From the NCBI GenBank assembly GCA_030427245.1, contig JAUHXA010000035.1, positions 1 through 64,000 on the forward strand: DNA of 64,000 nt, read 5' to 3'. The notes under the pieces were generated by a model. The model was not told the DNA's origin and searched no databases. It saw only the letters and a program-made list of their open reading frames with translations. Source of the DNA: Bacteroidia bacterium (GTDB taxonomy: Bacteria; Bacteroidota; Bacteroidia; Chitinophagales; UBA2359). Made by a program: the position numbers and the translations under genes. Position 1 is the stretch's first letter; each line of letters begins with the position of its first letter. This document shows, piece by piece, positions 1 through 64,000 of the stretch.

Positions 1-305
1 TCGTCAGTACCGACCTTTGCAGTCCTGCTTACTTTAGTGCATCTCTCACGAGAAACCACCTCCGATTATTCATCGGAGTATTCTACTGTGCGACTTGCTA
101 ACAGTTCGAGTCGTCACACCCGCCTGTAAAGCCTGCCCCGAAACCTCGGGGAGACTTTCACTCTCTGGACATTTTGCTTTCACTTCACAAAATGAAGCGG
201 TTACTTGGGCAATAATCCAAGTTTTCGCTATATTTACCATTCAAGGCACACACAATGTATACCTGCCTATGCCTCCCATCCGGTCGGCACATCAGGTATA
301 CTCAC
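1..305 (-). mobile_element. Probable group II intron, 5' portion (runs off the left edge)
   Basis: Read on the minus strand, the sequence starts at 305 with GTGAG, close to the group II 5' consensus GUGYG. It then forms a 9-bp stem (GTATACCTG/CAGGTATAC) and a series of structured segments including GAGAGTGAAAGTCTCC, typical of group II domain I. No protein is visible because the rest lies outside the window. The 5' boundary falls exactly one base outside the G^TT junction of the first spacer cassette. Group IIC-attC introns are known to insert into integron attC sites in the opposite orientation to cassette genes, which fits. I infer the class from structure and position. Domains V/VI and the reverse transcriptase were not seen. 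Confidence 0.45.
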
Positions 306-649
306 GTTGGGCAGAAATCCCTCTCCTTCGTCGAGCGATTTCTGCCCAACGGAGCGAGCGATATTGTTACGATATTCTCGTTCCGTTAAGTTTTAGGCAT
401 GTCCTAAAGCTGGGTCGTGCCTTCTTTACGCTTTGGGAAAGGTTCAGTCGTTGGGCACGGACTACGACTGTTGAATTTTAGAATTCGCCTTCCATAAGGC
501 AGAAGGCACTATCCGCCAACACTGTGTACACGCAATAGCACCCACTATTGCAGGTTCACAGTTACTTACATTTTTTTAAAGGTACGTACCTTAGCAGCGA
601 GCTTTCGCTACACGTGGTCGTGGGTGCGACTGCGTGTACACTCGCTCCG
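306..649 (+). repeat. Spacer cassette R1: gene-less giant attC-like repeat
   Basis: First of five near-identical ~344-bp units. The 5' core GTTGGGC (306-312) is followed by a hairpin whose 15-bp arms pair perfectly and end in the inverse core GCCCAAC (344-350). Next come GGAGCGAG and, ~300 bp later, CTCGCTCC plus the exit core GTTGGGT (649-655), so 344-655 reads as one very long attC. Nested inside are a compact ~50-bp attC-like site, a palindrome near 405, an inverted pair around GTGTACACGCA, and a GAATTC site (481-486). Open frames across it are also present in the other copies and cross cassette junctions, so I regard them as fortuitous. R1 and R5 share several substitutions that separate them from R2-R4. 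Confidence 0.8.
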
Positions 650-693
650 TTGGGTGCTACCAGTTAAAAAAGAAAAACTACAGAATTAAGATA

Positions 694-1440
694 ATGAAAG
701 AAAATACCCATACTTTTTTAAGTAAGCTAAATAAACCACAGCTTGGTAGTTTAGGAGAATTCCTTTTTTGCCAAATAATGAAATGTAAGGAATTTTCGAT
801 TAAATCACGACATAAAAACCAAATAGATTTTGTTATTAATGAAATAATTAAAGTAGATGTCAAGACACAAAGAAAGTTGAATGAAAATTATTATAAAACA
901 CCTAAATATTATGGTCGAAAATTAAAGGGTGTGGAATATGCTTTAGTCATTTTGTATAACGACAAACTCTACTTTTCTTTAAAAGATATTGTTGAAGAAT
1001 ACCTATATGAAGATATTCAAGGTTGGATAGAAAAATGGAAAGTTAAGCGAACAATTAAGTTAGAGAAGTCAATAAATCGAGGGCAAAAAAACGCAATTAA
1101 TCTTGTGAAAAAGAAGATTATAGATAAAGTAAAAGGTTTTGGAAAAGTGGCAAGAATAATTTACAGGACAAATCAGATAGACTTTGGAGATGAAAGTCCA
1201 GGAAACTTAATTCCGTTAAAAATAGAGAAAGAAAGGTGGACAATATTTTTGAATTATAAATATGAGATAAGTGATGAAAAACTAATTGAAATTATTGCAT
1301 TTAAAGAAGAAGAAGCTACTCAATTCCCAAGATTAAAAAAAAATAGATTACATGAAGAGAAAATAGACTTAAAGCGGTTAGATGAAAAGTACAAATTTAA
1401 AACAGTGAAAAATTTACTTGAAACAATAAAAAATAGCTAA
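694..1440 (+). CDS. PD-(D/E)xK nuclease-like protein in a gene cassette
   Basis: About 248 residues. I chose the ATG at 694 because an upstream in-frame ATG at 634 lies inside the repeat R1. The N-terminal half has a PD-(D/E)xK arrangement: an acidic residue in GSLGEFLF, an Asp in QIDFVI and the DVK triad within KVDVKTQ. This resembles the small endonuclease-like fold of group I intron and restriction-type nucleases. The Lys-rich C-terminal half is not recognised. It sits alone in a cassette bounded by GTTGGGT (649) and the attC at 1609-1676. A DNA-cleaving or defence role is inferred from fold and context. No methyltransferase accompanies it, so a solitary restriction enzyme is unlikely unless it targets modified DNA. 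Confidence 0.6.
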   Translation: MKENTHTFLSKLNKPQLGSLGEFLFCQIMKCKEFSIKSRHKNQIDFVINEIIKVDVKTQRKLNENYYKTPKYYGRKLKGVEYALVILYNDKLYFSLKDIVEEYLYEDIQGWIEKWKVKRTIKLEKSINRGQKNAINLVKKKIIDKVKGFGKVARIIYRTNQIDFGDESPGNLIPLKIEKERWTIFLNYKYEISDEKLIEIIAFKEEEATQFPRLKKNRLHEEKIDLKRLDEKYKFKTVKNLLETIKNS

Positions 1441-1608
1441 ATAAATTCAATGAACATGAAATAGAAAAGTGTAATTCAATAATCGTATTTTTATGATAAA
1501 AAAATTTACGCTTGAATAAAATGTTTTAGATACAGCTTGAATTTTTTCAAAAATATCTTTAAAAACCTTCAAAAACTGTTGTAATAAATAGAATAAAAAT
1601 AAGGCAGC

Positions 1609-1676
1609 ACCCAACAAAAGCAACATCGTCCAGCCGTGGCAAAAGCCACGTCCGTCGTTGTTGCAGGACGTTGGGC
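1609..1676 (+). other. attC-like site of the nuclease cassette
   Basis: The inverse core ACCCAAC (1609-1615) is the exact complement of this cassette's own 5' core GTTGGGT (649-655). A 3' arm containing GTTGTTGC and the core GTTGGGC (1670-1676) pairs with AAAGCAAC downstream of the inverse core. The central part holds a GTGGC/GCCAC hairpin. The length (~68 bp) and layout are those of ordinary integron attC sites. The stretch 1441-1608 between gene and attC shows no gene. Confidence 0.7.
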
Positions 1677-2012
1677 AGAAATCCCTCTCCTTCGTCGAGC
1701 GATTTCTGCCCAACGGAGCGAGCGATATTGTTACGATATTCTCGTTCCGTTAAGCTTTAGGCATGTCCTAAAGCTGGGTCGTGCCTTCTTTACGCTTTGG
1801 GAAAGGTTCAGTCGTTGGGCACGGACTACGACTGTCGAATTTTAGAATTCGCCTTCCATAAGGCAGAAGGCACTATCCGCCAACACTGTGTACACGCAAT
1901 AGCACCCACTATTGCAGGTTCACAGTTACTTATATTTTTTAAAGGTACGTACCTTAGCAGCGAGCTTTCGCTACACGTGGTCGTGGGTGCGACTGCGTGT
2001 ACACTCGCTCCG
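1670..2012 (+). repeat. Spacer cassette R2
   Basis: Second copy of the ~344-bp repeat, with cores GTTGGGC (1670), GCCCAAC (1708-1714) and exit GTTAGGC (2012-2018). It contains the perfect palindrome AGCTTTAGG/CCTAAAGCT (1753-1775) and a GAATTC site (1845-1850). An open frame starting at 1797 runs through the repeat in phase into the downstream gene. The fusion is a by-product of the repeat and not evidence for a longer protein. Confidence 0.8.
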
Positions 2013-2024
2013 TTAGGCACAATA

Positions 2025-3002
2025 ATGAAAAAAAATAAAATGGAATCAAACAAAGTAGTAGATGCATTATTTGGAGTTGCAATTGGAGATGCAGTTGGGG
2101 TTCCGTTTGAATTTAGTTCAAGAGAAAAGATGAAAACAAATCCTGCAAAAGGGATGATTGGTTATGGAACTTATAATCAACCTAAAGGAACTTGGTCTGA
2201 TGATAGTTCATTAACATTTTGTTTAGCAGAGTCTCTAAAAAAGGGATATGACCTAAAAGATATATCGGAAAATTTTATTAAGTGGAAGAATGAAGCATAT
2301 TGGTCAGCAAGAGGAAAAGTATTTGATATTGGAATGACTACATCAAAAGCAATTTCAAGGTTAAGAAAAATAATTGAAGATGATGATTTAGATGAGTTGG
2401 GAAGACAAAAGTATTATGGTGATGAATACGACAATGGGAATGGTTCCTTAATGAGAATTATTCCATTATTGTTTTACATCAAAGAAAAGCCAATTAAAGA
2501 ACAGTTTGAAATCATTTGGGAAATTTCAGCATTAACTCATAGACATATAAGAGCAGCAATGAGCTGTTTAATATATTTAAAAGTTGCTGAAAAGTTACTT
2601 GAAGGAAAAGATAAAGAAAATTCGTATTCGGAAATGAGAACAGAAATAAAATCATTTTGGGATGAAATGGAATTTTCAGAGAGTGAAAGAGAACATTTCA
2701 AAAAAGTTATCCAAAATGATATTAGAGAAACAAAAATTGAAGATTTGAAATCAGGCGGATATGTAATTGAAGTTCTCGAATCAAGTATTTGGTTTTTTCT
2801 GAATAGTAAAACTTATGAAGAAACAATTTTGTCAATAATAAATATTGGTCACGACACAGATACATCAGCGGCAATAGCAGGAGGATTAGCGGGGATTTAC
2901 TACGGACTAAAGAGAATCCCTGAATATTGGATTGTTTCAATAGCAAGGATGGAAGACATTATGGAATTAGGAAATGAATTAAATAAAAAATACTGTGCCT
3001 AA
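2025..3002 (+). CDS. ADP-ribosylglycohydrolase family protein
   Basis: About 325 residues matching the DraG/ARH family, which removes ADP-ribose from modified targets using two metal ions. Visible signatures are GVAIGDAVGVPFEF near the N-terminus, WSDDSS around residue 60 (metal-binding acids), NGNGSLMR mid-protein, an HRH segment, and GHDTDTSAAIAGGLAG near the C-terminus (second metal site). The start is the ATG at 2025, 13 bases after the cassette junction; an in-frame ATG at 2040 is an alternative. The stop codon TAA (3000-3002) lies inside the inverse core GCCTAAC, as is common in integron cassettes. It may counter an ADP-ribosylating toxin or reset a regulatory modification, but no transferase is adjacent. 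Confidence 0.88.
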   Translation: MKKNKMESNKVVDALFGVAIGDAVGVPFEFSSREKMKTNPAKGMIGYGTYNQPKGTWSDDSSLTFCLAESLKKGYDLKDISENFIKWKNEAYWSARGKVFDIGMTTSKAISRLRKIIEDDDLDELGRQKYYGDEYDNGNGSLMRIIPLLFYIKEKPIKEQFEIIWEISALTHRHIRAAMSCLIYLKVAEKLLEGKDKENSYSEMRTEIKSFWDEMEFSESEREHFKKVIQNDIRETKIEDLKSGGYVIEVLESSIWFFLNSKTYEETILSIINIGHDTDTSAAIAGGLAGIYYGLKRIPEYWIVSIARMEDIMELGNELNKKYCA

Positions 3003-3063
3003 CAATGTGTAAAATGTTCATAGTGGCTAAACGCCACTACGCCATTTAGCCAGACCGTTGGGC
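2997..3063 (+). other. attC-like site of the ADP-ribosylglycohydrolase cassette
   Basis: The inverse core GCCTAAC (2997-3003) is exactly complementary to the cassette's 5' core GTTAGGC (2012-2018). The distal arm CATTTAGCCAGACC plus GTTGGGC (3057-3063) pairs with GTGTAAAATG after the inverse core. A GTGGC/GCCAC hairpin lies in the middle. Sites of the same architecture end the cassettes at 5442, 7962 and 15911, so these gene cassettes share an attC family. Confidence 0.72.
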
Positions 3064-3399
3064 AGAAATCCCTCTCCTTCGTCGAGCGATTTCTGCCCAA
3101 CGGAGCGAGCGATATTGTTACGATATTCTCGTTCCGTTAAGCTTTAGGCATGTCCTAAAGCTGGGTCGTGCCTTCTTTACGCTTTGGGAAAGGTTCAGTC
3201 GTTGGGCACGGACAACGACTGTCGAATTTTAGAATTCGCCTTCCATAAGGCAGAAGGCACTATCCGCCAACACTGTGTACACGCAATAGCACCCACTATT
3301 GCAGGTTCACAGTTACTTATATTTTTTAAAGGTACGTACCTTAGCAGCGAGCTTTCGCTACACGTGGTCGTGGGTGCGACTGCGTGTACACTCGCTCCG
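3057..3399 (+). repeat. Spacer cassette R3
   Basis: Third copy, with cores GTTGGGC (3057) and GCCCAAC (3095-3101) and a GAATTC site (3232-3237). Its exit core is damaged: GCTGCAA (3399-3405) instead of GTTRRRY. The downstream cassette ends with a GCAGCGAAC-type inverse core, whose complement would be GTTCGCTGC. A deletion of about four bases at this junction would explain the mismatch. Confidence 0.78.
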
Positions 3400-3471
3400 C
3401 TGCAAGCAGAAAAAAGAAAAAAGAAGTCCGATTTTGGTAAATTTGCATGATAAATAATTAGAACAATCAAT

Positions 3472-4308
3472 ATGGCAAAAAAGAATCAATCTAAAAGGTT
3501 AACAAAGCAACATAAAAAGTCGCAAGGAGTAGTAGGTATATTTGGTAACAAAGCTAAATTGCATGATTTGACTGTTGGAGAAATATCAAAACTGGTTATC
3601 GAACAACTTGAAAAAGAGTATCCACAATTATACTTTCGATACAGGAAAAATATAAGGAAAGAAGAAATCAATGAGGCGTTAAAGAAAATTGACCCAGAAT
3701 TAGGACAGACCCTTTTTGTATCAAATTCAAGTATCAAGCCTGATGGTGGAATAATTGAGGTAAAAGACGATAACAAAAATTGGAGGGTTATTTTAGTCTC
3801 CGAAGCAAAACATCAAGGGAAAGATATTGGAAATATCAGAATGGGTAACTTAGTAGGAAAAAATAACAATCAAGACTTGATGGCTGCTGGCAATGCAATA
3901 GAAAGGTCGCATAAAAATATTTCAGAAATTGCCAACTTTATGCTTTCTGAATCTCACTTCCCTTATGTTCTATTTCTTGAAGGTTCAAACTTTTTGACAG
4001 AAACTATTTCAATTGAAAGACCAGATGGTAGGGTTGTTAGGCTTGAATACAACTCAGGAATGTTAAATCGATTAGATAGATTGACTTCTGCAAATTATGG
4101 AATGCCAATAAACACTAATTTGTGTGAGAATAAATTTGTCAAACATACAGATAAGACGATTATGCTACAAGCGACTTCTATTTATACTCAGGGAAATGGA
4201 GAAAAATGGGATAAGAAAGAAATGTTTGACATTATGCTTGATATTTCAAAAACCTCTCTTAAAGTATTAGGAAGTGATATTTTCAAACAGTTAACAGAAG
4301 CTAAATAA
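3472..4308 (+). CDS. ecoRIR: Type II restriction endonuclease, EcoRI family (predicted G^AATTC)
   Basis: 278 residues and colinear with R.EcoRI of Escherichia coli (277 residues). The catalytic D91, E111 and K113 fall at the same numbering (PDGGI and SEAKHQGKD). So do the DNA-contacting residues N141, E144, R145 (GNAIERSHKNISEI), R200 and R203 (LNRLDR). Long stretches such as LFVSNSSIKPDGGI are identical to my recollection of the E. coli protein. I therefore predict cleavage at GAATTC as a homodimer. The cognate methyltransferase follows 37 bp downstream in the same cassette. EcoRI was described from an E. coli plasmid, so a close homologue in a Bacteroidota cassette array indicates horizontal transfer. 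Confidence 0.95.
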   Translation: MAKKNQSKRLTKQHKKSQGVVGIFGNKAKLHDLTVGEISKLVIEQLEKEYPQLYFRYRKNIRKEEINEALKKIDPELGQTLFVSNSSIKPDGGIIEVKDDNKNWRVILVSEAKHQGKDIGNIRMGNLVGKNNNQDLMAAGNAIERSHKNISEIANFMLSESHFPYVLFLEGSNFLTETISIERPDGRVVRLEYNSGMLNRLDRLTSANYGMPINTNLCENKFVKHTDKTIMLQATSIYTQGNGEKWDKKEMFDIMLDISKTSLKVLGSDIFKQLTEAK

Positions 4309-4345
4309 TTATATCCGTTATCTATAAAAACAATATGAGTAAACT

Positions 4346-5326
4346 ATGGCAAGAAGAGCAACTAATAAATTACTACAAAAAGCTAAAAAATCAAAAAGTG
4401 ATGAATTTTACACACAACTTGCAGATATTGAAAGTGAGTTGAAACATTATAAAAATCACTTCAAAGACAAAGTAGTTTACTGCAATTGTGACGACCCAAA
4501 AGTTAGCAATTTTTTTAAATATTTTTCCTCTAATTTCGAAGATTTAGGACTAAAGAAATTAATATCAGCTTGTTACAGAAAACAAGAGGTAGATTTATTC
4601 AATAGCGAAAAAACTGAAAGTGGATTTTACTTTGAATATGAAGGTGAACAGATAGATAGAAATGCAACCAATAAAGATAAAATTGATGTGGTTCACTTTA
4701 AAGGCGATGGAGATTTTAGGAGCAAAGAGAGCATCGAACTTTTAAAACAGTCTGATATTGTTGTTACTAATCCACCCTTTTCACTATTTCGAGAATATGT
4801 AGCTCAACTAATAAAATACGATAAAAAATTTCTAATAATTGGGAATATAAATGCAATTACATATAAAGAGATATTCAAATTAATAAAAGAAAACAAAGCG
4901 TGGTTAGGAATTAATTTAGGAAGAGGTATTTCAGGTTTTATTGTCCCTGAACATTATGAACTTTATGGTACAGAAGCAAGAATTGATGATTACGGAAATA
5001 GAATAGTATCTCCGAATAATTGTTTATGGCTAACAAATTTAGATACACCTATACGAAATGAAGATATACCCCTATCAAAAACATATTACGGGAACGAAAG
5101 TGAATATCCTAATTACGACAATTATGACGGAATTAATGTAAACAAAACAAAAGATATACCTAAAGACTATAAAGGTTTCATGGGAGTTCCAATAACATTT
5201 TTACACAAATTCAATCCCAATCAATTTGAAATCATAAAATTCAGAAAAGGAAATGATGAAAAGGATTTGGCAATAAATGGCAAGTGTCCATACTTCAGAA
5301 TTCTAATCAAAAACAGAAGATTATAG
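4346..5326 (+). CDS. ecoRIM: EcoRI-type adenine-N6 DNA methyltransferase
   Basis: 326 residues, the same length as M.EcoRI, which protects GAATTC by methylating the inner adenine. The N-terminal segment KLLQKAKKSKSDEFYTQ, the VVYCNCDDP motif, the catalytic motif IV VVTNPPFSLFREY and the C-terminal CPYFRILIKN all match the EcoRI methylase. The order (nuclease first, methylase second, same strand, short gap) is as in the E. coli pair. About 44 bases separate the stop from the start of the cassette's attC arm. Because each spacer repeat in this array carries a GAATTC, expression of this enzyme is needed to protect the array itself. Confidence 0.95.
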   Translation: MARRATNKLLQKAKKSKSDEFYTQLADIESELKHYKNHFKDKVVYCNCDDPKVSNFFKYFSSNFEDLGLKKLISACYRKQEVDLFNSEKTESGFYFEYEGEQIDRNATNKDKIDVVHFKGDGDFRSKESIELLKQSDIVVTNPPFSLFREYVAQLIKYDKKFLIIGNINAITYKEIFKLIKENKAWLGINLGRGISGFIVPEHYELYGTEARIDDYGNRIVSPNNCLWLTNLDTPIRNEDIPLSKTYYGNESEYPNYDNYDGINVNKTKDIPKDYKGFMGVPITFLHKFNPNQFEIIKFRKGNDEKDLAINGKCPYFRILIKNRRL

Positions 5327-5369
5327 CAAAGCCAATTAATTAGAGACTGAATGAATTGAAAGAAGAAAG

Positions 5370-5442
5370 CCAGCAGCGAACAAAGGCTAAAATGTCAATA
5401 GCCCCTATGCGCCCCACCTGCGTTTGCACGAGACCGTTGGGC
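5370..5442 (+). other. attC-like site of the EcoRI cassette
   Basis: GCAGCGAAC (5373-5381) serves as a degenerate inverse core, followed by AAAGGCTAAAATG. A GCCCC...GGGGC-like centre follows, then a distal arm ending in GTTGGGC (5436-5442). The layout matches the attC sites at 7892 and 15844. The inverse core does not match the present 5' core, consistent with the damaged junction at 3399. Confidence 0.5.
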
Positions 5443-5779
5443 AGAAATCCCTCTCCTTCGTCGAGCGATTTCTGCCCAACGGAGCGAGCGATATTGTTAC
5501 GATATTCTCGTTCCGTTAAGCTTTAGGCATGTCCTAAAGCTGGGTCGTGCCTTCTTTACGCTTTGGGAAAGGTTCAGTCGTTGGGCACGGACTACGACTG
5601 TCGAATTTTAGAATTCGCCTTCCATAAGGCAGAAGGCACTATCCGCCAACACTGTGTACACGCAATAGCACCCACTATTGCAGTTTCACAGTTACTTACA
5701 TTTTTTTAAAGGTACGTACCTTAGCAGCGAGCTTTCGCTACACGTGGTCGTGGGTGCGACTGCGTGTACACTCGCTCCG
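5436..5779 (+). repeat. Spacer cassette R4
   Basis: Fourth copy, with cores GTTGGGC (5436), GCCCAAC (5474-5480) and exit GTTAGGC (5779-5785), and GAATTC at 5611-5616. It carries a private substitution (GCAGTTTCACAG where the other copies have GCAGGTTCACAG), so it is not a fresh copy of R2. Even so, the 31 bases from its exit core into the next gene are identical to those following R2. Confidence 0.8.
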
Positions 5780-5791
5780 TTAGGCACAATA

Positions 5792-6832
5792 ATGAAAAAA
5801 AATAAAATGGTACAAGAAATAAAAGCATTACAAGAAATCATAAAAAATTATAGGAAATCTGACGGAATTGAAATTTCTGAGCAGAGAATAACGAAATGGA
5901 TAAATCAATTTCCAGAATATGATAGAGTTTTCATATTGACTGAATTGAAACACATATTCGACAAGATGTATTTCTCAAAAAAGAGAACAAAAAGTTTTTT
6001 AAAAGGAATTGTCGATAAATTAAAAGAAAAATTTAGTTATTCAACTCACAAAGAATTTCTTGATAATTCAAATTTTCTTGATTTGCAAGCAGAAGGTAAA
6101 AGTCAGAAAAAATTGCTCGAATTATTTTTTGAAGTTTTGAGAGATGACTTTAATTATAATCCAGATGACCTTGGAAGTAGCTCTCAAAAACACAACATAT
6201 ACATAGACGATGTTTTGTGTACAGGCAATACGTTTTTCAATAATTTAAAAGATTGGGCAACAGAAGAAGGAAAAGACAGATTATCCAAGTTACGGTCAAA
6301 AGAAATTGACTTAACTGTATTTTATATGTTCATTGCGGAAAAGTATTATTACAAGAAAAGGGGGCAGTTCTATTATCGAGTTAGCGAAGATTTTAGGGAT
6401 TTAATCACCGTTTTGTCAATATATTGGTTTAAGGAAGAAGTACTAAAACCGCTTGAAGAAAATCTTACTGATTTAGTAACTGAATATAAAGAGAAAGTAG
6501 AAAGCAACGCTAATGCACATGCTGAGAATAAAGGATTTACAAGTTATAGCCCAGACTTTTTCAGAACTGAAGTTAATCCTGAAGAGTTTTACTCTTCAAT
6601 TGAAAATAGAAAACGGTTAGAATTAATTTTCTTAAAGAAAGGCATTGAGATACTAAACAACTCAAATGTTTCAAAAACGAATGTTCGTCCATTAGGTTAT
6701 TCTTTACCAGCTTATAAAGACTTTGGATTTGGCGCATTGATTTTTACATGGAGGAATGTAGCAAACAATACACCATTAGTTTTTTGGTATAGAGGTGGCG
6801 GTTTTACACCGTTATTTGTCAATAAACGATAA
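5792..6832 (+). CDS. Phosphoribosyltransferase-like protein, conflict-system type
   Basis: About 346 residues from the ATG at 5792; an alternative ATG at 5807 follows the shared leader. The diagnostic element is YIDDVLCTGNT near residue 138, the PRPP-binding loop pattern (hydrophobic-DD-x-x-x-TG-x-T) of type I phosphoribosyltransferases. The protein is larger than housekeeping PRTases, with a helical N-terminus and a C-terminal Trp/Tyr/Gly-rich segment (FWYRGGGFTPLF). PRTase-like proteins of this build have been described as components of predicted conflict systems, and pairing with a NADAR gene 45 bp downstream fits. The substrate is unknown. The cassette context suggests a two-gene defence or nucleotide-surveillance unit. 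Confidence 0.62.
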   Translation: MKKNKMVQEIKALQEIIKNYRKSDGIEISEQRITKWINQFPEYDRVFILTELKHIFDKMYFSKKRTKSFLKGIVDKLKEKFSYSTHKEFLDNSNFLDLQAEGKSQKKLLELFFEVLRDDFNYNPDDLGSSSQKHNIYIDDVLCTGNTFFNNLKDWATEEGKDRLSKLRSKEIDLTVFYMFIAEKYYYKKRGQFYYRVSEDFRDLITVLSIYWFKEEVLKPLEENLTDLVTEYKEKVESNANAHAENKGFTSYSPDFFRTEVNPEEFYSSIENRKRLELIFLKKGIEILNNSNVSKTNVRPLGYSLPAYKDFGFGALIFTWRNVANNTPLVFWYRGGGFTPLFVNKR

Positions 6833-6877
6833 ATTTGTAACTTGAACAAGCTAAATTTCAGTATCAAAGCATAATTT

Positions 6878-7879
6878 ATGGTAAGCGTTGAAAAAAAATA
6901 CGGTTTAAGAGAATACAAAGCCAACGAAGTTGTTTGGTTTAGAAAAACCAAAGAAGCATTTGGCGGGCTATCAAATATGTGTTCAGGCTATCAATTAGAG
7001 GTCAACGGACATAGAATATTAACATCAGAAGCATTGTATCAGGCGTGTAGATTTCCTGATTTACCTGATGTGCAACAAATAATCATCAATGAGAAAAGCC
7101 CAATGACCGCAAAGATGAAAAGCAAACCCCATAGAATACATACACGAGAAGACTGGGATAATGCAAGAGTTGCGATAATGAGGTGGTCATTACAGGTTAA
7201 ACTTGCTCAAAATTTCATAAAATTCGGAAAGTTGTTAGAAGAAACTTATCCAAAGCAAATTGTAGAAGACTCTCGAAAAGATAGATTTTGGGGTGCTGTA
7301 AGAGAAAAGAACGATGAAAATATCCTAACTGGCGTAAATGCCCTTGGCAGATTACTAATGGAACTAAGACAAAAATACATGTCTGAAAGCAGATATGACT
7401 TGCTTGTAGTCGAACCTTTGCAAATCAAGAACTTTAAATTATTTGGAGAGGAAATAGAAAGAATTGATGAACGAATGAATTTTGTAAATAGCTTAATCAA
7501 AGGTTGGGGGTTAAGCAGTTATTTTTCTTTAGAGAAGTTGAAAGAATTTGATGAAGCCTCATATTCGACTAAAAAAGATATAAGCTCATCTGTTAATGAA
7601 CCGCTTTTTGATTCTCCAAAGAATGGATTTAAAGCAAAGACAGAAAATGAAGAAAGCGAAGAAGATTTTATAGCTGACAAAGTGATGTTAATTCTAAAAT
7701 ATGGGAAAGCATTTTCTTCAAAAGATTTGATTAAAAGGGCAAGAGTTAGTTGGAAGACAAGTAAAATGACATCATTCCTTAAAAAACTTGAAGGAGTAGA
7801 GGTAATAAAAGGAAGTCCATTAAAATTTAAACTAAGCCAACCTGGAGAAGAAAATACTCTATTCTCAAACATAAAATAG
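6878..7879 (+). CDS. NADAR domain protein with C-terminal extension
   Basis: 333 residues. The N-terminal ~165 residues form a NADAR (YbiA-like) domain: VVWFRKTKEAFGGLSNM, the catalytic-site TSEALYQACRF, then DSRKDRFWGAVRE and NALGRLLMELR. NADAR proteins cleave N-glycosidic bonds; members remove ADP-ribose from guanine in DNA (DarT antitoxins) or hydrolyse riboflavin-pathway intermediates. The C-terminal ~170 residues are not recognised but include a region (about 260-325) that could be a winged helix. It is co-oriented with the PRTase-like gene 45 bp upstream and ends just before the cassette attC. No DarT-like toxin gene is nearby, so a role as a simple antitoxin is not supported. Confidence 0.82.
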   Translation: MVSVEKKYGLREYKANEVVWFRKTKEAFGGLSNMCSGYQLEVNGHRILTSEALYQACRFPDLPDVQQIIINEKSPMTAKMKSKPHRIHTREDWDNARVAIMRWSLQVKLAQNFIKFGKLLEETYPKQIVEDSRKDRFWGAVREKNDENILTGVNALGRLLMELRQKYMSESRYDLLVVEPLQIKNFKLFGEEIERIDERMNFVNSLIKGWGLSSYFSLEKLKEFDEASYSTKKDISSSVNEPLFDSPKNGFKAKTENEESEEDFIADKVMLILKYGKAFSSKDLIKRARVSWKTSKMTSFLKKLEGVEVIKGSPLKFKLSQPGEENTLFSNIK

Positions 7880-7891
7880 AAGAAGAAAAAC

Positions 7892-7962
7892 GCCGTAGAA
7901 CAAAGTGCAAAACGGCAAGTGGGGCTATGCGCCCCACCTGCGTTTAGCCGAGACCGTTGGGC
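7892..7962 (+). other. attC-like site of the PRTase-NADAR cassette
   Basis: A degenerate inverse core (GTAGAAC, 7895-7901) is followed by AAAGTGCAAAACGGC. A perfect GTGGGGC/GCCCCAC hairpin (7919-7936) and a distal arm CGTTTAGCCGAGACC lead into the core GTTGGGC (7956-7962). The inverse core does not complement the cassette's 5' core GTTAGGC, which suggests that the 5' end of this cassette was replaced. Confidence 0.55.
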
Positions 7963-8299
7963 AGAAATCCCTCTCCTTCGTCGAGCGATTTCTGCCCAAC
8001 GGAGCGAGCGATATTGTTACGATATTCTCGTTCCGTTAAGTTTTAGGCATGTCCTAAAGCTGGGTCGTGCCTTCTTTACGCTTTGGGAAAGGTTCAGTCG
8101 TTGGGCACGGACTACGACTGTTGAATTTTAGAATTCGCCTTCCATAAGGCAGAAGGCACTATCCGCCAACACTGTGTACACGCAATAGCACCCACTATTG
8201 CAGGTTCACAGTTACTTACATTTTTTTAAAGGTACGTACCTTAGCAGCGAGCTTTCGCTACACGTGGTCGTGGGTGCGACTGCGTGTACACTCGCTCCG
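7956..8299 (+). repeat. Spacer cassette R5
   Basis: Fifth copy, with cores GTTGGGC (7956), GCCCAAC (7994-8000) and exit GTTGAAC (8299-8305), and GAATTC at 8131-8136. It shares its substitutions with R1, notably AGTTTTAGG in the palindrome, which still pairs with CCTAAAGCT through a G-T wobble. It is the last R unit; from here on the spacers belong to the S family. Confidence 0.8.
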
Positions 8300-8359
8300 T
8301 TGAACAAAATTTCACCATATAAATTATTGACAATGTTTTAATTAGTTCAATTTTAACAA

Positions 8360-8393
8360 TATTTTTGCAGTATTCAATCACTTAAAAATACTG
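8360..8393 (+). promoter_or_regulatory. Promoter -7 element plus covarying hairpin/operator
   Basis: TATTTTTG (8360-8367) fits the Bacteroidota -7 element TAnnTTTG. It is followed at once by the inverted repeat CAGTATT (8368-8374) / AATACTG (8387-8393), seven bases before the start codon. The same arrangement recurs at 10175-10208, and at 15967-15992 the arms read CAGTGTT / AACACTG, a compensatory change. No good -33 TTG at the usual spacing is visible. Confidence 0.55.
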
Positions 8394-8399
8394 TCAAAA

Positions 8400-8660
8400 A
8401 TGGATACAATCAGCCAAGAATTAGAAGCCTTAGACAACTACCTACAACTCAAAAACTACAGCCTTGCCACCCGCAAATCCTACGGCTGCGCCCTCAAACA
8501 ATTCCTCCATTGGCGCATCAAACAAGGCTTCTCTGCAGAATTAGACCAGACCCAAGCCCGCCGATACATCCTCTATCGCTACGACCAAGGCTTGAAGTGG
8601 CAAACCATCAACGGTGACTATTCCGCCATGCTGCGTTATTTCCGAGAGGTCAAAAAATAG
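8400..8660 (+). CDS. Tyrosine recombinase N-terminal (core-binding, SAM-like) domain only
   Basis: 86 residues, MDTISQELEALDNYLQ to REVKK. The pattern LDNYLQLKNYSLATRKSY, then FLHW and TINGDYSAMLRYF is the helical core-binding domain that precedes the catalytic domain in XerC/D- and IntI-like recombinases. A stop codon ends the frame where the inter-domain linker would be, and no R-H-R-Y catalytic domain follows. It is either a truncated integrase remnant or a stand-alone DNA-binding protein. Intact reading frame, promoter and hairpin are retained here, while the copies at 10215 and 15999 are broken. The parent might be the array's own integrase or an unrelated transposon recombinase; the fragment cannot decide this. 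Confidence 0.6.
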   Translation: MDTISQELEALDNYLQLKNYSLATRKSYGCALKQFLHWRIKQGFSAELDQTQARRYILYRYDQGLKWQTINGDYSAMLRYFREVKK

Positions 8661-8965
8661 CTATCTCCACTTCAAATCCAACGAATTAATCACTTCTCAC
8701 CCCCTAATTTCTAAAATGAAACAATCCGTAGATGTATAAATTTGACCTTACACCCATTTTTGTTATTTTTACCAAACAGGAAAGTCAGACAAAAACCATA
8801 GCCTTTCCCCTATACTCCATTTCGGGCGGAACCGGTGGCTAAATTGAAATCCGTTTTTTCGCTTGGCAGATATGATATATAAAGAAAAAGAAGGCGGCGG
8901 CGCACAATAAAGTGTAGCTGACGTTAGCGATAATAAATCATTGAACCTAACATTTTCAACTTAAC

Positions 8966-10084
8966 ATGAAATTAACTCCAAAGGCGAAAAGAAACATTTC
9001 AAGGATTATTCCCTTCGCCATTATCTGGCTAGTGAGTGGATGGATAGTTGATGTAACGGAGCTCGGAGTAACACGTAATCAAAACCTCAATTCAGATACT
9101 GATATTGCCTTGACCGCCCCAGTGCTGATATTTGCTAGCCTCGCAAATATCCTGGTTGGAGCTATTGTAGGAGCTTTAGAAGTGGTTTATTTAGAAAAGA
9201 GATTCTCAAACCGAACACTGAGTGCTAAGATTTTTTACAAATTCTTAATCTACCTTGCCTTATTTATTATCATTATAGTCCTCCTTTATCCTGTGGCATT
9301 TACGCTCGAAACAGGCATAAGTTTGCTAAAAGTTGATGCTTGGCAAAAATTGGGTAGATTCTTAGTAAGTATCTCTTTTTTTATCACCCTATTTCATTTG
9401 TCTGTAAGGCTTATGGTTTGTTTGATATATTCAGCTATAAGTGAAAACTTAGGACACCATGTGTTTTTAAATTTTTTTTCCGGGAAATACCATCAACCCC
9501 AAATTGAAAAGCGGATTTTCATGTTCCTAGACATGAATTCTTCGACTACAATAGCCGAATCTCTAGGCCACATAAAATACTTCAAATTACTGGACACCTA
9601 TTACAATAGTATGTCAGACCCCATCATCAATTCATTCGGTGAAGTCTACCAGTACATAGGAGATGAAATCGTGATTTCATGGAAACCTGATAAGGGGATT
9701 TACCAGGCAAACTGCATCAAATGTTTCTTTGACATATGCAATCATCTCAATGAACAAAAAGAAGTTTTATTTCATGAATTTGGCTTTGAAATTGGTTTCA
9801 AAGCTGGGATTCATTTCGGTGAAGTCACTATTGGAGAAATTGGAGCCTTAAAAAGGGAAATCGTATTTACGGGAGATGTCTTAAATACAACCGCTCGAAT
9901 CCAAAGTCTTTGTAAGGAATTAAAATCTGACTTACTGATCTCAGGTGCAATTAAAGAATTATTACCCCATTCTAACTATCAATATAGCTCTAAAGGAGAG
10001 ATAGAACTGAAAGGAAGAAATAAGAAAGAAGAACTGTTTAGCGTAACTTTAGAAAAGAAGCCGACAATCGCTAACAATATGTAA
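8966..10084 (+). CDS. Membrane class III adenylate/guanylate cyclase
   Basis: 372 residues. The N-terminal ~165 residues hold several hydrophobic segments (around 12-28, 48-72, 85-112, 130-160) consistent with a membrane anchor. The C-terminal half is a class III nucleotidyl cyclase domain: FMFLDMNSST (first metal Asp), YQYIGDEIVISW (second Asp), HFGEVTIGEIG, and LNTTARIQS (transition-state Asn/Arg). It would make cAMP or cGMP at the inner membrane; which one is not clear from sequence. The last codons and stop run into the attC (ending PTIANNM), so the gene belongs to the cassette. A Crp-family regulator gene lies two cassettes downstream, but no link is shown. Confidence 0.85.
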   Translation: MKLTPKAKRNISRIIPFAIIWLVSGWIVDVTELGVTRNQNLNSDTDIALTAPVLIFASLANILVGAIVGALEVVYLEKRFSNRTLSAKIFYKFLIYLALFIIIIVLLYPVAFTLETGISLLKVDAWQKLGRFLVSISFFITLFHLSVRLMVCLIYSAISENLGHHVFLNFFSGKYHQPQIEKRIFMFLDMNSSTTIAESLGHIKYFKLLDTYYNSMSDPIINSFGEVYQYIGDEIVISWKPDKGIYQANCIKCFFDICNHLNEQKEVLFHEFGFEIGFKAGIHFGEVTIGEIGALKREIVFTGDVLNTTARIQSLCKELKSDLLISGAIKELLPHSNYQYSSKGEIELKGRNKKEELFSVTLEKKPTIANNM

Positions 10085-10120
10085 ACTGCATTAAAACGCA
10101 GTTTATAATTAACGTCGAAC
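10069..10120 (+). other. attC-like site of the cyclase cassette
   Basis: The inverse core CGCTAAC (10069-10075) is an exact complement of the cassette's unusual 5' core GTTAGCG (8923-8929). It is followed by the perfect stem TAAACTGC/GCAGTTTA and the exit core GTCGAAC (10114-10120). At ~52 bp it is short but within the attC range. The gene's stop codon lies inside it. Confidence 0.62.
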
Positions 10121-10577
10121 AAATTTAACTATATAAATATGTGATAATGTTTTAATTGCGCTAATTTTACATTCTATTTTTGCAGTATTCAATCACTTGA
10201 TAATACTGTCAAAAATGGATACAATCAGCCAAGAATTAGAAGTTTTAGACAACTACCTACAACTCAAAAACTACAGCCTTAGCACCCGCAATTCCTACGG
10301 CTGCGCTCTCAAACAATTCCTCCATTGGCGCATCAAATAGGGGTTTTTTGAAGAATTAGACCAGACCCAAGCCCGCAAATAAATCTTTCTAAAATGAAAC
10401 AACCCATAGATGTATAAATTGGACTTTTCCTTCAATTTTGTTATTTTTACGAAGCAGGAAAGTCAGACAAAAACCATAGCCTTTCCCTTATACCCAATTT
10501 CGTTCAACTGAAATGTCTGCGATAGTGAAGTTTGGTGTATTGTCCGAAGGGTTGGGAGGCGCAGAGATTCCTTAGTG
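10114..10577 (+). repeat. Spacer cassette S2
   Basis: Second member of the recombinase-fragment spacer family. It has core GTCGAAC, a leader with TATTTTTG (10175-10182) and the CAGTATT/AATACTG hairpin, the broken fragment gene, and a terminal attC (10502-10583). That attC has inverse core GTTCAAC, arms ATGTCTGCG / CGCAGAGAT and exit core GTTAGTG (10577-10583). The inverse core complements GTTGAAC, the 5' core seen at 8299, with one difference from its own 5' core. Confidence 0.68.
10215..10340 (+). pseudogene. Broken copy of the recombinase N-terminal fragment
   Basis: It starts like the gene at 8400 (MDTISQELE, KNYSLSTRNSYGCALKQFLHWRIK) but meets an in-frame TAG at 10338-10340 in place of the Gln codon following RIK. 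The following DNA still aligns with the intact copy until about 10378, where it jumps to the conserved downstream block. It cannot make a useful protein. Confidence 0.7.
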
Positions 10578-10583
10578 TTAGTG
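10502..10583 (+). other. attC-like site shared by the S spacers
   Basis: The inverse core GTTCAAC (10502-10508) and arm ATGTCTGCG pair with CGCAGAGAT and the exit core GTTAGTG. The same ~82-bp site ends S3 (14516-14597, arms perfectly complementary) and S4 (16232-16313, more mismatches). The conserved centre contains GTCCGAAGGGTTGGGAGG. Confidence 0.62.
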
Positions 10584-10650
10584 GCAAGCCAAAAGAATAA
10601 ACTCTTGGATTTAAACGAAAATTTGACAAAAATTTAAACACTACTTAACA

Positions 10651-11178
10651 ATGGAAAATATCAAAGTTAGTAAAACAAAAAAAGTCTTAAAAGGTGATAT
10701 TCTTTTAAGTCATGGAGATATTGCTAAATATGGTTTTAGAGTAAAAAGCGGTTGTCTAAAAAGTTATGTTATTGATAATGCAGGCAAAGAACACATCTTG
10801 CAATTTGCTCCAGAAGATTGGCTAATTGGAGATATGGACAGTGCGACCAATAAAAAACCTTCCGTTATTTTTATTGATGCCATCGAAGACAGTGAGGTTT
10901 CATTTATTTCAACTTCTGATTTTGGTGATTTTCATAGTTTAGAAAAAGAATTGCTTGCAGAAATGAGTATTAAACTCCGAAACAATTTAATCGCAACCAA
11001 CAAAAGGATTATCAGTTTATTGAGTGCTACTGCCAAAGAACGATACATAGAATTCACAAATACTTACCCTACTTTAGTACAGCGACTCCCGCTAAAACTT
11101 ATCGCTTCTTACATTGGCATTACGCCAGAATATTTGAGTGACCTGAGACGAAAAATTTCAAAAAGTCAAAAAAAATAA
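10651..11178 (+). CDS. Crp/Fnr-family transcriptional regulator
   Basis: 175 residues. The N-terminal ~120 residues form a cyclic-nucleotide-binding-type beta barrel (KGDILLSHGDIAKYGFRVKSG, then LQFAPEDWLIGDM). The C-terminal helix-turn-helix reads RLPLKLIASYIGITPEYLSDLRRKI, a variant in which the usual PRxxLA motif is short, as in many Bacteroidota Crp-like proteins. It is the first gene of a six-gene + strand cluster that ends at 14358 and probably controls it. The ligand is not predictable. There are 115 bp between this gene and the next, so the downstream genes may have their own promoter (CAACTTTG near 11239). Confidence 0.85.
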   Translation: MENIKVSKTKKVLKGDILLSHGDIAKYGFRVKSGCLKSYVIDNAGKEHILQFAPEDWLIGDMDSATNKKPSVIFIDAIEDSEVSFISTSDFGDFHSLEKELLAEMSIKLRNNLIATNKRIISLLSATAKERYIEFTNTYPTLVQRLPLKLIASYIGITPEYLSDLRRKISKSQKK

Positions 11179-11293
11179 GCCAAAAGCACACTTCTTAAGC
11201 TATCTTAATTTTTATCTGCTGTTTCTCCCGCAACTTTGTGTCATCAATTAATCAATAGACTTTTACTTTAAAGTTTATTCAAAAAAATAAAAA

Positions 11294-11824
11294 ATGACAC
11301 CAATTAAATTTCTAGGAATGATTGCAGCTATCGTTTTATGCTCTGCATTTACAATCAACAATTCAATGTCTTGGCAAATAGCGGAAGGATATTCCATAAA
11401 ATTTGCAGGAACAGATGTGGAAGGCATTTTTAAAACGATGAGCGGAGATATTCAATTTGATGAAAACAACTTGGATGCATCCAAGTTTTCAACCTCTATT
11501 GATGTTGCATCCATTAATACTGGTAATGGGATGAAAAACAAACATGCCGTAAGTAAAAAATGGTTTGATGCAGAAACATATCCAGCTATAACATTCAATT
11601 CGAGCAAATTTAGCAAAACAGATACTGGATACGAAGTGACTGGAACACTTGAAATCCACGGTACTCAAAAAGAAATAAGCATCCCTTTTACATTTTCTGA
11701 TAATACCTTCAACGGCGAATTTAGCGTCAACAGAATGGACTTTGGAGTAGGCACCATGAAAGGCATGTCGAAAAAAGTATCCAATGAAATTAAGTTGGAA
11801 ATCTCTGTCCCTGTAACAAAATAA
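11294..11824 (+). CDS. YceI-family periplasmic lipocalin-like protein
   Basis: 176 residues with a signal peptide (MTPIKFLGMIAAIVLCSAF). The body shows the YceI pattern: YSIKFAGTDVEGIFKTMSGDIQFD, then KNKHAVSKKWFDAETYPAITFNSS, GTLEIHGTQKEISIPF and a final beta strand. YceI proteins form a lipocalin-like barrel that binds isoprenoid or quinone-type lipids in the periplasm. In Bacteroidota they commonly sit with DoxX and cytochrome-b-like membrane proteins under a Crp-like regulator, as here. The next gene starts 27 bp downstream. Confidence 0.88.
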   Translation: MTPIKFLGMIAAIVLCSAFTINNSMSWQIAEGYSIKFAGTDVEGIFKTMSGDIQFDENNLDASKFSTSIDVASINTGNGMKNKHAVSKKWFDAETYPAITFNSSKFSKTDTGYEVTGTLEIHGTQKEISIPFTFSDNTFNGEFSVNRMDFGVGTMKGMSKKVSNEIKLEISVPVTK

Positions 11825-11850
11825 TTCTTTCCACATTCAAATTTCTTATC

Positions 11851-12243
11851 ATGATAAAATTACTCATTCACGGAGTAGTAGCTGGTCTATTGGCTGGGAT
11901 GGCAGGCATTATCTACCTCAATATCTATATAGAAGCTTTCGGAGTTGATTACAGTCAGATTATCAACACGGGAGCTATATTAGGTTCTAGTTTGATAGCT
12001 TGTATGCTGATGACGCTGGGATATGCAGCTTTGTTTAAATTCGATAAACAAAATTTGCAGGGTTGGTTAAACATATTGATTGCGGTGCTTTCATTTGCCA
12101 GTATTATTGGTCCTATCGGGATGAGTTTGCCGCTTGATATTGAATTTCCAGAATTATTTCCAGGTTTAGTCGTACCGATGCACTTCTTCCCTGCATTGGC
12201 GTTTTTTACCATTTATCCTTTTTTAAAACAAAATAAATTATAA
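11851..12243 (+). CDS. Small four-helix membrane protein, function unknown
   Basis: 130 residues, mostly hydrophobic, with four predicted membrane segments (about 6-27, 37-60, 70-88 and 100-123). I do not recognise a conserved catalytic motif. It lies between the YceI gene and the DoxX gene, with only 4 bp to the latter, so it is almost certainly co-transcribed. A role in membrane redox or stress together with DoxX is inferred from position only. Confidence 0.7.
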   Translation: MIKLLIHGVVAGLLAGMAGIIYLNIYIEAFGVDYSQIINTGAILGSSLIACMLMTLGYAALFKFDKQNLQGWLNILIAVLSFASIIGPIGMSLPLDIEFPELFPGLVVPMHFFPALAFFTIYPFLKQNKL

Positions 12244-12247
12244 CAAA

Positions 12248-12658
12248 ATGACAAATCAAAAAAATAATAAAGCCATGAATATCGCCCTTTGGGTGGTGCA
12301 AGTACTATTAGGACTTATCTTTTTAATGGCTGGTGCAACAAAATCTTTTCAGTCAATAGAAGTCATGGCAGAATCATTGCCTTGGGTGACTTCCGTCCCC
12401 GCTGGATTAGTCCGTTTTATTGGTATTAGTGAATTATTAGGAGGCATAGGTTTGTTACTTCCTTCTATTCTTCGAATCAAACCACACTTAACAGTTTGGG
12501 CAGCCATAGGCTTGACAATAGTGATGGTTTTGGCAGCTTTATTCCATGCTTCAAGAGGAGAGTTTCCTGCTATCGGGGCGAATGTTGTATTCATTGCGCT
12601 AACTGCATTTGTGGCATGGGGAAGAAGCAAAAAAGCACCTATTTTTCCTAAAGGATAA
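12248..12658 (+). CDS. DoxX-family membrane protein
   Basis: 136 residues with four membrane segments. The DoxX signature is visible as LLGLIFLMAGATKSF near the N-terminus, GISELLGGIGLLLPS in the second helix region and ALFHASRGEF before the last helix. DoxX-like proteins are small inner-membrane proteins linked to redox and oxidative-stress functions. It overlaps none of its neighbours and precedes a 104-bp gap that contains a strong hairpin. Confidence 0.85.
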   Translation: MTNQKNNKAMNIALWVVQVLLGLIFLMAGATKSFQSIEVMAESLPWVTSVPAGLVRFIGISELLGGIGLLLPSILRIKPHLTVWAAIGLTIVMVLAALFHASRGEFPAIGANVVFIALTAFVAWGRSKKAPIFPKG

Positions 12659-12684
12659 GGATTTCGTAAAGTACAACCTTGGGC

Positions 12685-12736
12685 ATGAGGACAAAATAAA
12701 TTGGTATTCTTTCATCGTTTCTTATTTTGTCCTCAT
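12685..12736. terminator. Perfect 15-bp hairpin inside the operon
   Basis: ATGAGGACAAAATAA (12685-12699) and TTATTTTGTCCTCAT (12722-12736) are exact complements separated by 22 bases. The downstream sequence is only moderately T-rich, so it may be an attenuator, an RNA-stability element or an operator instead of a full terminator. Confidence 0.5.
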
Positions 12737-12762
12737 CTCTTAATTTTAAATAAATTACAAAA

Positions 12763-13368
12763 ATGGAGCATTTAAAATCATTATTAACAGGCAAATATAT
12801 CCTTTGGTTAATCTTGGCAATTCCGGGAGTCATGGCTACCATTAATTATATTAAGGAGCAACTTGACTATAATATGATGATGCATATCACTGGTGAATTT
12901 GCTGGTCGATTTTTAGTCATCAGTTTAATCGCAACCCCTATCGCTTTGATGTTTCCGAAAGGTCGAGTATCGAAATGGCTCATCAGAAATCGGAGGTTTT
13001 TCGGAGTAGCGGCTTTTGCTTACACTTTATTGCATACCATTTTTTATATACTGGAATATCCGTTTAGTCAATTGGTCAATGAATTTTCAGATGTTGCTAT
13101 TTTGACTGGATGGGTTGCCTTTTTTATTTTTATCCCGTTGGCGATGACGAGTACAGATGCAGCCGTAAAAAGGATGGGAACTGCTTGGAAAAAATTACAG
13201 CGATGGGTTTATTTAGCTGCTGTAATGGCTTTTGCACATTGGGCATTATTGGGTTTGCAAGGAGAACACGCAAGTATGGGGGGCGCATTATTTCATTTTG
13301 CACCTGTGATGTTTTTGCAGGTGTATAGAATTTGGAAACAACAAAAGAATACTTTAAAGCTAAATTAG
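12763..13368 (+). CDS. Ferric-reductase-like / MsrQ-like heme membrane protein
   Basis: 201 residues with about six hydrophobic helices. It resembles the ferric-reductase-like transmembrane domain family (MsrQ/YedZ). His residues in AYTLLHTIFYILEY and MAFAHWALLGLQGEH are placed to bind heme, and KGRVSKWLIRNRRFFGVAAF matches the helix-connecting region. MsrQ delivers quinol electrons to periplasmic partners, but no msrP is adjacent. Instead the next gene begins directly after the stop codon (TAG then ATG), indicating tight coupling to an exported VOC protein. Confidence 0.78.
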   Translation: MEHLKSLLTGKYILWLILAIPGVMATINYIKEQLDYNMMMHITGEFAGRFLVISLIATPIALMFPKGRVSKWLIRNRRFFGVAAFAYTLLHTIFYILEYPFSQLVNEFSDVAILTGWVAFFIFIPLAMTSTDAAVKRMGTAWKKLQRWVYLAAVMAFAHWALLGLQGEHASMGGALFHFAPVMFLQVYRIWKQQKNTLKLN

Positions 13369-14358
13369 ATGGAGCGTAAAACATTTTTAAAAAAACTTTT
13401 AGGCGGAACAACTTTAATCACAGCCTCAACTTTAATATCAATGGATGGATTTTCTACGATTGTCAATGCTTTGTCGCATGACAATAAAAACAATAATAAT
13501 TCAAATGACTTTGCCACCTATGGTGCCATTCACTTGAACATTACGAATATTAAAAAAGCGACGGTTTTCTGGACAAAAATAGTGGGTATGAAACTCCGAG
13601 AAACCTCAGGAAACAGAGCTGAATTTGGAACGGAGACTAAGACATTAGTCGTCGTTCATGAAACCGCAAAAAAGTCTTATCAAAAAGGATACAGTGGGCT
13701 TTATCATTTTGCTATTCATGCACCTAATGAAGCTGAATTTGCCAGTATGATAAATCGCCTAAACGTCAATCGATACCCTTATTCTCCGATTGACCATACG
13801 ATGTCGAAGTCCGTTTATTTAGATGAACCCGATGGAATCAATATTGAATTTACATTGGAAACTCCAGAGCGGTTTAAAAGAGTCGTTACAACAGGCGGAC
13901 TTAAAATAGAAGGTGCTGATGGTATTGTTCGCTCTGCCTCGGAACGCTTGGATGTAAATGAGGTTTTGAATGCTGTAAAAGATAAAAGTTTCAGTGAAAA
14001 TCTTTCAGACGACTCTTATATTGGTCATGTGCATTTATATGCCAACAATGTGGAGGAATCTAATGAATTTTATAAAAAAATGGGCTTTATACAATTCAAC
14101 TATCTTCCACAATTTATGTACGCCGATTTGGGAGCAGGAGGCGATTATCAACATCGAATTGTTATGAACTCATGGCATGGTCAAAACCGACCTTTAGCGC
14201 CAAAGGGAAGCGCAGGGATGAGGCATTTTCAAATAAATTATAAAGACAAAAGTAAGTTCCAACAAGCATTAAAGAATATTCCTGATTATGAAGAAAAAGA
14301 GACAGGCTATTGGTTGAATGATGCAACTGGCAACAAAATTTTAGTAAAAATGGGCTAA
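13369..14358 (+). CDS. Exported VOC-family (glyoxalase/extradiol dioxygenase-like) protein
   Basis: 329 residues. A hydrophobic N-terminus (RKTFLKKLLGGTTLITASTL) suggests export. Two vicinal-oxygen-chelate modules follow: the first has metal-type ligands in GAIHLNI, YHFAIHAP and GINIEFTLE; the second has GHVHLYAN and MRHFQINY. This layout matches CatE-like two-domain proteins. The substrate is unknown. The start codon abuts the preceding gene's stop. The stop TAA sits in GGCTAAC (14353-14359), which looks like the inverse core of a lost attC. The DNA then jumps into a truncated spacer, so the 3' end of this cassette has been deleted. Confidence 0.8.
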   Translation: MERKTFLKKLLGGTTLITASTLISMDGFSTIVNALSHDNKNNNNSNDFATYGAIHLNITNIKKATVFWTKIVGMKLRETSGNRAEFGTETKTLVVVHETAKKSYQKGYSGLYHFAIHAPNEAEFASMINRLNVNRYPYSPIDHTMSKSVYLDEPDGINIEFTLETPERFKRVVTTGGLKIEGADGIVRSASERLDVNEVLNAVKDKSFSENLSDDSYIGHVHLYANNVEESNEFYKKMGFIQFNYLPQFMYADLGAGGDYQHRIVMNSWHGQNRPLAPKGSAGMRHFQINYKDKSKFQQALKNIPDYEEKETGYWLNDATGNKILVKMG

Positions 14359-14375
14359 CATTTTTTTTTTGGAAC

Positions 14376-14591
14376 CAAATCCAAGCCCGCAAATACATCC
14401 ATCTAAAATGAAACAACCCATAGATGTATAAATTGGACTTTTCCTTCAATTTTGTTATTTTTACGAAGCAGGAAAGTCAGACAAAAACCATAGCCTTTCC
14501 CTTATACCCAATTTCGTTCAACTGAAATGTCTGCGATAGTGAAGTTTGGTGTATTGTCCGAAGGGTTGGGAGGCGCAGACATTCCTTTGAG
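14376..14591 (+). repeat. Spacer cassette S3, 5'-truncated
   Basis: Only the 3' part of an S spacer remains. It begins in the recombinase fragment at CCAAGCCCGC, continues through the conserved downstream block and ends in an intact attC (GTTCAAC 14516-14522, arms ATGTCTGCG and CGCAGACAT perfectly paired, exit core GTTGGCT 14591-14597). The promoter, hairpin and start codon are gone. The deletion also removed the attC of the preceding operon cassette. Confidence 0.65.
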
Positions 14592-14614
14592 TTGGCTGTA
14601 ATTAAAAGACAAAA

Positions 14615-15859
14615 ATGAAAATCTGCATTGCACAAACGAAATCTGAAAAAGGAGAAATTCAGTTGAATATAGAAAATCATTTGAAGCTAATCAATCGTGC
14701 AATCGGTTTGAATTCCAACCTAATAGTATTCCCAGAATTATCCATTACTAACTATGAACCTGATATAGCCAAAGAATTTGCTATTGATATAGATGATACT
14801 ATTTTTAATTCATTTCAAAAATTGTCAGATAAAAATGAAATAGTTATTGGAGTTGGGATGCCAACCAAGGCAGTTGACGGGATAAATATTAGTATGTTGA
14901 TTTTTCAACCGAATAAAGAGAGAATGATTTATTCCAAGTGTCTACTTCATTCTGATGAAATTCCATATTTCGTAAGTGGTAACATCCAGCCATTCTTAAA
15001 GATAAAAGGAAAGAAGATTGCTCTCGGAATATGCTATGAAACACTTCAACGAGAGTATTTTATAAAAGCAAAACAAAATGGTGCTGATGTTTATATTGCA
15101 AGTGTTGCAAAACCAGATAGAGGAACGGATAAAGCATATTCATATTTTCCTTTAATAGCAAAGGAATTTGAAACTCCAATACTAATGTCTAACTCTATTG
15201 GATATTGCGATAATTTTCTAAGCAATGGGCTTAGTTCTGTTTGGAATAGAAAAGGAGAATTAATCGGGCAACTTGATAAAGTAAATCAAGGTCTACTGAC
15301 TTACGACACAGAAACTGAAATAGCAGAAGTGAACCAACTGAGAATAGAAAAAGGGCTTTTGTCCGATTTAGACGACCTTTTCCAAATTTATAAGAATAGT
15401 AAGACGGAATTAGAGAAAAACGGAATTTATCAATGGACAGATAATTATCCAACACGTTCGATTATTCAAAATGATTTAAGAAAGGATGTACTGTATGTTC
15501 TAAAAAACGATAGGGAAGTAATAGGTGCAATAAATTTAAGTGAAGAACAAGAAGATGAATATCAATCTATTAATTGGCAATTTGATAATTCTAAAGTATT
15601 GGTTATTCACAGATTGGTGGTTGAACCAAAACACCAAAGAAAAGGCTACGCAAGAATACTAATGAATTTTACAGAAAATTTTGCAAAAGAAAACAGCTAT
15701 ACATCAATAAGATTAGATGCGTATAGTAAAAATGAAAGGGTATTAAAATTTTATAAAAAGCGAGAATATTTCATTCGAGGGGATGTTAATTTTCCTGAAA
15801 GAAATCATCCTTTTCATTGTATGGAAAAAGAAATAAAAACTGCCTACAACAAAGGCTAA
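14615..15859 (+). CDS. Nitrilase-superfamily amidohydrolase fused to a GNAT acetyltransferase
   Basis: 414 residues. Residues 1 to ~245 form a carbon-nitrogen hydrolase with the Glu-Lys-Cys triad: E in FPELSITNYEPD, K in YSKCLLHSDE and C in LGICYETLQREYF. Residues ~260-410 form a GNAT domain with the acetyl-CoA loop VVEPKHQRKGYARILM. The fusion could hydrolyse an amide and acylate an amine in one polypeptide, but the substrates are not predictable. It is alone in its cassette; its stop codon lies inside the cassette's attC, as does that of the cyclase gene. Confidence 0.85.
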   Translation: MKICIAQTKSEKGEIQLNIENHLKLINRAIGLNSNLIVFPELSITNYEPDIAKEFAIDIDDTIFNSFQKLSDKNEIVIGVGMPTKAVDGINISMLIFQPNKERMIYSKCLLHSDEIPYFVSGNIQPFLKIKGKKIALGICYETLQREYFIKAKQNGADVYIASVAKPDRGTDKAYSYFPLIAKEFETPILMSNSIGYCDNFLSNGLSSVWNRKGELIGQLDKVNQGLLTYDTETEIAEVNQLRIEKGLLSDLDDLFQIYKNSKTELEKNGIYQWTDNYPTRSIIQNDLRKDVLYVLKNDREVIGAINLSEEQEDEYQSINWQFDNSKVLVIHRLVVEPKHQRKGYARILMNFTENFAKENSYTSIRLDAYSKNERVLKFYKKREYFIRGDVNFPERNHPFHCMEKEIKTAYNKG

Positions 15860-15911
15860 AATGGCAATATGGGCTATGCACCCATACTACGCTTAGTTGA
15901 GACTGTTGAGC
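15844..15911 (+). other. attC-like site of the nitrilase-GNAT cassette
   Basis: A degenerate inverse core CTACAAC (15844-15850) is followed by AAAGGCTAAAATGGC. An ATGGGC/GCACCCAT hairpin and the distal arm CGCTTAGTTGAGACT lead into GTTGAGC (15905-15911). It is clearly homologous to the sites at 2997, 5370 and 7892. Confidence 0.6.
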
Positions 15912-16307
15912 ATAATTTTACTATATAAATAAATGCTAAATTGTATCAATTTTTATTCTATCTTCGCAGTGTTCAATCGCTTGAAAACACTGTAAAAAGT
16001 GGATACAATAAGCCAAAAATTACAGCCTTGCCACCCACAAATCCTACGGCTGCGCCCTCAAACAATTCCTCCATTCACGCATTAAAAAAGGATTTAACCA
16101 CTTCTCGCCCTCCAATTTCTAAAATGAAACAACCCATAGATGTATAAATTGGGCTTTTCCTTCAATTTTGTTATTTTTACAAAGCAGGAAAGTCAGACAA
16201 AAAACATAGTCTTTCTCCTATACCCAATTTTGTTCAACTGAAATGTCTGCGATAGTGAAGTTTGGACTATTGTCCGAAGGGTTGGGAGGCACAGGGATTC
16301 CTTTGAG
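15905..16307 (+). repeat. Spacer cassette S4
   Basis: Fourth S spacer: core GTTGAGC, leader with the covarying hairpin CAGTGTT/AACACTG (15967-15992), a broken recombinase fragment, the conserved block and the attC 16232-16313. That attC has inverse core GTTCAAC and exit core GTTATGT (16307-16313). It is the most diverged copy; its attC arms pair poorly (GTCTGCG against CACAGGG), so it may be inactive. Confidence 0.65.
15999..16110 (+). pseudogene. Degenerate recombinase N-terminal fragment
   Basis: The start codon is GTG where the intact copy has ATG. An internal deletion after MDTISQ removes the LDNYLQ segment and shifts the frame before ALKQFLH-equivalent DNA. It is clearly derived from the same gene as 8400-8660, but no coding function remains. 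Confidence 0.65.
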
Positions 16308-16353
16308 TTATGTGTAAACTAAACAGACACCATTTATCCAAATTGAGACAGGT

Positions 16354-17997
16354 ATGAAAAGTAGACTAAAGAGATTTTGGAGCTTCTTGTTTTTATTAAA
16401 CCTATTTGCTTCTTCAGGCTGTGCACAGCAAAATATGAGTGGATATATTGGGAAATGGAAAGGCGAACTATCGCAAGGAAATCCGTTTATTTTAGACGTT
16501 ATTATCAATGAAAAAGACACAAATTCAACGTTCAACATATCAAATGAACGTTCAATCATTTCACAGAAATTTCAATTCGAGGATAAAATCAATCTTTCAT
16601 TAGATAACAATATCGATTTCAATGGAATTTTGAACCCATCCGAATCAGAAATTACTGGATTTATCCAATCTCACGGCTACTTTTACCCGATAAAACTTAA
16701 AAAGAGTGGCGACTCTTATAAAGGTCAGTGGAATCTTTCGGCATTTCAATACTTACGACCAGAAAGCCTTTATTTGACAATTAAAGAAGGAAACAGCCCA
16801 GATGATGAATACACTGCATATCCAATTATGGGATCGCTATGGTGCAATAATTTCAAAAAGGAAAACAACATTATTTCATTTACTGATTATTTTACAAAAC
16901 TTAATTTCAAAGGTGTTTTAAAAACATCAGAGATAGTTCTTGATGCCTATCTCGGCAAAAATAAGCTTACCCAAATCACATATAAGCGGTATGAAGATGA
17001 TGAAGTAAGACCGATCAAGCGATATCACGAAACTGACGATGGATGGGAAATTGCAGCTAAAGATGAAAGACGACTGTTGCCAAAAATGGAATCGGATATT
17101 CTCAACGATACTTTAATCGGAACAGAAAGCGTAGTAATTGCAAAGAATGGGAAAATTATTTATGAAAACTACTTTAATGGTTTCGATGTAAATTCACCCC
17201 ACGATATGCGCTCAGCATCCAAGAGTATTTCCTCTCTTATAATCGGGATTGCTATCGATAACGGAATAATTGATAATGTAAATAATCGACTATATGAGTA
17301 CATTCCAGAAAAATATCAACAAACCATCGATTCTTCCAAGTCTAAAATAACGATACGGGACTTGTTGACGATGAGTTCAGGAATAGGTGTTTCAGAAAAC
17401 ACTTATCAGCAATCCGATGATTGGCTAAAGACAGTATTGAAACCTCCCTTAAATCACAAACCTACAAGCTATACGGATTATAAGTCAGCAGACCCTTATT
17501 TGACTGGAATTTATCTCTCAGGGCATTTAGAAATACCTTTAGAAATTTACATTCAAAATGGTCTATTTTCCCCTCTTGGAATACATAATTATGTGATGAA
17601 TACTGATGAGACAGAGCAACGTCCTTATTTCGGAGGTGGCTTGCATTTAACACCAAGAGATATGCTAAAATTTGGACAATTGTTCCTTAATAAAGGAATC
17701 TGGAATGGAAAACGAGTTATCTCTGAGGAATGGGTTGATGAATCTACCCAGATACACACACGACTGGAAGATGTTTCTGATAAAAATGGATATGGTTACT
17801 TATGGTGGCATAATACCTACGAGGTTATGGGTAAAAAAATCAAAACTATAGAGGCAAGAGGAGCTGGTGGGCAGTATATTTTCATTATCCCCGAGTTAGA
17901 CTCGGTTGCGGTCATAACATCTGGAAATTACCGGAATGGAAAAACACGCCAACCTGAAAAGATATTGGAGGAATATATACTTCAATCAATTCTGTAA
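16354..17997 (+). CDS. Beta-lactamase-family serine hydrolase (lipoprotein)
   Basis: 547 residues. The N-terminus (LFLLNLFASSGCAQQN) looks like a lipoprotein signal with a Cys near residue 24. Residues ~30-220 form a beta-rich domain. From ~235 a class C/DD-peptidase-like fold follows, with SxxK in RSASKSISS, a Tyr-x-Ser-type second motif in SYTDYKSADPYLTG and a late GAGGQYIF. Such enzymes include esterases and peptidases as well as beta-lactamases; resistance cannot be assumed. It occupies a cassette with exactly complementary cores (GTTATGT at 16307, ACATAAC at 18012). Confidence 0.85.
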   Translation: MKSRLKRFWSFLFLLNLFASSGCAQQNMSGYIGKWKGELSQGNPFILDVIINEKDTNSTFNISNERSIISQKFQFEDKINLSLDNNIDFNGILNPSESEITGFIQSHGYFYPIKLKKSGDSYKGQWNLSAFQYLRPESLYLTIKEGNSPDDEYTAYPIMGSLWCNNFKKENNIISFTDYFTKLNFKGVLKTSEIVLDAYLGKNKLTQITYKRYEDDEVRPIKRYHETDDGWEIAAKDERRLLPKMESDILNDTLIGTESVVIAKNGKIIYENYFNGFDVNSPHDMRSASKSISSLIIGIAIDNGIIDNVNNRLYEYIPEKYQQTIDSSKSKITIRDLLTMSSGIGVSENTYQQSDDWLKTVLKPPLNHKPTSYTDYKSADPYLTGIYLSGHLEIPLEIYIQNGLFSPLGIHNYVMNTDETEQRPYFGGGLHLTPRDMLKFGQLFLNKGIWNGKRVISEEWVDESTQIHTRLEDVSDKNGYGYLWWHNTYEVMGKKIKTIEARGAGGQYIFIIPELDSVAVITSGNYRNGKTRQPEKILEEYILQSIL

Positions 17998-18011
17998 TCA
18001 AAAAAATCTGT

Positions 18012-18082
18012 ACATAACAATGGCTATAAGCAATTGGTACAAAAGTGATTAACTGCAACTATTTCGCCATACTACGTAATGA
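18012..18082 (+). other. attC-like site of the serine hydrolase cassette
   Basis: The inverse core ACATAAC (18012-18018) is the exact complement of this cassette's 5' core GTTATGT. AATGGC follows it and pairs with GCCAT near 18066. The exit core is degenerate (GTAATGA, about 18076-18082), so this may be the last recognisable junction of the array. Confidence 0.55.
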
Positions 18083-18091
18083 ACCACAAAA

Positions 18092-19387
18092 ATGAAAAAA
18101 AACAAGCTTTTACTTCTACTCCTATTTCTTTCGTTCTATATTCAAGCGCAACAAAACAATATTGAGTCCATTCTTTCAAAAATGTCGGACGTATCGTACG
18201 AAAAATTAAATGAGGCTAATGGATATACCACATTTGTTGTTCAAATAAAACAACCAATAGACCATTCTGATACCAGCAAAGGATTCTTCTATCAAAAAGC
18301 TTACCTGTCGCACAAAAGTTTAGAAAATCCAACTGTAATGATAACCGAAGGATATAGCGCAAGTGAAAATAAAACTTACGAATTGACAAACTTGTTAGAT
18401 GCGAACCAAATTCAGGTAGAACACCGCTATTTTGGAGAAAGTATTCCTGATTCTTTAGACTATCGCTTTTTGAATTTAAAACAAGCCACGGGAGATTTGC
18501 ATCGAATTAGACAACTATTTACTAATGTGTATTCAAATAAGTGGATAAGTACAGGTATTAGTAAAGGAGGAGCAACAACCATATTTTATCGCTATTTCTA
18601 TCCAAATGATATGGATGTAAGTGTTCCTTATGTCGCTCCCATTAACCAATCATACGAAGAACAAAGAATCTATGATTTTCTTGATACCATAGGAACTAAA
18701 GAATGTCGAAATAAAATAAAAGATTTTCAAATATTAATTTTAGAAAATAGAGAGAAACTCATCCCATTATTGAAATTTTATAGTATGGGAGCAAAGGTTA
18801 AATATTCCTATTTGACCTTGCGTGAAGCATTTGAATATGCAGTAATGGAGTATCCGTTTTCTTTCTGGCAACACGGAAATGATTGTGAGAAGATACCGTC
18901 AAAAACAGCCACTTCAGAAGAAATTACAGAACATTTTCTATCAGTTTCTGACCTAACATTATTTAGTGACGAATCCATTCAGCAATTGAGCCCACATTAT
19001 TATCAATCTGCTACAGAGATGGGGTATTATGGCTATGAAACGAATGAGTTCAAGGATTATTTAACTGAATTGCCAACAGATTCAAATCCGATATCATTAT
19101 TCTTTCCTTTCGAGATGACCGAAAAGTTTGACGGTCAGCTTTTGAATGATGTTAACCTTTGGTTGAAAACAGAAGGTGATAAAATCATTTATATCTATGG
19201 AGGTATTGATACTTGGACTGCAAGTGCAGTTCCTCTCAATGATAATGTTGATTCCGAATGGTTTATTTTGCCTGGAAAGCATCATGACAATGCGAGAATA
19301 GAATCCATGACACCTGCTGAAAAAAAGCGGCTTATTGAAGTTCTGGAAAGGTGGCTTGGGATAAAATTATCGTCAGAAATGGATTAA
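18092..19387 (+). CDS. S37/S28-like serine peptidase (exported)
   Basis: 431 residues with a signal peptide (LLLLLLFLSFYIQAQ). The nucleophile elbow is STGISKGGATTIFYRYFYP, with acid and base in YGGIDTWTAS and PGKHHDNA. These fit the S37 tripeptidyl-aminopeptidase group within the alpha/beta-hydrolase peptidases. It starts 10 bases after the degenerate attC at 18082 and has the same orientation as all cassette genes, so it may be the last cassette. No attC is visible between its stop and the next gene at 19572, so it could equally be the first chromosomal gene. Confidence 0.8.
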   Translation: MKKNKLLLLLLFLSFYIQAQQNNIESILSKMSDVSYEKLNEANGYTTFVVQIKQPIDHSDTSKGFFYQKAYLSHKSLENPTVMITEGYSASENKTYELTNLLDANQIQVEHRYFGESIPDSLDYRFLNLKQATGDLHRIRQLFTNVYSNKWISTGISKGGATTIFYRYFYPNDMDVSVPYVAPINQSYEEQRIYDFLDTIGTKECRNKIKDFQILILENREKLIPLLKFYSMGAKVKYSYLTLREAFEYAVMEYPFSFWQHGNDCEKIPSKTATSEEITEHFLSVSDLTLFSDESIQQLSPHYYQSATEMGYYGYETNEFKDYLTELPTDSNPISLFFPFEMTEKFDGQLLNDVNLWLKTEGDKIIYIYGGIDTWTASAVPLNDNVDSEWFILPGKHHDNARIESMTPAEKKRLIEVLERWLGIKLSSEMD

Positions 19388-19571
19388 TACTGAAGTTTGC
19401 ATTGTAAGTTTTAGCAAGAAAAATTTGCAGAGGGAAATGGTTTGGAAACGGCAGTTGAATGGAAAGAACATCTTCCGTTTGCCCAAACATCTGAGCAAGA
19501 GGTGTATATATTGGAGGTGAAAGAAAAGCAAGGAATTTGCAGGCAGAAAGCAAAGCGGTAAAATAACAAAA

Positions 19572-20207
19572 CTAATCAACGGCCTTCAACACATCCCCAA
19601 CCGAGCCCCAAGAATTGAGCAGATGTACATCAAAGTCACTTGGTTCAACCCACTTGACTTTGGTGATACCCTCTGATTCTTGCGGTATGCCTTCTGTGGG
19701 CGTATTGCAGTACATTTTGAACCAATAGGTAATTTTTAACACCCTTCTACTTTTCTGAAAATAAGTGTGATAGGTTACGTTTTTTCGATTAACAGGAATC
19801 ACCAAAGGTTGCTGAATGACCAATTCGTCAATGCCTGTTTCCTCCTCGACTTCCCTCAAAGCTGCACTTTCAACGCCTTCTCTTCGTTCGATTTTCCCTT
19901 TTGGAATATCCCACTTGCCATATCTGAAAATAAGCAGACCCCGGCCTTGTGGGTCAAACACCAATCCACCAGCGGCTTCAATATTTTTGTAGAAACCAAA
20001 AAAATCATGCTCTACTTTTTCTTGATTGTTGCCGATAATATGCACTTCCTTCAAGTCTTCGCTGTGTTCAATATAGCGAATCAAATCCAGTAATTCTTTC
20101 TTATCTCGATAGGTCACCTGCATGATTTCTCGATTATTATTCAAAAAATCATTGGTTTCGGAAACTCTTAGAAAAACAGGAATGTTATTGATGTAAATTT
20201 TGCTCAT
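19572..20207 (-). CDS. Nudix hydrolase
   Basis: 211 residues. A complete Nudix box is visible as G-K-I-E-R-R-E-G, followed by ALREVEEETGI (GX5EX7REUXEEXGU pattern) around residues 108-130, preceded by RYGKWDIPKG. The N-terminal ~75 residues are extra and of unknown role. Nudix enzymes hydrolyse nucleoside diphosphates linked to another moiety; the substrate is not predictable. It is transcribed away from the DUF445 gene at 20337, with a 129-bp shared upstream region. This is the first gene opposite to the cassette array and probably marks the start of ordinary chromosome. Confidence 0.87.
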   Translation of the reverse strand: MSKIYINNIPVFLRVSETNDFLNNNREIMQVTYRDKKELLDLIRYIEHSEDLKEVHIIGNNQEKVEHDFFGFYKNIEAAGGLVFDPQGRGLLIFRYGKWDIPKGKIERREGVESAALREVEEETGIDELVIQQPLVIPVNRKNVTYHTYFQKSRRVLKITYWFKMYCNTPTEGIPQESEGITKVKWVEPSDFDVHLLNSWGSVGDVLKAVD

Positions 20208-20336
20208 TGGTTGTTTGATTTTTTACTAATATTGCAGTCAAATGACGAATAGTATTTTAGGCTGTTGGTACAAAACACTTTACAGGTGTTAAGTGTTATT
20301 TTCATTTCAATTTAAATTTTTCATTGACTCAAAAAT

Positions 20337-20933
20337 ATGGTTTATACATTGCCCTTCATAGCTGCTCTTATTGGTTGGTTTACAAACTTTTTGGCAGTGA
20401 AGATGCTATTTCATCCACGCGAAAAAAAACGGTTTTTATTTATCGAATTTCAAGGCGTTTTCCCCAAAAGGCAGCACGAAATTGCCGAAAGATTGGGAGA
20501 GATTGTTTCAAAAGAGCTGATTTCTATTGATGACATCAAACATAAATTAGCTGACGACAGAAACTTAGATGAAGTAAAAGCGCTTTTAGAAACAAAGATA
20601 GATGATTTTATTCAAAGACGACTTCCTGCTACTTATCCTGCTTTGGCAATGTTCTTAAACGATAAAATTAAGAAAAAAATCAAAAACCAAATTATTGAAG
20701 AAGTCGAAGATGTTCTACCCGATGCCATAGAAAATTATATTGATAAGGCAGGAGAACGCATTGACATTCAGGCTTTGGTCTATGGAAAGGTGGTAAAGTT
20801 TTCAAGCGACAAATTGGAATCCATCGTCTTTGCGATTCTATCTAAAGAATTCAAATTTATTGAATTGGTAGGTGCTGCATTGGGATTTTTGATTGGTTGT
20901 GTGCAGTTGTTGATTATGCACTTTGCAGGATGA
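20337..20933 (+). CDS. DUF445-family membrane protein
   Basis: 198 residues, with a hydrophobic segment at each end (about 3-20 and 175-195) and a long helical middle. The N-terminal ALIGWFTNFLAVKMLFHP and C-terminal GAALGFLIGCVQ are hallmarks of DUF445 (YheB/YjiN group). The function is unknown; members are thought to be membrane-tethered helical proteins. It is shorter than most DUF445 proteins. It has its own upstream region, divergent from the Nudix gene. Confidence 0.8.
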   Translation: MVYTLPFIAALIGWFTNFLAVKMLFHPREKKRFLFIEFQGVFPKRQHEIAERLGEIVSKELISIDDIKHKLADDRNLDEVKALLETKIDDFIQRRLPATYPALAMFLNDKIKKKIKNQIIEEVEDVLPDAIENYIDKAGERIDIQALVYGKVVKFSSDKLESIVFAILSKEFKFIELVGAALGFLIGCVQLLIMHFAG

Positions 20934-20997
20934 GAAGTCAAAAAATTATGGTTTAATCTGACAGTCACAGACGGTCTTACCTCTTGCTTCTTACTCT

Positions 20998-22089
20998 TCA
21001 AAACAACTTCAACTGCGGATTCTTCATCTGCTCGTATAATTCCAAGTTGTAAGGCGGCATTTCCACATCTTTCAAAAACTGATTCCGAGCGACTCTGAAT
21101 TGTTGGTGAATCATGTCTGCATAGTTGCCTTGTCCACTCATCCTTGCCCCAATTTTGGTGCTACCCAATTCACCGCCATGACAATCAGCGATTTGATTCA
21201 AAATTTTATCAGCACGGTCAGGTATGTTTTTACGCAACCAATCCTCAAAAATAAGGGCAACATCATCGTTCAATCGCACAATTGTATGACCGATTCCATT
21301 TGCACCCAAAGACGCTACTTTTTTGGTCAAGCCCAATATTTCGTGGTCGTTGAGTGAAGGGATAATAGGGGCCATCATCACAAAAACAGGAATGCCATTT
21401 TTTGCCAATTCCTCCACTGTTTCCAAACGATTCGCAATAGAGGAAGCTCTCGGTTCGAGTTTTTGGCGGAGTTTTTCGTTGAGAGTCGTAATCGTGACAG
21501 CTACATGCACAAGATTGTTTTTTGCCATTTTGGTGAGAATGTCCAAATCTCTTAAAATGAGTTTGTTGCGTGTAATCATACTCACAGGATGGCGGTATTT
21601 CCAAAGCACTTCGAGCATTTGGCGGGTAATCTGCAATTTTTTCTCAATGGGTTGGTAACAGTCTGTATTTCCTGAAAACATAATCGGCTTCGCTACCCAG
21701 TTTTTGGACTTCAATTTTGCCTCCAGTAATTGAGGCGCATTTTTCTTGACCAAAATATTCTGCTCAAACTCCAATCCTGCACTATAGCCCCAATAAGGGT
21801 GCGTATTTCGAGCATAACAATACACACATCCATGCTCGCAACCTTGATAGGGATTCATCGAATATTCGGCGGGAATGTCTGGACTAATGACCTTGTTCAA
21901 AATGCTTTTGGGATGTACTTCAATGTAATTCGTAGGCGTTTTTTCGTCCTCAGATTCGACCAATTGACTTTCTTCGCTGTCGTAAGCGTGTTCCGCAAAA
22001 CGATGCGTTGGGTTGATTTGTGCGCCTCGACCTTTGATGTAATCGTCATTTTTGGGATGTTCCATGCTTTGAGTTTCTTTGATATTCAA
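20998..22089 (-). CDS. PA0069-family radical SAM protein
   Basis: 363 residues. The radical SAM cluster motif CxxxCxxC is seen as GCEHGCVYCYARNTH near residue 85-100, within the family signature MNPYQGCEHGC. The N-terminus (KGRGAQINPTHRF) and the PIMFSGNTDCYQP segment fit the PA0069/Rv2578c group. It would carry a [4Fe-4S] cluster and cleave S-adenosylmethionine; the substrate is unknown. An alternative start at 22065 would drop eight residues. Confidence 0.88.
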   Translation of the reverse strand: MNIKETQSMEHPKNDDYIKGRGAQINPTHRFAEHAYDSEESQLVESEDEKTPTNYIEVHPKSILNKVISPDIPAEYSMNPYQGCEHGCVYCYARNTHPYWGYSAGLEFEQNILVKKNAPQLLEAKLKSKNWVAKPIMFSGNTDCYQPIEKKLQITRQMLEVLWKYRHPVSMITRNKLILRDLDILTKMAKNNLVHVAVTITTLNEKLRQKLEPRASSIANRLETVEELAKNGIPVFVMMAPIIPSLNDHEILGLTKKVASLGANGIGHTIVRLNDDVALIFEDWLRKNIPDRADKILNQIADCHGGELGSTKIGARMSGQGNYADMIHQQFRVARNQFLKDVEMPPYNLELYEQMKNPQLKLF

Positions 22090-22123
22090 GTACCAATATA
22101 GAACGAATTGCAGCCGAAATTGG

Positions 22124-22486
22124 TTAATCCTTCAATTTCTCATTCTCCCGATGTCGATTCAAATCCCTTTTCGTTTTCTTCTCCAAGTTTTTCTGCAATG
22201 CTGCGGTCAAATCCACACCCGTTTGATTCGCCAAACAAATCAACACAAACAACACATCCGCCATTTCATCACCCAAATCAGGTTCAGGTGCATCCTTTTT
22301 GAAGGACTGTTCTCCATATTTTCGGGCAATGATTCGAGCGACTTCCCCCACTTCTTCGGTCAGCATTGCCATATTGGTCAATTCATTGAAGTAGCGCACA
22401 CCAATTGAAGTAATCCATTCATCTACCAATTTTTGTGCTTCTGCAATGGTGAGTTCTGGCTTTGTCAAAGATTCTGGTGGATTCAT
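22124..22486 (-). CDS. MazG-like nucleotide pyrophosphohydrolase
   Basis: 120 residues, all helical. Metal-binding acids appear in MLTEEVGEVARII and LGDEMADVLFVLI, the EExxE...ExxD pattern of the MazG/RS21-C6 group that removes pyrophosphate from (d)NTPs. It is short like the single-domain house-cleaning enzymes. It lies between the biotin carboxylase gene (42 bp upstream) and the radical SAM gene (34 bp downstream) on the same strand, so the three may be co-transcribed. Confidence 0.85.
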   Translation of the reverse strand: MNPPESLTKPELTIAEAQKLVDEWITSIGVRYFNELTNMAMLTEEVGEVARIIARKYGEQSFKKDAPEPDLGDEMADVLFVLICLANQTGVDLTAALQKNLEKKTKRDLNRHRENEKLKD

Positions 22487-22528
22487 GTTGTCGTTGAATT
22501 TTTATTTGAACCTTGAATGTCCATATTA

Positions 22529-24019
22529 TCAAACCCTCCTCCTTACTTTCCACTTACTATTCCCATTGCTGTTGTGCAAAAAGTCGTCAATCGTATGCTG
22601 ACGTTTGGACTCCGCAAAGACCTGTGTAGCAATGAAAGCGGCAATTTTCGCTTCTGTTTCGCTGTGATTTTGCAGTACATCGGGCGTAAAATAGTTTTTG
22701 ACAAAATGCGTATCAAAATCACCACTGATGAAAGCTGGATGCTGCATCACAAATTTGCCAAAATCCAAAGTATTGGCGATTCCTTCAATTTGGTAATTGT
22801 CAATCGCTTCAATCATTTTCTTCAAAGCCGCTTTTCGATTCGGTGCATAAACCACCAATTTAGCAATCATTGGGTCGTAGTAAATAGGAATCGTCATACC
22901 TTCTTCAAAACCATCATCTACCCGAATCCCTTCTCCAACAGGCACTTGGTATTTTTCCAAAGTACCAATATCGGGCAAAAAATTGTTGGTCGGGTCTTCG
23001 GCATAGACACGAAGTTCGATGGCGTGACCCTTGATTTGAAGGTCGTCTTGTGTAAAACTCAAACGCTCACCTCTTGCTATTTTGACCTGCTCCTTCACCA
23101 AGTCAATGCCTGTAATCATTTCCGTAACAGGATGTTCTACCTGCAATCGGGTATTCATTTCGAGGAAGTAATAATTCAGATTTTCGTCCATCAAAAACTC
23201 CACCGTTCCTGCTCCTACATACGCACAAGCACGTGCTACATCCACCGCACTTTTGCCCATTTTGGCTCGCAATTCGGGAGACAACACAGCAGAGGGTGCT
23301 TCTTCGACGACTTTTTGGTGGCGACGCTGAACAGAACAATCTCGCTCAAAAAGGTGCAAGACATTGCCGTGTGTATCTGCCAAAACCTGAATTTCGATAT
23401 GACGAGGCGAACCCACATATTTCTCGATAAACACCGAACCATCTCCAAAAGCAGCTTTGGCTTCACTGATAGCTCGTTGCATCTGTTCTGCCAGTTCTTC
23501 CTCATTTTCAACGATTCTCATACCTTTTCCACCACCACCAGCAGAAGCCTTGATGAGAATCGGAAAACCAATTTGAAGGGCGACTTGCATCGCCTCTTTT
23601 TCGTCTTCGATTGCTCCTTCTGTACCAGGCACCATCGGAATATCGTAGTGAGAAACGGCTTCTTTTGCTGCTAATTTGCTACCCATCGTTTCGATAGCAC
23701 CCGTTGGAGGACCTATAAAGGTGATACCTGCGGCGGTGACTTTTCGGGCAAAATCTGCATTTTCGGACAAAAAGCCATATCCTGGATGTATGCCTTCAAC
23801 GCCCAGTTCAAGACAGACTTCAATGATTTTGTCGACCTTCAAATAGGACTGATTGGAGGGAGGGGGACCGACACATACTGCTTCATCTGCAAAACGAACG
23901 TGTGGTGCATTTCGGTCGGCTTCCGAAAAAATGGCAACGGTTTGTATGCCCATTTCTTTGAGGGAACGCATGATGCGTAGGGCTATTTCTCCACGATTGG
24001 CTACGAGTATCTTTTGCAT
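22529..24019 (-). CDS. accC: Biotin carboxylase (acyl-CoA carboxylase subunit)
   Basis: 496 residues. It matches the biotin carboxylase subunit: MQKILVANRGEIALRIMRS at the N-terminus, KASAGGGGKGMRIV (ATP-grasp glycine loop), FIEKYVGSPRHIEIQ, EMNTRLQVEHPVTE (catalytic Glu/Arg region) and a biotin-carboxylase C-terminal domain. It uses ATP and bicarbonate to carboxylate biotin on a carrier protein. No accB or carboxyltransferase gene is adjacent, so it probably serves subunits encoded elsewhere. The C-terminus extends ~45 residues beyond the usual end (ending KVRRRV), longer than E. coli AccC (449). Confidence 0.93.
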   Translation of the reverse strand: MQKILVANRGEIALRIMRSLKEMGIQTVAIFSEADRNAPHVRFADEAVCVGPPPSNQSYLKVDKIIEVCLELGVEGIHPGYGFLSENADFARKVTAAGITFIGPPTGAIETMGSKLAAKEAVSHYDIPMVPGTEGAIEDEKEAMQVALQIGFPILIKASAGGGGKGMRIVENEEELAEQMQRAISEAKAAFGDGSVFIEKYVGSPRHIEIQVLADTHGNVLHLFERDCSVQRRHQKVVEEAPSAVLSPELRAKMGKSAVDVARACAYVGAGTVEFLMDENLNYYFLEMNTRLQVEHPVTEMITGIDLVKEQVKIARGERLSFTQDDLQIKGHAIELRVYAEDPTNNFLPDIGTLEKYQVPVGEGIRVDDGFEEGMTIPIYYDPMIAKLVVYAPNRKAALKKMIEAIDNYQIEGIANTLDFGKFVMQHPAFISGDFDTHFVKNYFTPDVLQNHSETEAKIAAFIATQVFAESKRQHTIDDFLHNSNGNSKWKVRRRV

Positions 24020-24115
24020 ATTTTGTATTGTTGAAGCTATTTAGGAGGAGCAAATATAAGGAACAAATTAAGTTTATGGGTCTATCTTTTTCGCATCCAC
24101 TAATTATATGGTTTT

Positions 24116-25852
24116 CTAATCCCAGTTTTTTGCAGCTGCTGCTGCCCAACTTTCAGGACGATTACCAAAACATTGCAGTATTGCATCAACTCCAATGATG
24201 GTTCCTTTTGCCAATCTTCCAAGAAGAGCAATCTTTTTTTCCTCCACATGGTCACCTGAATCTAAATAACCATCTTCGTTGGTTGAAACTCCAAAGTCGT
24301 CATGTACTACTTGTAATATATCATTTGAAAGTAGATTTTTGATAATTGGTGATTTGACTGCCTTTATTTCTGGGGCATCTAATACAGAATTAATCATTAC
24401 AGTGACTATAATGGATTCTTCCTCACATTTTAACTTCCAGCCTTCGGCAGATAATTTTATATCGGGATTGTTTACAAAATCTAAGGTCATCACACCTGCC
24501 GATACCAAAGCCAACATTTGTTGGATACTTTCTACGGGCGGTCCATAGGAATACCTTTTCATTCTTTCATCCAATTTGATGATTTCTCCAAAAACTTTTG
24601 CGCTACATTCATTAAACGATAATTGTTTGTATATAGAAGGCTGGCAATGTCTCCATACTTGACCAATGCAAAAGTCGAGGCTCACGTTGTGTTTTCCAGT
24701 AGCCATTCCAACAAAACTTTGCATCATTTTTTGAGTAGTTTGCTTGAGCGATACAATGAGTGGATGGTGATATGCTTGATTTTTAAGCCATTCTTTTGTC
24801 ACCTGTTCAATGTCTTGGATAGTCATTTTACTTGGGGCAAATGCTTGAGGCAATTGGGTAAAAACTTTGGCAATAATCGGTGTGATGGCATCTATTAAAA
24901 AATCAGAACTTTCTGCTTTTCTCTGTGCATTAGCGTTGCCAATCAAATCTTCAAAAGTGGATATTTGTTCAGCAGTTGGCTTATACAGGCTATCTAATTT
25001 TTCATTCAAAGGTTTGGGTGATGGAGGTAAACCGTCAAGTGAAAAAGGCACAAATAAATTATGAATGGCTTTAGTAGAATTATATTCACATTTCTGAGTG
25101 GTGGAATCTACTATCTTAAATTCTCCAAATTGAGTGGCTATACCCCTAACCACATCAATCATGGTTAATCCTAAGCCACGTATTCCGATAGTGCTTTTGG
25201 CATGAATTCCTTTGCAGTTCAATAACCTCTCAACAGGATAAGAGTTTTTAAAAAAGAATACTTTTTCATTGTCATTGGAGTATTTTTCCCACTGCAATAT
25301 TTGTTCTGACCTTTCTGTTGGTTGGTGTCCAATTGTAAGTAATACTTCATCTATGGAATCATAAGTATTTGATTTTGTTTTGATTTCAATCTTCCCGTTT
25401 TCCAATACAACTACATTTTCAACTCGCTCGGTATGTAAAGTAGCCATCTTTGCATTTACCAAAGGACGAATAAATGTTTCGAATCTTTGTTGCAAATAGT
25501 TACCGATTTTTGCCCGAGGCGGATATATATCGGGTTCAGTGATAGCTATGATTGAGTAGTCTTTGTCTATCCATTGATGATAGGAAGGAAAAGCAGGGAT
25601 TTTGATGCCCTCCAAATGAATAGTGGGACGAGGGTCTAAATTTAGAATACGCTCTGAAATATTGATCCAATTAGTTGTTACTTGATTGGTATCATATACA
25701 TGACCACAGCCGAAGTTCCCTGTTTGTTCAAATAAAAGTAGATAGGGACGTGCCTCGGAAATTTTATTACTCAACCTAGAAATCAGTTGTTCCGTAGCAT
25801 ACAATCCTCTGGGACCTACTCCAATTACTGCTAACTTTCTTTCGTTTTTCAC
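24116..25852 (-). CDS. FAD/NAD(P)-binding protein (YdhS-like)
   Basis: 578 residues. The N-terminal nucleotide-binding fold starts with LAVIGVGPRGLYATEQLI, followed by FEQTGNFGCGHVYD and, mid-protein, GIRGLGLTMIDVVRGIA, typical of the FAD_NAD_binding family related to YdhS/HcpA-like proteins. The reaction is unknown. It is separated from the biotin carboxylase gene by ~96 bp on the same strand. Confidence 0.8.
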   Translation of the reverse strand: MKNERKLAVIGVGPRGLYATEQLISRLSNKISEARPYLLLFEQTGNFGCGHVYDTNQVTTNWINISERILNLDPRPTIHLEGIKIPAFPSYHQWIDKDYSIIAITEPDIYPPRAKIGNYLQQRFETFIRPLVNAKMATLHTERVENVVVLENGKIEIKTKSNTYDSIDEVLLTIGHQPTERSEQILQWEKYSNDNEKVFFFKNSYPVERLLNCKGIHAKSTIGIRGLGLTMIDVVRGIATQFGEFKIVDSTTQKCEYNSTKAIHNLFVPFSLDGLPPSPKPLNEKLDSLYKPTAEQISTFEDLIGNANAQRKAESSDFLIDAITPIIAKVFTQLPQAFAPSKMTIQDIEQVTKEWLKNQAYHHPLIVSLKQTTQKMMQSFVGMATGKHNVSLDFCIGQVWRHCQPSIYKQLSFNECSAKVFGEIIKLDERMKRYSYGPPVESIQQMLALVSAGVMTLDFVNNPDIKLSAEGWKLKCEEESIIVTVMINSVLDAPEIKAVKSPIIKNLLSNDILQVVHDDFGVSTNEDGYLDSGDHVEEKKIALLGRLAKGTIIGVDAILQCFGNRPESWAAAAAKNWD

Positions 25853-26040
25853 TCAATATATGTTTTTTAGAAAATAAAGAATCACCTGACATTTTCATCA
25901 TACCGCGCTTTAATCAACTTTTGTCATAGTACATAAGGCCTATGGAGATAGAATGTTCGCTTATTGTAGCTATTTAGGAAGAATAAAGATAGAGAAGAAA
26001 GTAGGCTTTTTGGCTTATCTTTGTTGTCTTAATAAACAAT

Positions 26041-26703
26041 ATGAATCTGTTAAATCAAGTTTTTCACCTTATCCAAAAAGACCTCTTGCTTGAATGGCGA
26101 CAGAAGTATGCCTTCAATGGGATTTTGCTGTATGTAATATCTACGGTAGTCGTTGTCTATTTGGCATTTATGGACATTGAAGGAGTGGCTTGGATTACGC
26201 TGTTTTGGATCATTATGTTGTTTGCTTCGGTCAATGCAGTTGCTAAGAGTTTTTTGCAGGAAAGCCCGAATCGTCAATTGTATTACTATACGCTTGCCTC
26301 ACCAGAAGCCATTATTTTATCCAAGATGGTTTACAATGTGTTGTTACTCCTGTTTTTGGCAACGTTGGCTTTGGGTGTTTATTCGGTATTATTGGGTTAT
26401 CCTGTGGAAAATACGCCTTTGTTTCTGACTACTGTAGTTTTGGGGGCAGTCGGTTTTGCCCTTTGTTTTACCTTGATTTCAGCGATTTCTTCCAAGGCAA
26501 GCAACAATGCGACCTTGATGCCTGTGTTGAGTTTTCCTGTTGTGATACCTGTTTTATCTTTGTTGATAACCCTTTCTAAATCTGCCGTTTTGGGTATTGA
26601 AGGGGACGAAAATGCGGAGAAAGACATACTGGTTTTGCTGGCGATTGATGGGATTATGTTGGTCTTGTCGTTTATTTTGTTTCCTTATTTGTGGAGGGAT
26701 TGA
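26041..26703 (+). CDS. ccmB: CcmB-type heme exporter subunit
   Basis: 220 residues with six membrane segments. The N-terminus FHLIQKDLLLEWRQKYAFNGILLY and the segment YYYTLASPEAIILSKMVYN are conserved in CcmB, the permease of the CcmAB(C) ABC transporter for cytochrome c maturation. Here ccmC does not follow; the next gene is on the opposite strand. TATCTTTG (26016-26023) upstream resembles a -7 element, although no -33 TTG is apparent. Confidence 0.85.
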   Translation: MNLLNQVFHLIQKDLLLEWRQKYAFNGILLYVISTVVVVYLAFMDIEGVAWITLFWIIMLFASVNAVAKSFLQESPNRQLYYYTLASPEAIILSKMVYNVLLLLFLATLALGVYSVLLGYPVENTPLFLTTVVLGAVGFALCFTLISAISSKASNNATLMPVLSFPVVIPVLSLLITLSKSAVLGIEGDENAEKDILVLLAIDGIMLVLSFILFPYLWRD

Positions 26704-26742
26704 ATGTAAGTTTGTTGGTTATTGGCCGTAGTGTTATTAATT

Positions 26743-27210
26743 TCAGTCCCATATTTCGGGTCGATGAATTTCCATTGCTCTTAAATATGATAAGAATTGT
26801 CCTGCGTGTACAGATTCGTGATATCCAATCCGCAATAAATATTTTCCGAGAGGTTTCTTTTTCCCATTTCCTGGGTGAATGATTTTAGTTTCGTTTAACT
26901 CCATTTCTGAAAATTGTCGAACACTTTCCAAGAATTTTTTACGAAAGGGTTCTGCAAATTCAAGTTCATCATTTACGCTGGTGAATGGTCGGTTTTCCCA
27001 AGGAGTTTTGTAATTTGTCATATCTCCTTGATTGATAATTATATCCCATCCATAATCAGCTTCCAGTACGTGTCTAATCATTTGTATCGCAGTCATTGCG
27101 TTTTCATCAGGTCTCCAATTGTATTGGCTTACAGGTAGTCCTTTCCAAAGTCTTATACTTTTTCTGCGTATCTCTTTAAAGTTTAAAATGAGGAGTTCAG
27201 TTTGAGTCAT
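26743..27210 (-). CDS. DinB-family protein
   Basis: 155 residues with a four-helix-bundle pattern. Three His residues suited to a metal site are visible: IRHVLEADYGWD and GYHESVHAGQ. DinB/YfiT proteins bind divalent metal; some use thiols as cosubstrate. It is convergent with ccmB (40 bp between stops). The function is not predictable. Confidence 0.85.
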   Translation of the reverse strand: MTQTELLILNFKEIRRKSIRLWKGLPVSQYNWRPDENAMTAIQMIRHVLEADYGWDIIINQGDMTNYKTPWENRPFTSVNDELEFAEPFRKKFLESVRQFSEMELNETKIIHPGNGKKKPLGKYLLRIGYHESVHAGQFLSYLRAMEIHRPEIWD

Positions 27211-27436
27211 TTTCTTCTTGTTTTCGGAAATTTCAATTCAGATTGCAGCCTTTATTTTCATTTAAAAGGTGCTGAATGTGTAAGATACGAAATGTATCAT
27301 TATTCCTGTGTAATTGCTCAAAAAAGATTCTTGACTTTACATTTGGTGGATAGTGCGAATTCACTATATGTACAAATAGCTCTAATTGTTAGCATTTATC
27401 GAGATACTATCACAGACTATATTCGTTCCTGTAATG

Positions 27437-27580
27437 AAGGAAACACCACCCCTATACGCTAAATTTTATGATGATTTCAGTGCTTTTAAAAAGGCTATTG
27501 ATGAAACAGTACCAAATGCCAATACATAGGACAAATATGAAATTCAGTCATTGCTTAGTCTCAAATTTCAAACCTTTTGA
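27437..27580 (+). pseudogene. IS630-like transposase C-terminal remnant
   Basis: Translated from 27437, the frame reads KETPPLYAKFYDDFSAFKKA, then IDETVPNAN, an in-frame TAG, and KYEIQSLLSLKFQTF before a TGA. The ending LLSLKFQTF and the spacing to FYDDFSAFK resemble the C-terminus of IS630-type transposases. Only ~48 codons remain, with an internal stop. The rest of the 27211-27762 gap shows nothing recognisable apart from a TAATTTTG element at 27722. Confidence 0.45.
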
Positions 27581-27762
27581 TTTTTGGTCTTTTATCCTGT
27601 CCAAAGTATAACTTAGAAAATAAAAAACAGAAAGGGATGTGATTTTTAGAAATTGCATCTCTTTTTTTGTTTAATGGTAACGGGAATTTGGAGATTCGGA
27701 GGAATTTTTCTCGTATTGGTTTAATTTTGCAAATCGATCAATACATCAATACAAATACAACA

Positions 27763-28587
27763 ATGTCAGAATACCTCCTCGGAATCAATCAAAAAGAACT
27801 CGAAAGACTGCAATTTCAGCACAAAGTTTGGGCAGAAGTGACCAATGATTTTTGGGATAGAATCAATATCCAAAAAGGATGGAAATGTTTGGATGCAGGA
27901 GCAGGGCCAGGTTTTGCTTCAAAGAATTTATTGGAACGAGTAGGAGAGGAAGGAGAAGTGACTTTGGTGGAGCCTTCTGCAATGTATCTGAAATATTTTG
28001 ATGGTCAAATGAAGGAAAAAGCTTCTGCAAACTCCAATAGAACTCCAAACAATTACCACCTACTCAATGGAACAGTCGAGACAGTAGATTTGCCCGAAAA
28101 TCACTATGACTTTATCTTTGTGCGTTGGGTCATTGCCTTTGTTGACGAACCCGAAATCTTTTTGCAGCGATTACTTAAAGCCTTGAAACCAAAGGGCATC
28201 ATTGCGATTCAAGATTATTACTACGAAGGTTTGTCGCTTTATCCAAGGGGTGGTGCTTTTGAAGGAGTGGCGGATGCGGTACGGCAATACTATTACTCGG
28301 TAGGTGGAAATCCTTATGTGACAGGTGAAATTCCCGCTTGGTTTCGTAAGCATGACATTGACCTAATAGACTACACCCCTACTGCAAGGTCGGGCGACAA
28401 TAACAGCGATTTGATACTTTGGGCAGAAACGTTTTTGATTCCGCATTTGCAGATTATGGCGGATAGAGGGATTGTTTCGCAAGTGGAGTGTGATGCTATG
28501 ATTGCAGATTGGTGGATGCATCGAAAAAATCCCGATGCGAGGTTTTTTGCGCCGATATTGGTGAGTGTTGGAGGACGAAAGCCTTAA
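27763..28587 (+). CDS. SAM-dependent methyltransferase
   Basis: 274 residues from the ATG at 27763; an earlier in-frame ATG at 27667 would add an unstructured tail upstream of a TAATTTTG promoter-like element, so I prefer the later start. The class I methyltransferase fold is clear: CLDAGAGPGFASKNLLER (motif I), VTLVEPSAMYL (motif II acid), YDFIFVRWVIAFVDEP (motif IV), KPKGIIAIQDYY. The substrate is unknown. It precedes the TIR-domain gene by 142 bp on the same strand. Confidence 0.85.
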   Translation: MSEYLLGINQKELERLQFQHKVWAEVTNDFWDRINIQKGWKCLDAGAGPGFASKNLLERVGEEGEVTLVEPSAMYLKYFDGQMKEKASANSNRTPNNYHLLNGTVETVDLPENHYDFIFVRWVIAFVDEPEIFLQRLLKALKPKGIIAIQDYYYEGLSLYPRGGAFEGVADAVRQYYYSVGGNPYVTGEIPAWFRKHDIDLIDYTPTARSGDNNSDLILWAETFLIPHLQIMADRGIVSQVECDAMIADWWMHRKNPDARFFAPILVSVGGRKP

Positions 28588-28729
28588 ATGAAGATGACAA
28601 AACGAATCGCTCTCACTACAACCCTTCTCTTTGCCCTATTTTTCCTCACCTATACAGGCATCGAACATTTCAACTCTTCCCCTAACTATCAAATGGAAAA
28701 AACGGTATATTTACTAAAAATTAAAAAAC

Positions 28730-29881
28730 ATGAAACTCTGCATTCTCCACCACCTTCAAGACGACTATTACCTCCAACAACTTCTCAAACATCTGCATCC
28801 CCTTCAACAACAGGGCTTGATAGATATATGGCATTCTCAAAAAATTATGGCAGGACGCAGACCAGAAGAAGTATTGTTGCAAGAATTGAAGGCGGCAGAT
28901 TTGGTGATGCCCTTGTTGAGTGCAGATTTTTTGGCGGGGGAAACATACTCCAAAATGACCGAAACCCTTGCAGCCAAACATGCACAGAAAAAAGAATTGT
29001 CGGTTTTACCCGTATTGCTGCGACATTGTCAATGGGACATGACCTTTTTAAAGGTTTTCAAAATACTTCCCAATAAAAAATACCCACTCAATGATGATTT
29101 TTGGAAAAGCAGCGACCATGCCTTTGATGCGATAGTGGAAGAACTCAAGCGGCTAATATTGGCAGAAGAAACGACAGGAGAGGGGCAAGCTGTCAATAGC
29201 GAATCTATTTCTCCCAAGCGAAAAATGGCGTGGATTATCAAAAACCTGCAAGTGCGCTCTGAACCCAACGAACGAGGGCAGTTTGCACCCATCGTAGTAT
29301 CGAAAAAAGTGGAGGATAAGTTGGCGGAATACTTGGAGGCAACCGAAAAAATGGAAGTACTCGAAGTCGAGGGCATCCGATTTACCCGAGCCGAACTGCT
29401 GATCAAAAAAGCCGTTCTCGATTTCACCGAAGCCTACGTCAAAGGCTGGAAAAAATACAGGGAACTGCAAAATCGCTCTTTCTTTTCGCTCACCAAAGGC
29501 ATCGAAAACCTCGGTAATACGGGCTTGATGTTCTACAAACGCCGACAAACCAACCTCATGCTCAAAGAAGCGAGAAAGTTAGAACCCCAAAATGTGGAAG
29601 TACTGTTGGTTTCTATGCGTTTTTTGATGATGACCCAGCCCAAAGACATAAAAGGGAAAGCCGCCTACCTCTCCCAAATCGAGCAAATTTTGCAGGTTCC
29701 GAAAAACGATGCAGAGCGATTTCTGCTGGCGATTGCCCATCTATACCAAGCTCTTGAACCCACAGGTCTCAATCGCTCTTTGCTGCTAAAAGTTCGGGCG
29801 GATTTTGAAACGATTCGGAAGTTGAATTATGTGGCTTATTGTGAAAATTTGTTGTTGGGTGGGGAGTATGTGGGGGGATGA
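28730..29881 (+). CDS. TIR-domain protein with helical C-terminal region
   Basis: 383 residues. The N-terminal ~140 residues match Bacteroidota TIR domains: LHHLQDDYYLQQLLKHLHPL, GLIDIWHSQKIMAGRRPEE, ADLVMPLLSADFL, and ETYSKMTETLAA, where a Glu four residues after Met is placed like the catalytic Glu of NAD-cleaving TIRs. A WDMTFLKVFKILP loop follows. The C-terminal ~200 residues are helical and unrecognised, possibly TPR-like. TIR domains act as NADases or scaffolds in bacterial immunity. No sensor or ATPase partner is adjacent, so a complete defence system is not shown. Confidence 0.72.
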   Translation: MKLCILHHLQDDYYLQQLLKHLHPLQQQGLIDIWHSQKIMAGRRPEEVLLQELKAADLVMPLLSADFLAGETYSKMTETLAAKHAQKKELSVLPVLLRHCQWDMTFLKVFKILPNKKYPLNDDFWKSSDHAFDAIVEELKRLILAEETTGEGQAVNSESISPKRKMAWIIKNLQVRSEPNERGQFAPIVVSKKVEDKLAEYLEATEKMEVLEVEGIRFTRAELLIKKAVLDFTEAYVKGWKKYRELQNRSFFSLTKGIENLGNTGLMFYKRRQTNLMLKEARKLEPQNVEVLLVSMRFLMMTQPKDIKGKAAYLSQIEQILQVPKNDAERFLLAIAHLYQALEPTGLNRSLLLKVRADFETIRKLNYVAYCENLLLGGEYVGG

Positions 29882-29966
29882 AAGTTTAGAGCCACAATGC
29901 AAAAATCCCCTTTTCTTCAATAGTCAACCTATTTGGCTTTTAAGTCGGTTTCTTACGGTTGTCAAA

Positions 29967-30103
29967 TTACTCCAAACCCTTTCCATAGTTTTTCGCACTT
30001 TGCCCAATCTTCAACTCAAAGATGTAGCGGTGATTGTAAAAAGTGACAATGACTTGCTGATTCGTAAATTTATACAAACCCTTGAATTCATAAGGCTGAA
30101 TCG
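29967..30103 (-). pseudogene. Out-of-frame C-terminal tail of the DUF4157 gene
   Basis: Directly after the DUF4157 stop, another minus-strand frame encodes a protein-like tail beginning [16 protein letters not shown] and ending GQSAKNYGKGLE before a TAA. One extra base in the A6 tract at 30119-30124 would join it in phase to the upstream gene. It therefore looks like the original C-terminus, cut off by a frameshift or read by slippage. Confidence 0.45.
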
Positions 30104-32383
30104 TTATTTGCTTGAAGCTTTTTTATCAAGTTCTCCTTTTTTTTCCAATGAGCGAAATATTTTATCACCTAATGTTGTCTTTTTTATACCCTTTGATTGG
30201 CCTTCTTGATGTTCAAATTTTGGTACTCTATTAGCCAAATTGTCATCTTTCATATCTTTTTTATCTTGGTTTTCCTTAGTAATATATGACGCTTTCTTTA
30301 TATCAAAATCATATTGACCAAAAGGATTTTTTGTTTGGTCTCTTCTATCTCGATTGCGTACTGCAAAATTTGCTATAGTATTATTGATTGATTCAGCTAT
30401 ATTGTTATCAATAACACCATCTTTTAAATATTTTTTGAGATATTTTCTTACTTCTGCTTGAATCTCAGAAGAAGATTTGATTTTCAGAAGATAACTCTGA
30501 TTATTTATAGTGAATTTTTCAGATAAACTTAATATATTAAATGAATATTTTTGATGTTCGCTATTACTTAAAAAATTCATATCATCTATATTCTTATCTC
30601 GTTTTGTAAACATTTCACTTAACCAGTTGATAAATTTTCCCACATATTTTAAAATACTACCTGCTAAATTTTTAAAGGCGGGTATCATAGGGCTGAACAA
30701 ACCACCAATGGTCGAAGCTAAATCAATGAAATGCCCTATTGCTTCTCGTAGAAACTGTCCACTCTTTCTATCCAAATATTCTAACAATTTTATAGTTCCT
30801 TCTCCTATAGTTTCATCGAAACGTGTAAATTGTTTAGTCATTCGAATTACAAGTTCTTTGTTTCTTCTATAGTTAGTTATTTTTATAATTGCGTTTTTGA
30901 CTGATTGAAAAATACTTGCAACCAAAGACACTATTGGCATTAATTTAGCTAAAAGTGAAAGTAATTTTTGTATAAAAGGAGAGTTTTTCATAATATCACT
31001 AAACGAATTAGACATATTACTTATGTCGCCTCCTGTCTTACCTAAAAAACCAGATTCATTTTTGGCCTGTGTTGAAGTTTCTGTGGCTATAGGTGCTATA
31101 TTAGCTGATTTTTCGTTTCCTCTTTTAAATCTTTCTTTTAACTTATCTAAGCTAATAATTTCTTCATGATTTTCTTCTTCATAATTTCCATCAATAACAT
31201 TTGCTCCATAATTAGCATCCTTTATTCCTTCATCTAACATACCTTTTATTTTCTTAGCTTCTTTGGCTTTATCTACTAATGGATTGCTTTTCTCTATTTC
31301 TCTTTCAGTGCTCAAGAATTTCGTTTTTATATACCCTCTTTTCCCAGTATATTTTCCTGAGCTAACAGTAATATATATGTAAACATCTTTTTTTTCATCG
31401 GCAGATATACTTAGCTTAGTATCTTTATCAATCTCATCTCCTCCCCAAAAACCATCCCAGCCAGGGTTGGCAGACTCAGGTCTTTGATAAAATTTACAAT
31501 CTTGTTTTGCATACATCATTTGTCCATAATAAGTAGCTATTCTTTGAACAACTATATTTTTTCTTTGTAAAGTTATATTTTTATATAAAGTGCTTTTGTT
31601 GGAATTTATTTTAGAGGATTGAGCTTTCCCTCCCATCTCATCCGCCTCTTTCTCCAATCCACTATCATCATTCACATTCACTCCTTTCATTTGCATTGTG
31701 GGCTTCACCCTCCCCTGTTTCTGCTGTACCACATGCCATGCCTCGTGCGGCAAATGTTTCTCCTGTCCAGGTCCCAAATGAATATCTGTTCCCTGAGCAT
31801 AAGCGTGTGCTTGCAGTTGGGCGGGTTTGTCGGAATTGTAGTGGACTTTCACATCGCTCATGTCTAAGCCCGATAGATTTTCTACTCCTGATTTTAGATT
31901 ATCAGGCATTCCCGTATTGTTCTCCTGTTTTTGAACGACAGGAGTAGTCTCCATCTGTGGCGGAGTCGGGCTTTGTGTTTGCTTCTGGACAGTAGGAGGA
32001 TTTGGCGTTGATTCCCATTGTTCGACATTATGTTGATAGTGTTGAATAGGGGTTTGTGGAGTAGTCGTTTCGGTTTGTCCCCATTTAGTGTCTGAATGTT
32101 TGTAGCGTTGAATAGGAGGCTTGTTGAAGGTATTGTTGTTGTCTCCCCATTTTTGAGAATCAAATTTATAGGCTTGAAGAGGGCTCTCTGATTTAATAGA
32201 CACACTACCATCCAATCTTTCAAAAGCCTTGTCGACATGTTGATTGCTTGCGTACAACTGTCTAACAGGAGCAGATTGTACAGTGTCTTGCTGTTCTTTA
32301 GTATCTTGTTGGTTTACAGATGTGTTAGCCTGTTGTTCCTGCTGTCTATGTTGTTGTACTTTTTTGTCTTCGTATATAGGCAT
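30104..32383 (-). CDS. DUF4157 (eCIS-associated) domain protein
   Basis: 759 residues. Residues 1-165 are Gln/Thr/Pro-rich with repeated Q-x-Y-x(4-6)-W motifs. Residues ~165-230 form the DUF4157 core: [39 protein letters not shown], and the zinc-peptidase-like [15 protein letters not shown]. The remaining ~500 residues include hydrophobic helices near 465-485 and 570-600 and no domain I know. DUF4157 proteins are frequent cargo or accessory factors of extracellular contractile injection systems and polymorphic toxins in Bacteroidota, but no eCIS genes are in the window. The C-terminus is probably frameshifted. Confidence 0.78.
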
Positions 32384-33064
32384 ACGTTTAAGTGTTTAGT
32401 AATTTAAAGGTGGCAATATGCCAATGTATTTGAAAGGGGTGGAATAATTCAGTGCGAACGTTTCAAAAAAAAACTGAGTGTGTAAATAAAGACTATTGAG
32501 GGTATTCAAAAAATCCGTTCCGAACGAAATAAAGAAATACTCCTGAAATTCTAAAGGTATGAAAGCTAATGATTTAGTTTTTATTTGTTACAATCCTCAT
32601 AAAATTAAACATAGCTTTTCCATCCTCCTTTGAGGAGATTTTCAATATTTAGCTACTGTGAAGTACAAAGACTTTCTACCTACGAGGCAAAGTATTTTTG
32701 TGTTGTAGCAGAAAGCAAGCTCTATCTCTTTTTCTTTCCATTACATCGTGTAAGGTAAATACACAAATTCTGAAGGAGTGAAAATCACAGATATTCACAA
32801 GCCGAATCAACCGAATGGCACACAGACCATTAACAATTGATTATCAATCGTAAAGCAACATTTTTTTTTTGGCAGTAAATAATAAAAAATTCGGAGTATT
32901 TGGATTCAATATATTTTGTGGACTATGAATACATTGAGCATCAAATCTAAGCCATACTGTCAGTATAACAAAATATTTATTGTCATAATAAAGTCATATT
33001 TTTAAATTTTATATAAGCTAAAATCTAAAGGCTCTTAGGGGTAGTTTAGATAAAAAGGGGCAAT
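32384..33064. other. 681-bp intergenic region, no gene recognised
   Basis: It lies upstream of the DUF4157 gene and downstream of uvrC (both on the minus strand). It is AT-rich with many short open frames and stops on both strands, and I see no repeat, RNA or terminator I can support. Confidence 0.6.
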
Positions 33065-34879
33065 TTATTTTTCAGATTCCTTTTTCTGAAAATACTCCAA
33101 GATTGCAGCCGCCTGTTTTTTTGTCACCACTCCCTTCAATTCCTCCTCCGTAGCGGCTTTGATTTTTTTGATAGATTTGAAGTGCTTGAATAGTTTGTCA
33201 GATGTCTTTTTCCCAACTCCTACAATTCCTTCCAAGCCAGAAGTCATCGCTTCTTTGGAGCGAATTTGTCGGTGAAAAGTAATCGCGAAGCGGTGGGCTT
33301 CATTGCGGAGATGTTGTAGGAGTTTGAGGGCAGGAGAGCGTTTATCAATGTGCAAGGGAATTGGATCATTGGGAACATAGATTTCTTCCAGTTTTTTGGC
33401 AATGCCTACGATTGCCAACTGATTGTAGATATCCAGTTTTTTGAGGCTTTTGACTGCCGCACTCAACTGCCCTTTGCCTCCATCAATGACAATCAACTGT
33501 GGCAATTCTCGCTTTTCGGTCAAGAGGCGTTTGTAGCGACGGTAAACAACTTCTTCCATGGATGCAAAATCATCTGGACCGACTACGGTTTTGATGTGAA
33601 AATGTCGGTATTCTTTTTTAGCCGGTTTACCATTGCGGAAAATGACCATTGAAGCGACAGGAAAATGCCCCTGAATATTGGAGTTGTCGAAGCACTCAAT
33701 ATGTAAGGGTACTTCGGTCATTCGGAGGTCTTTCTTCAATTGGGTCAAGATTTCAAAACGTTTGTCGTTGGGATTCGAGCGGGTTTCGGATTTGAGTTCT
33801 TGTTGTTTTCGATAGTAGAAAGCGTTTTTTTGTGCCAAATCCATCAGGCGTTTCTTATCACCAATTTTTGGTACTACAATTTTGAGTTCTTTGTTTTGCA
33901 AAGCGACTTTGAATGGTAAATACAATTCGGTAGAATTGCTTTGTACTTGCGAACGGATTTCGTGAATGGCGATTTTTAGGAGTTCCTTATCGCTTTCGTC
34001 CAGTTTTTTGATGAGCTCTATCACCTTCGTTTGGATAATCGAACCGTTCACAACCTTAAAAAAACTCACATAGGCTTTGTCGCTTTCTTCGCTTCGCAAA
34101 ATATTGAAGACATCCACATTGTTGATTTTTGGATTCACAACTGTAGATTTGCCCTGGTAATCCTCCAATGCTTGAAGTTTTTCCTTCAAGCATTGGGCTT
34201 CTTCAAAGCGATATGCTTCGGCAGCTTCCTTGATTGCTTCCTTCAAATACCAAATCACCGAACGAATATTGCCTTTCAATATTTCTCGAATCTGCTTGAT
34301 AGCCAATAAGTAATCTTCCTCCGATTGAAGTGCTTCACAAGGTCCTTTGCAGTTGCCGATGTGGTATTCGAGGCAGACTTTGAATTTGTTGGCTTCAATG
34401 TTTTTCTCGCTGAGGTTAAAATTGCAGTTGCGGAGGTGAAAGAGGTTTTGCATCAACTCCAAGATTTGCTTTGCCCGAAAAGTTGAAGTATAAGGGCCTA
34501 AATATTCCGAACCATCTTGTATTACATTTCGAGTCATAAAAATGCGGGGAAAACGCTCGTTTTTGATACAGATATAGGGATAACTTTTGTCGTCTCGCAG
34601 CAGAACGTTGTATCTTGGCTGCCACTTTTTGATGAGCGCATTTTCCAACAAGAGGGCATCCTGTTCGGTTTCGACTACGGCAAACTCGATTCGCCTGATT
34701 TTGGAAACCATAATGGCGGTTTTGCGGTTGTCGTGTTTTTTGGTGAAGTAGGAGGACACCCGCTTGCGGAGGTCTTTGGATTTGCCGACATAAATGATTT
34801 TGTCGTTTTCGTCGAAGTATTTATAAATCCCAGGATTGTGGGGAATGGTGGGAAGAATTTTTTTTATATCTTGGTTCAT
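33065..34879 (-). CDS. uvrC: Excinuclease ABC subunit C
   Basis: 604 residues, the usual length. Domains in order are an N-terminal GIY-YIG nuclease (NPGIYKYF, KIIYVGKSKDLRKRV), a Cys-containing region (CLEYHIGNCKGPCE), a UVR motif (AYRFEEAQCLKEKLQ), the RNase H-like 5'-incision domain (IECFDNSNIQG, VIDGGKGQLSAA) and C-terminal helix-hairpin-helix repeats (LEGIVGVGKKTSDKLF). It makes both incisions in UvrABC nucleotide excision repair. It stands alone on the minus strand. Confidence 0.97.
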   Translation of the reverse strand: MNQDIKKILPTIPHNPGIYKYFDENDKIIYVGKSKDLRKRVSSYFTKKHDNRKTAIMVSKIRRIEFAVVETEQDALLLENALIKKWQPRYNVLLRDDKSYPYICIKNERFPRIFMTRNVIQDGSEYLGPYTSTFRAKQILELMQNLFHLRNCNFNLSEKNIEANKFKVCLEYHIGNCKGPCEALQSEEDYLLAIKQIREILKGNIRSVIWYLKEAIKEAAEAYRFEEAQCLKEKLQALEDYQGKSTVVNPKINNVDVFNILRSEESDKAYVSFFKVVNGSIIQTKVIELIKKLDESDKELLKIAIHEIRSQVQSNSTELYLPFKVALQNKELKIVVPKIGDKKRLMDLAQKNAFYYRKQQELKSETRSNPNDKRFEILTQLKKDLRMTEVPLHIECFDNSNIQGHFPVASMVIFRNGKPAKKEYRHFHIKTVVGPDDFASMEEVVYRRYKRLLTEKRELPQLIVIDGGKGQLSAAVKSLKKLDIYNQLAIVGIAKKLEEIYVPNDPIPLHIDKRSPALKLLQHLRNEAHRFAITFHRQIRSKEAMTSGLEGIVGVGKKTSDKLFKHFKSIKKIKAATEEELKGVVTKKQAAAILEYFQKKESEK

Positions 34880-34972
34880 TTGTTAAATGGTTGTATAGCT
34901 GAATGGTAATACTGCTAAATGGCTGAACTGTTTGGTTTTGGGAGTTCTTCATTTATAAAACAATAAAACAAT

Positions 34973-35944
34973 ATGTCTCTTACTGCAAAGACAAAAATAC
35001 TAAATAGTATCCGAACCATCTTCAAGTGGAAACCACTGGAATCTTGGCTGCAAAAAAATACGGTCAATAAACCCCTCTCTTCAATTTGGGGGAAATTGCC
35101 ACCGAATCACTATCAATATCCGACCAACAGTCTTAGGTTGGCTTGTGTGAATGGCATCAATTATGAGTTGGACATCAGTCACTTCAATGATTGGTCGGTG
35201 TATTTTGGACTAAAAGAACAACAACGAGAACGGCTTTTGGGTTTGGCAGAAAAGGGAAATACAGTCATTGATGTGGGAACAAATATTGGGGCAGTGAGTT
35301 TGCCTTTTGCTCAGACGGTAGGCATTGAAGGGAAGGTTATTAGTTTTGAGCCTCATCCTGTCACTCATCAAAAACTGCTGAAAAATTTGTCGCTCAATGA
35401 TTTTCCGCAGCTCATCCCATTGCAGAAAGGCTTAGGAGATGCCAAAGCGAATTTTACGATTAGCACAATTGATGAACACAATCCTGGACGAAATCGGATA
35501 TTGTCTGAAGGCAAAACCGAAGAGAGAGAGTTTGAAGTGTTGGAACAATATCAAATAGAAGTAGATACATTGGATAGCGTAGTAGCAGAACTTGAATTGA
35601 AGCGAGTGGACTTGGTAAAAATTGACGTAGAGGGTTTTGAATTAAAGGTATTACAAGGAGCGCAAAAAGTTTTATCCGATTTTAACCCAAAACTATTTAT
35701 AGAGTTAGATGACAATCATTTACGGTCGCAAGGCAGTTCTGCCAAGATTTTGTTAAATTTTTTAGCTGGATTAAAATACCTACTTTTCAAGGCTGCCAAC
35801 ATGGAAAGAATTGAAGCTTCAAAAGAGGAGTTTAAGAACTGTCACTTTGATATTGTTGCCATTAAAAGTGTTGGAGGGCATAAGAATCAGAAGTTTAGTG
35901 ACTTTGAGTCTAAACCAGAAATGGATTTAAGATCCAAAAAATAG
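34973..35944 (+). CDS. FkbM-family methyltransferase
   Basis: 323 residues. The FkbM pattern is visible: VIDVGTNIGAVSLPFAQTVG (SAM-binding motif I), VISFEPHPVTHQKLLKNLSL, and VDLVKIDVEGFELKVLQGA. FkbM enzymes O-methylate sugars or small molecules, often in glycan or polyketide pathways. No glycan cluster is adjacent. The gene is divergent from uvrC with 93 bp between starts. Confidence 0.85.
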   Translation: MSLTAKTKILNSIRTIFKWKPLESWLQKNTVNKPLSSIWGKLPPNHYQYPTNSLRLACVNGINYELDISHFNDWSVYFGLKEQQRERLLGLAEKGNTVIDVGTNIGAVSLPFAQTVGIEGKVISFEPHPVTHQKLLKNLSLNDFPQLIPLQKGLGDAKANFTISTIDEHNPGRNRILSEGKTEEREFEVLEQYQIEVDTLDSVVAELELKRVDLVKIDVEGFELKVLQGAQKVLSDFNPKLFIELDDNHLRSQGSSAKILLNFLAGLKYLLFKAANMERIEASKEEFKNCHFDIVAIKSVGGHKNQKFSDFESKPEMDLRSKK

Positions 35945-36097
35945 TCTACTCTTCAATTTTTTTTAAAGCTTTTTAAACAAATTTGAAACAAAAGATGTTT
36001 GAATGTAGAACAAAAAGGATGAATACTCGTTCATAGTTTCATATATTCATGCTTTAATTTCGATTTAACATATTTTTCAACAAAAAATAAAGTAATC

Positions 36098-36415
36098 ATG
36101 GCTTTAGAATTCACGGATAGCAATTTTGAAGAAGTAGTTTTGGACTCTGGCAAATTAGCAGTGGTAGACTTTTGGGCTCCTTGGTGCGGTCCTTGTCGCA
36201 TGGTCGGTCCTATCATCGAAGAATTGTACAACGAACATGGTGAGGATGTAGTCATTGGAAAGGTAAATGTGGACGAAAATCCCACTATTTCAATGAAATA
36301 TCGTGTGCGTAACATTCCCACAGTATTATTCATCAAAGATGGAAAATTGGTAGATAAAATCGTAGGCGCTGCTTCAAAAGCTGCTTATGCTGAGAAAATA
36401 ACTGCCAACGTATAA
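36098..36415 (+). CDS. trxA: Thioredoxin
   Basis: 105 residues with the canonical redox site FWAPWCGPCRMV near residue 30-35, the cis-Pro loop IPTVLFIKDG and a conserved Asp in the N-terminal strand. It reduces disulfides in the cytoplasm with thioredoxin reductase. No signal peptide. A strong hairpin follows the stop codon. Confidence 0.96.
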   Translation: MALEFTDSNFEEVVLDSGKLAVVDFWAPWCGPCRMVGPIIEELYNEHGEDVVIGKVNVDENPTISMKYRVRNIPTVLFIKDGKLVDKIVGAASKAAYAEKITANV

Positions 36416-36441
36416 ACAAGCACATTGTAAAAACATAAAAA

Positions 36442-36474
36442 AAGCCTTCGGAAGTTCACAACTTTCGAAGGCTT
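36442..36474. terminator. Bidirectional terminator between trxA and the antiporter
   Basis: Stem AAGCCTTCGGAAGTT / AACTTTCGAAGGCTT with a three-base loop, flanked by A-tract on the left and T-tract on the right. It can therefore end transcription from both converging genes (trxA and the antiporter at 36484-37770). Confidence 0.85.
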
Positions 36475-36483
36475 TTTTTATGC

Positions 36484-37770
36484 TTACTTTTCTGCCTTTT
36501 CGGCTAAGACTTCAATAGAAGGAGCTTTCCATCTTTCGTAACCTACGGGTGAATCCAAAGCTTTGCGAACCGCTCGGCTGGTGCGTTGTTTGTCGTAAAT
36601 CATTGCAGCAGTCATGATCAAACTCGTAACAATGATGATGAACAACAAAATGCCCGCTTCAAAACCCGCTACTCTTGCATTTTGAGGAATGGCATAAAAC
36701 AAGAGAATGGTAATCAAACCACGAGGAGCAATAAACAATTGGGGTACAATGTCTTTTCCTACAAATATTCTCAATATAACAAAACGAATGATGTAAATTG
36801 AAAGGATAATCAAACCGCTTATCATGGCTACGTTCATGCTCGCTAGAGAGGCAAGTGAAATCGTAATTCCGAAAATGACAAAGAAAAAAGTTCGCACCAC
36901 AAAAGCAGTTTCCATCGTAATGACATGCAAGCCTTCATAAATGTGTTTGGCTTTCTCCAAATGGAGCCATTTTCTGAGTCTGCCCTGAAAAAACAGGGGC
37001 ATGTTGGCAATCAACAATCCAAACACCAAAATGATGATTAAGCTGGATAAGTGCATTTTTTTACCAATTGCATACAACAACAACAACACGGCAATGAGCA
37101 AAAACAGTTTGGTATGTGTCTTGATTTTTTGAAATACCAAGACAATTAAGTAGCTCGCAATCAGTGACAAAATTACGGTCAAAATGACATTTCCCCCAAA
37201 GCCAATAATACCACTCGAATGTTCGGCTGCATCCATTTGTCCAGTTAGAAAGTAAAATACCATGATGCCGAGGATATCCGAAAAGGTACTTTCATAGATA
37301 TGAAATTCTTTTTTGGTGTCGCTCAACCCCGATACACTCGGAATGATGATAGCGCTTGACAAAATAGATAGAGGCGTTGCATAGAGCCATGCCGCTTCCA
37401 TAGACATATCTGGAATGAATTCATGTAAAATCAAGGCCGCTACCCATATAGAAAGCATCAAACCAATGAATGCGATTCCAAAGGCTTTGGCAATGGGAAT
37501 GGATTTTTCTCGCTTCAATTCCAATTCCAACGCAGCTTCCAACACAATCATGATCAAGCCAACTATTCCCAACAGTTCGAGAATTGGAAAAAAATTGATG
37601 CTTTCGGCGCCTCCAACAGCATCCAACCCAAACTTTAGTACGATGCCCAATATGATGAGCATCAACACAGAAGGAATATTGGTTTTGCGGGAGAGTTCTC
37701 CAAAAAAGAAGGACAAAATAAGTATGACCGAGGCGGCAATAATTAGATTGTAAGAGGTTAAAATTTCCAT
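36484..37770 (-). CDS. Cation:proton antiporter (NhaP/CPA1-like)
   Basis: 428 residues from MEILTSYNL at 37770; an upstream in-frame ATG at 37824 overlaps the preceding gene and gives a poor N-terminus. About 12 membrane helices are visible, starting with LIIAASVILILSFFFGEL and KTNIPSVLMLIILGI. The central helix segment ATPLSILSSAIIIPSV and conserved acids are typical of CPA-type Na+(K+)/H+ exchangers. There is a short C-terminal tail only, without a TrkA domain. It is the last gene of a three-gene minus-strand operon (13 bp to the previous gene). Confidence 0.85.
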   Translation of the reverse strand: MEILTSYNLIIAASVILILSFFFGELSRKTNIPSVLMLIILGIVLKFGLDAVGGAESINFFPILELLGIVGLIMIVLEAALELELKREKSIPIAKAFGIAFIGLMLSIWVAALILHEFIPDMSMEAAWLYATPLSILSSAIIIPSVSGLSDTKKEFHIYESTFSDILGIMVFYFLTGQMDAAEHSSGIIGFGGNVILTVILSLIASYLIVLVFQKIKTHTKLFLLIAVLLLLYAIGKKMHLSSLIIILVFGLLIANMPLFFQGRLRKWLHLEKAKHIYEGLHVITMETAFVVRTFFFVIFGITISLASLASMNVAMISGLIILSIYIIRFVILRIFVGKDIVPQLFIAPRGLITILLFYAIPQNARVAGFEAGILLFIIIVTSLIMTAAMIYDKQRTSRAVRKALDSPVGYERWKAPSIEVLAEKAEK

Positions 37771-37783
37771 ATTGTAGATTGAT

Positions 37784-38503
37784 TTATTTTTTAGATGTTT
37801 TACAATGGTAGCCCCATTCTTCAATCAGAAGCATCAGATCCTGCAAATGACTTTCTTCTTTGATGATCATTTGTGCATCTATTTGATTTGGGATTTCGGT
37901 AGAGCGTATCAATGTAGGCTTGTGATTCCAGTCGAGATAAGGAGCAGTTGCCAACAAATCCATTAGCTGACGGATATGGTCTGTTTTTTCTTTGGTGTCA
38001 ATAGGACTTATTTTCAATTGATAGAGTCCTCCAATCTCTTCTCCCGATTCCAATAAATATCCATCTGCCAGTAATTGAGAATAGCTGACAAAAAATAAAC
38101 CCTTGCTTGTACTTAGTTTCAAGCCCAAACGTTCTATTCTCGATATGACCCCATGTAGGTTGTTGGTCGTCAATCGTTTGTCGATTCCAATGGCATTGTC
38201 AAACTGAACTATTCGACCACTCATGTAGTTTTTAATATGTGAAAAACCCACCAAAAGCAACAAACCCATTAGCAAACCGTGAAAAATGGGGTTGATAAGT
38301 ACAAACACACTGCTCAAAATTAAGACGACCAAAGGCTCATAGATGAGCAATAAGTGGTAAATCCACTTTTTGAAGTGCTTTTGCCAATTGCCAAATATTT
38401 GAAATCGCTCCAAAATCTGATGTAGAAATTGAAGGAAGAAATACAATGCAAATAAGACAAGTGCAATGGTCAAAAAATTTCCCCAACTGAATTGTGTATC
38501 CAT
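37784..38503 (-). CDS. MscS-like small-conductance channel family protein (atypical)
   Basis: 239 residues. Three hydrophobic segments (about 10-28, 50-70, 72-90) are followed by a beta-rich region, GRIVQFDNAIGIDKRLTT then GVISRIERLGLKLSTSKGLF and FVSYSQLLADGY, which follows the order of the MscS Sm-like domain (GxVxxI...R.T.I.T.DG....PN..). A C-terminal alpha/beta tail follows. The MscS pore-helix Gly/Ala pattern is weak and the usual PN of the beta domain is replaced by SY, so channel activity is uncertain. It lies between an ATPase gene and an antiporter gene, suggesting a joint role in ion or osmotic control. Confidence 0.55.
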   Translation of the reverse strand: MDTQFSWGNFLTIALVLFALYFFLQFLHQILERFQIFGNWQKHFKKWIYHLLLIYEPLVVLILSSVFVLINPIFHGLLMGLLLLVGFSHIKNYMSGRIVQFDNAIGIDKRLTTNNLHGVISRIERLGLKLSTSKGLFFVSYSQLLADGYLLESGEEIGGLYQLKISPIDTKEKTDHIRQLMDLLATAPYLDWNHKPTLIRSTEIPNQIDAQMIIKEESHLQDLMLLIEEWGYHCKTSKK

Positions 38504-38573
38504 TTTTTAAGAAATAAATGAAAATTTAAAATTAAAACTGCCAGTTAATACTTTTTAGACTTTGGAGCGAAGG

Positions 38574-40973
38574 TTAATCATAAAACTTCAAGTGTCCCTT
38601 TTCCTCCAATAACCGCCCAATATCGTTGGCACTCGCTTCATTGATTTCGAGCCATCCGTCCAAATGACGAATCAAAATACCAATACTGATGAGGCGTTGG
38701 AGAATACTGACATATTTTTCTTTGAAAGGAGCTCCAAATAGTTTTCGCAAGCGATATTCATTCGTGCGTTTTTCTATCATAATGGCAGCCAATAAGATAG
38801 TTGTATCAGGGTTGAGAAAATTGGGCAAAGAATAAGAAGTGCTGTATTCTTGTCTTACACGCTCACCGTCCAACTTTCGAGTAGAATAAGACCATTGATT
38901 CAGCGCATCGCCCACATTTCCCTCCGAATCCTTGTAGATGTTGTTGGTCATTTTTTTGAATTGTTGGGGAGTTACTTCTTTTCCTTCTTTGTCCACCAGA
39001 ACTTTGTGGGTCGCTCCATGTCGAATCAAAATGGCTTGGCGAACTTCTTCGAGACTCATTTTGTCCAAATTGATGGATGCCTGAAAAACTTTGTTGAGGC
39101 TGTAAATTTTGTCGAGATGTGCCTTGAGCCAATTGCTCATAGACACCACAAAGAAAATCCGTCCCGAATAACTATCAATATAATTTTGGAGTTCTCGTAC
39201 ATTTTGACTGAGAGAAATCGTAGGGCTTGCCCACAATTCGAGGTCGTCCAACCAAATCAAAGGAAAGTCATTGAGGGTATAGTTTTTGATAAACTCCAAA
39301 GCTTCACCCAAATCGTATCCAACTGAAAGCTTACGCCCCTTGATATTGATAACCGAGTTGGGCAAAAGGCGAATGTTGTTTTCGGGAAAGTATTGATTCG
39401 CCACCAATTCTCCAAAAAGCGACTTGCCCGAAAACCGTTGACCACTCAAAATCACTGCACCCCTAAATCCCAATTTCCACTGTTCGATAAGTGATTCAAT
39501 GTGTTGAAGTTCGGTTTTTCGGCCTACCCAAAAAGATTCTCCAATGTAGCCTTTGGTCAGAAAAATACTCGAATATTGATTGTTGGCACTATCAGGTGTG
39601 CGGCTTTGCACATATCGGACTATTTTTTCGGAAGTACTCAGCCGTTTTTCCCCTTCGATTGAAGTCTTGAGTTGTCTAACTGTCCCCAATTGTTGTTTCC
39701 ACCAATGTTGTGCCTTTATGAGCCACTCATTTTGATTGATTTTCAGTTGGTTGATAGTAGATTGAAGGGCAATCGGCAAAAAGTCATCATTCTTGTAAAC
39801 ATTCGACACCCTAAAGGTTTGTTTCAAGCGTTCCTTTATCAATGCATCAAGTTCAAAAAGCTCTTGTTCCCAAGTAGTTGTTTTTTTCAAAAAAGCATGT
39901 AAAGGCTGACTAATTTCCTCTTTTTTCACCTCCGATACTTTGCCTTCCTTACTTTCATTTGCCAACAAAATGGCTCTGTTTCGGATGTTCAAAAGCGACA
40001 TTTTTATGCCATTCGTTACACTCTCCGTCAATTCCCACACTTCATACAATAGAGGCAAAACCTCAGAATCCAGCCACTGTCTTACGCTTTTTTGAAAATT
40101 GATTTCCTTATATTGAAGTAATCCTTCATTTGTATATACGTGCACCTGTGTCTTTCCAACCAAGCTTTCTAATTTAGCTTCCAGTCCAGTTGTAAAAGCC
40201 TTGGTATGATTCAAGGTTCTGATTCCACCCTCAATATCCTCCAAATGAACCGCTACCTTTCCTGCTTTATCAGAGATATGTTCCGAAATAAATCCTATTG
40301 TTTCTTTGGCAGTTGATTTTATTTCTTCAATTTCTTTTTCGCAAAGTGCTATTGTTTGGTGTACAAAATCCCTGATTTCTGCAAACTGCTCTACTGTTTC
40401 TTCGAGTTTTTCGCCTTTCAGCCACAAAAGTTTGGTTTGTTGAGGAATTTGCACCAACTGTTCACGATACGCCTGCCAGGGATTGGCTTGTAGTTTCCAT
40501 TGGTCAATCTGTTTACGACTGCCCCTCTTCGATAACTGAATCCTTTTTACTTGCTCATCAAAATATGCCTTTAATGCTTCAAAAGCCTTTAGAACGGCCT
40601 CTTTAGATTGCATTTTCAAACGCATCATATCGGACTCTGTCACGACTCCATCTGCAAAAAGTATTTGCGCCTTTTGTTGTTCAAAAAAAATATCTCTCCA
40701 CAAAACCAAAAACTGCTTGGCTCGGTCTGCCCACAAAAAATGTATCACGTAAAAAGGCAATGAGGAATCCGCATCTTCCATATTGTTTTCAATCGCAGTA
40801 TTCAGTTGTTCTAAGCTGAAATCACCTATCTCAATCATCTTTTTTGACAACAAGACAGAGCCTTCGACCAGAGCTTCAGAGTATTTAGACCATTCACTAT
40901 GCGACCAAGTTCTTTCTATCGTTTGCTCAATAGGGGCATCAATAGAAGATAATTGAGTTTTTAGTTGTTGCAT
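38574..40973 (-). CDS. Large ATPase with coiled-coil N-terminus, family unknown
   Basis: 799 residues. Residues 1-470 are helical and charged with coiled-coil stretches. From ~485 an AAA-type module starts: VILSGQRFSGKSLFGEL (Walker A), FPLIWLDDLELWA (Walker B), and FFVVSMSNWLKAHLDKIYSL, a sensor-1-like segment. A winged-helix-like C-terminus follows (RLISIGILIRHLDGWLEI). The MWFG-like WVGRKTELQHIESLIEQW before the P-loop resembles STAND/ORC-type ATPases. I do not recognise the family. It heads a probable operon with an MscS-like gene and an antiporter (70 bp and 13 bp gaps). Confidence 0.65.
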   Translation of the reverse strand: MQQLKTQLSSIDAPIEQTIERTWSHSEWSKYSEALVEGSVLLSKKMIEIGDFSLEQLNTAIENNMEDADSSLPFYVIHFLWADRAKQFLVLWRDIFFEQQKAQILFADGVVTESDMMRLKMQSKEAVLKAFEALKAYFDEQVKRIQLSKRGSRKQIDQWKLQANPWQAYREQLVQIPQQTKLLWLKGEKLEETVEQFAEIRDFVHQTIALCEKEIEEIKSTAKETIGFISEHISDKAGKVAVHLEDIEGGIRTLNHTKAFTTGLEAKLESLVGKTQVHVYTNEGLLQYKEINFQKSVRQWLDSEVLPLLYEVWELTESVTNGIKMSLLNIRNRAILLANESKEGKVSEVKKEEISQPLHAFLKKTTTWEQELFELDALIKERLKQTFRVSNVYKNDDFLPIALQSTINQLKINQNEWLIKAQHWWKQQLGTVRQLKTSIEGEKRLSTSEKIVRYVQSRTPDSANNQYSSIFLTKGYIGESFWVGRKTELQHIESLIEQWKLGFRGAVILSGQRFSGKSLFGELVANQYFPENNIRLLPNSVINIKGRKLSVGYDLGEALEFIKNYTLNDFPLIWLDDLELWASPTISLSQNVRELQNYIDSYSGRIFFVVSMSNWLKAHLDKIYSLNKVFQASINLDKMSLEEVRQAILIRHGATHKVLVDKEGKEVTPQQFKKMTNNIYKDSEGNVGDALNQWSYSTRKLDGERVRQEYSTSYSLPNFLNPDTTILLAAIMIEKRTNEYRLRKLFGAPFKEKYVSILQRLISIGILIRHLDGWLEINEASANDIGRLLEEKGHLKFYD

Positions 40974-41069
40974 TGAAAGAGTTTAGCAGGTATTCTATTT
41001 TTTTAATAAGAATTAAAGATATACTATTTTTTAATCAAGATTGAAAAAATAGTTCTATATTTCAGAAAA

Positions 41070-41104
41070 ACACAAAATTGTCTTGTTTAGACAAGGTTTT
41101 GTGT
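41070..41104 (-). terminator. Hairpin terminator after the phytoene-desaturase-like gene
   Basis: ACACAAAATTGTCT (41070-41083) pairs with AGACAAGGTTTTGTGT (41089-41104) with a one-base bulge region. It lies 23 bp beyond the 3' end of the minus-strand gene at 41127, in the right place to end its transcription. Confidence 0.6.
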
Positions 41105-41126
41105 AATGGTAACATTTTTTAACTCC

Positions 41127-42584
41127 TCATTTTATCAACCCGTCCACAATCTTAGCCGACAACAAACAAAGCGGAATCCCGCCTCCAGGATGCACACTTC
41201 CTCCACAAAAATACAGGGCTTTGATGTTGCTCGAAAAATTGGGATGCCTTAAGAAAGCCGCAAACTTGTTATTCGAGTTGCTGCCGTACAATGCGCCTTG
41301 ATGCGATGCCGTTTTGGCTTCAATACTTCGAGGATCTAAGATGGCTTCAGTTACTATGAGTTTGGAAACATCAACCTTCAACATTCTTGTCAATTTTTGC
41401 AAGATATTTTGGCGAGTTGCTTCAATGAGGGCTTCCCAATCCTGTCCTTCATTTGAAGGAACATTTACCATCACAAACCAATTTTCACAGCCTTTTGGCG
41501 CATCATTTGGTTGGTATTTAGAGCTGATATTCAAGTAAATGGTGGGGTCATGATAGACTGTTTTTTGCTTGAAGATGTGGTCAAATTCCTCTTTGTAGTT
41601 TTCACTGAAGAAAATATTGTGCAAATCCAATTGGGGAAATTGCCGCTTGATGCCCCAATAAAAAATCAAGGCAGAACTTGATTTCGGTTGCTGCAAAGTT
41701 TTTTCGGGAGCTTTCTCATTAGGCAATAATCGCTTGTAAGTATAAAAAACATCCATGTTGCTTACCACCCTATCAAAACTCCACAACTTTCCTTCCACTT
41801 TCAATCCCACCACTTTTTTGCCTTGTACTTCAATGCTTTCAACTCGGCTATTGAAGCGAAAAATCACGCCCAATTCTTTGGCTACTCGCAAAAGCGTTTG
41901 GGTAATCGCATACATGCCACCTATCGGAAAATACGCTCCCAAATTGTGTTCGAGGTGCGGAATGATGTTGAGTGTTGCAGGAGCTTGATAGGGGTCTGAG
42001 CCATTGTATGTAGCGAAGCGGTTGAAGAGTTGGGTGACCTTTGGGCTTTCAAATTGAAGTTGATTTGCCTCATTCATGGTTTTGGTTAAATCCAATTGTG
42101 GCAAACGTGAAATGGCTTTTAAAGTTGAAGTTTGAAAGTAAGTTTGCAGCTTGTGTAGGGAATTTTCGAGAAAAATTTTCTTGGTCAAATCGTATTTTTG
42201 GCGGCTTCGTTCTAAATGCTCAAACACTTTCTGAGGATGTTCACCCGTTTTTTTATAGACTTCAATGCAAAACTCCTTTACCTTCGAGAATCCTTCAATT
42301 ACCGTTCCGTCCTCATAAAAATATTTGCAGACAGTTGGTAAGCGGGTATAAGCAAAATAATCCACCGTATTTTTATCTGCCAATTCCAGCAATTCATCCA
42401 CCAAAGTTGGTAAGGTAAACAAAGAAGGGCCTGCATCAAAGCGAAAACCATCTTGTTCTATTTGCGACAATTTGCCGCCAGCGTAATCATTCGCTTCAAA
42501 AACAGTCACTTCAATGCCTCTGCAAGCCAATCGAATAGCCGTAGCCAAACCCGCAATGCCTGCTCCAATGATGCCAATTTTCAT
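41127..42584 (-). CDS. Phytoene desaturase (CrtI-family) oxidoreductase
   Basis: 485 residues. The FAD-binding dinucleotide fold opens the protein (KIGIIGAGIAGLATAIRLAC, then VTVFEANDYAGGKLSQI and FRFDAGPSLFTLP). The C-terminus FCGGSVHPGGGIPLCLLSAK is the CrtI-type end signature. Such enzymes desaturate or hydroxylate carotenoid precursors. No other carotenoid genes are adjacent, so it could be CrtI, CrtD or a related retinol-saturase-like enzyme. Confidence 0.85.
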   Translation of the reverse strand: MKIGIIGAGIAGLATAIRLACRGIEVTVFEANDYAGGKLSQIEQDGFRFDAGPSLFTLPTLVDELLELADKNTVDYFAYTRLPTVCKYFYEDGTVIEGFSKVKEFCIEVYKKTGEHPQKVFEHLERSRQKYDLTKKIFLENSLHKLQTYFQTSTLKAISRLPQLDLTKTMNEANQLQFESPKVTQLFNRFATYNGSDPYQAPATLNIIPHLEHNLGAYFPIGGMYAITQTLLRVAKELGVIFRFNSRVESIEVQGKKVVGLKVEGKLWSFDRVVSNMDVFYTYKRLLPNEKAPEKTLQQPKSSSALIFYWGIKRQFPQLDLHNIFFSENYKEEFDHIFKQKTVYHDPTIYLNISSKYQPNDAPKGCENWFVMVNVPSNEGQDWEALIEATRQNILQKLTRMLKVDVSKLIVTEAILDPRSIEAKTASHQGALYGSNSNNKFAAFLRHPNFSSNIKALYFCGGSVHPGGGIPLCLLSAKIVDGLIK

Positions 42585-42630
42585 ATTTGATAACAGATTG
42601 TTTGAGCGAATATAAACAGATTATCAAAAA

Positions 42631-42696
42631 TCAACTCCCAAACACTCCCACATAATTAGAAGGCGTAATCGCAACAATTCTTGCGAACTTTCTTTT
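42631..42696 (-). pseudogene. Duplicated purB 3'-end remnant (possible att site)
   Basis: The minus-strand reading KRKFARIVAITPSNYVGVFG followed by Ser and a stop matches the C-terminus of purB at 47052 (ELRGITPFNYVGVFGGK). The DNA match is strongest over CCCAAAC through GGCGTAATC. It lies just beyond the distal end of the R-M/lipoprotein/YhcG block. I interpret it as the displaced original 3' end of purB left by an integration event. Confidence 0.6.
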
Positions 42697-42732
42697 TCAC
42701 TTGATAAAATACTCAATGCTCATCTGTTTATT

Positions 42733-44475
42733 TTAAAACAGGGTCATTTGTTGACTACTCAATTCTGTCCCCATTAATCTCTCAAACTTCTTCCATTCTC
42801 CTTCTTCAATATTTTCCAAAGAAAATCGAACTTCATTGAAAGAAAACAAGTTGTATAGTTTCTGAAAATCTATCCTCATCAAAACTTGTTTGGTGATTGC
42901 CCTTTTAGAATCGGAAAAAATAATAGATTTCAAAAACTGTTGAACAAAAGGAGAGTTTAGCAAAAAATGAGCGATTCGAGCATTTACCAAATCTTCAAAA
43001 CCAATAAAATAACAGGTATCGTCCAACATAATGGGCTTGTCATCATCGGGAAGCACTAAGGTAAAATGCGTTGTTTTGTACATTCCCGAGATAGCAACTT
43101 TGTAGGGAGCAAAAGAATAATCGCCTACTCCAAAAATAGAGAAAGGAGGTTTTCCTTTGTAAATAATGGATTTGCGCTTATCGAAATGCGCCTTGTTTTC
43201 CTTCAAATAAGCATAGGTTAGAGGAAAATTTCGTTGGATATACTGGGTATCTTGACCGATTTTTTTCTGGGTAACAATGGTGATTTTTCGGTAAGAGGTT
43301 TGCTCCTTATTCTTCAAATCAGAACTTTTCAAAAGTCCATATATCAAATCCTTTTCAAGCTTTACTTCTTGCTTCAATTTATTGATATAGTGACCATTGC
43401 AGCGTTCCATTTCCATAATCTTGGTACAATCGTGTTTGATTCCTTGCCGCCAAACAAATTGTGATATTCCGTCTATCTCACTTGCTGCTTTATAATCTGC
43501 AATCGAATAAACAAATTTGTCTTTGTACCAACCAAAAGTATTTAGTTTTTGAAGATTGTATAAATCCATTTCTTGGCAAATGAAAGCAGGGTTTTGATTG
43601 AGTTGGCATAGAAAAAGACAGGCATCCACCGAAACCTCAAATTCTTTTTTGGAGTCTATATTTAACTTTTCAATACCTTCAATGTGAAAACTGTTGCTTT
43701 TTTGTTCGTAGAGAAGGTTTTTGACCACAGTATTTTTAATTAAAAACGCAAACTGCCCATTGTGTTTGTGAAAAGCATTGAGTAATAATAGAGAAATGTA
43801 TTCTCCGATGTCAAAATTCCCTTTTCCTGTAATCGCATCTATACCATTGTGTTTTTTGAAATTGGATTTTTTGGGTAAGTTTTTAGAATCCATAGCTCCC
43901 AATTCTGCATTTGTTACCCACGGCGGATTGCCAATCACCAAAGTTTGCCAGTCTTTGGTTTGAGTAGCCAACTGTTGAAATGAAAAGGAAAAAATATTGG
44001 CATGAAGGATTTCGATTGCGGGTTTGGAAATAGCCTCATTTTGAAGGTAAAAACTCAAGATTTTGAATTTGGTTTCCCATACATAAGGAAGGTAAACTTC
44101 AATTCCCACCAATTTTATGAGGTTTTTGAACTGTTGAAGGCTTGCTATGACAAAGCTCCCTTTTCCACAAGTTGGCTCTAATACAAATTGGGGTTTTGCT
44201 TCTTTTTCAGCAATATATTTCACCACTCGATTAGCCAATTCTTGATTTGTTTGAAAATCTCCATAAGCCCGTCTATCCAAGATTGCAGATTCCGATTCTG
44301 TCTCTTGAAGCTTTTGCTTCAAATCAATCAGTTCTTCATCGGTATTGAAGAATTGATTGATGCCACAAATATCGTTTAATAAAGTGTTCGCAGTTTCAAA
44401 AGAGGTGATATGAAAGAGTTTACTTCGTAGGAAATCAACTGCAAAATTATCTATGTGTGCTTCAAAACAGGTCAT
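42733..44475 (-). CDS. N6-adenine DNA methyltransferase (type II R-M)
   Basis: 580 residues. Motifs of a gamma-type m6A methylase are visible: VLEPTCGKGSFVIASLQQF (SAM site) near residue 100 and LVIGNPPWVTNAELG (NPPW, catalytic motif IV) near 190. The C-terminal ~300 residues probably contain the target-recognition domain. The stop is followed by the purB-like remnant. The restriction gene lies 10 bp upstream in the same transcript. The recognition sequence is unknown. Confidence 0.85.
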   Translation of the reverse strand: MTCFEAHIDNFAVDFLRSKLFHITSFETANTLLNDICGINQFFNTDEELIDLKQKLQETESESAILDRRAYGDFQTNQELANRVVKYIAEKEAKPQFVLEPTCGKGSFVIASLQQFKNLIKLVGIEVYLPYVWETKFKILSFYLQNEAISKPAIEILHANIFSFSFQQLATQTKDWQTLVIGNPPWVTNAELGAMDSKNLPKKSNFKKHNGIDAITGKGNFDIGEYISLLLLNAFHKHNGQFAFLIKNTVVKNLLYEQKSNSFHIEGIEKLNIDSKKEFEVSVDACLFLCQLNQNPAFICQEMDLYNLQKLNTFGWYKDKFVYSIADYKAASEIDGISQFVWRQGIKHDCTKIMEMERCNGHYINKLKQEVKLEKDLIYGLLKSSDLKNKEQTSYRKITIVTQKKIGQDTQYIQRNFPLTYAYLKENKAHFDKRKSIIYKGKPPFSIFGVGDYSFAPYKVAISGMYKTTHFTLVLPDDDKPIMLDDTCYFIGFEDLVNARIAHFLLNSPFVQQFLKSIIFSDSKRAITKQVLMRIDFQKLYNLFSFNEVRFSLENIEEGEWKKFERLMGTELSSQQMTLF

Positions 44476-44485
44476 TTAGGTTATT

Positions 44486-45145
44486 TTAAATCAATTTGGA
44501 AATTCCTTCAACTTCTGACGATAATTTGACTACTCTGCCATATTGCAGCCTCCATTGAAGTGCATTGGAAACAGTTAGATAGCCTTGTTTGGGAGTTTCG
44601 GTTAGAATTTTCTCTGCAATCAAATCAAGCGTAAAATCATCAGCGGGGATGTTTTTATCATTGAGATAGCCAATAATGTCTTCTTTATTTGCACCGTCTT
44701 TTACCATTTCTCTCAGTCTAAACGTTGTAGTGTAATCTGCGGTTCGCTCTTTTTCGAGAAATGAACAACTGACAAAGTTAAGTTGGGCTGTTTGGGTATT
44801 TGAATCGTCCATTTTGTCATACACGAAAATTAAAAGATTGTAACCCAACCCGAAAATTTTCTGTTTGGCATCTCTAAAAGGACAAGAAGATTGGGGCTGC
44901 CGAATAGAAGTCACTTTGATGTCTGTTTGTATGTGTTTATCTGGCAAATCAATTCCTCTGGCAGACGAGCCTTTCTGATAAGAGAATTGAGCTTCAAGAT
45001 AGTTTTGAAACTTGTGTTCGATGTATGTTCCAATTGCTTTCCCATCTGTCGTTCCATACAAATATTCATTTTTGTGATTTGATTCAATTATACAGAACTC
45101 TTTTGCACATCTTTTTAATTCGCTTACTGTTAATATCGGTTTCAT
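44486..45145 (-). CDS. Type II restriction endonuclease, family not named
   Basis: 219 residues. A PD-(D/E)xK-type site is visible as GIDLPDKHIQTDIKVTSIRQ (Asp...Asp-x-Lys) near residue 65-80. The protein also contains KIFGLGYNLLIFVYDK and a C-terminal GYLTVSNALQWRLQYGRV, which I associate with restriction enzymes paired with NPPW-type methylases. It is 10 bp from the methylase gene. The cleavage site cannot be read from sequence. Confidence 0.7.
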   Translation of the reverse strand: MKPILTVSELKRCAKEFCIIESNHKNEYLYGTTDGKAIGTYIEHKFQNYLEAQFSYQKGSSARGIDLPDKHIQTDIKVTSIRQPQSSCPFRDAKQKIFGLGYNLLIFVYDKMDDSNTQTAQLNFVSCSFLEKERTADYTTTFRLREMVKDGANKEDIIGYLNDKNIPADDFTLDLIAEKILTETPKQGYLTVSNALQWRLQYGRVVKLSSEVEGISKLI

Positions 45146-45187
45146 GGTTGTCTTTTTATGATTCCATTATTACTTTCTATTTATTTT

Positions 45188-46003
45188 TCAACGATAAGGT
45201 CGCCTGTTTTTACTATCCTTTTCGCTCGATAAAATCTGTATTTTTTCAAGGTCATCATTCAATTCAAAGTCAATTTCCTCCCAAGCTCCCAATTTAGAAT
45301 ACACTATCATTCCATCAATTCCTTCCTTCAATTCTTCTTTTGAAAAATGCAACTCATAGCTCCAATTTTCACCCAATCTTTGTGCTTCCCCTTCAATTTT
45401 AAGCATGGGCTTCATTTTGTCGCTGATGCCTTCCAATCTAATATCTACTCGAACTGAATCCTCTGAAATAGGTGTTTTAGCTATGAAAACATCGTATTTT
45501 GTAATGACCATTCTACTTGTTAGAATTTGATTAGCAATGTTTTGGTTGAACAAAATATCCATCATTTGTTCTCGAAGAACAAATTCAGTAAGGTTTCCTA
45601 CAAAGAGTTGGTTTATATTATTGTAGTAAGTTTCAATTTTTACTGAATCAATAAGTTGTGTTTTTGACAAAGCTTCAACATAGTCTTTTTGAACTTGTCG
45701 CTTACTCTTTATCTCTTGTTTGATGAATTCAATATCGTTAAAATCTTCTGCTTCAATAACCTTCATTAAACTATTAAAGTGTTGCAGCTCATTAGAGTAT
45801 TTACTCACAAAATCAAACACTTCGGGTTTTTCAATCAAAAGATGCACGTGAGAAAGCATCATTTTTGATTGAATTTCATTGGGTAAATCGCCCAAAGGCA
45901 TAGTTTTGAGTGACTTTTCATCAGAATTACAGGCAAAGAAGAAAGGGAGTAAGACAAAGAGGATTGGGAAAAGTAGGATGTATTTCATTGAGGAAACAAT
46001 CAT
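45188..46003 (-). CDS. Putative lipoprotein, function unknown
   Basis: 271 residues. The N-terminus (MKYILLFPILFVLLPFFFAC after five leading residues) is a lipoprotein signal with Cys as lipid anchor. The start at 46003 overlaps the upstream stop as ATGA, favouring translational coupling; MKYILL at 45988 is the alternative. The rest is helical and charged, with no recognised domain. It sits between the YhcG nuclease and the R-M pair, so it belongs to the same minus-strand block. An envelope protein inside a restriction island is unexpected. Confidence 0.65.
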   Translation of the reverse strand: MIVSSMKYILLFPILFVLLPFFFACNSDEKSLKTMPLGDLPNEIQSKMMLSHVHLLIEKPEVFDFVSKYSNELQHFNSLMKVIEAEDFNDIEFIKQEIKSKRQVQKDYVEALSKTQLIDSVKIETYYNNINQLFVGNLTEFVLREQMMDILFNQNIANQILTSRMVITKYDVFIAKTPISEDSVRVDIRLEGISDKMKPMLKIEGEAQRLGENWSYELHFSKEELKEGIDGMIVYSKLGAWEEIDFELNDDLEKIQILSSEKDSKNRRPYR

Positions 46004-47040
46004 AGAGTTTCATTTTGCTTTTTGACCTCAATATCAATCTGCTTCAAAATCTGTTTGAGTTCTTTTTTGCTGGGCAAATCTTTAGCCAAATCTTTGGGAA
46101 TTTTTTTCATCAATTGATAAGAAGCCACACCCATAGGTTTGTTTACATCTCGTAGAGCATACTCCACCACCACATCGTTTTTGGATTTGCAGAGGAGCAA
46201 ACCAATGGTAGGTTTATCTTCCTTTTGCCGTACTAAATCATCCATTGCAGAAAGATAAAAATTCAGTTTTCCCGCATATTCGGGTTTAAAAACATCCGTT
46301 TTCAGTTCTATCACCACATAGCAATGCAGCTTGATGTGATAAAAAAGCAAATCCATATAAAAATCTTGCTCTCCTACTTCAATATGATATTGTCGCCCAA
46401 CAAAAGCAAAGCCTTTACCCAATGCCAATAAAAATTCGGTAATGTAGTTGGTCAGTGCATTTTCTAAATCTCTTTCGCTTTTGGCATCCCCTTGCCCCAA
46501 GAAATCAAAAATGTATTTGTCCTTCAAAATTTGCTTGACCAAATCCGACTGCAATGGAGGTAAATGTTCATCGAAATTGTTGGGAAGTTTCCCATGATTT
46601 TCATGAGCTTTTAGGTCGATTTGGTGCATTAATACTCGATAAGACCAACCACTTTCGGCAGATTTTTGGATATACCACAAACGCACATCTTCATCTTTTA
46701 TCTTATCCATTAATAGCACATGATGTGACCAACTAATTTGTGCCGACACTGTCGGCACAAATTCAATCTTTGGATATAAAGCTGCAAACCTCCTCATTTT
46801 CTTTAGATTACGAGCCGATAACCCTTTCATGTCGGTAAACTCATTGCGAAGGTCTTTTGACAATCTATCAATTACTTTCGTTCCCCAACCTTCTTTTTCT
46901 TGTTGGGCGAGAATAAGCTTTCCGATTTCCCAATAGAGTTGAATCATTCGAGAATTGACAGATATAGCTGCTTTTAAGCGAGCTTTCTGAATATGTGTTT
47001 TCAAACTTTGAAGGATAGATAGATAATTTTTTTGATTCAT
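46000..47040 (-). CDS. YhcG/DUF1016-family PD-(D/E)xK nuclease
   Basis: 346 residues. The N-terminal DUF1016 region (ISVNSRMIQLYWEIGKLIL, GLSARNLKKMRRFA) is followed by a nuclease domain with FYMDLLFYHIKLHCYVVIELKT, giving the Asp...ExK site, and a GLLLCKSKNDVVVEYAL ending. YhcG proteins often accompany restriction systems and are thought to be Holliday-junction-resolvase-like nucleases or R-M accessories. It starts 12 bp downstream of purB, so the block was inserted directly behind that gene. Confidence 0.85.
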   Translation of the reverse strand: MNQKNYLSILQSLKTHIQKARLKAAISVNSRMIQLYWEIGKLILAQQEKEGWGTKVIDRLSKDLRNEFTDMKGLSARNLKKMRRFAALYPKIEFVPTVSAQISWSHHVLLMDKIKDEDVRLWYIQKSAESGWSYRVLMHQIDLKAHENHGKLPNNFDEHLPPLQSDLVKQILKDKYIFDFLGQGDAKSERDLENALTNYITEFLLALGKGFAFVGRQYHIEVGEQDFYMDLLFYHIKLHCYVVIELKTDVFKPEYAGKLNFYLSAMDDLVRQKEDKPTIGLLLCKSKNDVVVEYALRDVNKPMGVASYQLMKKIPKDLAKDLPSKKELKQILKQIDIEVKKQNETL

Positions 47041-47051
47041 GGTATTTTGAT

Positions 47052-48407
47052 TTATTTTCCCCCAAACACCCCAACATAATTAAAAGGAGTAATCCCCCTC
47101 AATTCCTGTTTCACTTCCTCCGAAACCTCCAATCCTTCAATAAAATCCTTGATACTCTGCTCCGTAATCCGTTCATTCGTGCGACTCAAGGCCTTCAACG
47201 CTTCATACGGATTTGGGTAAGCCTCTCGCCTCAAAATCGTCTGAATCGCCTCGGTAACGACTGCCCAATTGTTGTCCAAATCTGCTTTAAGAGCTGATTC
47301 GTTGAGCAATAATTTGTTCAAACCCTTCAAGGTGCTTTGAAAACCAATCAAGGTGTGAGACATCGGAACGCCAATATTGCGGAGGACGGTCGAATCGGTC
47401 AAGTCTCTTTGAAGGCGAGAAATGGGGAGTTTGGCACTTAGATGCTCCAAAATGGCATTGGCGATACCGAAATTCCCTTCGGCGTTTTCAAAGTCAATCG
47501 GATTTACCTTGTGTGGCATGGTAGAAGAACCGACCTCGCCTTTTTTGATTTTTTGCTTGAAATACTCCATCGAAATGTAGGTCCAAACATCTCTGCAAAG
47601 GTCTATCAAAATGGTGTTGATGCGCTTCAATCCATCGAAAAAAGCCGCCATATTGTCGTAGTGTTCGATTTGGGTTGTGTATTGCGAACGCTTCAATCCG
47701 AGTACCTTTTCGACAAAATTATTGGAGAAAGCTATCCAGTCAATATCTGGATAAGCGACTGCGTGTGCATTGAAGTTGCCCGTTGCACCACCAAATTTTG
47801 CAGCAAAAGGCACTTCTTCGACTAAGGATAGTTGAATAGAAATTCTCTCTATAAAAACTTGTATTTCTTTACCTAAAAGAGTAGGCGAAGCAGGTTGACC
47901 ATGCGTTCGAGCGAGCAAAGGAATGTCTTGCCACTCGACTGACAAATCTTTTAATTTATTTTGTAGGCTTTGAAGCATGGGTAAATATTCCCCTTCAAAG
48001 GCTTTTTTGAGCGAAAGAGGTGTGGCAGTATTGTTGATGTCCTGAGAGGTCAGACCAAAATGAATAAACTCTTTGTGAGCCGATAAACCCAAATTTTCAA
48101 AAATTTCTTTCAAAAAATATTCGACTGCTTTTACGTCGTGATTGGTCGTGCTTTCGATTTCTTTAATGCGTTGAGCATCTTTCAGTTGAAAGTTTTCGTA
48201 AACAGATCGTAGCTGTGGAAATATTTCGGGATTGACTGCCTTCAGTTGGGGAAGAGGAAGCTGACAGAGGGCAATAAAGTACTCGATTTCGACATATACT
48301 CGGTAGTGAATCAAACCAAATTCCGAAAAATAAGGCGCAAGATTTGAGACCTTAGAACGGTAGCGTCCGTCAATAGGAGCAATTGCAGTAAGTGAACTTA
48401 ATTCCAT
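47052..48407 (-). CDS. purB: Adenylosuccinate lyase
   Basis: 451 residues. The fumarase/ASL signature GSSTMPHKVNPIDFENAEG is present, with HDVKAVEYFL (catalytic His region) and TRTHGQPASPTLLGKEI. It acts twice in purine synthesis, releasing fumarate from SAICAR and adenylosuccinate. Its last residues, ITPFNYVGVFGGK, reappear in degenerate form at 42631-42696. It is divergent from topA. Confidence 0.96.
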   Translation of the reverse strand: MELSSLTAIAPIDGRYRSKVSNLAPYFSEFGLIHYRVYVEIEYFIALCQLPLPQLKAVNPEIFPQLRSVYENFQLKDAQRIKEIESTTNHDVKAVEYFLKEIFENLGLSAHKEFIHFGLTSQDINNTATPLSLKKAFEGEYLPMLQSLQNKLKDLSVEWQDIPLLARTHGQPASPTLLGKEIQVFIERISIQLSLVEEVPFAAKFGGATGNFNAHAVAYPDIDWIAFSNNFVEKVLGLKRSQYTTQIEHYDNMAAFFDGLKRINTILIDLCRDVWTYISMEYFKQKIKKGEVGSSTMPHKVNPIDFENAEGNFGIANAILEHLSAKLPISRLQRDLTDSTVLRNIGVPMSHTLIGFQSTLKGLNKLLLNESALKADLDNNWAVVTEAIQTILRREAYPNPYEALKALSRTNERITEQSIKDFIEGLEVSEEVKQELRGITPFNYVGVFGGK

Positions 48408-48502
48408 GATGTATCGTTGAATTTTTCTGCAAAAATACCATTCTTTTGTTTTTTCGGTTGAAATCCCTCAACTTTGCACCCTTTATTGATAAAAAAGAGA
48501 AC

Positions 48503-50983
48503 ATGAGCAAAAACTTAATGATAGTAGAGTCGCCTGCAAAGGCGAAAACCATTGAAAAATATTTAGGTGAAGGTTTCGTGGTGAAATCTTGCTATGGACA
48601 TATTCGAGATTTGGCGAAAGGAGACAAAGCCATTGAAATTGAAAACGATTACAATCCAATTTACGAGGTCTCGAAAGAAAAGAAAGAAGTCGTCAAAGAG
48701 TTGAAGAAAGCAGCGAAAGATGCAGAAGTGTGGCTCGCAACGGATGAGGACCGTGAAGGAGAGGCTATTTCTTGGCATTTGTGTGAGGTGTTGGGATTGA
48801 AGGAAGAAGAGACAAAACGCATTGTTTTTCATGAGATTACCCAACCTGCAATTCTCAATGCTGTTCAAAACCCTCGAAAACTCAACAAAGATTTGGTCAA
48901 TGCCCAACAAGCTCGTCGGGTATTAGATCGCTTAGTGGGTTTTGGTATTTCTCCGATTTTGTGGCGAAAAATCGCTCGATCGGGTTCTCTATCCGCAGGT
49001 CGTGTGCAGTCTGTAGCGGTGCGAATCGTGGTAGAAAGGGAGCGAGAAATTCGCAATTTTGAAGTGACTCCGCATTTTAAGGTTGCTGCATTCTTTGAAG
49101 TAGAAGATGAAGACGGTAAAAAAGCGATTTTCAAAGCGGAATTGCCGAAGAAGATAAAAGAAGAAAAAGAAGTAGAGGAGTTTTTGAAGGACTGTGTGGG
49201 AGCGAATTATACCATTAACGATATCAAAGTCAGACCTGGTAAAAAATCTCCGCCCCCTCCTTTCACCACTTCTACCTTACAACAAGATGCAAGTCGAAGT
49301 TTGGGCTTCTCCGTTTTGCGTACCATGCGAGTGGCGCAAAAATTGTACGAAGCGGGGCACATTACTTATATGCGTACCGATTCGGTCAACTTGTCGGATA
49401 CAGCTCGGACGGCAGCACACAGCATGATTGGCAGCGAATTTGGTGGAAATTACGTTCAGCCGAGAGTATTCAAAACCAAATCACAATCGGCACAGGAGGC
49501 ACACGAAGCGATTCGACCTACTTATTTTGATAAACAAACCGCAGGAAACGATTACGATGAAGAACGTTTGTATTCATTGATTTGGAAACGTGCAGTCGCT
49601 TCTCAAATGGCGGATGCTCAATTGGAGCGTACGACTGCAAAAGTAGCCATTTCGACTCGTTCTGAAGAATTGAGCGGCAAAGGGGAAGTATTAAAGTTTG
49701 ACGGTTTTTTGAAGTTGTACCGAGAAGCAGTCGACGAAGACGATGTACAGGAAGAAAGCGGAATGTTGCCACCTTTGGCTGTGGGACAGAAATTGGAGTT
49801 GAAGGAAATGGAAGCTCGTGAACGCTTCAACCGAGCTGCACCTCGATACAATGAGGCGACCTTGGTGAAGAAATTGGAGGAATTGGGCATCGGGCGACCG
49901 TCTACTTATGCGCCAACAATCAGCACGATTCAAAACAGAGGTTATGTCGTCAAAGAAGATCGAGATGGCGTAAAGCGAGAATACACCTTGTTTACCCTTG
50001 ATGGTAAAACTCAAAAAATAGAAAAGAAAACCGACTCGGAAAATACAGGTGTGGAGCGCAAAAAATTGTTTCCAACAGATACAGGAATTGTGGTCAACGA
50101 TTTTTTGTTGCAGCATTTTCCAGAAGTATTCGATTACGATTTTACTGCAAAGATTGAAGAAGAATTTGATGAGATTGCAGAAGGAAAGATGGAATGGACC
50201 AAAATGATTGACACCTTTTACAAGCCTTTTCATAAGACTGTTGAAGTGACGATGGAAACAGCAGAGCGAGCGGCAGGTGAGCGGGAGTTGGGTGTTCATC
50301 CCAAGTCTGGCAAACCGATTATCGCACGTTTGGGACGATTTGGTCCGATGGTGCAGATTGGTGGCCCTGACGATGAAGAAAAACAATATGCTGCCATTCG
50401 TCATCCTCTGAATTTGGAAACGGTGACTTTGGAAGATGCCTTAGAACTCTTCAAACTGCCTCGTACTTTGGGTGAGTTTGAGGGACATGTGGTTAAAGCT
50501 GCAGCTGGACGATTTGGTCCGTACATTCTTCACAACAAAGTGTTTTGTTCGTTGAAGAAAGACAGTGGTTTGACTCCTTTGGAAATCACTTTGGAGGAAG
50601 CGATTGAGGTAATCAAAAACAAAAGGATTGAAGATGCCAAAAAACTCATCAAAGAGTTTGAAGACTATCCCGATATCCGAATTCTACATGGTCGTTGGGG
50701 ACCTTACATCAAGTCGGGCAAGGACAATGTGAAGATTCCGAAGGAAAAAAAGGAAGAACCCGAAAAGTTGACAATTGAAGAAGTCTTGGAGCTGATTAAA
50801 AATGCCCCACCAAAAAAAGCCAGAGGGCGTGGTAGCAAGGCCAAAGCAGCTACGACTGCAAAGTCTACAGCCAAAACTTCTGCGAAAACCACAACAACTG
50901 CCAAGAAAAAAACAGCAGCTAAGCCGAAAGCAACCGCAAAATCAAAAACAAGTACTAAAACGAGTCCAAAAACTAAAAAGTAA
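48503..50983 (+). CDS. topA: DNA topoisomerase I
   Basis: 826 residues from MSKNLMIVESPAKAKTIEKY at 48503; an upstream ATG at 48446 in the same frame gives an unlikely N-terminus. The Toprim region includes LATDEDREGEAISWHL. The active-site Tyr lies in ITYMRTDSVNLS. Two or three repeated C-terminal domains (LGRFGPMVQIGGPDD, AAGRFGPYILHN, LHGRWGPYIKSG) lack clear Cys4 zinc fingers, and a ~60-residue Lys/Ala/Thr-rich tail may contact DNA. It relaxes negative supercoils. Confidence 0.96.
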   Translation: MSKNLMIVESPAKAKTIEKYLGEGFVVKSCYGHIRDLAKGDKAIEIENDYNPIYEVSKEKKEVVKELKKAAKDAEVWLATDEDREGEAISWHLCEVLGLKEEETKRIVFHEITQPAILNAVQNPRKLNKDLVNAQQARRVLDRLVGFGISPILWRKIARSGSLSAGRVQSVAVRIVVEREREIRNFEVTPHFKVAAFFEVEDEDGKKAIFKAELPKKIKEEKEVEEFLKDCVGANYTINDIKVRPGKKSPPPPFTTSTLQQDASRSLGFSVLRTMRVAQKLYEAGHITYMRTDSVNLSDTARTAAHSMIGSEFGGNYVQPRVFKTKSQSAQEAHEAIRPTYFDKQTAGNDYDEERLYSLIWKRAVASQMADAQLERTTAKVAISTRSEELSGKGEVLKFDGFLKLYREAVDEDDVQEESGMLPPLAVGQKLELKEMEARERFNRAAPRYNEATLVKKLEELGIGRPSTYAPTISTIQNRGYVVKEDRDGVKREYTLFTLDGKTQKIEKKTDSENTGVERKKLFPTDTGIVVNDFLLQHFPEVFDYDFTAKIEEEFDEIAEGKMEWTKMIDTFYKPFHKTVEVTMETAERAAGERELGVHPKSGKPIIARLGRFGPMVQIGGPDDEEKQYAAIRHPLNLETVTLEDALELFKLPRTLGEFEGHVVKAAAGRFGPYILHNKVFCSLKKDSGLTPLEITLEEAIEVIKNKRIEDAKKLIKEFEDYPDIRILHGRWGPYIKSGKDNVKIPKEKKEEPEKLTIEEVLELIKNAPPKKARGRGSKAKAATTAKSTAKTSAKTTTTAKKKTAAKPKATAKSKTSTKTSPKTKK

Positions 50984-51129
50984 AACATTATCTTAGTTCG
51001 TTATAAATCAGTGTAGAATAAAATTTGAATTTACAATTTAAAATGGAATCTTCACTAAGCCTTTCATGTTTCAAATAGAATGTGTATCTTCATAGATATA
51101 GGGTTTATGACATTTTAAAGAAATATTTT

Positions 51130-52032
51130 ATGCTGACACTGAACAGAACTGCAACTGCCATGAAAAACGAATTGGGGTATTTACTGTATTTGTTGGAAGA
51201 CGAAGACAAAGAAGTATATCAAAATATCCATACCAAACTGACCTCTTATGGCACAGAGGTTGTTCCACCGTTGGAACAGGCCTATGAAGAAAGCATTCGT
51301 ACCGACAATGAACTACTTGAGGAAAGACTGCTTAGAGTCCTAAACAAGATTAATTATCATTCGGTAACAGATGGCTTTAGGGATTGGCTAAAAAGTGAAA
51401 AACGAGACTTGCTACAATTCATGATTCTCATTGCCCAATACCAATATCGGGATTTGAATGAGCGTTGGGTACAGGAAAATATTGAAGAAATGGTGAGTAG
51501 CATTGATTTTGAAATCAATCGCTACAATCCCCCTCTTCAATCGGTGAGTATTATCAACAAATTCTTGTATGATACCTATGAGTTTTCGCCTGTTGCCAAC
51601 CGAGAAAACGCTGACAAACATTTTGCCATCAATCATGTACTGAGTGCAAAAAAGGGCGTGCCTACCAGTATTGCGATTATTTATTTGATCATCGCTTCCA
51701 AATTGGATATACCGATTTCGGGGATAGTGGTCGAAAACAATCTCATATTGGGCTATTTCAAAAGGCATGGAGGGTGGAAAAAGCCTGTTCCTAAACTGCA
51801 TTTTTACATCAATCCAACCGACAAAGGGGCTATTTTTACAAATAATACTCTCAAAGACTACCTCCGCAAATGGAAGGTTCCTTTTCAACCTTCCTTCAAT
51901 AAGCCTACCTGCAATCTTCATATCATCAAATTGGTTATTGAGCATTTGATACAAAATTATGAGAGAGCAGGTCAAGACACAAAAATGCTCGAAATGGAAG
52001 CCTGGATGACGGAATTGGAGACATACTGGTAG
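51130..52032 (+). CDS. SirB1-family (transglutaminase-like fold) protein
   Basis: 300 residues from the ATG at 51130, with ATG at 51160 possible. The SirB1 pattern is visible in the N-terminal helices (LFYLLEDEDKEV-type region YLLYLLEDEDKEVYQNIHTK) and in LSAKKGVPTSIAIIYLIIASKLDIPISGI followed by NNLILGYF. It lacks an obvious Cys-His-Asp catalytic triad, as is usual for SirB1. The function is unknown. It starts about 147 bp after topA. Confidence 0.75.
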   Translation: MLTLNRTATAMKNELGYLLYLLEDEDKEVYQNIHTKLTSYGTEVVPPLEQAYEESIRTDNELLEERLLRVLNKINYHSVTDGFRDWLKSEKRDLLQFMILIAQYQYRDLNERWVQENIEEMVSSIDFEINRYNPPLQSVSIINKFLYDTYEFSPVANRENADKHFAINHVLSAKKGVPTSIAIIYLIIASKLDIPISGIVVENNLILGYFKRHGGWKKPVPKLHFYINPTDKGAIFTNNTLKDYLRKWKVPFQPSFNKPTCNLHIIKLVIEHLIQNYERAGQDTKMLEMEAWMTELETYW

Positions 52033-52088
52033 TGATTTTTGGGTTTTGAGGTGGCATCTTTGAGGATACAAAAATTACAAAAGCCAAT

Positions 52089-55000
52089 ATGAACAAATAC
52101 CTACTGTCTTTGTGTCTATTGTTGTGGACTAACTCATACGTGTATGCCCAACCCACTGTCAATCAATCTACTTTTGATTTGCGATTTGCAGAGCAAACGG
52201 TGAATTGTGAGGCAGCAACGCCTACATTCTGTACAAGCATACAAATCAAATCAGCCGAGGAAGGCGAAAGTTTTAGAATTGGTTCACATACTGTTTTCTT
52301 CCATTACAGCAATCTTGCCATTCAATCTCCTACTTATACTTCCTCAAATTTTGACAATGAAAATGCCTGTATATCGAATCAGCTTGCTGCCTATCAAACA
52401 CCTGTGTTCAATTTTGACGCAAATACTTCAGAAGCCAATTTTACTACAATTGCTCAGCAAGGTTTCACAGAACAGCTATGTCCTCTAGTGACAGATGAAT
52501 GGATAGAAATGGGAAAGGTTTGTTTTGAAGTCGTTGATGATAGCCAAATCACAAACCTTCAATTCAATGCCAATTTCACGACCGTCAATTACATTGATCC
52601 AACAGCAAGCAATAACATCGGGGATCCGCAAGACAAAGCTGAACACACCAAAGGAACATTGATTGGATTGAACACCCTATCAATTTGTCCCTGTAATCAA
52701 AACATTGAACAAGAAGCAGAAGTGGTGCAGGAATTTTGTGAAAGTGGTACACCAGATTTGGTAGCAGCCGAAAGCGAAATTGTGTATAGTGGAGATGGCA
52801 GCGTGTTTTCGGTTGAGTGGTTTGTGGATGTAGATTATACTGTGCCTTATATTCCCGAAACCATAGAACATTCAGGAATAGACAATTGTGCTTCAGAATC
52901 ATTTCTGCTTTATGCTAAAGCGACTTGTTCAATTGATGCAACCGAATACGATGCAGGTACTTTGGAGGTGAAAATATATCCTACACCTCAAATGCCTGAA
53001 ATCATGCGTTTGGACGATGAATGTGCCTATTTAGTGTTACCTATTTGCCCAAATGATTTGCTATCTGAGACAAGCTTCAATTTGATGCCGAGTGCAGAAG
53101 CTGCAACTCGAAGTATTACGATTATTTCTTCCTTTAATGAAGACTGTGAGGCTACTTTTGAAGTTCCTTACGAAAAATGCCATGACCCTGTTTGTGACCA
53201 GACGATTACTGCAATAGCTGCCAACATTCAAAGTTTTTGTGAAACAGGAATACCAAACCTGTCGTTTGCAGAAGCAGAAATAGAATACAGTGGCGATGGT
53301 AATGTGTTTGTGATAGAGTGGTTTGAAGATGAGATGTTTAACGTTCCTTATTTAGAGCAAAACTTCAATCACTCTCAGTCAGATTTGTGCGTTGTCGAAA
53401 GCCACACGCTGTTTGCAAGAGGCACTTGTACGATTGACAACACCGTTTTGGCAGCAGGAACATTGGTAGTGGAATTATATCCTTCGCCAAAAGCCCCAAC
53501 AATTCAGCGTTTGGATGATGGCTGCAATTATCAAGTCATACCATTTTGCGTCAATGACCTACTTTCCGAAACCGAATTTAGCCTATCACCCGATACCGAA
53601 GCCGCAACGAGAAACATTGAAGTGACATCGGGAATCAATGAAAGTTTTTGTGAAACTGAATCTTTTGAAGTAGCATTTGAAGCTTGTCCAGAATTGCTTT
53701 GTTCTCAAACAATTGAGCAAGAGATTGCAGCCGTTCAGCATTATTGCGAAAGCGGAATGGCGGATTTAGAGGCGGCAGAATCGGAATTGGTATTTAGTGG
53801 TGATGGGAGCGTTTTTACAATAGAATGGTTTTCAGACGAAAGCTTCAATACTCCTTTTGATGGGCAAATGTTGAATCATTCGATGGAAGATGTTTGTGGA
53901 ATTGAAACGGTGATTTTGTATGCTCGTGCTACTTGCAGTGAAGACGCTTCAACGATTGCGGCAGGAACTTTGGTCGTTCAGTTGTACCCTTCACCACAAG
54001 CTCCAACAATTCAGCGTTTGGATGATGACTGCAATTATCAAGTCATACCCTTTTGCCTCAATGATATACTTTCCGAAACAGAGTTCAGTTTGTCACCCGA
54101 TACCGAAGCCGCAACGAGAAACATTGAAGTGATGTCGGGAATCAATGGAAACTTATGCGAAACGGAATCCTTTGAAGTAGCTTTTGAAGGCTGTCCAGAG
54201 TTGGTTTGTTCTCAAACGATTGAGCAAGAGATTGCAGCCGTTCAAAGTTTTTGTGAAAGCGGAATGGCGGATTTGGAGGTGGCAGAATCGGAATTGGTAT
54301 TCAGTGGTGATGGCAGTGTTTTTATGATAGAATGGTTTTCAGACGAAAGCTTCAATACTCCTTTTGATGGGCAAATGTTGAATCACTCGATGGAAGATGT
54401 TTGTGGAATTGAAACGGTGATTTTGTATGCTCTTGCGACTTGCAGCGAAGACGCTTCAACGATTGCGGCAGGAACTTTGGTCGTTCAGTTGTATCCTTCG
54501 CCACAAGCTCCAACAATTCAGCGTTTGGATGATGACTGCAATTATCAAGTCATACCGTTTTGCCTCAATGATATACTTTCCGAAACCGAGTTTAGCCTAT
54601 CACCCGATACCGAAGCCGCAACGAGAAACATTGAAGTGACATCGGGAATCAATGGAAATATATGCGAAACGGAATCCTTTGAAGTAGCTTTTGAAGCCTG
54701 TCCAGAGTTGGTTTGTTCTCAAACGATTGAGCAAGAGATTGCAGCCGTTCAAAGTTTTTGCGAAAGCGGAATGGCGGATTTAGAGGCAGCAGAATCGGAA
54801 TTGGTATTTAGTGGAGATGGGAGCGTTTTTACGATAGAATGGTTTTCAGACGAAAGCTTCAATACTCCTTTTGATGGGCAAATGTTGAATCATTCGATGG
54901 AAGATGTTTGTGGGCTTGAAACGGTGATTTTGTATGCTCGTGCGACTTGCAGTGAAGACGCTTCAACGATTGCGGCAGGAACTTTGGTCGTTCAGTTGTA

Positions 55001-56381
55001 CCCTTCACCACAAGCTCCAACAGTTCAGCGTTTGGATGATGGCTGCAATTATCAGGTCATACCGTTTTGTCTCAATGATATACTTTCCGAAACTGAGTTC
55101 AGTTTGTCACCCGATACCGAAGCCGCAACGAGAAACATTGAAGTGACATCGGGAATCAATGGAAATATATGCGAAACGGAATCCTTTGAAGTAGCTTTTG
55201 AAGCCTGTCCAGAGCCGTTTTGTAATTTGGAGATTGTATCTGCCATTCCCTCTTTGTGCGATTCTATGACCAATACATATAGTTTGGAGGTCGTGGTGAC
55301 TTATGGAATCGTGCCAAATGCGCCAATTGAAATCATTGTAGGCGAAGTCGGGAATGGTGGAGGAATGATTGATGGGAGTGGCGAACAGACTTTTGTAGTG
55401 GAGAATCTGCCTGCAAATGGCGAAATGGGTGTGGATGTGGTAGCTGGTTTGGTGATTAGCAACATTTGTGTAGATACACTTTTGAATGCCTTTGATGCGC
55501 CTGTGTCGTGTGAAGTTGATTTGTGTGAACAGTTGGAAGTGGGAGAATTGCCGAGTGATAATCAATTTGTTTGTTTTGGAGATGTTTTGCAGATAACTCA
55601 TTCTGGGACAGTGCTTCCCGACGGTACTGCGTTGGTTTATGTTTTGCATACTGTACCGAATAATGCACTGACGAATCCTTTGTATTTTAGCACTGAAGGA
55701 ATGTTTGATTGGGTGCAGATGCCCGAAGTGATGGCGAATATTCCCTACTATGTGTCGGTCATTGGAGGATTTGATGTGGATGGAAATGGGATTCCCGAAT
55801 TGGAAAATAATCAGTGTTTGAAGGTGTCAAATCCGATGCCTGTGGTGTTTTTGGAGGAAATACAAATTGACTTCGACATCACAACCAACGAAACGACTCA
55901 AACGTTTGATCTAAGCCTGACAGTCAGTGGAGGTTTGCCAGCCTTCAATGCGAGCAACTATCAAATCGTGTTGTCGAATGGCACAGAAACGGTGGTAAAT
56001 GGAGAGTTTCAGACGGTCGTTTTGCAGGATTTGGAGCTGACAGAAATGTTGGATATTTTGGTGACAGATTTTGGCGGTTGTGTGGGAAGTGTGGAAAATA
56101 TTGCGGTAGGAGTAGAGGAGGTTTCTTTTTTGGAGAAAATGGAAGTGAGGCATTTGCCAAATCACATACTGCAATTGCAGTTTTGGAGTCAGCAACAGCA
56201 GGAAGTAAAAATAGCCTTGTACGATTTGACTGGACAAAATATAATCCAACGAACATTCTCATTACAACAGAGTTATACTGTTTTGGAGTGGTCTTTGATA
56301 GATTTGCCGATAGGGATTTATTTGTTACAGGTAAGCAATGGAAGGGAATCAGTCGTGCGGAAAGTTTACGGTGGACAATAG
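52089..56381 (+). CDS. Large secreted repeat protein with T9SS sorting domain
   Basis: 1430 residues with a signal peptide (YLLSLCLLLWTNSYVYAQ). An N-terminal ~190-residue domain, rich in acidic and Cys residues, precedes five tandem repeats of about 169 residues. Each repeat has Cys pairs, FSGDGSVFTIEWF, and QLYPSPQAPTIQRLDD (later repeats nearly identical). Two beta-rich regions follow, and a C-terminal type IX secretion domain (LYDLTGQNIIQRTF through LPIGIYLLQVSNG). It is exported through the outer membrane and probably attached to the surface. No enzyme motif is seen; an adhesin or structural role is inferred. Confidence 0.8.
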   Translation: MNKYLLSLCLLLWTNSYVYAQPTVNQSTFDLRFAEQTVNCEAATPTFCTSIQIKSAEEGESFRIGSHTVFFHYSNLAIQSPTYTSSNFDNENACISNQLAAYQTPVFNFDANTSEANFTTIAQQGFTEQLCPLVTDEWIEMGKVCFEVVDDSQITNLQFNANFTTVNYIDPTASNNIGDPQDKAEHTKGTLIGLNTLSICPCNQNIEQEAEVVQEFCESGTPDLVAAESEIVYSGDGSVFSVEWFVDVDYTVPYIPETIEHSGIDNCASESFLLYAKATCSIDATEYDAGTLEVKIYPTPQMPEIMRLDDECAYLVLPICPNDLLSETSFNLMPSAEAATRSITIISSFNEDCEATFEVPYEKCHDPVCDQTITAIAANIQSFCETGIPNLSFAEAEIEYSGDGNVFVIEWFEDEMFNVPYLEQNFNHSQSDLCVVESHTLFARGTCTIDNTVLAAGTLVVELYPSPKAPTIQRLDDGCNYQVIPFCVNDLLSETEFSLSPDTEAATRNIEVTSGINESFCETESFEVAFEACPELLCSQTIEQEIAAVQHYCESGMADLEAAESELVFSGDGSVFTIEWFSDESFNTPFDGQMLNHSMEDVCGIETVILYARATCSEDASTIAAGTLVVQLYPSPQAPTIQRLDDDCNYQVIPFCLNDILSETEFSLSPDTEAATRNIEVMSGINGNLCETESFEVAFEGCPELVCSQTIEQEIAAVQSFCESGMADLEVAESELVFSGDGSVFMIEWFSDESFNTPFDGQMLNHSMEDVCGIETVILYALATCSEDASTIAAGTLVVQLYPSPQAPTIQRLDDDCNYQVIPFCLNDILSETEFSLSPDTEAATRNIEVTSGINGNICETESFEVAFEACPELVCSQTIEQEIAAVQSFCESGMADLEAAESELVFSGDGSVFTIEWFSDESFNTPFDGQMLNHSMEDVCGLETVILYARATCSEDASTIAAGTLVVQLYPSPQAPTVQRLDDGCNYQVIPFCLNDILSETEFSLSPDTEAATRNIEVTSGINGNICETESFEVAFEACPEPFCNLEIVSAIPSLCDSMTNTYSLEVVVTYGIVPNAPIEIIVGEVGNGGGMIDGSGEQTFVVENLPANGEMGVDVVAGLVISNICVDTLLNAFDAPVSCEVDLCEQLEVGELPSDNQFVCFGDVLQITHSGTVLPDGTALVYVLHTVPNNALTNPLYFSTEGMFDWVQMPEVMANIPYYVSVIGGFDVDGNGIPELENNQCLKVSNPMPVVFLEEIQIDFDITTNETTQTFDLSLTVSGGLPAFNASNYQIVLSNGTETVVNGEFQTVVLQDLELTEMLDILVTDFGGCVGSVENIAVGVEEVSFLEKMEVRHLPNHILQLQFWSQQQQEVKIALYDLTGQNIIQRTFSLQQSYTVLEWSLIDLPIGIYLLQVSNGRESVVRKVYGGQ
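52690..55217 (+). repeat. Five tandem ~507-bp repeats in the secreted protein gene
   Basis: Units begin near 52690, 53190, 53697, 54204 and 54711 and end before 55218. The last three are nearly identical at the DNA level (shadow frames recur exactly 507 bp apart at 53920, 54427 and 54934), while the first two have diverged. Such homogenised repeats can expand or contract by recombination and may be collapsed in short-read assemblies. Confidence 0.85.
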
Positions 56382-56538
56382 GGGATGGACAGAAATTAGA
56401 GGCATTTACGATTGCCTGATTCATCAATACACATTTTGAAAACTTCAAACACAAGTAAATAACAACCTTACATTTTTTTAAATGAATTTATCCAAACTCA
56501 GAAATCCTTAAACAACAAAACACAATAGATAGAATAGA

Positions 56539-58071
56539 ATGGCTGTTTCAACTCAACTTTTTGACCTCATCAAATCACTGGATAAATCTGAAAAGCGTTA
56601 TTTCAAGTTACACTCTTCTAAGTACAAAGGTGATGATAATCAATACCAAAAAGTATTTGATGCGATTGATAGTCAAGAGGATTACGATGAAGAAGCCTTG
56701 AAGAAGAAGTTCAAAAAGGAGAAGTTTGTTAAGCAGTTTCATGTCATAAAAAACTACTTGTACAACCTGATTCTGGATAGTTTGTGGACGTTTCATTCGG
56801 GTAAAAATACCAATCAACAAATCAGCGAGCTGATAGACAAAAGTGAGGTGCTGACCGAAAAAGGCTTGTTTCACCAATCTCTCAAGCTACTGCAAAAGGC
56901 CGCAAAATACGCCGAAAAGAAAGAGACGTTTGAGCATTGTCTATTGGTTTACAAACGCTTGAAACTTCTTTATATTCGCAAGATAGATGTCGATAATTTT
57001 GAAAAACGTCTCAACGAATACATTCAAAAAGAACAATGGGCCTTGCGACAATTAAACAACCTGATGTACTATGAATGGCTGTCTAACAAAGCATTCCAAT
57101 TGTATCACCGCACACACGTTGCCAGGAATCTAAATGATGAAGAAGCCTACCGATTGTTGCTAGCCGACCCTTTGCTGCAAAACAGCGAAGATGCAACTTC
57201 AAGTTTGGCCAAAATGCACTTCTTCAACATCAAAGCTTTGTGTCACGAAACGATAGGGGATTTGAAGTCAAGCTGCGAAAGCCGAGAATATATGGTGCAG
57301 CTTTTTGAATCCAACGAAGAATTGCAGGAGCGAAGTTTTGTAAATTACTTGGTGTCACTCAACAATTTACTACACAACTACAACGAACTTCGAGACTACG
57401 ACCATTTTTTTGAGGTCTTAGAAAAAATCAGAAAGGTGGCGAAAAATACCAAACGAGAGATGAGTCAGGTAGAGGAATTGTTGGTCTTTCGTTCGACTGC
57501 TGCAATGGTTTTCAATGCTTTGGTCAAAAATGGACGATTTGAAGAAGCGTCAGGGATGATTGAAGAGATTGAAGCGGGATTTGAAAAATTCGGCAACAAA
57601 CTAAATGAAGCATTTCGCTATCCGTTTTACTATTTCTTTGGTTATACCCATTTTGCCTTGGGAAATTACCAGGAATGTCTGGTGTATTTGGAGCATTTTA
57701 TTCATAACAATGACTTGACCTTCAACCGAGAACTGTTCCGATTTGGTCGGATTCTATATCTACTAACACACTACGAATTGGATAATTGGGAATTGCTGCC
57801 TTCCATCATTCGTTCGACTCAACGTTATCTTTCCCAATTTCAACAGCCCTACACATCTGAAAAAATACTGCTTAATTTTCTCAAAAAAACACCGTATGCG
57901 GATGAGAAAGCAGCTTTTTTGGACTTAGGGGAAGAAATGGAAAAATTACTTGAAAATCCTCGTTTTCAGAAAGAGTTGGAGCATTTTGATTATTTGACCT
58001 GGATAAAGGCAAAAATTGAAGAGGAGGACTTTGTAGATGTTTATTTGGAGCGATTGAGGATAACACAGTGA
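56539..58071 (+). CDS. Helical-repeat (TPR-like) protein, function unknown
   Basis: 510 residues, nearly all helical, with spaced aromatic/acidic residues like degenerate tetratricopeptide repeats (for example LYHRTHVARNLNDEEAYRLL and NYQECLVYLEHFIHNNDLTF). No signal peptide and no catalytic motif. Long TPR proteins of this type occur in many Bacteroidota and may be scaffolds. It follows the T9SS gene by 157 bp on the same strand. Confidence 0.65.
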   Translation: MAVSTQLFDLIKSLDKSEKRYFKLHSSKYKGDDNQYQKVFDAIDSQEDYDEEALKKKFKKEKFVKQFHVIKNYLYNLILDSLWTFHSGKNTNQQISELIDKSEVLTEKGLFHQSLKLLQKAAKYAEKKETFEHCLLVYKRLKLLYIRKIDVDNFEKRLNEYIQKEQWALRQLNNLMYYEWLSNKAFQLYHRTHVARNLNDEEAYRLLLADPLLQNSEDATSSLAKMHFFNIKALCHETIGDLKSSCESREYMVQLFESNEELQERSFVNYLVSLNNLLHNYNELRDYDHFFEVLEKIRKVAKNTKREMSQVEELLVFRSTAAMVFNALVKNGRFEEASGMIEEIEAGFEKFGNKLNEAFRYPFYYFFGYTHFALGNYQECLVYLEHFIHNNDLTFNRELFRFGRILYLLTHYELDNWELLPSIIRSTQRYLSQFQQPYTSEKILLNFLKKTPYADEKAAFLDLGEEMEKLLENPRFQKELEHFDYLTWIKAKIEEEDFVDVYLERLRITQ

Positions 58072-58222
58072 ATTGTAAATGTTCAAAACTGTCATAATTA
58101 CAACAGAAGGCAGAAAAGCAGTTTGTCTGATGAACAGGAATAGAATACCATTGTTTTATGCTCAATAAGATGCTGTGACAAATGCAGTATTCTTTGATTT
58201 TTACATTTTAATTTTAACGACT

Positions 58223-58927
58223 ATGCAGAATAACATTTTGGTAAAAATATTGATTTTGAGTGTATTGATGACTCTTTTGTCCTTTAGTTGCAATTCTTCT
58301 CAAAAGGCAGCTTCACTTTCGGAAGGGGAAATGAAATTGCCAAAGGAAAAAACAACTAAAGAAAAGGCAATACCCATGCAAGACGGAATGGCAAAAGCCT
58401 ACTTTGCAAGCGGTTGTTTTTGGTGTGTTGAAGCGGTGTATGAATCGGTCAAAGGTGTGCAGGAATCCATTTCGGGTTATTCGGGCGGACATACCCAAAA
58501 CCCTACCTACGAAGCCAGCAATACTGGAAAAACAGGTCATGCCGAAGCCGTAGAAATTATTTACGACCCCGAAGTGGTGAGTTTTAGTAGTTTGGTAGAT
58601 GTTTATTTTGGTTCACAAGACCCAACGCAAGTGAATGGTCAAGGCCCCGATCATGGTTCGCAATATCGTTCCATCATTTTTTACCAAAACGAGGAAGAAA
58701 AGAAAATCATCGAGGAAAAGAAAGCTGCATTGGCCAAACAACTAAACGCCGAGATTGCAGCCGAAGTGATGAAGTTTGAAAAGTTTTGGGTAGGGGAAGA
58801 CTACCATCAAAATTACGAAAGGCGGCACCCAAACCATCCTTATATCCAAAAAGTATCCATTCCTCGATTGAATCGCTTCAAACAGAAATTTCCAGAGCTG
58901 TTGAAGGACGAAAGTGCGGGACATTAA
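58223..58927 (+). CDS. msrA: Lipoprotein peptide methionine sulfoxide reductase A
   Basis: 234 residues from MQNNILVKILILSVL at 58223, preceded in frame by a weaker ATG at 58175. The N-terminus has a lipoprotein signal (LLSFSCNSS). The catalytic motif is ASGCFWCVEAVYES (Cys nucleophile), followed by GYSGGHTQNPTY, GHAEAVEIIYD and a C-terminal YHQNYERRHPNHPYI. It repairs oxidised methionine (S-sulfoxide form) in the periplasm. MsrB is not fused or adjacent. Confidence 0.93.
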   Translation: MQNNILVKILILSVLMTLLSFSCNSSQKAASLSEGEMKLPKEKTTKEKAIPMQDGMAKAYFASGCFWCVEAVYESVKGVQESISGYSGGHTQNPTYEASNTGKTGHAEAVEIIYDPEVVSFSSLVDVYFGSQDPTQVNGQGPDHGSQYRSIIFYQNEEEKKIIEEKKAALAKQLNAEIAAEVMKFEKFWVGEDYHQNYERRHPNHPYIQKVSIPRLNRFKQKFPELLKDESAGH

Positions 58928-59010
58928 TGGGGGGATAAATGTCAGATTGTTTTTATACTTTCTCTCAATCAAAATTCATATATCGTGTAATCTTACATCA
59001 TAAATCCATC

Positions 59011-59246
59011 TAATTAGTGCTTGAACGGAAACTCTTAACTAATTGAGTGTTAAAACATAACTAAACACTTAAACAGACGAACTTTTTAAAGTTTCCCCAT
59101 ATATCAATACCTTCAATAAATTCCTAATAAATTAACATCAAGTTGCTATAAGAATATAAAAATTGAAGGAAAAAGTTCGTTTGTTTTAACCATTAGTTAT
59201 GTTTTGATAGACAGACAATTATCTCTTTCCGTTCAGGCACTAATTA
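59011..59246. mobile_element. MITE-like palindromic element (~236 bp)
   Basis: The left end TAATTAGTGCTTGAACGGAA and the reverse complement of the right end, TAATTAGTGCCTGAACGGAA, match over ~20 bases with one mismatch. The inverted similarity continues inward for ~70 bases (for example AACATAACTA and ACGAACTTTTT in both arms). There is no coding capacity. This is the structure of a miniature inverted-repeat transposable element mobilised in trans. It sits between msrA and the terminator of the TonB-dependent receptor gene. Confidence 0.65.
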
Positions 59247-59283
59247 AAAAAAGACAGCCCAAAGTTTTTTGCTTTGGGCTGTC
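59246..59283 (-). terminator. Terminator of the TonB-dependent receptor gene
   Basis: GACAGCCCAAAG (59253-59264) pairs with CTTTGGGCTGTC (59272-59283), followed on the minus strand by a T-tract (59246-59252). It lies 30 bp beyond the receptor's stop codon. Confidence 0.85.
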
Positions 59284-59313
59284 TCATTTTCAATATCTAC
59301 CGTCAATCGTCCA

Positions 59314-62300
59314 TTAAAAAATATACCGCAATCCAATCTGTGCCTGCCAACGAGACAACAAACTGAAATCATCCGTAAAGGTATTGGTCAAAGTCGTGTC
59401 AAAACCATAAGTCGGAACACCGTCCACCACACTTACGCCAACAGGCTGCGTATTGACAGGTAATTGACGTACCCCCCAATCGGAGCTAATTAAATTACCA
59501 ATATTCAAAATGTCCAAACTCAATTGAACCGTATTCTTGTCGCCATCCTCACCAAAATTCAAGTCTTGAAGAATTCGGAAATCCCAAGTCGAAAACCATG
59601 GACTCAAAATGCCGTATTTCTCCATATAACTACCACGGTTTTCGCTCAAATAATCGTCTTGTTCTATGTAGGCATTGAAGGCATTTCTTTGTGCCGTTTG
59701 TTCCGCATCCGTTCCTGCAAAGCTCATTTCATTGATTTCGCTGCTTGTAGGAATATAGAGTAAGTCGTTTAAGCCCGAACCATCTCCATTGATGTCGCCC
59801 GAATAGGTATAGCTGAATCGCCCACCTTCTGCATACTCAAAAAACAAAGCAATACTGGTAGCCCATTTATTATTTGAACCATAAGTGAACTGCTTGTAAG
59901 CTGAACCAATAATGCGGTGACGGTTGCCATACAAAGAAGGCGACAAAACCGCTTGATTCACATTGCCAAGCGCAGGATTTCGGTCATAGGCATCACTCGA
60001 AATCTCTGCTTCAATCGAACTTGCATCTTTGGCATCCAAATAGTTGTAGGCAAGACTTGTGTAAAGTCCATTGTCCCAATTGCGCTTCAATTCCACACTT
60101 GCATTGAAGGAATAGCCCAAGTCCGTATTGGTAAATACATAAGCATTATTGGCAAAATCGTTGGTACGGTCTTCGGCTGTATAAATCGCCCGATTATCCA
60201 CTCCCTGCAAAGTACTCGTTGGCGGTTTGATGCCATAATTGCGCACCATCATGCCGTTCACGTCTTTGGTATAAATGAAGTCAGTCGACAAAATCCAACC
60301 ATTTTCCCACTTTTTGTCAATGCCCAAATTGGTGCGGTGAACCTGAGGAAATTTGAAGTCGGGATGTGTCACATTGTAGAAGAAGAAGTTAGGGTTTGCC
60401 ACTTGATTGCCAATCCAAACAAAAGGCAAGCGACCTGAGAACAAACCTGTTCCACCTCTTACCTGCAAGGTTCTGTTGCCTTTTACGTCCCAATTGAAGC
60501 CTACTCTTGGCGAAAACAATGTAGCATTTTCGGGTAGCTTCGTATGGTCAAAGGTAATGGGATTGCCGTTTTCATCCGCATACGCAAGGTCTGGAATAAA
60601 ACAACAATTGCGGTCAATCACCTCTTGGATTTTTTCGGGAGTATCGAAATACAGTGGCGCATCTACTCTCACACCATAGGTCAGCGTAAAAAAACTATTC
60701 ATCTGCCACTCATCTTGAGCGTAAAAAGCCAACTGCCCCACATTGGTTTCCGCCAAAGCCCATTGTCCATTTGTAGGGTCACTATCTTGATTCGCTGCAA
60801 AAGTTGCTTCTGCAAAAGCCACCTCATCGTCAAAGGCTCCTGTATTGACGCTGTCCACGAAAGCTTCAACGCTTGCAAAACCTGGCCCAAAAGTACCACC
60901 AATATTAGTACCTGCATCGTAAACTCCAAGATTGAAGGAGTTATTGAAGGAAAATTTCTCTAATGAACCTCCAACGGTAATGGTATGGTCGCCCGAATAA
61001 ATGTTCACATTATTGCTAATTTGAAAAACGTCTTGGTCGAGTACATTGTTGATAGAGAAGGGTTCATGTCCTGCTACGATGTAGCGGATACCGTCTCGAT
61101 TGATGTTGATAACAGGAAAAGGATCAGAGAAGGCATCTCGAGAGTCTCGAAAAGAAGTCAGTCCTATCTGCAATTTGTTAGATACAGAATTACTGAACAA
61201 AGAACGGAGTTCCAAAATACCTGATTGAATCTTGTTGTTGATTTGGTAGCCCGAATTTCTGAACTGCAATGTGGTCGCATCAGGGCCACGACGACCGATT
61301 GCAGAAGGGTGAGCAGGTTGTTGTTTTAGGGCATTCAAGAAGTTGTAAGTAGCCGTCAAAGTGTGTTTGTCACTTACGTTCCAATCCAATTTGACAATGC
61401 CTTTTTCATTGTCTCTGTCAAACAAAAAACCTTCGTAAGGGCCTGTATCATAACCAAAACGAGTGTTCAGTGCATTGGAAACTGCCTCCAAATCTGCCGC
61501 TTCCACTCTTGATACATTCTCTCCACCTAATCCTGGGCGAGCAGCCACAAAGTTAGAACCCAAATCTTCTCGTCTTTCGATTTCAAAATTGGCGAAGAAA
61601 AACAATTTGTCCTTGACCAAAGCACCGCCTAAACTGAATCCAGCCTGCAACTGTGTCAAATCTGGAACAAAAATATCATTGCCTCTTACCTTAGAGCCCG
61701 TCATATCTTGGTTTCGGTAAAAACCAAAAACCGTTCCCTTCAATTCATTCGTACCGCTTTTGGTAACAGCATTTACAGCAGCTCCTGTAAAGCCTGCCTG
61801 TGTGACATCATAAGGAGCGATAGAAACACTAATTTGTTCGATTGCATCCAGAGACACTGGCTGTGCATCTGTTTGACCACCAGGTGTTGCGGCATCCAAA
61901 CCGAATGGATTGTTGAAGATAGAACCATCCAAAGAGAAGTTGTTGAATTGGTCGTTGCGTCCGCCAAAAGAATTACCGCTTGCAGACGGAGTGAGGCGGG
62001 TAAAATCAGAAGCCGAACGTGAAATAGTTGGCAATTTCTGCAATTGGTCTTTGCCGATGTTCGTTTCTGCGCCTGTTCTTTCGTTGCTGATGACCGCATT
62101 AGGGCTTGCAGTAATCACGATGTCGTCCAACTGTACTTCTTCGCTTTCGAGCTTGAAGTCAACGTTCAGTTTTTGCCCAAGAGTCAAGTAGACATCACTG
62201 TAAGTGTAGGTTTTGTAGCCCAAGTAGGTTGCCTGAATTGTGTAGGGACCACCTACCCGAAGGTTGGGCAGCGTAAAACTGCCATTGTCACGAGTCGTAG

Positions 62301-62487
62301 TGCCATAGCGTGTGCCAGTAGGTTCATGTGTTGCTACAACTGCTGCTGCTACCAAATCTTCATCACCACTTTTGCTTAGGACAGTTCCATTGATAGTTGC
62401 TGTTGTGACCTGTGCAAAGAGCGAGGAGTATTCGCTGGAAGTAAGTAAAAAAATAAGGAGTGTAAAAAGTAATTTTTTGAAGTGCAT
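59314..62487 (-). CDS. TonB-dependent receptor with carboxypeptidase-regulatory-like N-terminal domain
   Basis: 1057 residues with a signal peptide (LLFTLLIFLLTSSEYSSLFAQ). Residues ~28-120 form a carboxypeptidase-regulatory-like domain (ATINGTVLSKSGDEDLVAAA). A plug domain follows (VQLDDIVITASPNAVISNE, then GRNDQFNNFSLDGS) and a long outer-membrane beta barrel ends in a terminal Phe (WQAQIGLRYIF). Such OAR-like receptors import large substrates or bind extracellular proteins. There is no SusD partner in the window, so this is not a classical SusCD pair. The substrate is unknown. Confidence 0.9.
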   Translation of the reverse strand: MHFKKLLFTLLIFLLTSSEYSSLFAQVTTATINGTVLSKSGDEDLVAAAVVATHEPTGTRYGTTTRDNGSFTLPNLRVGGPYTIQATYLGYKTYTYSDVYLTLGQKLNVDFKLESEEVQLDDIVITASPNAVISNERTGAETNIGKDQLQKLPTISRSASDFTRLTPSASGNSFGGRNDQFNNFSLDGSIFNNPFGLDAATPGGQTDAQPVSLDAIEQISVSIAPYDVTQAGFTGAAVNAVTKSGTNELKGTVFGFYRNQDMTGSKVRGNDIFVPDLTQLQAGFSLGGALVKDKLFFFANFEIERREDLGSNFVAARPGLGGENVSRVEAADLEAVSNALNTRFGYDTGPYEGFLFDRDNEKGIVKLDWNVSDKHTLTATYNFLNALKQQPAHPSAIGRRGPDATTLQFRNSGYQINNKIQSGILELRSLFSNSVSNKLQIGLTSFRDSRDAFSDPFPVININRDGIRYIVAGHEPFSINNVLDQDVFQISNNVNIYSGDHTITVGGSLEKFSFNNSFNLGVYDAGTNIGGTFGPGFASVEAFVDSVNTGAFDDEVAFAEATFAANQDSDPTNGQWALAETNVGQLAFYAQDEWQMNSFFTLTYGVRVDAPLYFDTPEKIQEVIDRNCCFIPDLAYADENGNPITFDHTKLPENATLFSPRVGFNWDVKGNRTLQVRGGTGLFSGRLPFVWIGNQVANPNFFFYNVTHPDFKFPQVHRTNLGIDKKWENGWILSTDFIYTKDVNGMMVRNYGIKPPTSTLQGVDNRAIYTAEDRTNDFANNAYVFTNTDLGYSFNASVELKRNWDNGLYTSLAYNYLDAKDASSIEAEISSDAYDRNPALGNVNQAVLSPSLYGNRHRIIGSAYKQFTYGSNNKWATSIALFFEYAEGGRFSYTYSGDINGDGSGLNDLLYIPTSSEINEMSFAGTDAEQTAQRNAFNAYIEQDDYLSENRGSYMEKYGILSPWFSTWDFRILQDLNFGEDGDKNTVQLSLDILNIGNLISSDWGVRQLPVNTQPVGVSVVDGVPTYGFDTTLTNTFTDDFSLLSRWQAQIGLRYIF

Positions 62488-62681
62488 AACGAAAATTTAA
62501 GAGGTTCGTAAAATAGAAACAAAGATTCTGAAAGGGTGTGATAATATAAGCATAAAAGTATTAAAAGCTAGGTTAAAAGAGTGTTAATTTTATAACTCTA
62601 TTTGGAATTCTTACAAAACAAATTTATTTTGTAGTTGATGTTTTTTTACATGGACATATACTCAACTAAAGAAAATGTGAG

Positions 62682-62712
62682 TTGTAAATGTATCAAAATG
62701 GTTTTATCTTTG
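62682..62712 (+). promoter_or_regulatory. Bacteroidota-type promoter upstream of the TlpA-like gene
   Basis: TTG at 62682-62684 and TATCTTTG at 62705-62712 are separated by 20 bp, matching the -33/-7 (TTG - TAnnTTTG) promoter used by Bacteroidota. The start codon lies 165 bp downstream, leaving a long leader in which I see no riboswitch. Confidence 0.5.
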
Positions 62713-62877
62713 CAGTTGCCCTTCTTACCAACCACTTTCCCACAAAAACAAAGCTATCACTAAAACGGATAAATCGGCATTTAAACTTTTGTATTGCATT
62801 TTTTTTATACCGCCTAAACAACAAGAAAACCACTTACTAATATTTAAACACATCTAATCTTTGCTGAATTTAACAAC

Positions 62878-64000
62878 ATGAAAAAAACACTTTGCTTCTA
62901 TCTATTTTTGTACCTTATCCCTTTTCAACTCATTCATACTCAAAACAGTGCTATTCTAAGCGGCAAAATTCAAAATGCTGAAAACAATGCCATTGGTATG
63001 AATCTCACGCCCATTTTTCTGAAAGGTCAACAGCCTGATTATGTAGTTGAAATGAGTGGGAATGGAGAATTTAACATTCACCTCAATCCGATGGATGTCC
63101 CAAGGGTGGTAAGCTTACTACATGGAAAACGTCAAATCGAAGTCTATATCGAACCAGGTGACAGTGTTTTTTGGGATACAGACTACAATAAGTTTTCTAA
63201 AAAAACCACTTTTTCGGGCGGAGACATCAACAATTTTTTCTTTTCTACTATCCCCAATAGTTATTCAAAAAAAGAAAAGATGGAAGTGGAGAAAAAAGGA
63301 ACTCCAGCAGAATTTCGACACTTTATGGATAGTGTGCAATCTCTTCAACACCAGCTTTTGAAGGATTATGCCAAAACACATACAGTTTCGAAAGGAGCAA
63401 TGAATTTTGCCAAACTGCAAATTGATTATCAACATGCAAATGAATTGTTGAGCTATGTCTTCAATCTAAATCGGAGAAGGGGAAAGAAACCGACGATTGA
63501 AAAAAGCTACTATTCTTTTTTAGACAATTTGGTAATTGAAAATCCTGCTTTGGCAAATTCAACTACTTACTTCAAGTTTCTACACAATTATATGACCTAT
63601 CAATTGCTTCAAAAAATGAAGAAAACGCCTCGATACGACCATACTCAATATTATCCAGATTTGTGTGCGATTGACAAGGCAAACATCAAGGATGATTTTT
63701 TACTTTCGATGATGCTTTCTCAACACTTAGTCGAAGGCCTACAAAGGAGTAGAGTGGAGGACTTGAAGGAACATTATGATTACCTAATGGCTAACTGCAA
63801 AATAGAGAAATACAAGATTGCTTCAAAATATGTATATGATCAAGTGAAACATTTGGAGGCAGGAGCAGAAGCACCCGACTTCAAAGTTTTGAATATTGAT
63901 GGGGAAGAGGTTGCGTTAAGTGATTTTGTAGGCAAAGTGGTCTATATGGATTTTTGGGCGAGTTGGTGTGGACCTTGTAAGCAGCAAATTCCTCATGCCA
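62878..64000 (+). CDS. TlpA-like thioredoxin protein, DUF4369-type N-terminus (3' end outside window)
   Basis: About 374 codons are visible from the ATG at 62878 to the window edge. A signal peptide (LCFYLFLYLIPFQLIH) opens the protein, followed by a DUF4369-like beta domain and a helical spacer. The thioredoxin-fold domain starts near residue 325 with EAPDFKVLNIDGEEVALSDF and the redox motif FWASWCGPCKQQ. It would act as a periplasmic thiol-disulfide reductase. The C-terminal part is missing. Confidence 0.85.
   Translation, partial: MKKTLCFYLFLYLIPFQLIHTQNSAILSGKIQNAENNAIGMNLTPIFLKGQQPDYVVEMSGNGEFNIHLNPMDVPRVVSLLHGKRQIEVYIEPGDSVFWDTDYNKFSKKTTFSGGDINNFFFSTIPNSYSKKEKMEVEKKGTPAEFRHFMDSVQSLQHQLLKDYAKTHTVSKGAMNFAKLQIDYQHANELLSYVFNLNRRRGKKPTIEKSYYSFLDNLVIENPALANSTTYFKFLHNYMTYQLLQKMKKTPRYDHTQYYPDLCAIDKANIKDDFLLSMMLSQHLVEGLQRSRVEDLKEHYDYLMANCKIEKYKIASKYVYDQVKHLEAGAEAPDFKVLNIDGEEVALSDFVGKVVYMDFWASWCGPCKQQIPHA

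Follow-up and report, generated by a model that had tools for sequence, protein, structure and literature searches.

Gene-less cassettes have been described in the superintegrons of Vibrio (PMC1382264; PMC11014356), where they lack ORFs, are bounded by G|TT, occur as similar copies scattered in the array, and gave no homologues beyond their own lineage; promoter activity has been shown for such cassettes (PMC11014356). The attC sites of integrons range in size from 57 to 141 bp (PMC3053210). The only complete integron that IntegronFinder 2 named for Bacteroidetes proper was that of Salinibacter ruber (PMC9024848). The repeat described here, R, shares the ORF-less make-up, boundaries, scattered copies, and lineage restriction of the Vibrio elements, but is found in a different phylum and with a different recombinase type; it also carries an additional 5′ domain that folds, and a second attC-like pairing, nested and larger than the first. 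The kind of element to which we assign R, a paralogous gene-less cassette, is known from Vibrio (PMC1382264, PMC11014356); here, it resides in an unusual integron-like platform.

The window, a 64-kb stretch that is contig C114 of a 7.6-Mb genome, contains five copies of R (Table 1), and seven further copies are present elsewhere in the genome. The 12 copies, on contigs C114, C39, and C141, are 343–345 bp long and 98–100% identical; contig C137 carries, in addition, one diverged copy and one partial homologue. Every copy starts with G|TTGGGCAGAAATC and ends with CTCGCTCCG|TT (G|CT in one), while the flanking sequence differs between copies. The left boundary thus lies at the G|TT crossover in 12 of 12 copies and the right boundary in 11, which bears out the proposal, made in an earlier sequence-only reading, that R is integron-type with a G|TT crossover at its right end. 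Haplotypes are defined by seven variable sites and by a T-run of 6–8 bases, and one of them is common to different contigs; together with the different neighbours, this fits movement of R rather than purely local duplication. R contains no ORF above 48 aa, none is common to all copies, and the length of the T-run changes the reading frame; a protein-coding R was rejected on these grounds. Searches of 199 relatives, 395 genomes of the phylum, plasmids, phages, and viral and genome contigs returned nothing outside the own genome except a 19-mer match in Amycolatopsis, taken as chance. Rfam gave no credible match to R, either at the gathering cut-off or at E values up to 10.

Table 1. Location of R copies, of the structural elements of copy 1, and of associated genes (window coordinates unless a locus is given)
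Feature	Position	Strand	Remarks
R copy 1	306–649	+	G|TTGGGC ... CTCGCTCCG|TT
R copy 2	1670–2012	+	
R copy 3	3057–3399	+	followed by GCT, not GTT
R copy 4	5436–5779	+	
R copy 5	7956–8299	+	
Start hairpin	307–349	+	17-nt arms 307–323/333–349, 94% complementary; holds most of the upstream attC R′ and the outer R″
Outer inverse core R″, GCCCAAC	344–350	+	complements the cassette's own start
Outer L″-like arm, GGAGCGAG	351–358	+	pairs with 641–648
Compact attC-like stretch ending GTTAAGY	344–397	+	cut here in no copy
5′ structured domain	412–514	+	long-range stem 412–425/501–514 with inner hairpins
Inner attC	514–655	+	R″ CGCCAAC 514–520, spacer ACT, L″ GTGTACACGCA 524–534, L′ TGCGTGTACAC 631–641, spacer TCGCTCC 642–648, R′ GTTGGGT 649–655
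R′ core GTTGGGT	649–655	+	crossover G|TT for both readings; final six bases are part of the following cassette
Ordinary gene cassette after R copy 1	649–1676	+	start GTTGGGTGC matches R″ GCACCCAAC; 68-bp attC; ends in the R′ that it has in common with R copy 2
IntI-like tyrosine recombinase	L009 (G000, own genome; C141) 8351–9760	−	heads a cassette array on its own strand

On C141, a 469-aa tyrosine recombinase and a direct-repeat region precede the array, which starts at ...TTGAAGAC-G|TTCTCGG (attI, GAAGAC-G|TTCTCGG). A duplicate of this attI on C39 has R inside, ...TTGAAGAT-G|[R]|TTCTCGG (GAAGAT-G|R|TTCTCGG). Compared with the C141 site, this is an occupied integration site, the comparison being between two attI copies in one genome rather than one locus in two strains. 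The C39 duplicate (L008, 5642–6026), in which the recombinase gene is reduced to its final part, heads its own array. Both at attI and between cassettes, R is inserted without target duplication.

In the ordinary neighbouring cassettes that could be called by the scan, the bases after G|TT complement the R″ of the cassette's own attC, the attC sites are 66–91 bp long, and the spacers are ca. 2–4/4–6 bases. The complementarity of R″ to the own cassette start is normally ca. 7–9 nt in these arrays. In the case of R, it amounts to 14 nt or more for the outer R″ and, by inspection, to 5 nt for the inner one, so this rule picks the outer R″, against the inner-attC reading. Among the cassettes of the window, the one at 3472–5326 combines an endonuclease of the EcoRI family (Pfam, 506 bits) with an EcoRI-type methylase (443 bits), and those at 2037–3002 and 6878–7879 encode an ADP-ribosylglycohydrolase and a NADAR-domain protein. 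Positions 8300–16309 contain a second repeated cassette-like element, which carries a SAM-like N-terminal recombinase fragment of 86 aa or what is left of it; its attC-like end has 3/7 spacers (GTTCAAC TGA AATGTCTGCG .. CGCAGACATT CCTTTGA GTT). Four direct repeats of 300 nt each, spaced by exactly 507 bases, are located at 53451–55271.

The sequence-only reading regarded R as a ca. 312-bp giant attC made of nested hairpins, and each element it listed was found. GCCCAAC followed by GGAGCGAG occupies 344–358, and CTCGCTCC followed by GTTGGGT occupies 641–655; 14 nt (345–358/641–654) are perfectly complementary in copy 1. A 22-nt inverted pair (524–545/620–641, 91%), the palindrome AGCTTTAGG (a hairpin 389–397/403–411, AGTTTTAGG in copy 1), GGTACGTACC (581–590), and the compact attC-like stretch are likewise present. 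In the outer reading, GCCCAACGGAGCGAG (344–358) pairs with CTCGCTCCGTTRRRY (641–655) over 312 bp; the arms, which can also be written GCCCAACGGAGCGAG/CTCGCTCCGTT, close the bottom-strand fold. Nested within is a complete attC of 141–143 bp, with an 11-bp L stem and 3/7 spacers, which the five copies on C39 and the two on C141 all contain and which is identical in sequence among the R copies of the window. It has both the R″/R′ and the L″/L′ pairs, unpaired spacers, and about the known size, while the giant site, at 312 bp, is well above that range, and its outer arms pair continuously, without an unpaired central spacer. The crossover at 649/650 is common to the inner and outer readings. On C137, a diverged relative of the inner attC (in L010) is found by itself behind another gene, and the BLAST homology sets in at its R″; a diverged 312-bp block is located behind a RidA-like gene, where the homology sets in at the outer R″. 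Both sites thus look like modules, and the larger one seems to have been built around the smaller.

The folds described below are thermodynamic predictions for naked DNA at 37 °C and ignore protein and SSB. The predicted free energy of the bottom strand of 344–655 is −72.7 kcal/mol, compared with −38.1 ± 3.8 for shuffled sequences (z −9.2, 0/100); that of the top strand is −71.1 kcal/mol (z −8.5). When the 312 nt of the bottom strand were folded alone, a stable outer stem joining the core ends was predicted, as the giant-attC proposal had anticipated, with a pairing probability of ca. 0.9 in 11 of 12 copies and 0.63 in the other (range 0.63–0.92). A different picture was obtained for this strand once native flanks of 60 and 40 bases were included. 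The start hairpin then formed with a probability of 0.78–0.93, the inner L stem was retained at 0.91–0.99 in 12 of 12 copies, and the outer stem fell to 0.00–0.65 (below 0.25 in 10 of 12 copies), the outer R″ box being taken up by the start hairpin. On the bottom strand, the inner L stem thus formed robustly whatever the context. The R′ of the upstream attC was paired into the start hairpin of R with a probability of 0.98–1.00, compared with 0.01–0.66 when the next cassette was put in R's place. In an excised R circle, the junction is predicted to form a 22-bp perfect stem, CTCGCTCCGTTGGGCAGAAATC/GATTTCTGCCCAACGGAGCGAG. The giant attC is thus real as sequence and as a predicted isolated fold; as the main recombination substrate it is unlikely, given the displacement of its stem in native flanks and the complete inner attC that shares its R′.

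Substitutions between copies contribute less, as the seven variable sites and the T-run are too few differences for covariation among the 12 copies. Three of the variable sites among the 12 copies fall in paired columns, and each breaks a bottom-strand pair and leaves a G-T wobble on the top strand. Of the 21 substitutions seen against the diverged C137 copy, 18 affect paired columns. In most of the pairs concerned, a single transition has left a wobble on one of the two strands, which says little; only two pairs have changes in both partners with pairing retained, and these belong to the inner L-stem arm. Covariation in these alignments thus weakly favours the inner stem. The outer arms hardly vary outside R′, so substitutions cannot decide on the outer stem.

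The C141 recombinase scores 224.8 bits against TIGR02249, its best NCBIfam match by E-value, which is below the 265-bit cut-off. Compared with VchIntI4, ca. 41 residues before the HxLRH box are missing; the Arg-to-HxLRH spacing is 92–95 residues in the own integrase and in the relatives checked, and the IntI-specific additional domain (PMC9668308) is lacking in this recombinase family. Its C-terminus, SPLDKL, and its position beside attI and the array are those of IntI, whereas its transcription towards the array and an additional N-terminal region weakly similar to HARP (E 0.063) are not. A T9SS sorting-domain protein adjoins the C141 integrase and points to Bacteroidota.

Homologues of the recombinase were found in 72 of 150 genomes searched (own genome included), often at contig ends and facing the break. 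A search of seven of these genomes for IntI above the TIGR02249 cut-off gave no hit. Where the sequence continues, same-strand arrays follow the recombinase in four relatives, G107, G147, G061, and G064 (L050, L052, L053, L061). The G107 array is superintegron-like, with 14 chained cassettes (L053, L078) and attC sites of 134, 167, and ca. 195–200 bp, reaching beyond the published 57–141 bp; the runs in the other three genomes are shorter. In both C141 and G107, attI and a cassette array lie next to the integrase. Twelve control stretches from these four genomes and from the own genome gave no chained cassettes, while the continuations of the G107 and G147 arrays did. We infer from its position that the C141 recombinase acts on R and on the sites of the array.

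How R recombines can be read in several ways. A giant attC of ca. 312 nt would use the outer R″/R′ pair, with GGAGCGAG paired to CTCGCTCC and the 5′ domain branching off at the foot of the inner stem (a three-way junction), and would be recombined chiefly in the excised circle. The outer complementarity (perfect over 14 nt in copy 1, and 11 nt long in most copies), the outer stem predicted for the 312 nt alone, the perfect junction stem of the circle, the own-start rule, and the C137 block standing behind its gene as if it were an attC module are all in line with this. Yet such a site would be without the unpaired central spacer, its stem is displaced by the start hairpin in native context, its arms show no covariation, and the inner site alone has the tested attC features, own-start complementarity excepted; we consider this reading unlikely. 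An elaborated version, in which a 312-nt composite attC with the three-way junction at its base is recombined by an IntI-like enzyme without the IntI-specific domain, and insertion is almost unidirectional because the upstream attC is masked by the start hairpin, appears still less likely. The end of the compact stretch, TCGTTCCG|TTAAGC, resembles the right end, TCGCTCCG|TT, and an internal GTTGGGC at 450–456 matches the outer R″, as might be expected if two cassettes had been fused (a compact attC at 344–397 and a second element extending to 649) with two or three live crossovers. The halves, however, stay together in all 12 copies and in the diverged one, which gives no support to the suggestion of two or three internal recombination points, and the genome search found neither half alone, except for the relative of the inner attC. 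Two live cassettes are therefore very improbable; fusion may explain the origin of R, but not its present functioning.

A regulatory function is doubtful. R could be kept because it acts as a structured RNA or supplies a promoter to the downstream gene, as in gene-less Vibrio cassettes (PMC11014356): it is immediately followed by gene cassettes in the arrays, is strongly structured on both strands, and its three paired polymorphisms are wobbles on the top strand but breaks on the bottom one. Against this, Rfam gave no credible match, and the Bacteroidota promoter consensus was matched only with two mismatches and never closely, although promoters of gene-less cassettes are not predictable in silico (PMC11014356). 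Such a role would be compatible with R being a cassette. R is also short, non-coding, and repeated, with inverted ends, as a MITE or an IS-derived repeat that happened to target attC sites would be. The boundaries of R, however, always lie at the core crossover without target duplication (0 of 12 copies lie outside cassette boundaries with such duplications), R sits at attI like any cassette, and the plasmid and phage collections gave nothing related; we regard this origin as scarcely credible.

We therefore consider it probable that R is a paralogous gene-less cassette of the integron type that moves as one unit and uses its inner attC, the giant fold being secondary or conditional. R would insert after the G of the G|TT in attI or in the attC that precedes it. 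Its 3′ crossover would be served by the bottom-strand fold of the inner 141-bp attC (514–655), and the recombinase would most likely be the IntI-like enzyme encoded beside attI on C141. The 5′ domain (306–513) is without a gene, and the outer arms could lengthen the inner hairpin into a 312-nt three-way fold. In integrated R, the 17-nt start hairpin would usually take the outer R″ box and would also sequester the R′ box of the upstream attC. With that box sequestered, integrated R would probably be hard to excise, and through low excision, copies could accumulate.

R follows the R″/L″/L′/R′ plan and GTT core of integron attC sites, and the inner site, at 141–143 bp, is of a similar size; the outer one would measure 312 bp, compared with 167–200 bp for long attC sites of G107. 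To the known gene-less cassettes, R adds nested, competing folds at one crossover, and makes testable the use by a recombinase of an attC several times the usual length, and the possibility of a cassette locking itself in. More broadly, the results point to integron-like platforms in Bacteroidota, with a recombinase without the IntI-defining domain and attC sites of up to ca. 200 bp.

What the first reader, a model, noticed from the sequence alone, without database searches (positions are those of the whole stretch)
42631..47051. Restriction island inserted at the 3' end of purB with a duplicated purB tail
Seen: a degenerate purB C-terminus (ITPSNYVGVFG) at 42631-42696 and the real one at 47052; between them lie a methylase, a nuclease, a lipoprotein and a YhcG nuclease, all in purB orientation. 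Known: integrative elements often insert into the 3' ends of conserved genes and leave a duplicated end. A purB 3' end as an att site would be unusual, and no integrase is visible, so excision may be lost.
Basis: partly seen in the sequence, partly recalled or inferred. Interest (0 to 1): 0.6.

Follow-up and report, generated by a model that had tools for sequence, protein, structure and literature searches.

The report
Defence island with self-addressed nuclease gene
A few bacterial defence genes have slipped in behind a housekeeping gene and left a second copy of its tail, and one of them, a nuclease gene, carries inside its own coding sequence the DNA word that its own protein appears to read.

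Summary
The duplicated purB tail is real: 30 of 34 bases match (42637-42670 against 47061-47094), the best match to the tail anywhere in the window. Between the copies lie yhcG, a lipoprotein gene and a type II restriction-modification pair; no integrase was found. This fits insertion with long target duplication, known for restriction genes; homologues elsewhere show the same (yhcG: L249, L205, L168, L167; RM: L052). No empty purB-crtI site is held, so insertion is inferred.

The larger result lies inside the island. yhcG holds a 29-bp palindrome at 46735-46763. Palindromes of very varied sequence, in one codon register, sit at this place in 106 of 126 yhcG genes (2% of windows elsewhere, 3.5% of codon shuffles) and in 38 of 46 viral-collection genes. 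Residues outside the site predict its bases: residue 134 predicts base -3 in 130 of 158 genes, residue 77 base -7 in 119 of 152, each the best of 296 columns. The N-domain resembles ParB/Noc DNA-binding domains. YhcG probably binds a site inside its own gene. What binding does (autoregulation, or cutting and mobility) is open.

The parts
47052..48407 (-). purB, adenylosuccinate lyase, intact
   Evidence: PF00206, PF08328
47061..47094 (-). tail repeat, copy inside purB
46000..47040 (-). yhcG (DUF1016): ParB/Noc-like N-domain plus PD-(D/E)XK nuclease domain; starts 11 bp behind purB
   Evidence: PF17761, PF06250; PADLOC PDC-S02; structure
46735..46763 (.). 29-bp palindrome inside yhcG (14-nt arms, one central base), core 46741-46757; proposed binding site of YhcG itself
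   Evidence: core unique in the genome
46810..46812 (-). codon of R77, start of helix 76-88; predicts palindrome base -7
46798..46803 (-). codons of K80 and K81, same helix; K81 column predicts base -5
46639..46641 (-). codon of Y134, start of helix 134-142; predicts palindrome base -3
45188..46003 (-). lipoprotein-like protein, no family; no relative in any of the 368 loci held except those from this window
44486..45145 (-). type II restriction endonuclease
   Evidence: NF052465, PDLC03454
42733..44475 (-). adenine-specific type II methylase
   Evidence: PDLC03310 2.4e-119
42637..42670 (-). remnant of the purB tail (second copy of the repeat)
42671..42732 (-). possible further purB homology back to the methylase stop; inconclusive
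41127..42584 (-). crtI-like oxidoreductase, first gene beyond the island
   Evidence: PF01593

Best explanation
A small defence cassette (yhcG, lipoprotein, type II RM pair) inserted directly behind purB, and the 3' end of purB was duplicated in the process (insertion with long target duplication); the copy next to crtI then decayed. Shown: the repeat, the gene content, and the same kind of duplication of other genes' ends around yhcG or RM homologues. Inferred: that it was one event, and its direction. Inside the cassette, YhcG is a DNA-binding nuclease. Its ParB/Noc-like N-domain reads, probably as a dimer, a palindrome that lies within the yhcG coding sequence. Shown by statistics: the site, its register, its covariation with residues 77, 81 and 134. 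Inferred: physical binding. Most likely effect: the bound nuclease represses its own gene as a roadblock about 300 bp into the gene, which makes a single ORF portable, since its operator travels inside it.
For: Repeat. Same pattern elsewhere: L249, intact N6-methylase gene, then yhcG, then an 89-nt orphan copy of the methylase tail, 88%; L205, 97-nt copy of a C39-peptidase gene start, 95%; L168, hsdS start, 138 nt; L167, hsdM tail, up to 191 nt, 95%; L052, RM inside a 105-nt duplicated start of an AAA ATPase gene, 93%. Long variable target duplications of RM units are in print (PMC3874152, PMC3031569, passages). Palindrome: 106 of 126 nonredundant genes at score 7 or more against 44 of 2145 windows elsewhere and 268 of 7560 synonymous shuffles; viral-collection replicate 38 of 46 against 27 of 818 and 166 of 2760. 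Centre in one codon register in 122 of 126 and 45 of 46. Code: K at 134 with C at -3 in 18 of 18, R with C in 24 of 26, L with A in 11 of 11, V with A in 40 of 54; R77 with G at -7 in 55 of 57. Residue beats nearest relative where they disagree: 39 to 10 of 55 cases, 42 to 12 of 64. Close pairs switch residue and both arms together: L207/L198, 87% alike elsewhere, K/V with C/A. Top nine VIA rows for the N-domain are all ParB, Noc, Spo0J or SopB, Z 9.0 to 5.0, next row 4.1.
Against: No empty site. The repeat is short (34 nt sure) and already 12% diverged, so age and extent are uncertain. Flanking repeats at E<1e-8 within 600 nt: 9 of 127 yhcG genes against 9 of 309 control ORFs, a weak excess; several of the controls are repeats inside the ORF, a distinction made afterwards. 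20 of 126 genes lack a palindrome at the threshold. Residue 80 does worse than the nearest relative for base -8 (86 against 100 of 151). Second and third tandem copies in E. coli do not follow the R77/K77 rule. Foldseek alone finds no ParB match (none at E<=0.001), and VIA Z of 7 to 9 is modest for a helical domain. Only a few yhcG genes have a copy upstream as a classical operator would (L156, L194, L284).
Confidence: 0.68

Rival explanations
1. Site-specific integration of an element at the purB 3' end, with attL and attR left and the integrase lost.
For: Gene 3' end, intact host gene restored by the island's copy, direct repeat at both ends.
Against: No integrase in 16 scanned neighbouring proteins; no identical core; homologous units sit at other genes' starts and ends.
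Confidence: 0.1
2. Homologous exchange: a donor strain with purB followed by the island recombined into this genome, and the recipient's own purB end stayed behind as the remnant.
For: The two tails differ by 12%, as alleles of related strains might; purB itself is otherwise ordinary.
Against: No donor is known; the 5' end duplications in L205, L168 and L052 need the same story many times over.
Confidence: 0.18
3. The palindrome is an RNA hairpin in the yhcG mRNA, read at RNA level.
For: A 12-14 bp stem with a small loop could form; tandem copies are tolerated in frame.
Against: Mismatches inside the arms are 24 G-T against 26 A-C; an RNA stem should favour G-U. Arm bases follow residues in two helices of a DNA-binding-like domain.
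Confidence: 0.08
4. YhcG binds and cuts its own palindrome, and the break drives copying or movement of the gene.
For: Nuclease motif conserved (D230, E/D245, K247); yhcG homologues sit between long target duplications; every nuclease has its own site (0 of 53 same-genome pairs share an arm).
Against: A gene that is always cut would be lost; the 17-bp core is intact and unique in this genome; the orthogonality count is not significant (1.4% expected among other pairs).
Confidence: 0.25
5. Chance or a decayed tandem purB copy.
For: Short repeat.
Against: Score far above shuffles and best of the whole window.
Confidence: 0.03

Closest known systems
RM insertion with long target duplication (Nobusato et al. 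2000; Furuta et al. 2010, both known here only through citing passages in PMC3031569 and PMC3874152)
   Same: RM genes between direct repeats of the order of 100 bp, no mobile-element genes found
   Different: The gene at the junction is yhcG; the sure repeat is 34 nt; no empty site was available
YhcG / DUF1016 / COG4804 family (Kosinski et al. 2005, PMC1189080, passages)
   Same: PD-(D/E)XK C-terminal domain and a helical N-domain of unknown role
   Different: The paper found no fold for the N-domain and, in the passages seen, no intragenic site; here a ParB/Noc-like fold and a self-encoded palindrome are proposed
ParB/Noc and parS/NBS (Jalal et al. 2020, PMC7383237, passages)
   Same: Helix-turn-helix domain reading a palindrome; few residues on separate helices set specificity; R173 contacts guanine 1 and R201 goes with cytosine 6 there, R77 goes with G at -7 and R/K134 with C at -3 here
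   Different: Joined to a nuclease domain; site lies inside its own gene in almost all members; arms hypervariable. Residue-by-residue equivalence was not established; the one sequence alignment seen (E 0.91) puts 134 in a later helix than R201
Intragenic operators and parS inside spo0J of B. subtilis (recalled, no call)
   Same: A DNA-binding protein's site within a coding gene
   Different: Here it is a family-wide rule with a covarying code
Rickettsia palindromic elements (PMC4316617, passages)
   Same: Palindromic DNA inside coding sequence in frame
   Different: Those are dispersed in the genome; this site is private to yhcG

Membership tests
RM insertion with long target duplication | restriction-modification genes in the insert | tested here: met
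RM insertion with long target duplication | direct repeat of about 100 bp at the ends | tested here: inconclusive
   34 nt certain, the rest p 0.03-0.18
RM insertion with long target duplication | empty site with one copy in a relative | tested here: inconclusive
   no comparable purB-crtI arrangement in 20 regions
Integrative element with att sites | integrase or recombinase gene | tested here: not met
   none in 16 proteins of 33-59 kb; smaller ORFs not scanned
Integrative element with att sites | identical att core at both ends | tested here: not met
   30 of 34 identical
YhcG (PF06250) family | DUF1016_N and YhcG_C domains | tested here: met
   153.2 and 215.8 bits, cut-offs 32.8 and 32.5
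PD-(D/E)XK nucleases | fold of the C-terminal domain | tested here: met
   EndoMS/NucS 2vld E 1.1e-4, VIA Z 13.1, 105 aligned, 2.4 A
ParB/Noc DNA-binding domain | fold of the HTH domain | tested here: inconclusive
   VIA Z 9.0 (100 aligned, 3.7 A) and 8.9 (96, 2.5 A), nine ParB-family rows on top; no Foldseek hit at E<=0.001
ParB/Noc proteins | CTP-binding spreading domain | tested here: inconclusive
   VIA aligned only the DNA-binding part of ParB chains to residues 28-149
Homing endonuclease | own gene interrupts the recognition site | tested here: not met
   the palindrome is intact within the gene
Dispersed palindromic elements (REP, RPE) | many copies across the genome | tested here: not met
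   core once in 7.58 Mb; another type 3 places in 149 genomes, all inside yhcG
NspV-like RM (TTCGAA; specificity recalled) | recognition sequence | tested here: inconclusive
   a related plasmid gene is labelled NspV homolog; TTCGAA 6 seen, 30 expected in the window, but other palindromes are as depleted

The most novel reading that the evidence does not exclude
yhcG is a minimal selfish gene: one ORF that encodes a nuclease, carries the nuclease's private DNA address inside itself, and uses binding or cutting of that address to control and spread itself, leaving long target duplications next to gene ends. Address and reader evolve together by a ParB-like code, so each lineage has its own key.
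Probability: 0.22. Interest if true: 0.95.

Novelty: new variant of a known kind. Interest (0 to 1): 0.78.

Why it matters
YhcG is widespread (found in 4417 of 5426 complete E. coli genomes) and of unknown function. If it binds a site in its own gene with a code that can be read from sequence, its target is known for almost every member, and a 20-year-old orphan nuclease can be tested by simple binding and cutting assays. The many natural pairs of residue and base are also a ready data set for how DNA-binding specificity changes. For the island itself, the purB case adds an example of defence genes that move without a visible transposase.

Tried and rejected
Empty-site search in relatives: no same-genus genome, no purB-crtI neighbours. 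Remnant upstream of crtI in 12 relatives: none. att model: no integrase. Longer purB homology before the 34-nt core: borderline only. Flanking repeats at RM homologues: 7 of 31 units at E<=0.02 against 11 of 162 control segments; of the seven, L052 is a gene-start duplication, L136 looks like integron attC sites by eye, L047 is the yhcG palindrome, L048, L049 and L135 are weak; one locus (L152) had no methylase and was dropped. Lipoprotein relatives: none in 368 loci. PDB sequence matches for methylase, endonuclease, YhcG: none. A first viral scan with the single YhcG protein found nothing, one with an alignment found 62 loci. RNA hairpin reading: no G-U excess. Orthogonality of sites within a genome: 0 of 53 pairs alike, but 1.4% expected, so no evidence. 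Dropped before counts: genes lacking alignment on both sides of the site (142 to 138; viral 62 to 54) and genes 90% alike (138 to 126; 54 to 46). The window's own gene was held several times and counted once in the nonredundant set; it was counted twice among 101.

Literature: PubMed Central open papers only. DUF1016 with palindrom (3 papers), DUF1016, yhcG with palindrom, YhcG with nuclease and defense, PDC-S02, YhcG with DNA-binding, COG4804, a general query on nuclease, palindromic and autoregulation. I read passages of PMC4316617, PMC7967276, PMC1189080, PMC7383237, PMC3031569 and PMC3874152, and only the listing of the rest; none that I saw describes the site. Subscription papers and preprints were not searched.
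Full report
Observation. On the minus strand, purB (48407 to 47052) is followed by yhcG (47040 to 46000), a lipoprotein-like gene, a type II restriction endonuclease and an adenine methylase, then by a remnant of the purB tail and by a crtI-like gene. The remnant matches the real tail in 30 of 34 bases; no other place in the window on either strand reaches it, and shuffles reach a local score of 31 against 49. Beyond these 34 bases, homology back to the methylase stop is suggestive only. Among 30 purB tails, this genome's and those of its relatives, the remnant is closest to this genome's own, so it is a copy from this lineage and not of a distant donor. The island genes are poorer in GC (0.33-0.37) than purB, crtI and the ATPase gene (0.40-0.42).

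How it got there. The decisive empty site is not available: none of 40 relatives is of the same genus, and in 20 regions around purB or crtI of family members the two genes are not arranged as here. None of 12 crtI loci carries a remnant. I therefore asked what flanks homologues of the island genes elsewhere. The RM pair is sporadic: the endonuclease in 6 of 395 genomes of the class (own genome included), the methylase in 29 of 396 of the order at E<=0.001, about 18 of them strong (own genome included). In L052 it sits between two copies, 105 nt and 93% alike, of the start of an AAA ATPase gene. yhcG shows the same: in L249 an intact methylase gene, yhcG, then an orphan copy of the methylase's last 89 nt, which is the purB picture again; in L205 an orphan 97-nt start of a C39-peptidase gene before yhcG and the intact gene behind it; in L168 the start of hsdS; in L167 the tail of hsdM. 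In numbers the excess is weak: 9 of 127 yhcG genes have a flanking repeat within 600 nt at E<1e-8 against 9 of 309 control ORFs, of which several are repeats within the ORF and one is the RM unit of L052 itself. Insertion of RM units with long, variable target duplications of the order of 100 bp is described (PMC3874152 and PMC3031569, passages). I take this as the best reading; no integrase was found in 16 neighbouring proteins.

The palindrome. A repeat search showed a perfect 29-nt palindrome inside yhcG. The yhcG next to a homologous RM pair in L047 has a different palindrome at the same codons, and a further copy upstream of the endonuclease gene. I collected yhcG genes and scored imperfect palindromes at the site, elsewhere in the gene, and after shuffling synonymous codons. 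At score 7 or more: 106 of 126 nonredundant genes at the site, 44 of 2145 windows elsewhere, 268 of 7560 shuffles. The centre is the first base of a codon in 122 of 126. An independent set from viral contigs gives 38 of 46, 27 of 818, 166 of 2760, and 45 of 46 in register. The protein sequence therefore does not explain the palindrome. Pairing is 93-99% at offsets 3 to 8, where single bases are most varied (68 different six-base arms in 106 genes), high again at the AATT of offsets 10-13, and gone beyond 14. Mismatches show no G-U bias (24 G-T, 26 A-C), which speaks for double-stranded DNA. The sites are private: the window's core occurs once in its genome and the type CGAACGCASTGCGTTCG at 3 places in 149 genomes, all within yhcG (compared with the places). 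A second copy, two mismatches allowed, is found near 33 of 143 genes, nearly always within the gene; the reversed pattern hits once. In E. coli K-12 there are three copies 39 nt apart, and the other nine alleles read have one to three; three of those nine are marked as pseudogenes.

The code. I compared the six variable arm bases with all protein columns except those encoded by the site region. In both sets the same columns lead: window residues 77 and 134 rank first and second of 296 in the viral set, 81 fourth, 80 twenty-first. In the pooled 159 genes, K134 goes with C at -3 in 18 of 18, R in 24 of 26, L with A in 11 of 11, V with A in 40 of 54 (T in 12), T with G in 14 of 16, A with G in 10 of 12; R77 with G at -7 in 55 of 57, K77 with C in 16 of 17. 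Against shared descent: leave-one-out, residue 134 predicts base -3 in 130 of 158 genes and the nearest relative in 101; where they disagree the residue is right 39 times and the relative 10 times of 55. For 77 and base -7 the figures are 119 and 89 of 152, and 42 to 12 of 64. For 81 and base -5, 129 and 121 of 156. For 80 and base -8 the relative does better, 100 to 86 of 151. Close pairs that differ show both sides switching, as L207 and L198 (87% alike elsewhere): K and TCGTGCCACTGGCACGA, V and TCGTTACACTGTCACGA. There are exceptions too, as L266/L253 and L337/L334, where the base differs and residue 134 does not. In E. coli the first copy follows the rule in both allele classes (lysine with C, arginine with G at -7) while second and third copies do not.

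Structure. AlphaFold of the whole protein is moderate (pLDDT 79.3, pTM 0.49); of the N-domain alone it is good (93.4, 0.82). Residues 77, 80 and 81 lie at the start of helix 76-88, residue 134 starts helix 134-142, and the palindrome encodes the loop between helix 76-88 and W104. The C-domain is a PD-(D/E)XK nuclease, nearest EndoMS/NucS, in line with the sequence-based prediction of 2005 (PMC1189080, passages). For the N-domain Foldseek gives nothing significant, but among its candidates VIA-align puts nine ParB, Noc, Spo0J and SopB DNA-binding domains on top, Z 9.0 to 5.0, the next row 4.1. A profile search gives Spo0J only at E 0.91, aligning LSMGH of Spo0J with LSWSH here. ParB and Noc read palindromes, with arginine 173 on guanine 1 and arginine 201 on cytosine 6 (PMC7383237, passages); the rules found here, R77 with G outside and R/K134 with C inside, look alike, though I could not align the residues one to one.

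Mechanism. Shown by sequence statistics: a self-encoded, covarying palindrome. Inferred: dimeric binding by YhcG. Least certain: the effect. I favour autorepression by a roadblock within the ORF (about 0.6 given binding), since the site is always within the gene, a cut site would destroy it, and an operator inside the ORF suits a gene that lands behind foreign promoters such as purB. Conditional cutting that serves defence or spread remains open (about 0.25).

Novelty. The island is a new member of a known kind. The self-addressed nuclease is, as far as the searches listed go (open papers only), not described; I rate it a new variant of a known kind (site-specific binding in its own gene), because single cases of intragenic sites are known (recalled).

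Noticed in passing
L136 1879-1915 and 4674-4710: The homologous RM pair in another Chitinophagales-order genome lies between attC-like repeats (by eye), that is, it seems to be an integron cassette.
   Followed up: partly
L174, L236, L258, L324: A subgroup of yhcG with CTCTCA-type arms has a second copy of its site exactly 183 nt further into the gene (for L174).
   Followed up: no
window 594-1437, 1760-2999, 8950-10081, 14605-15856: Control ORFs in the first 16 kb of the window have long near-identical direct repeats (152-351 nt, 91-100%) at their ends; looks like a repeated gene or repeat family.
   Followed up: no
L047 3299-3329: A copy of the yhcG palindrome stands upstream of the endonuclease gene 2.6 kb away, so YhcG may also control the RM pair there.
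   Followed up: partly
H44-H51 (E. coli genomes): E. coli yhcG matches often begin or end at base 385-406 of the gene, just behind the palindromes: natural truncations or domain swaps at this point.
   Followed up: no
window, TTCGAA sites: TTCGAA is seen 6 times where 30 are expected; a related plasmid gene is labelled NspV homolog. The RM pair may read TTCGAA, but other hexamers are as rare.
   Followed up: partly
L162, L164, L165, L172, L204, L216, L217, L218 and others: Extra length in many YhcG proteins is made of tandem palindrome units in frame.
   Followed up: partly
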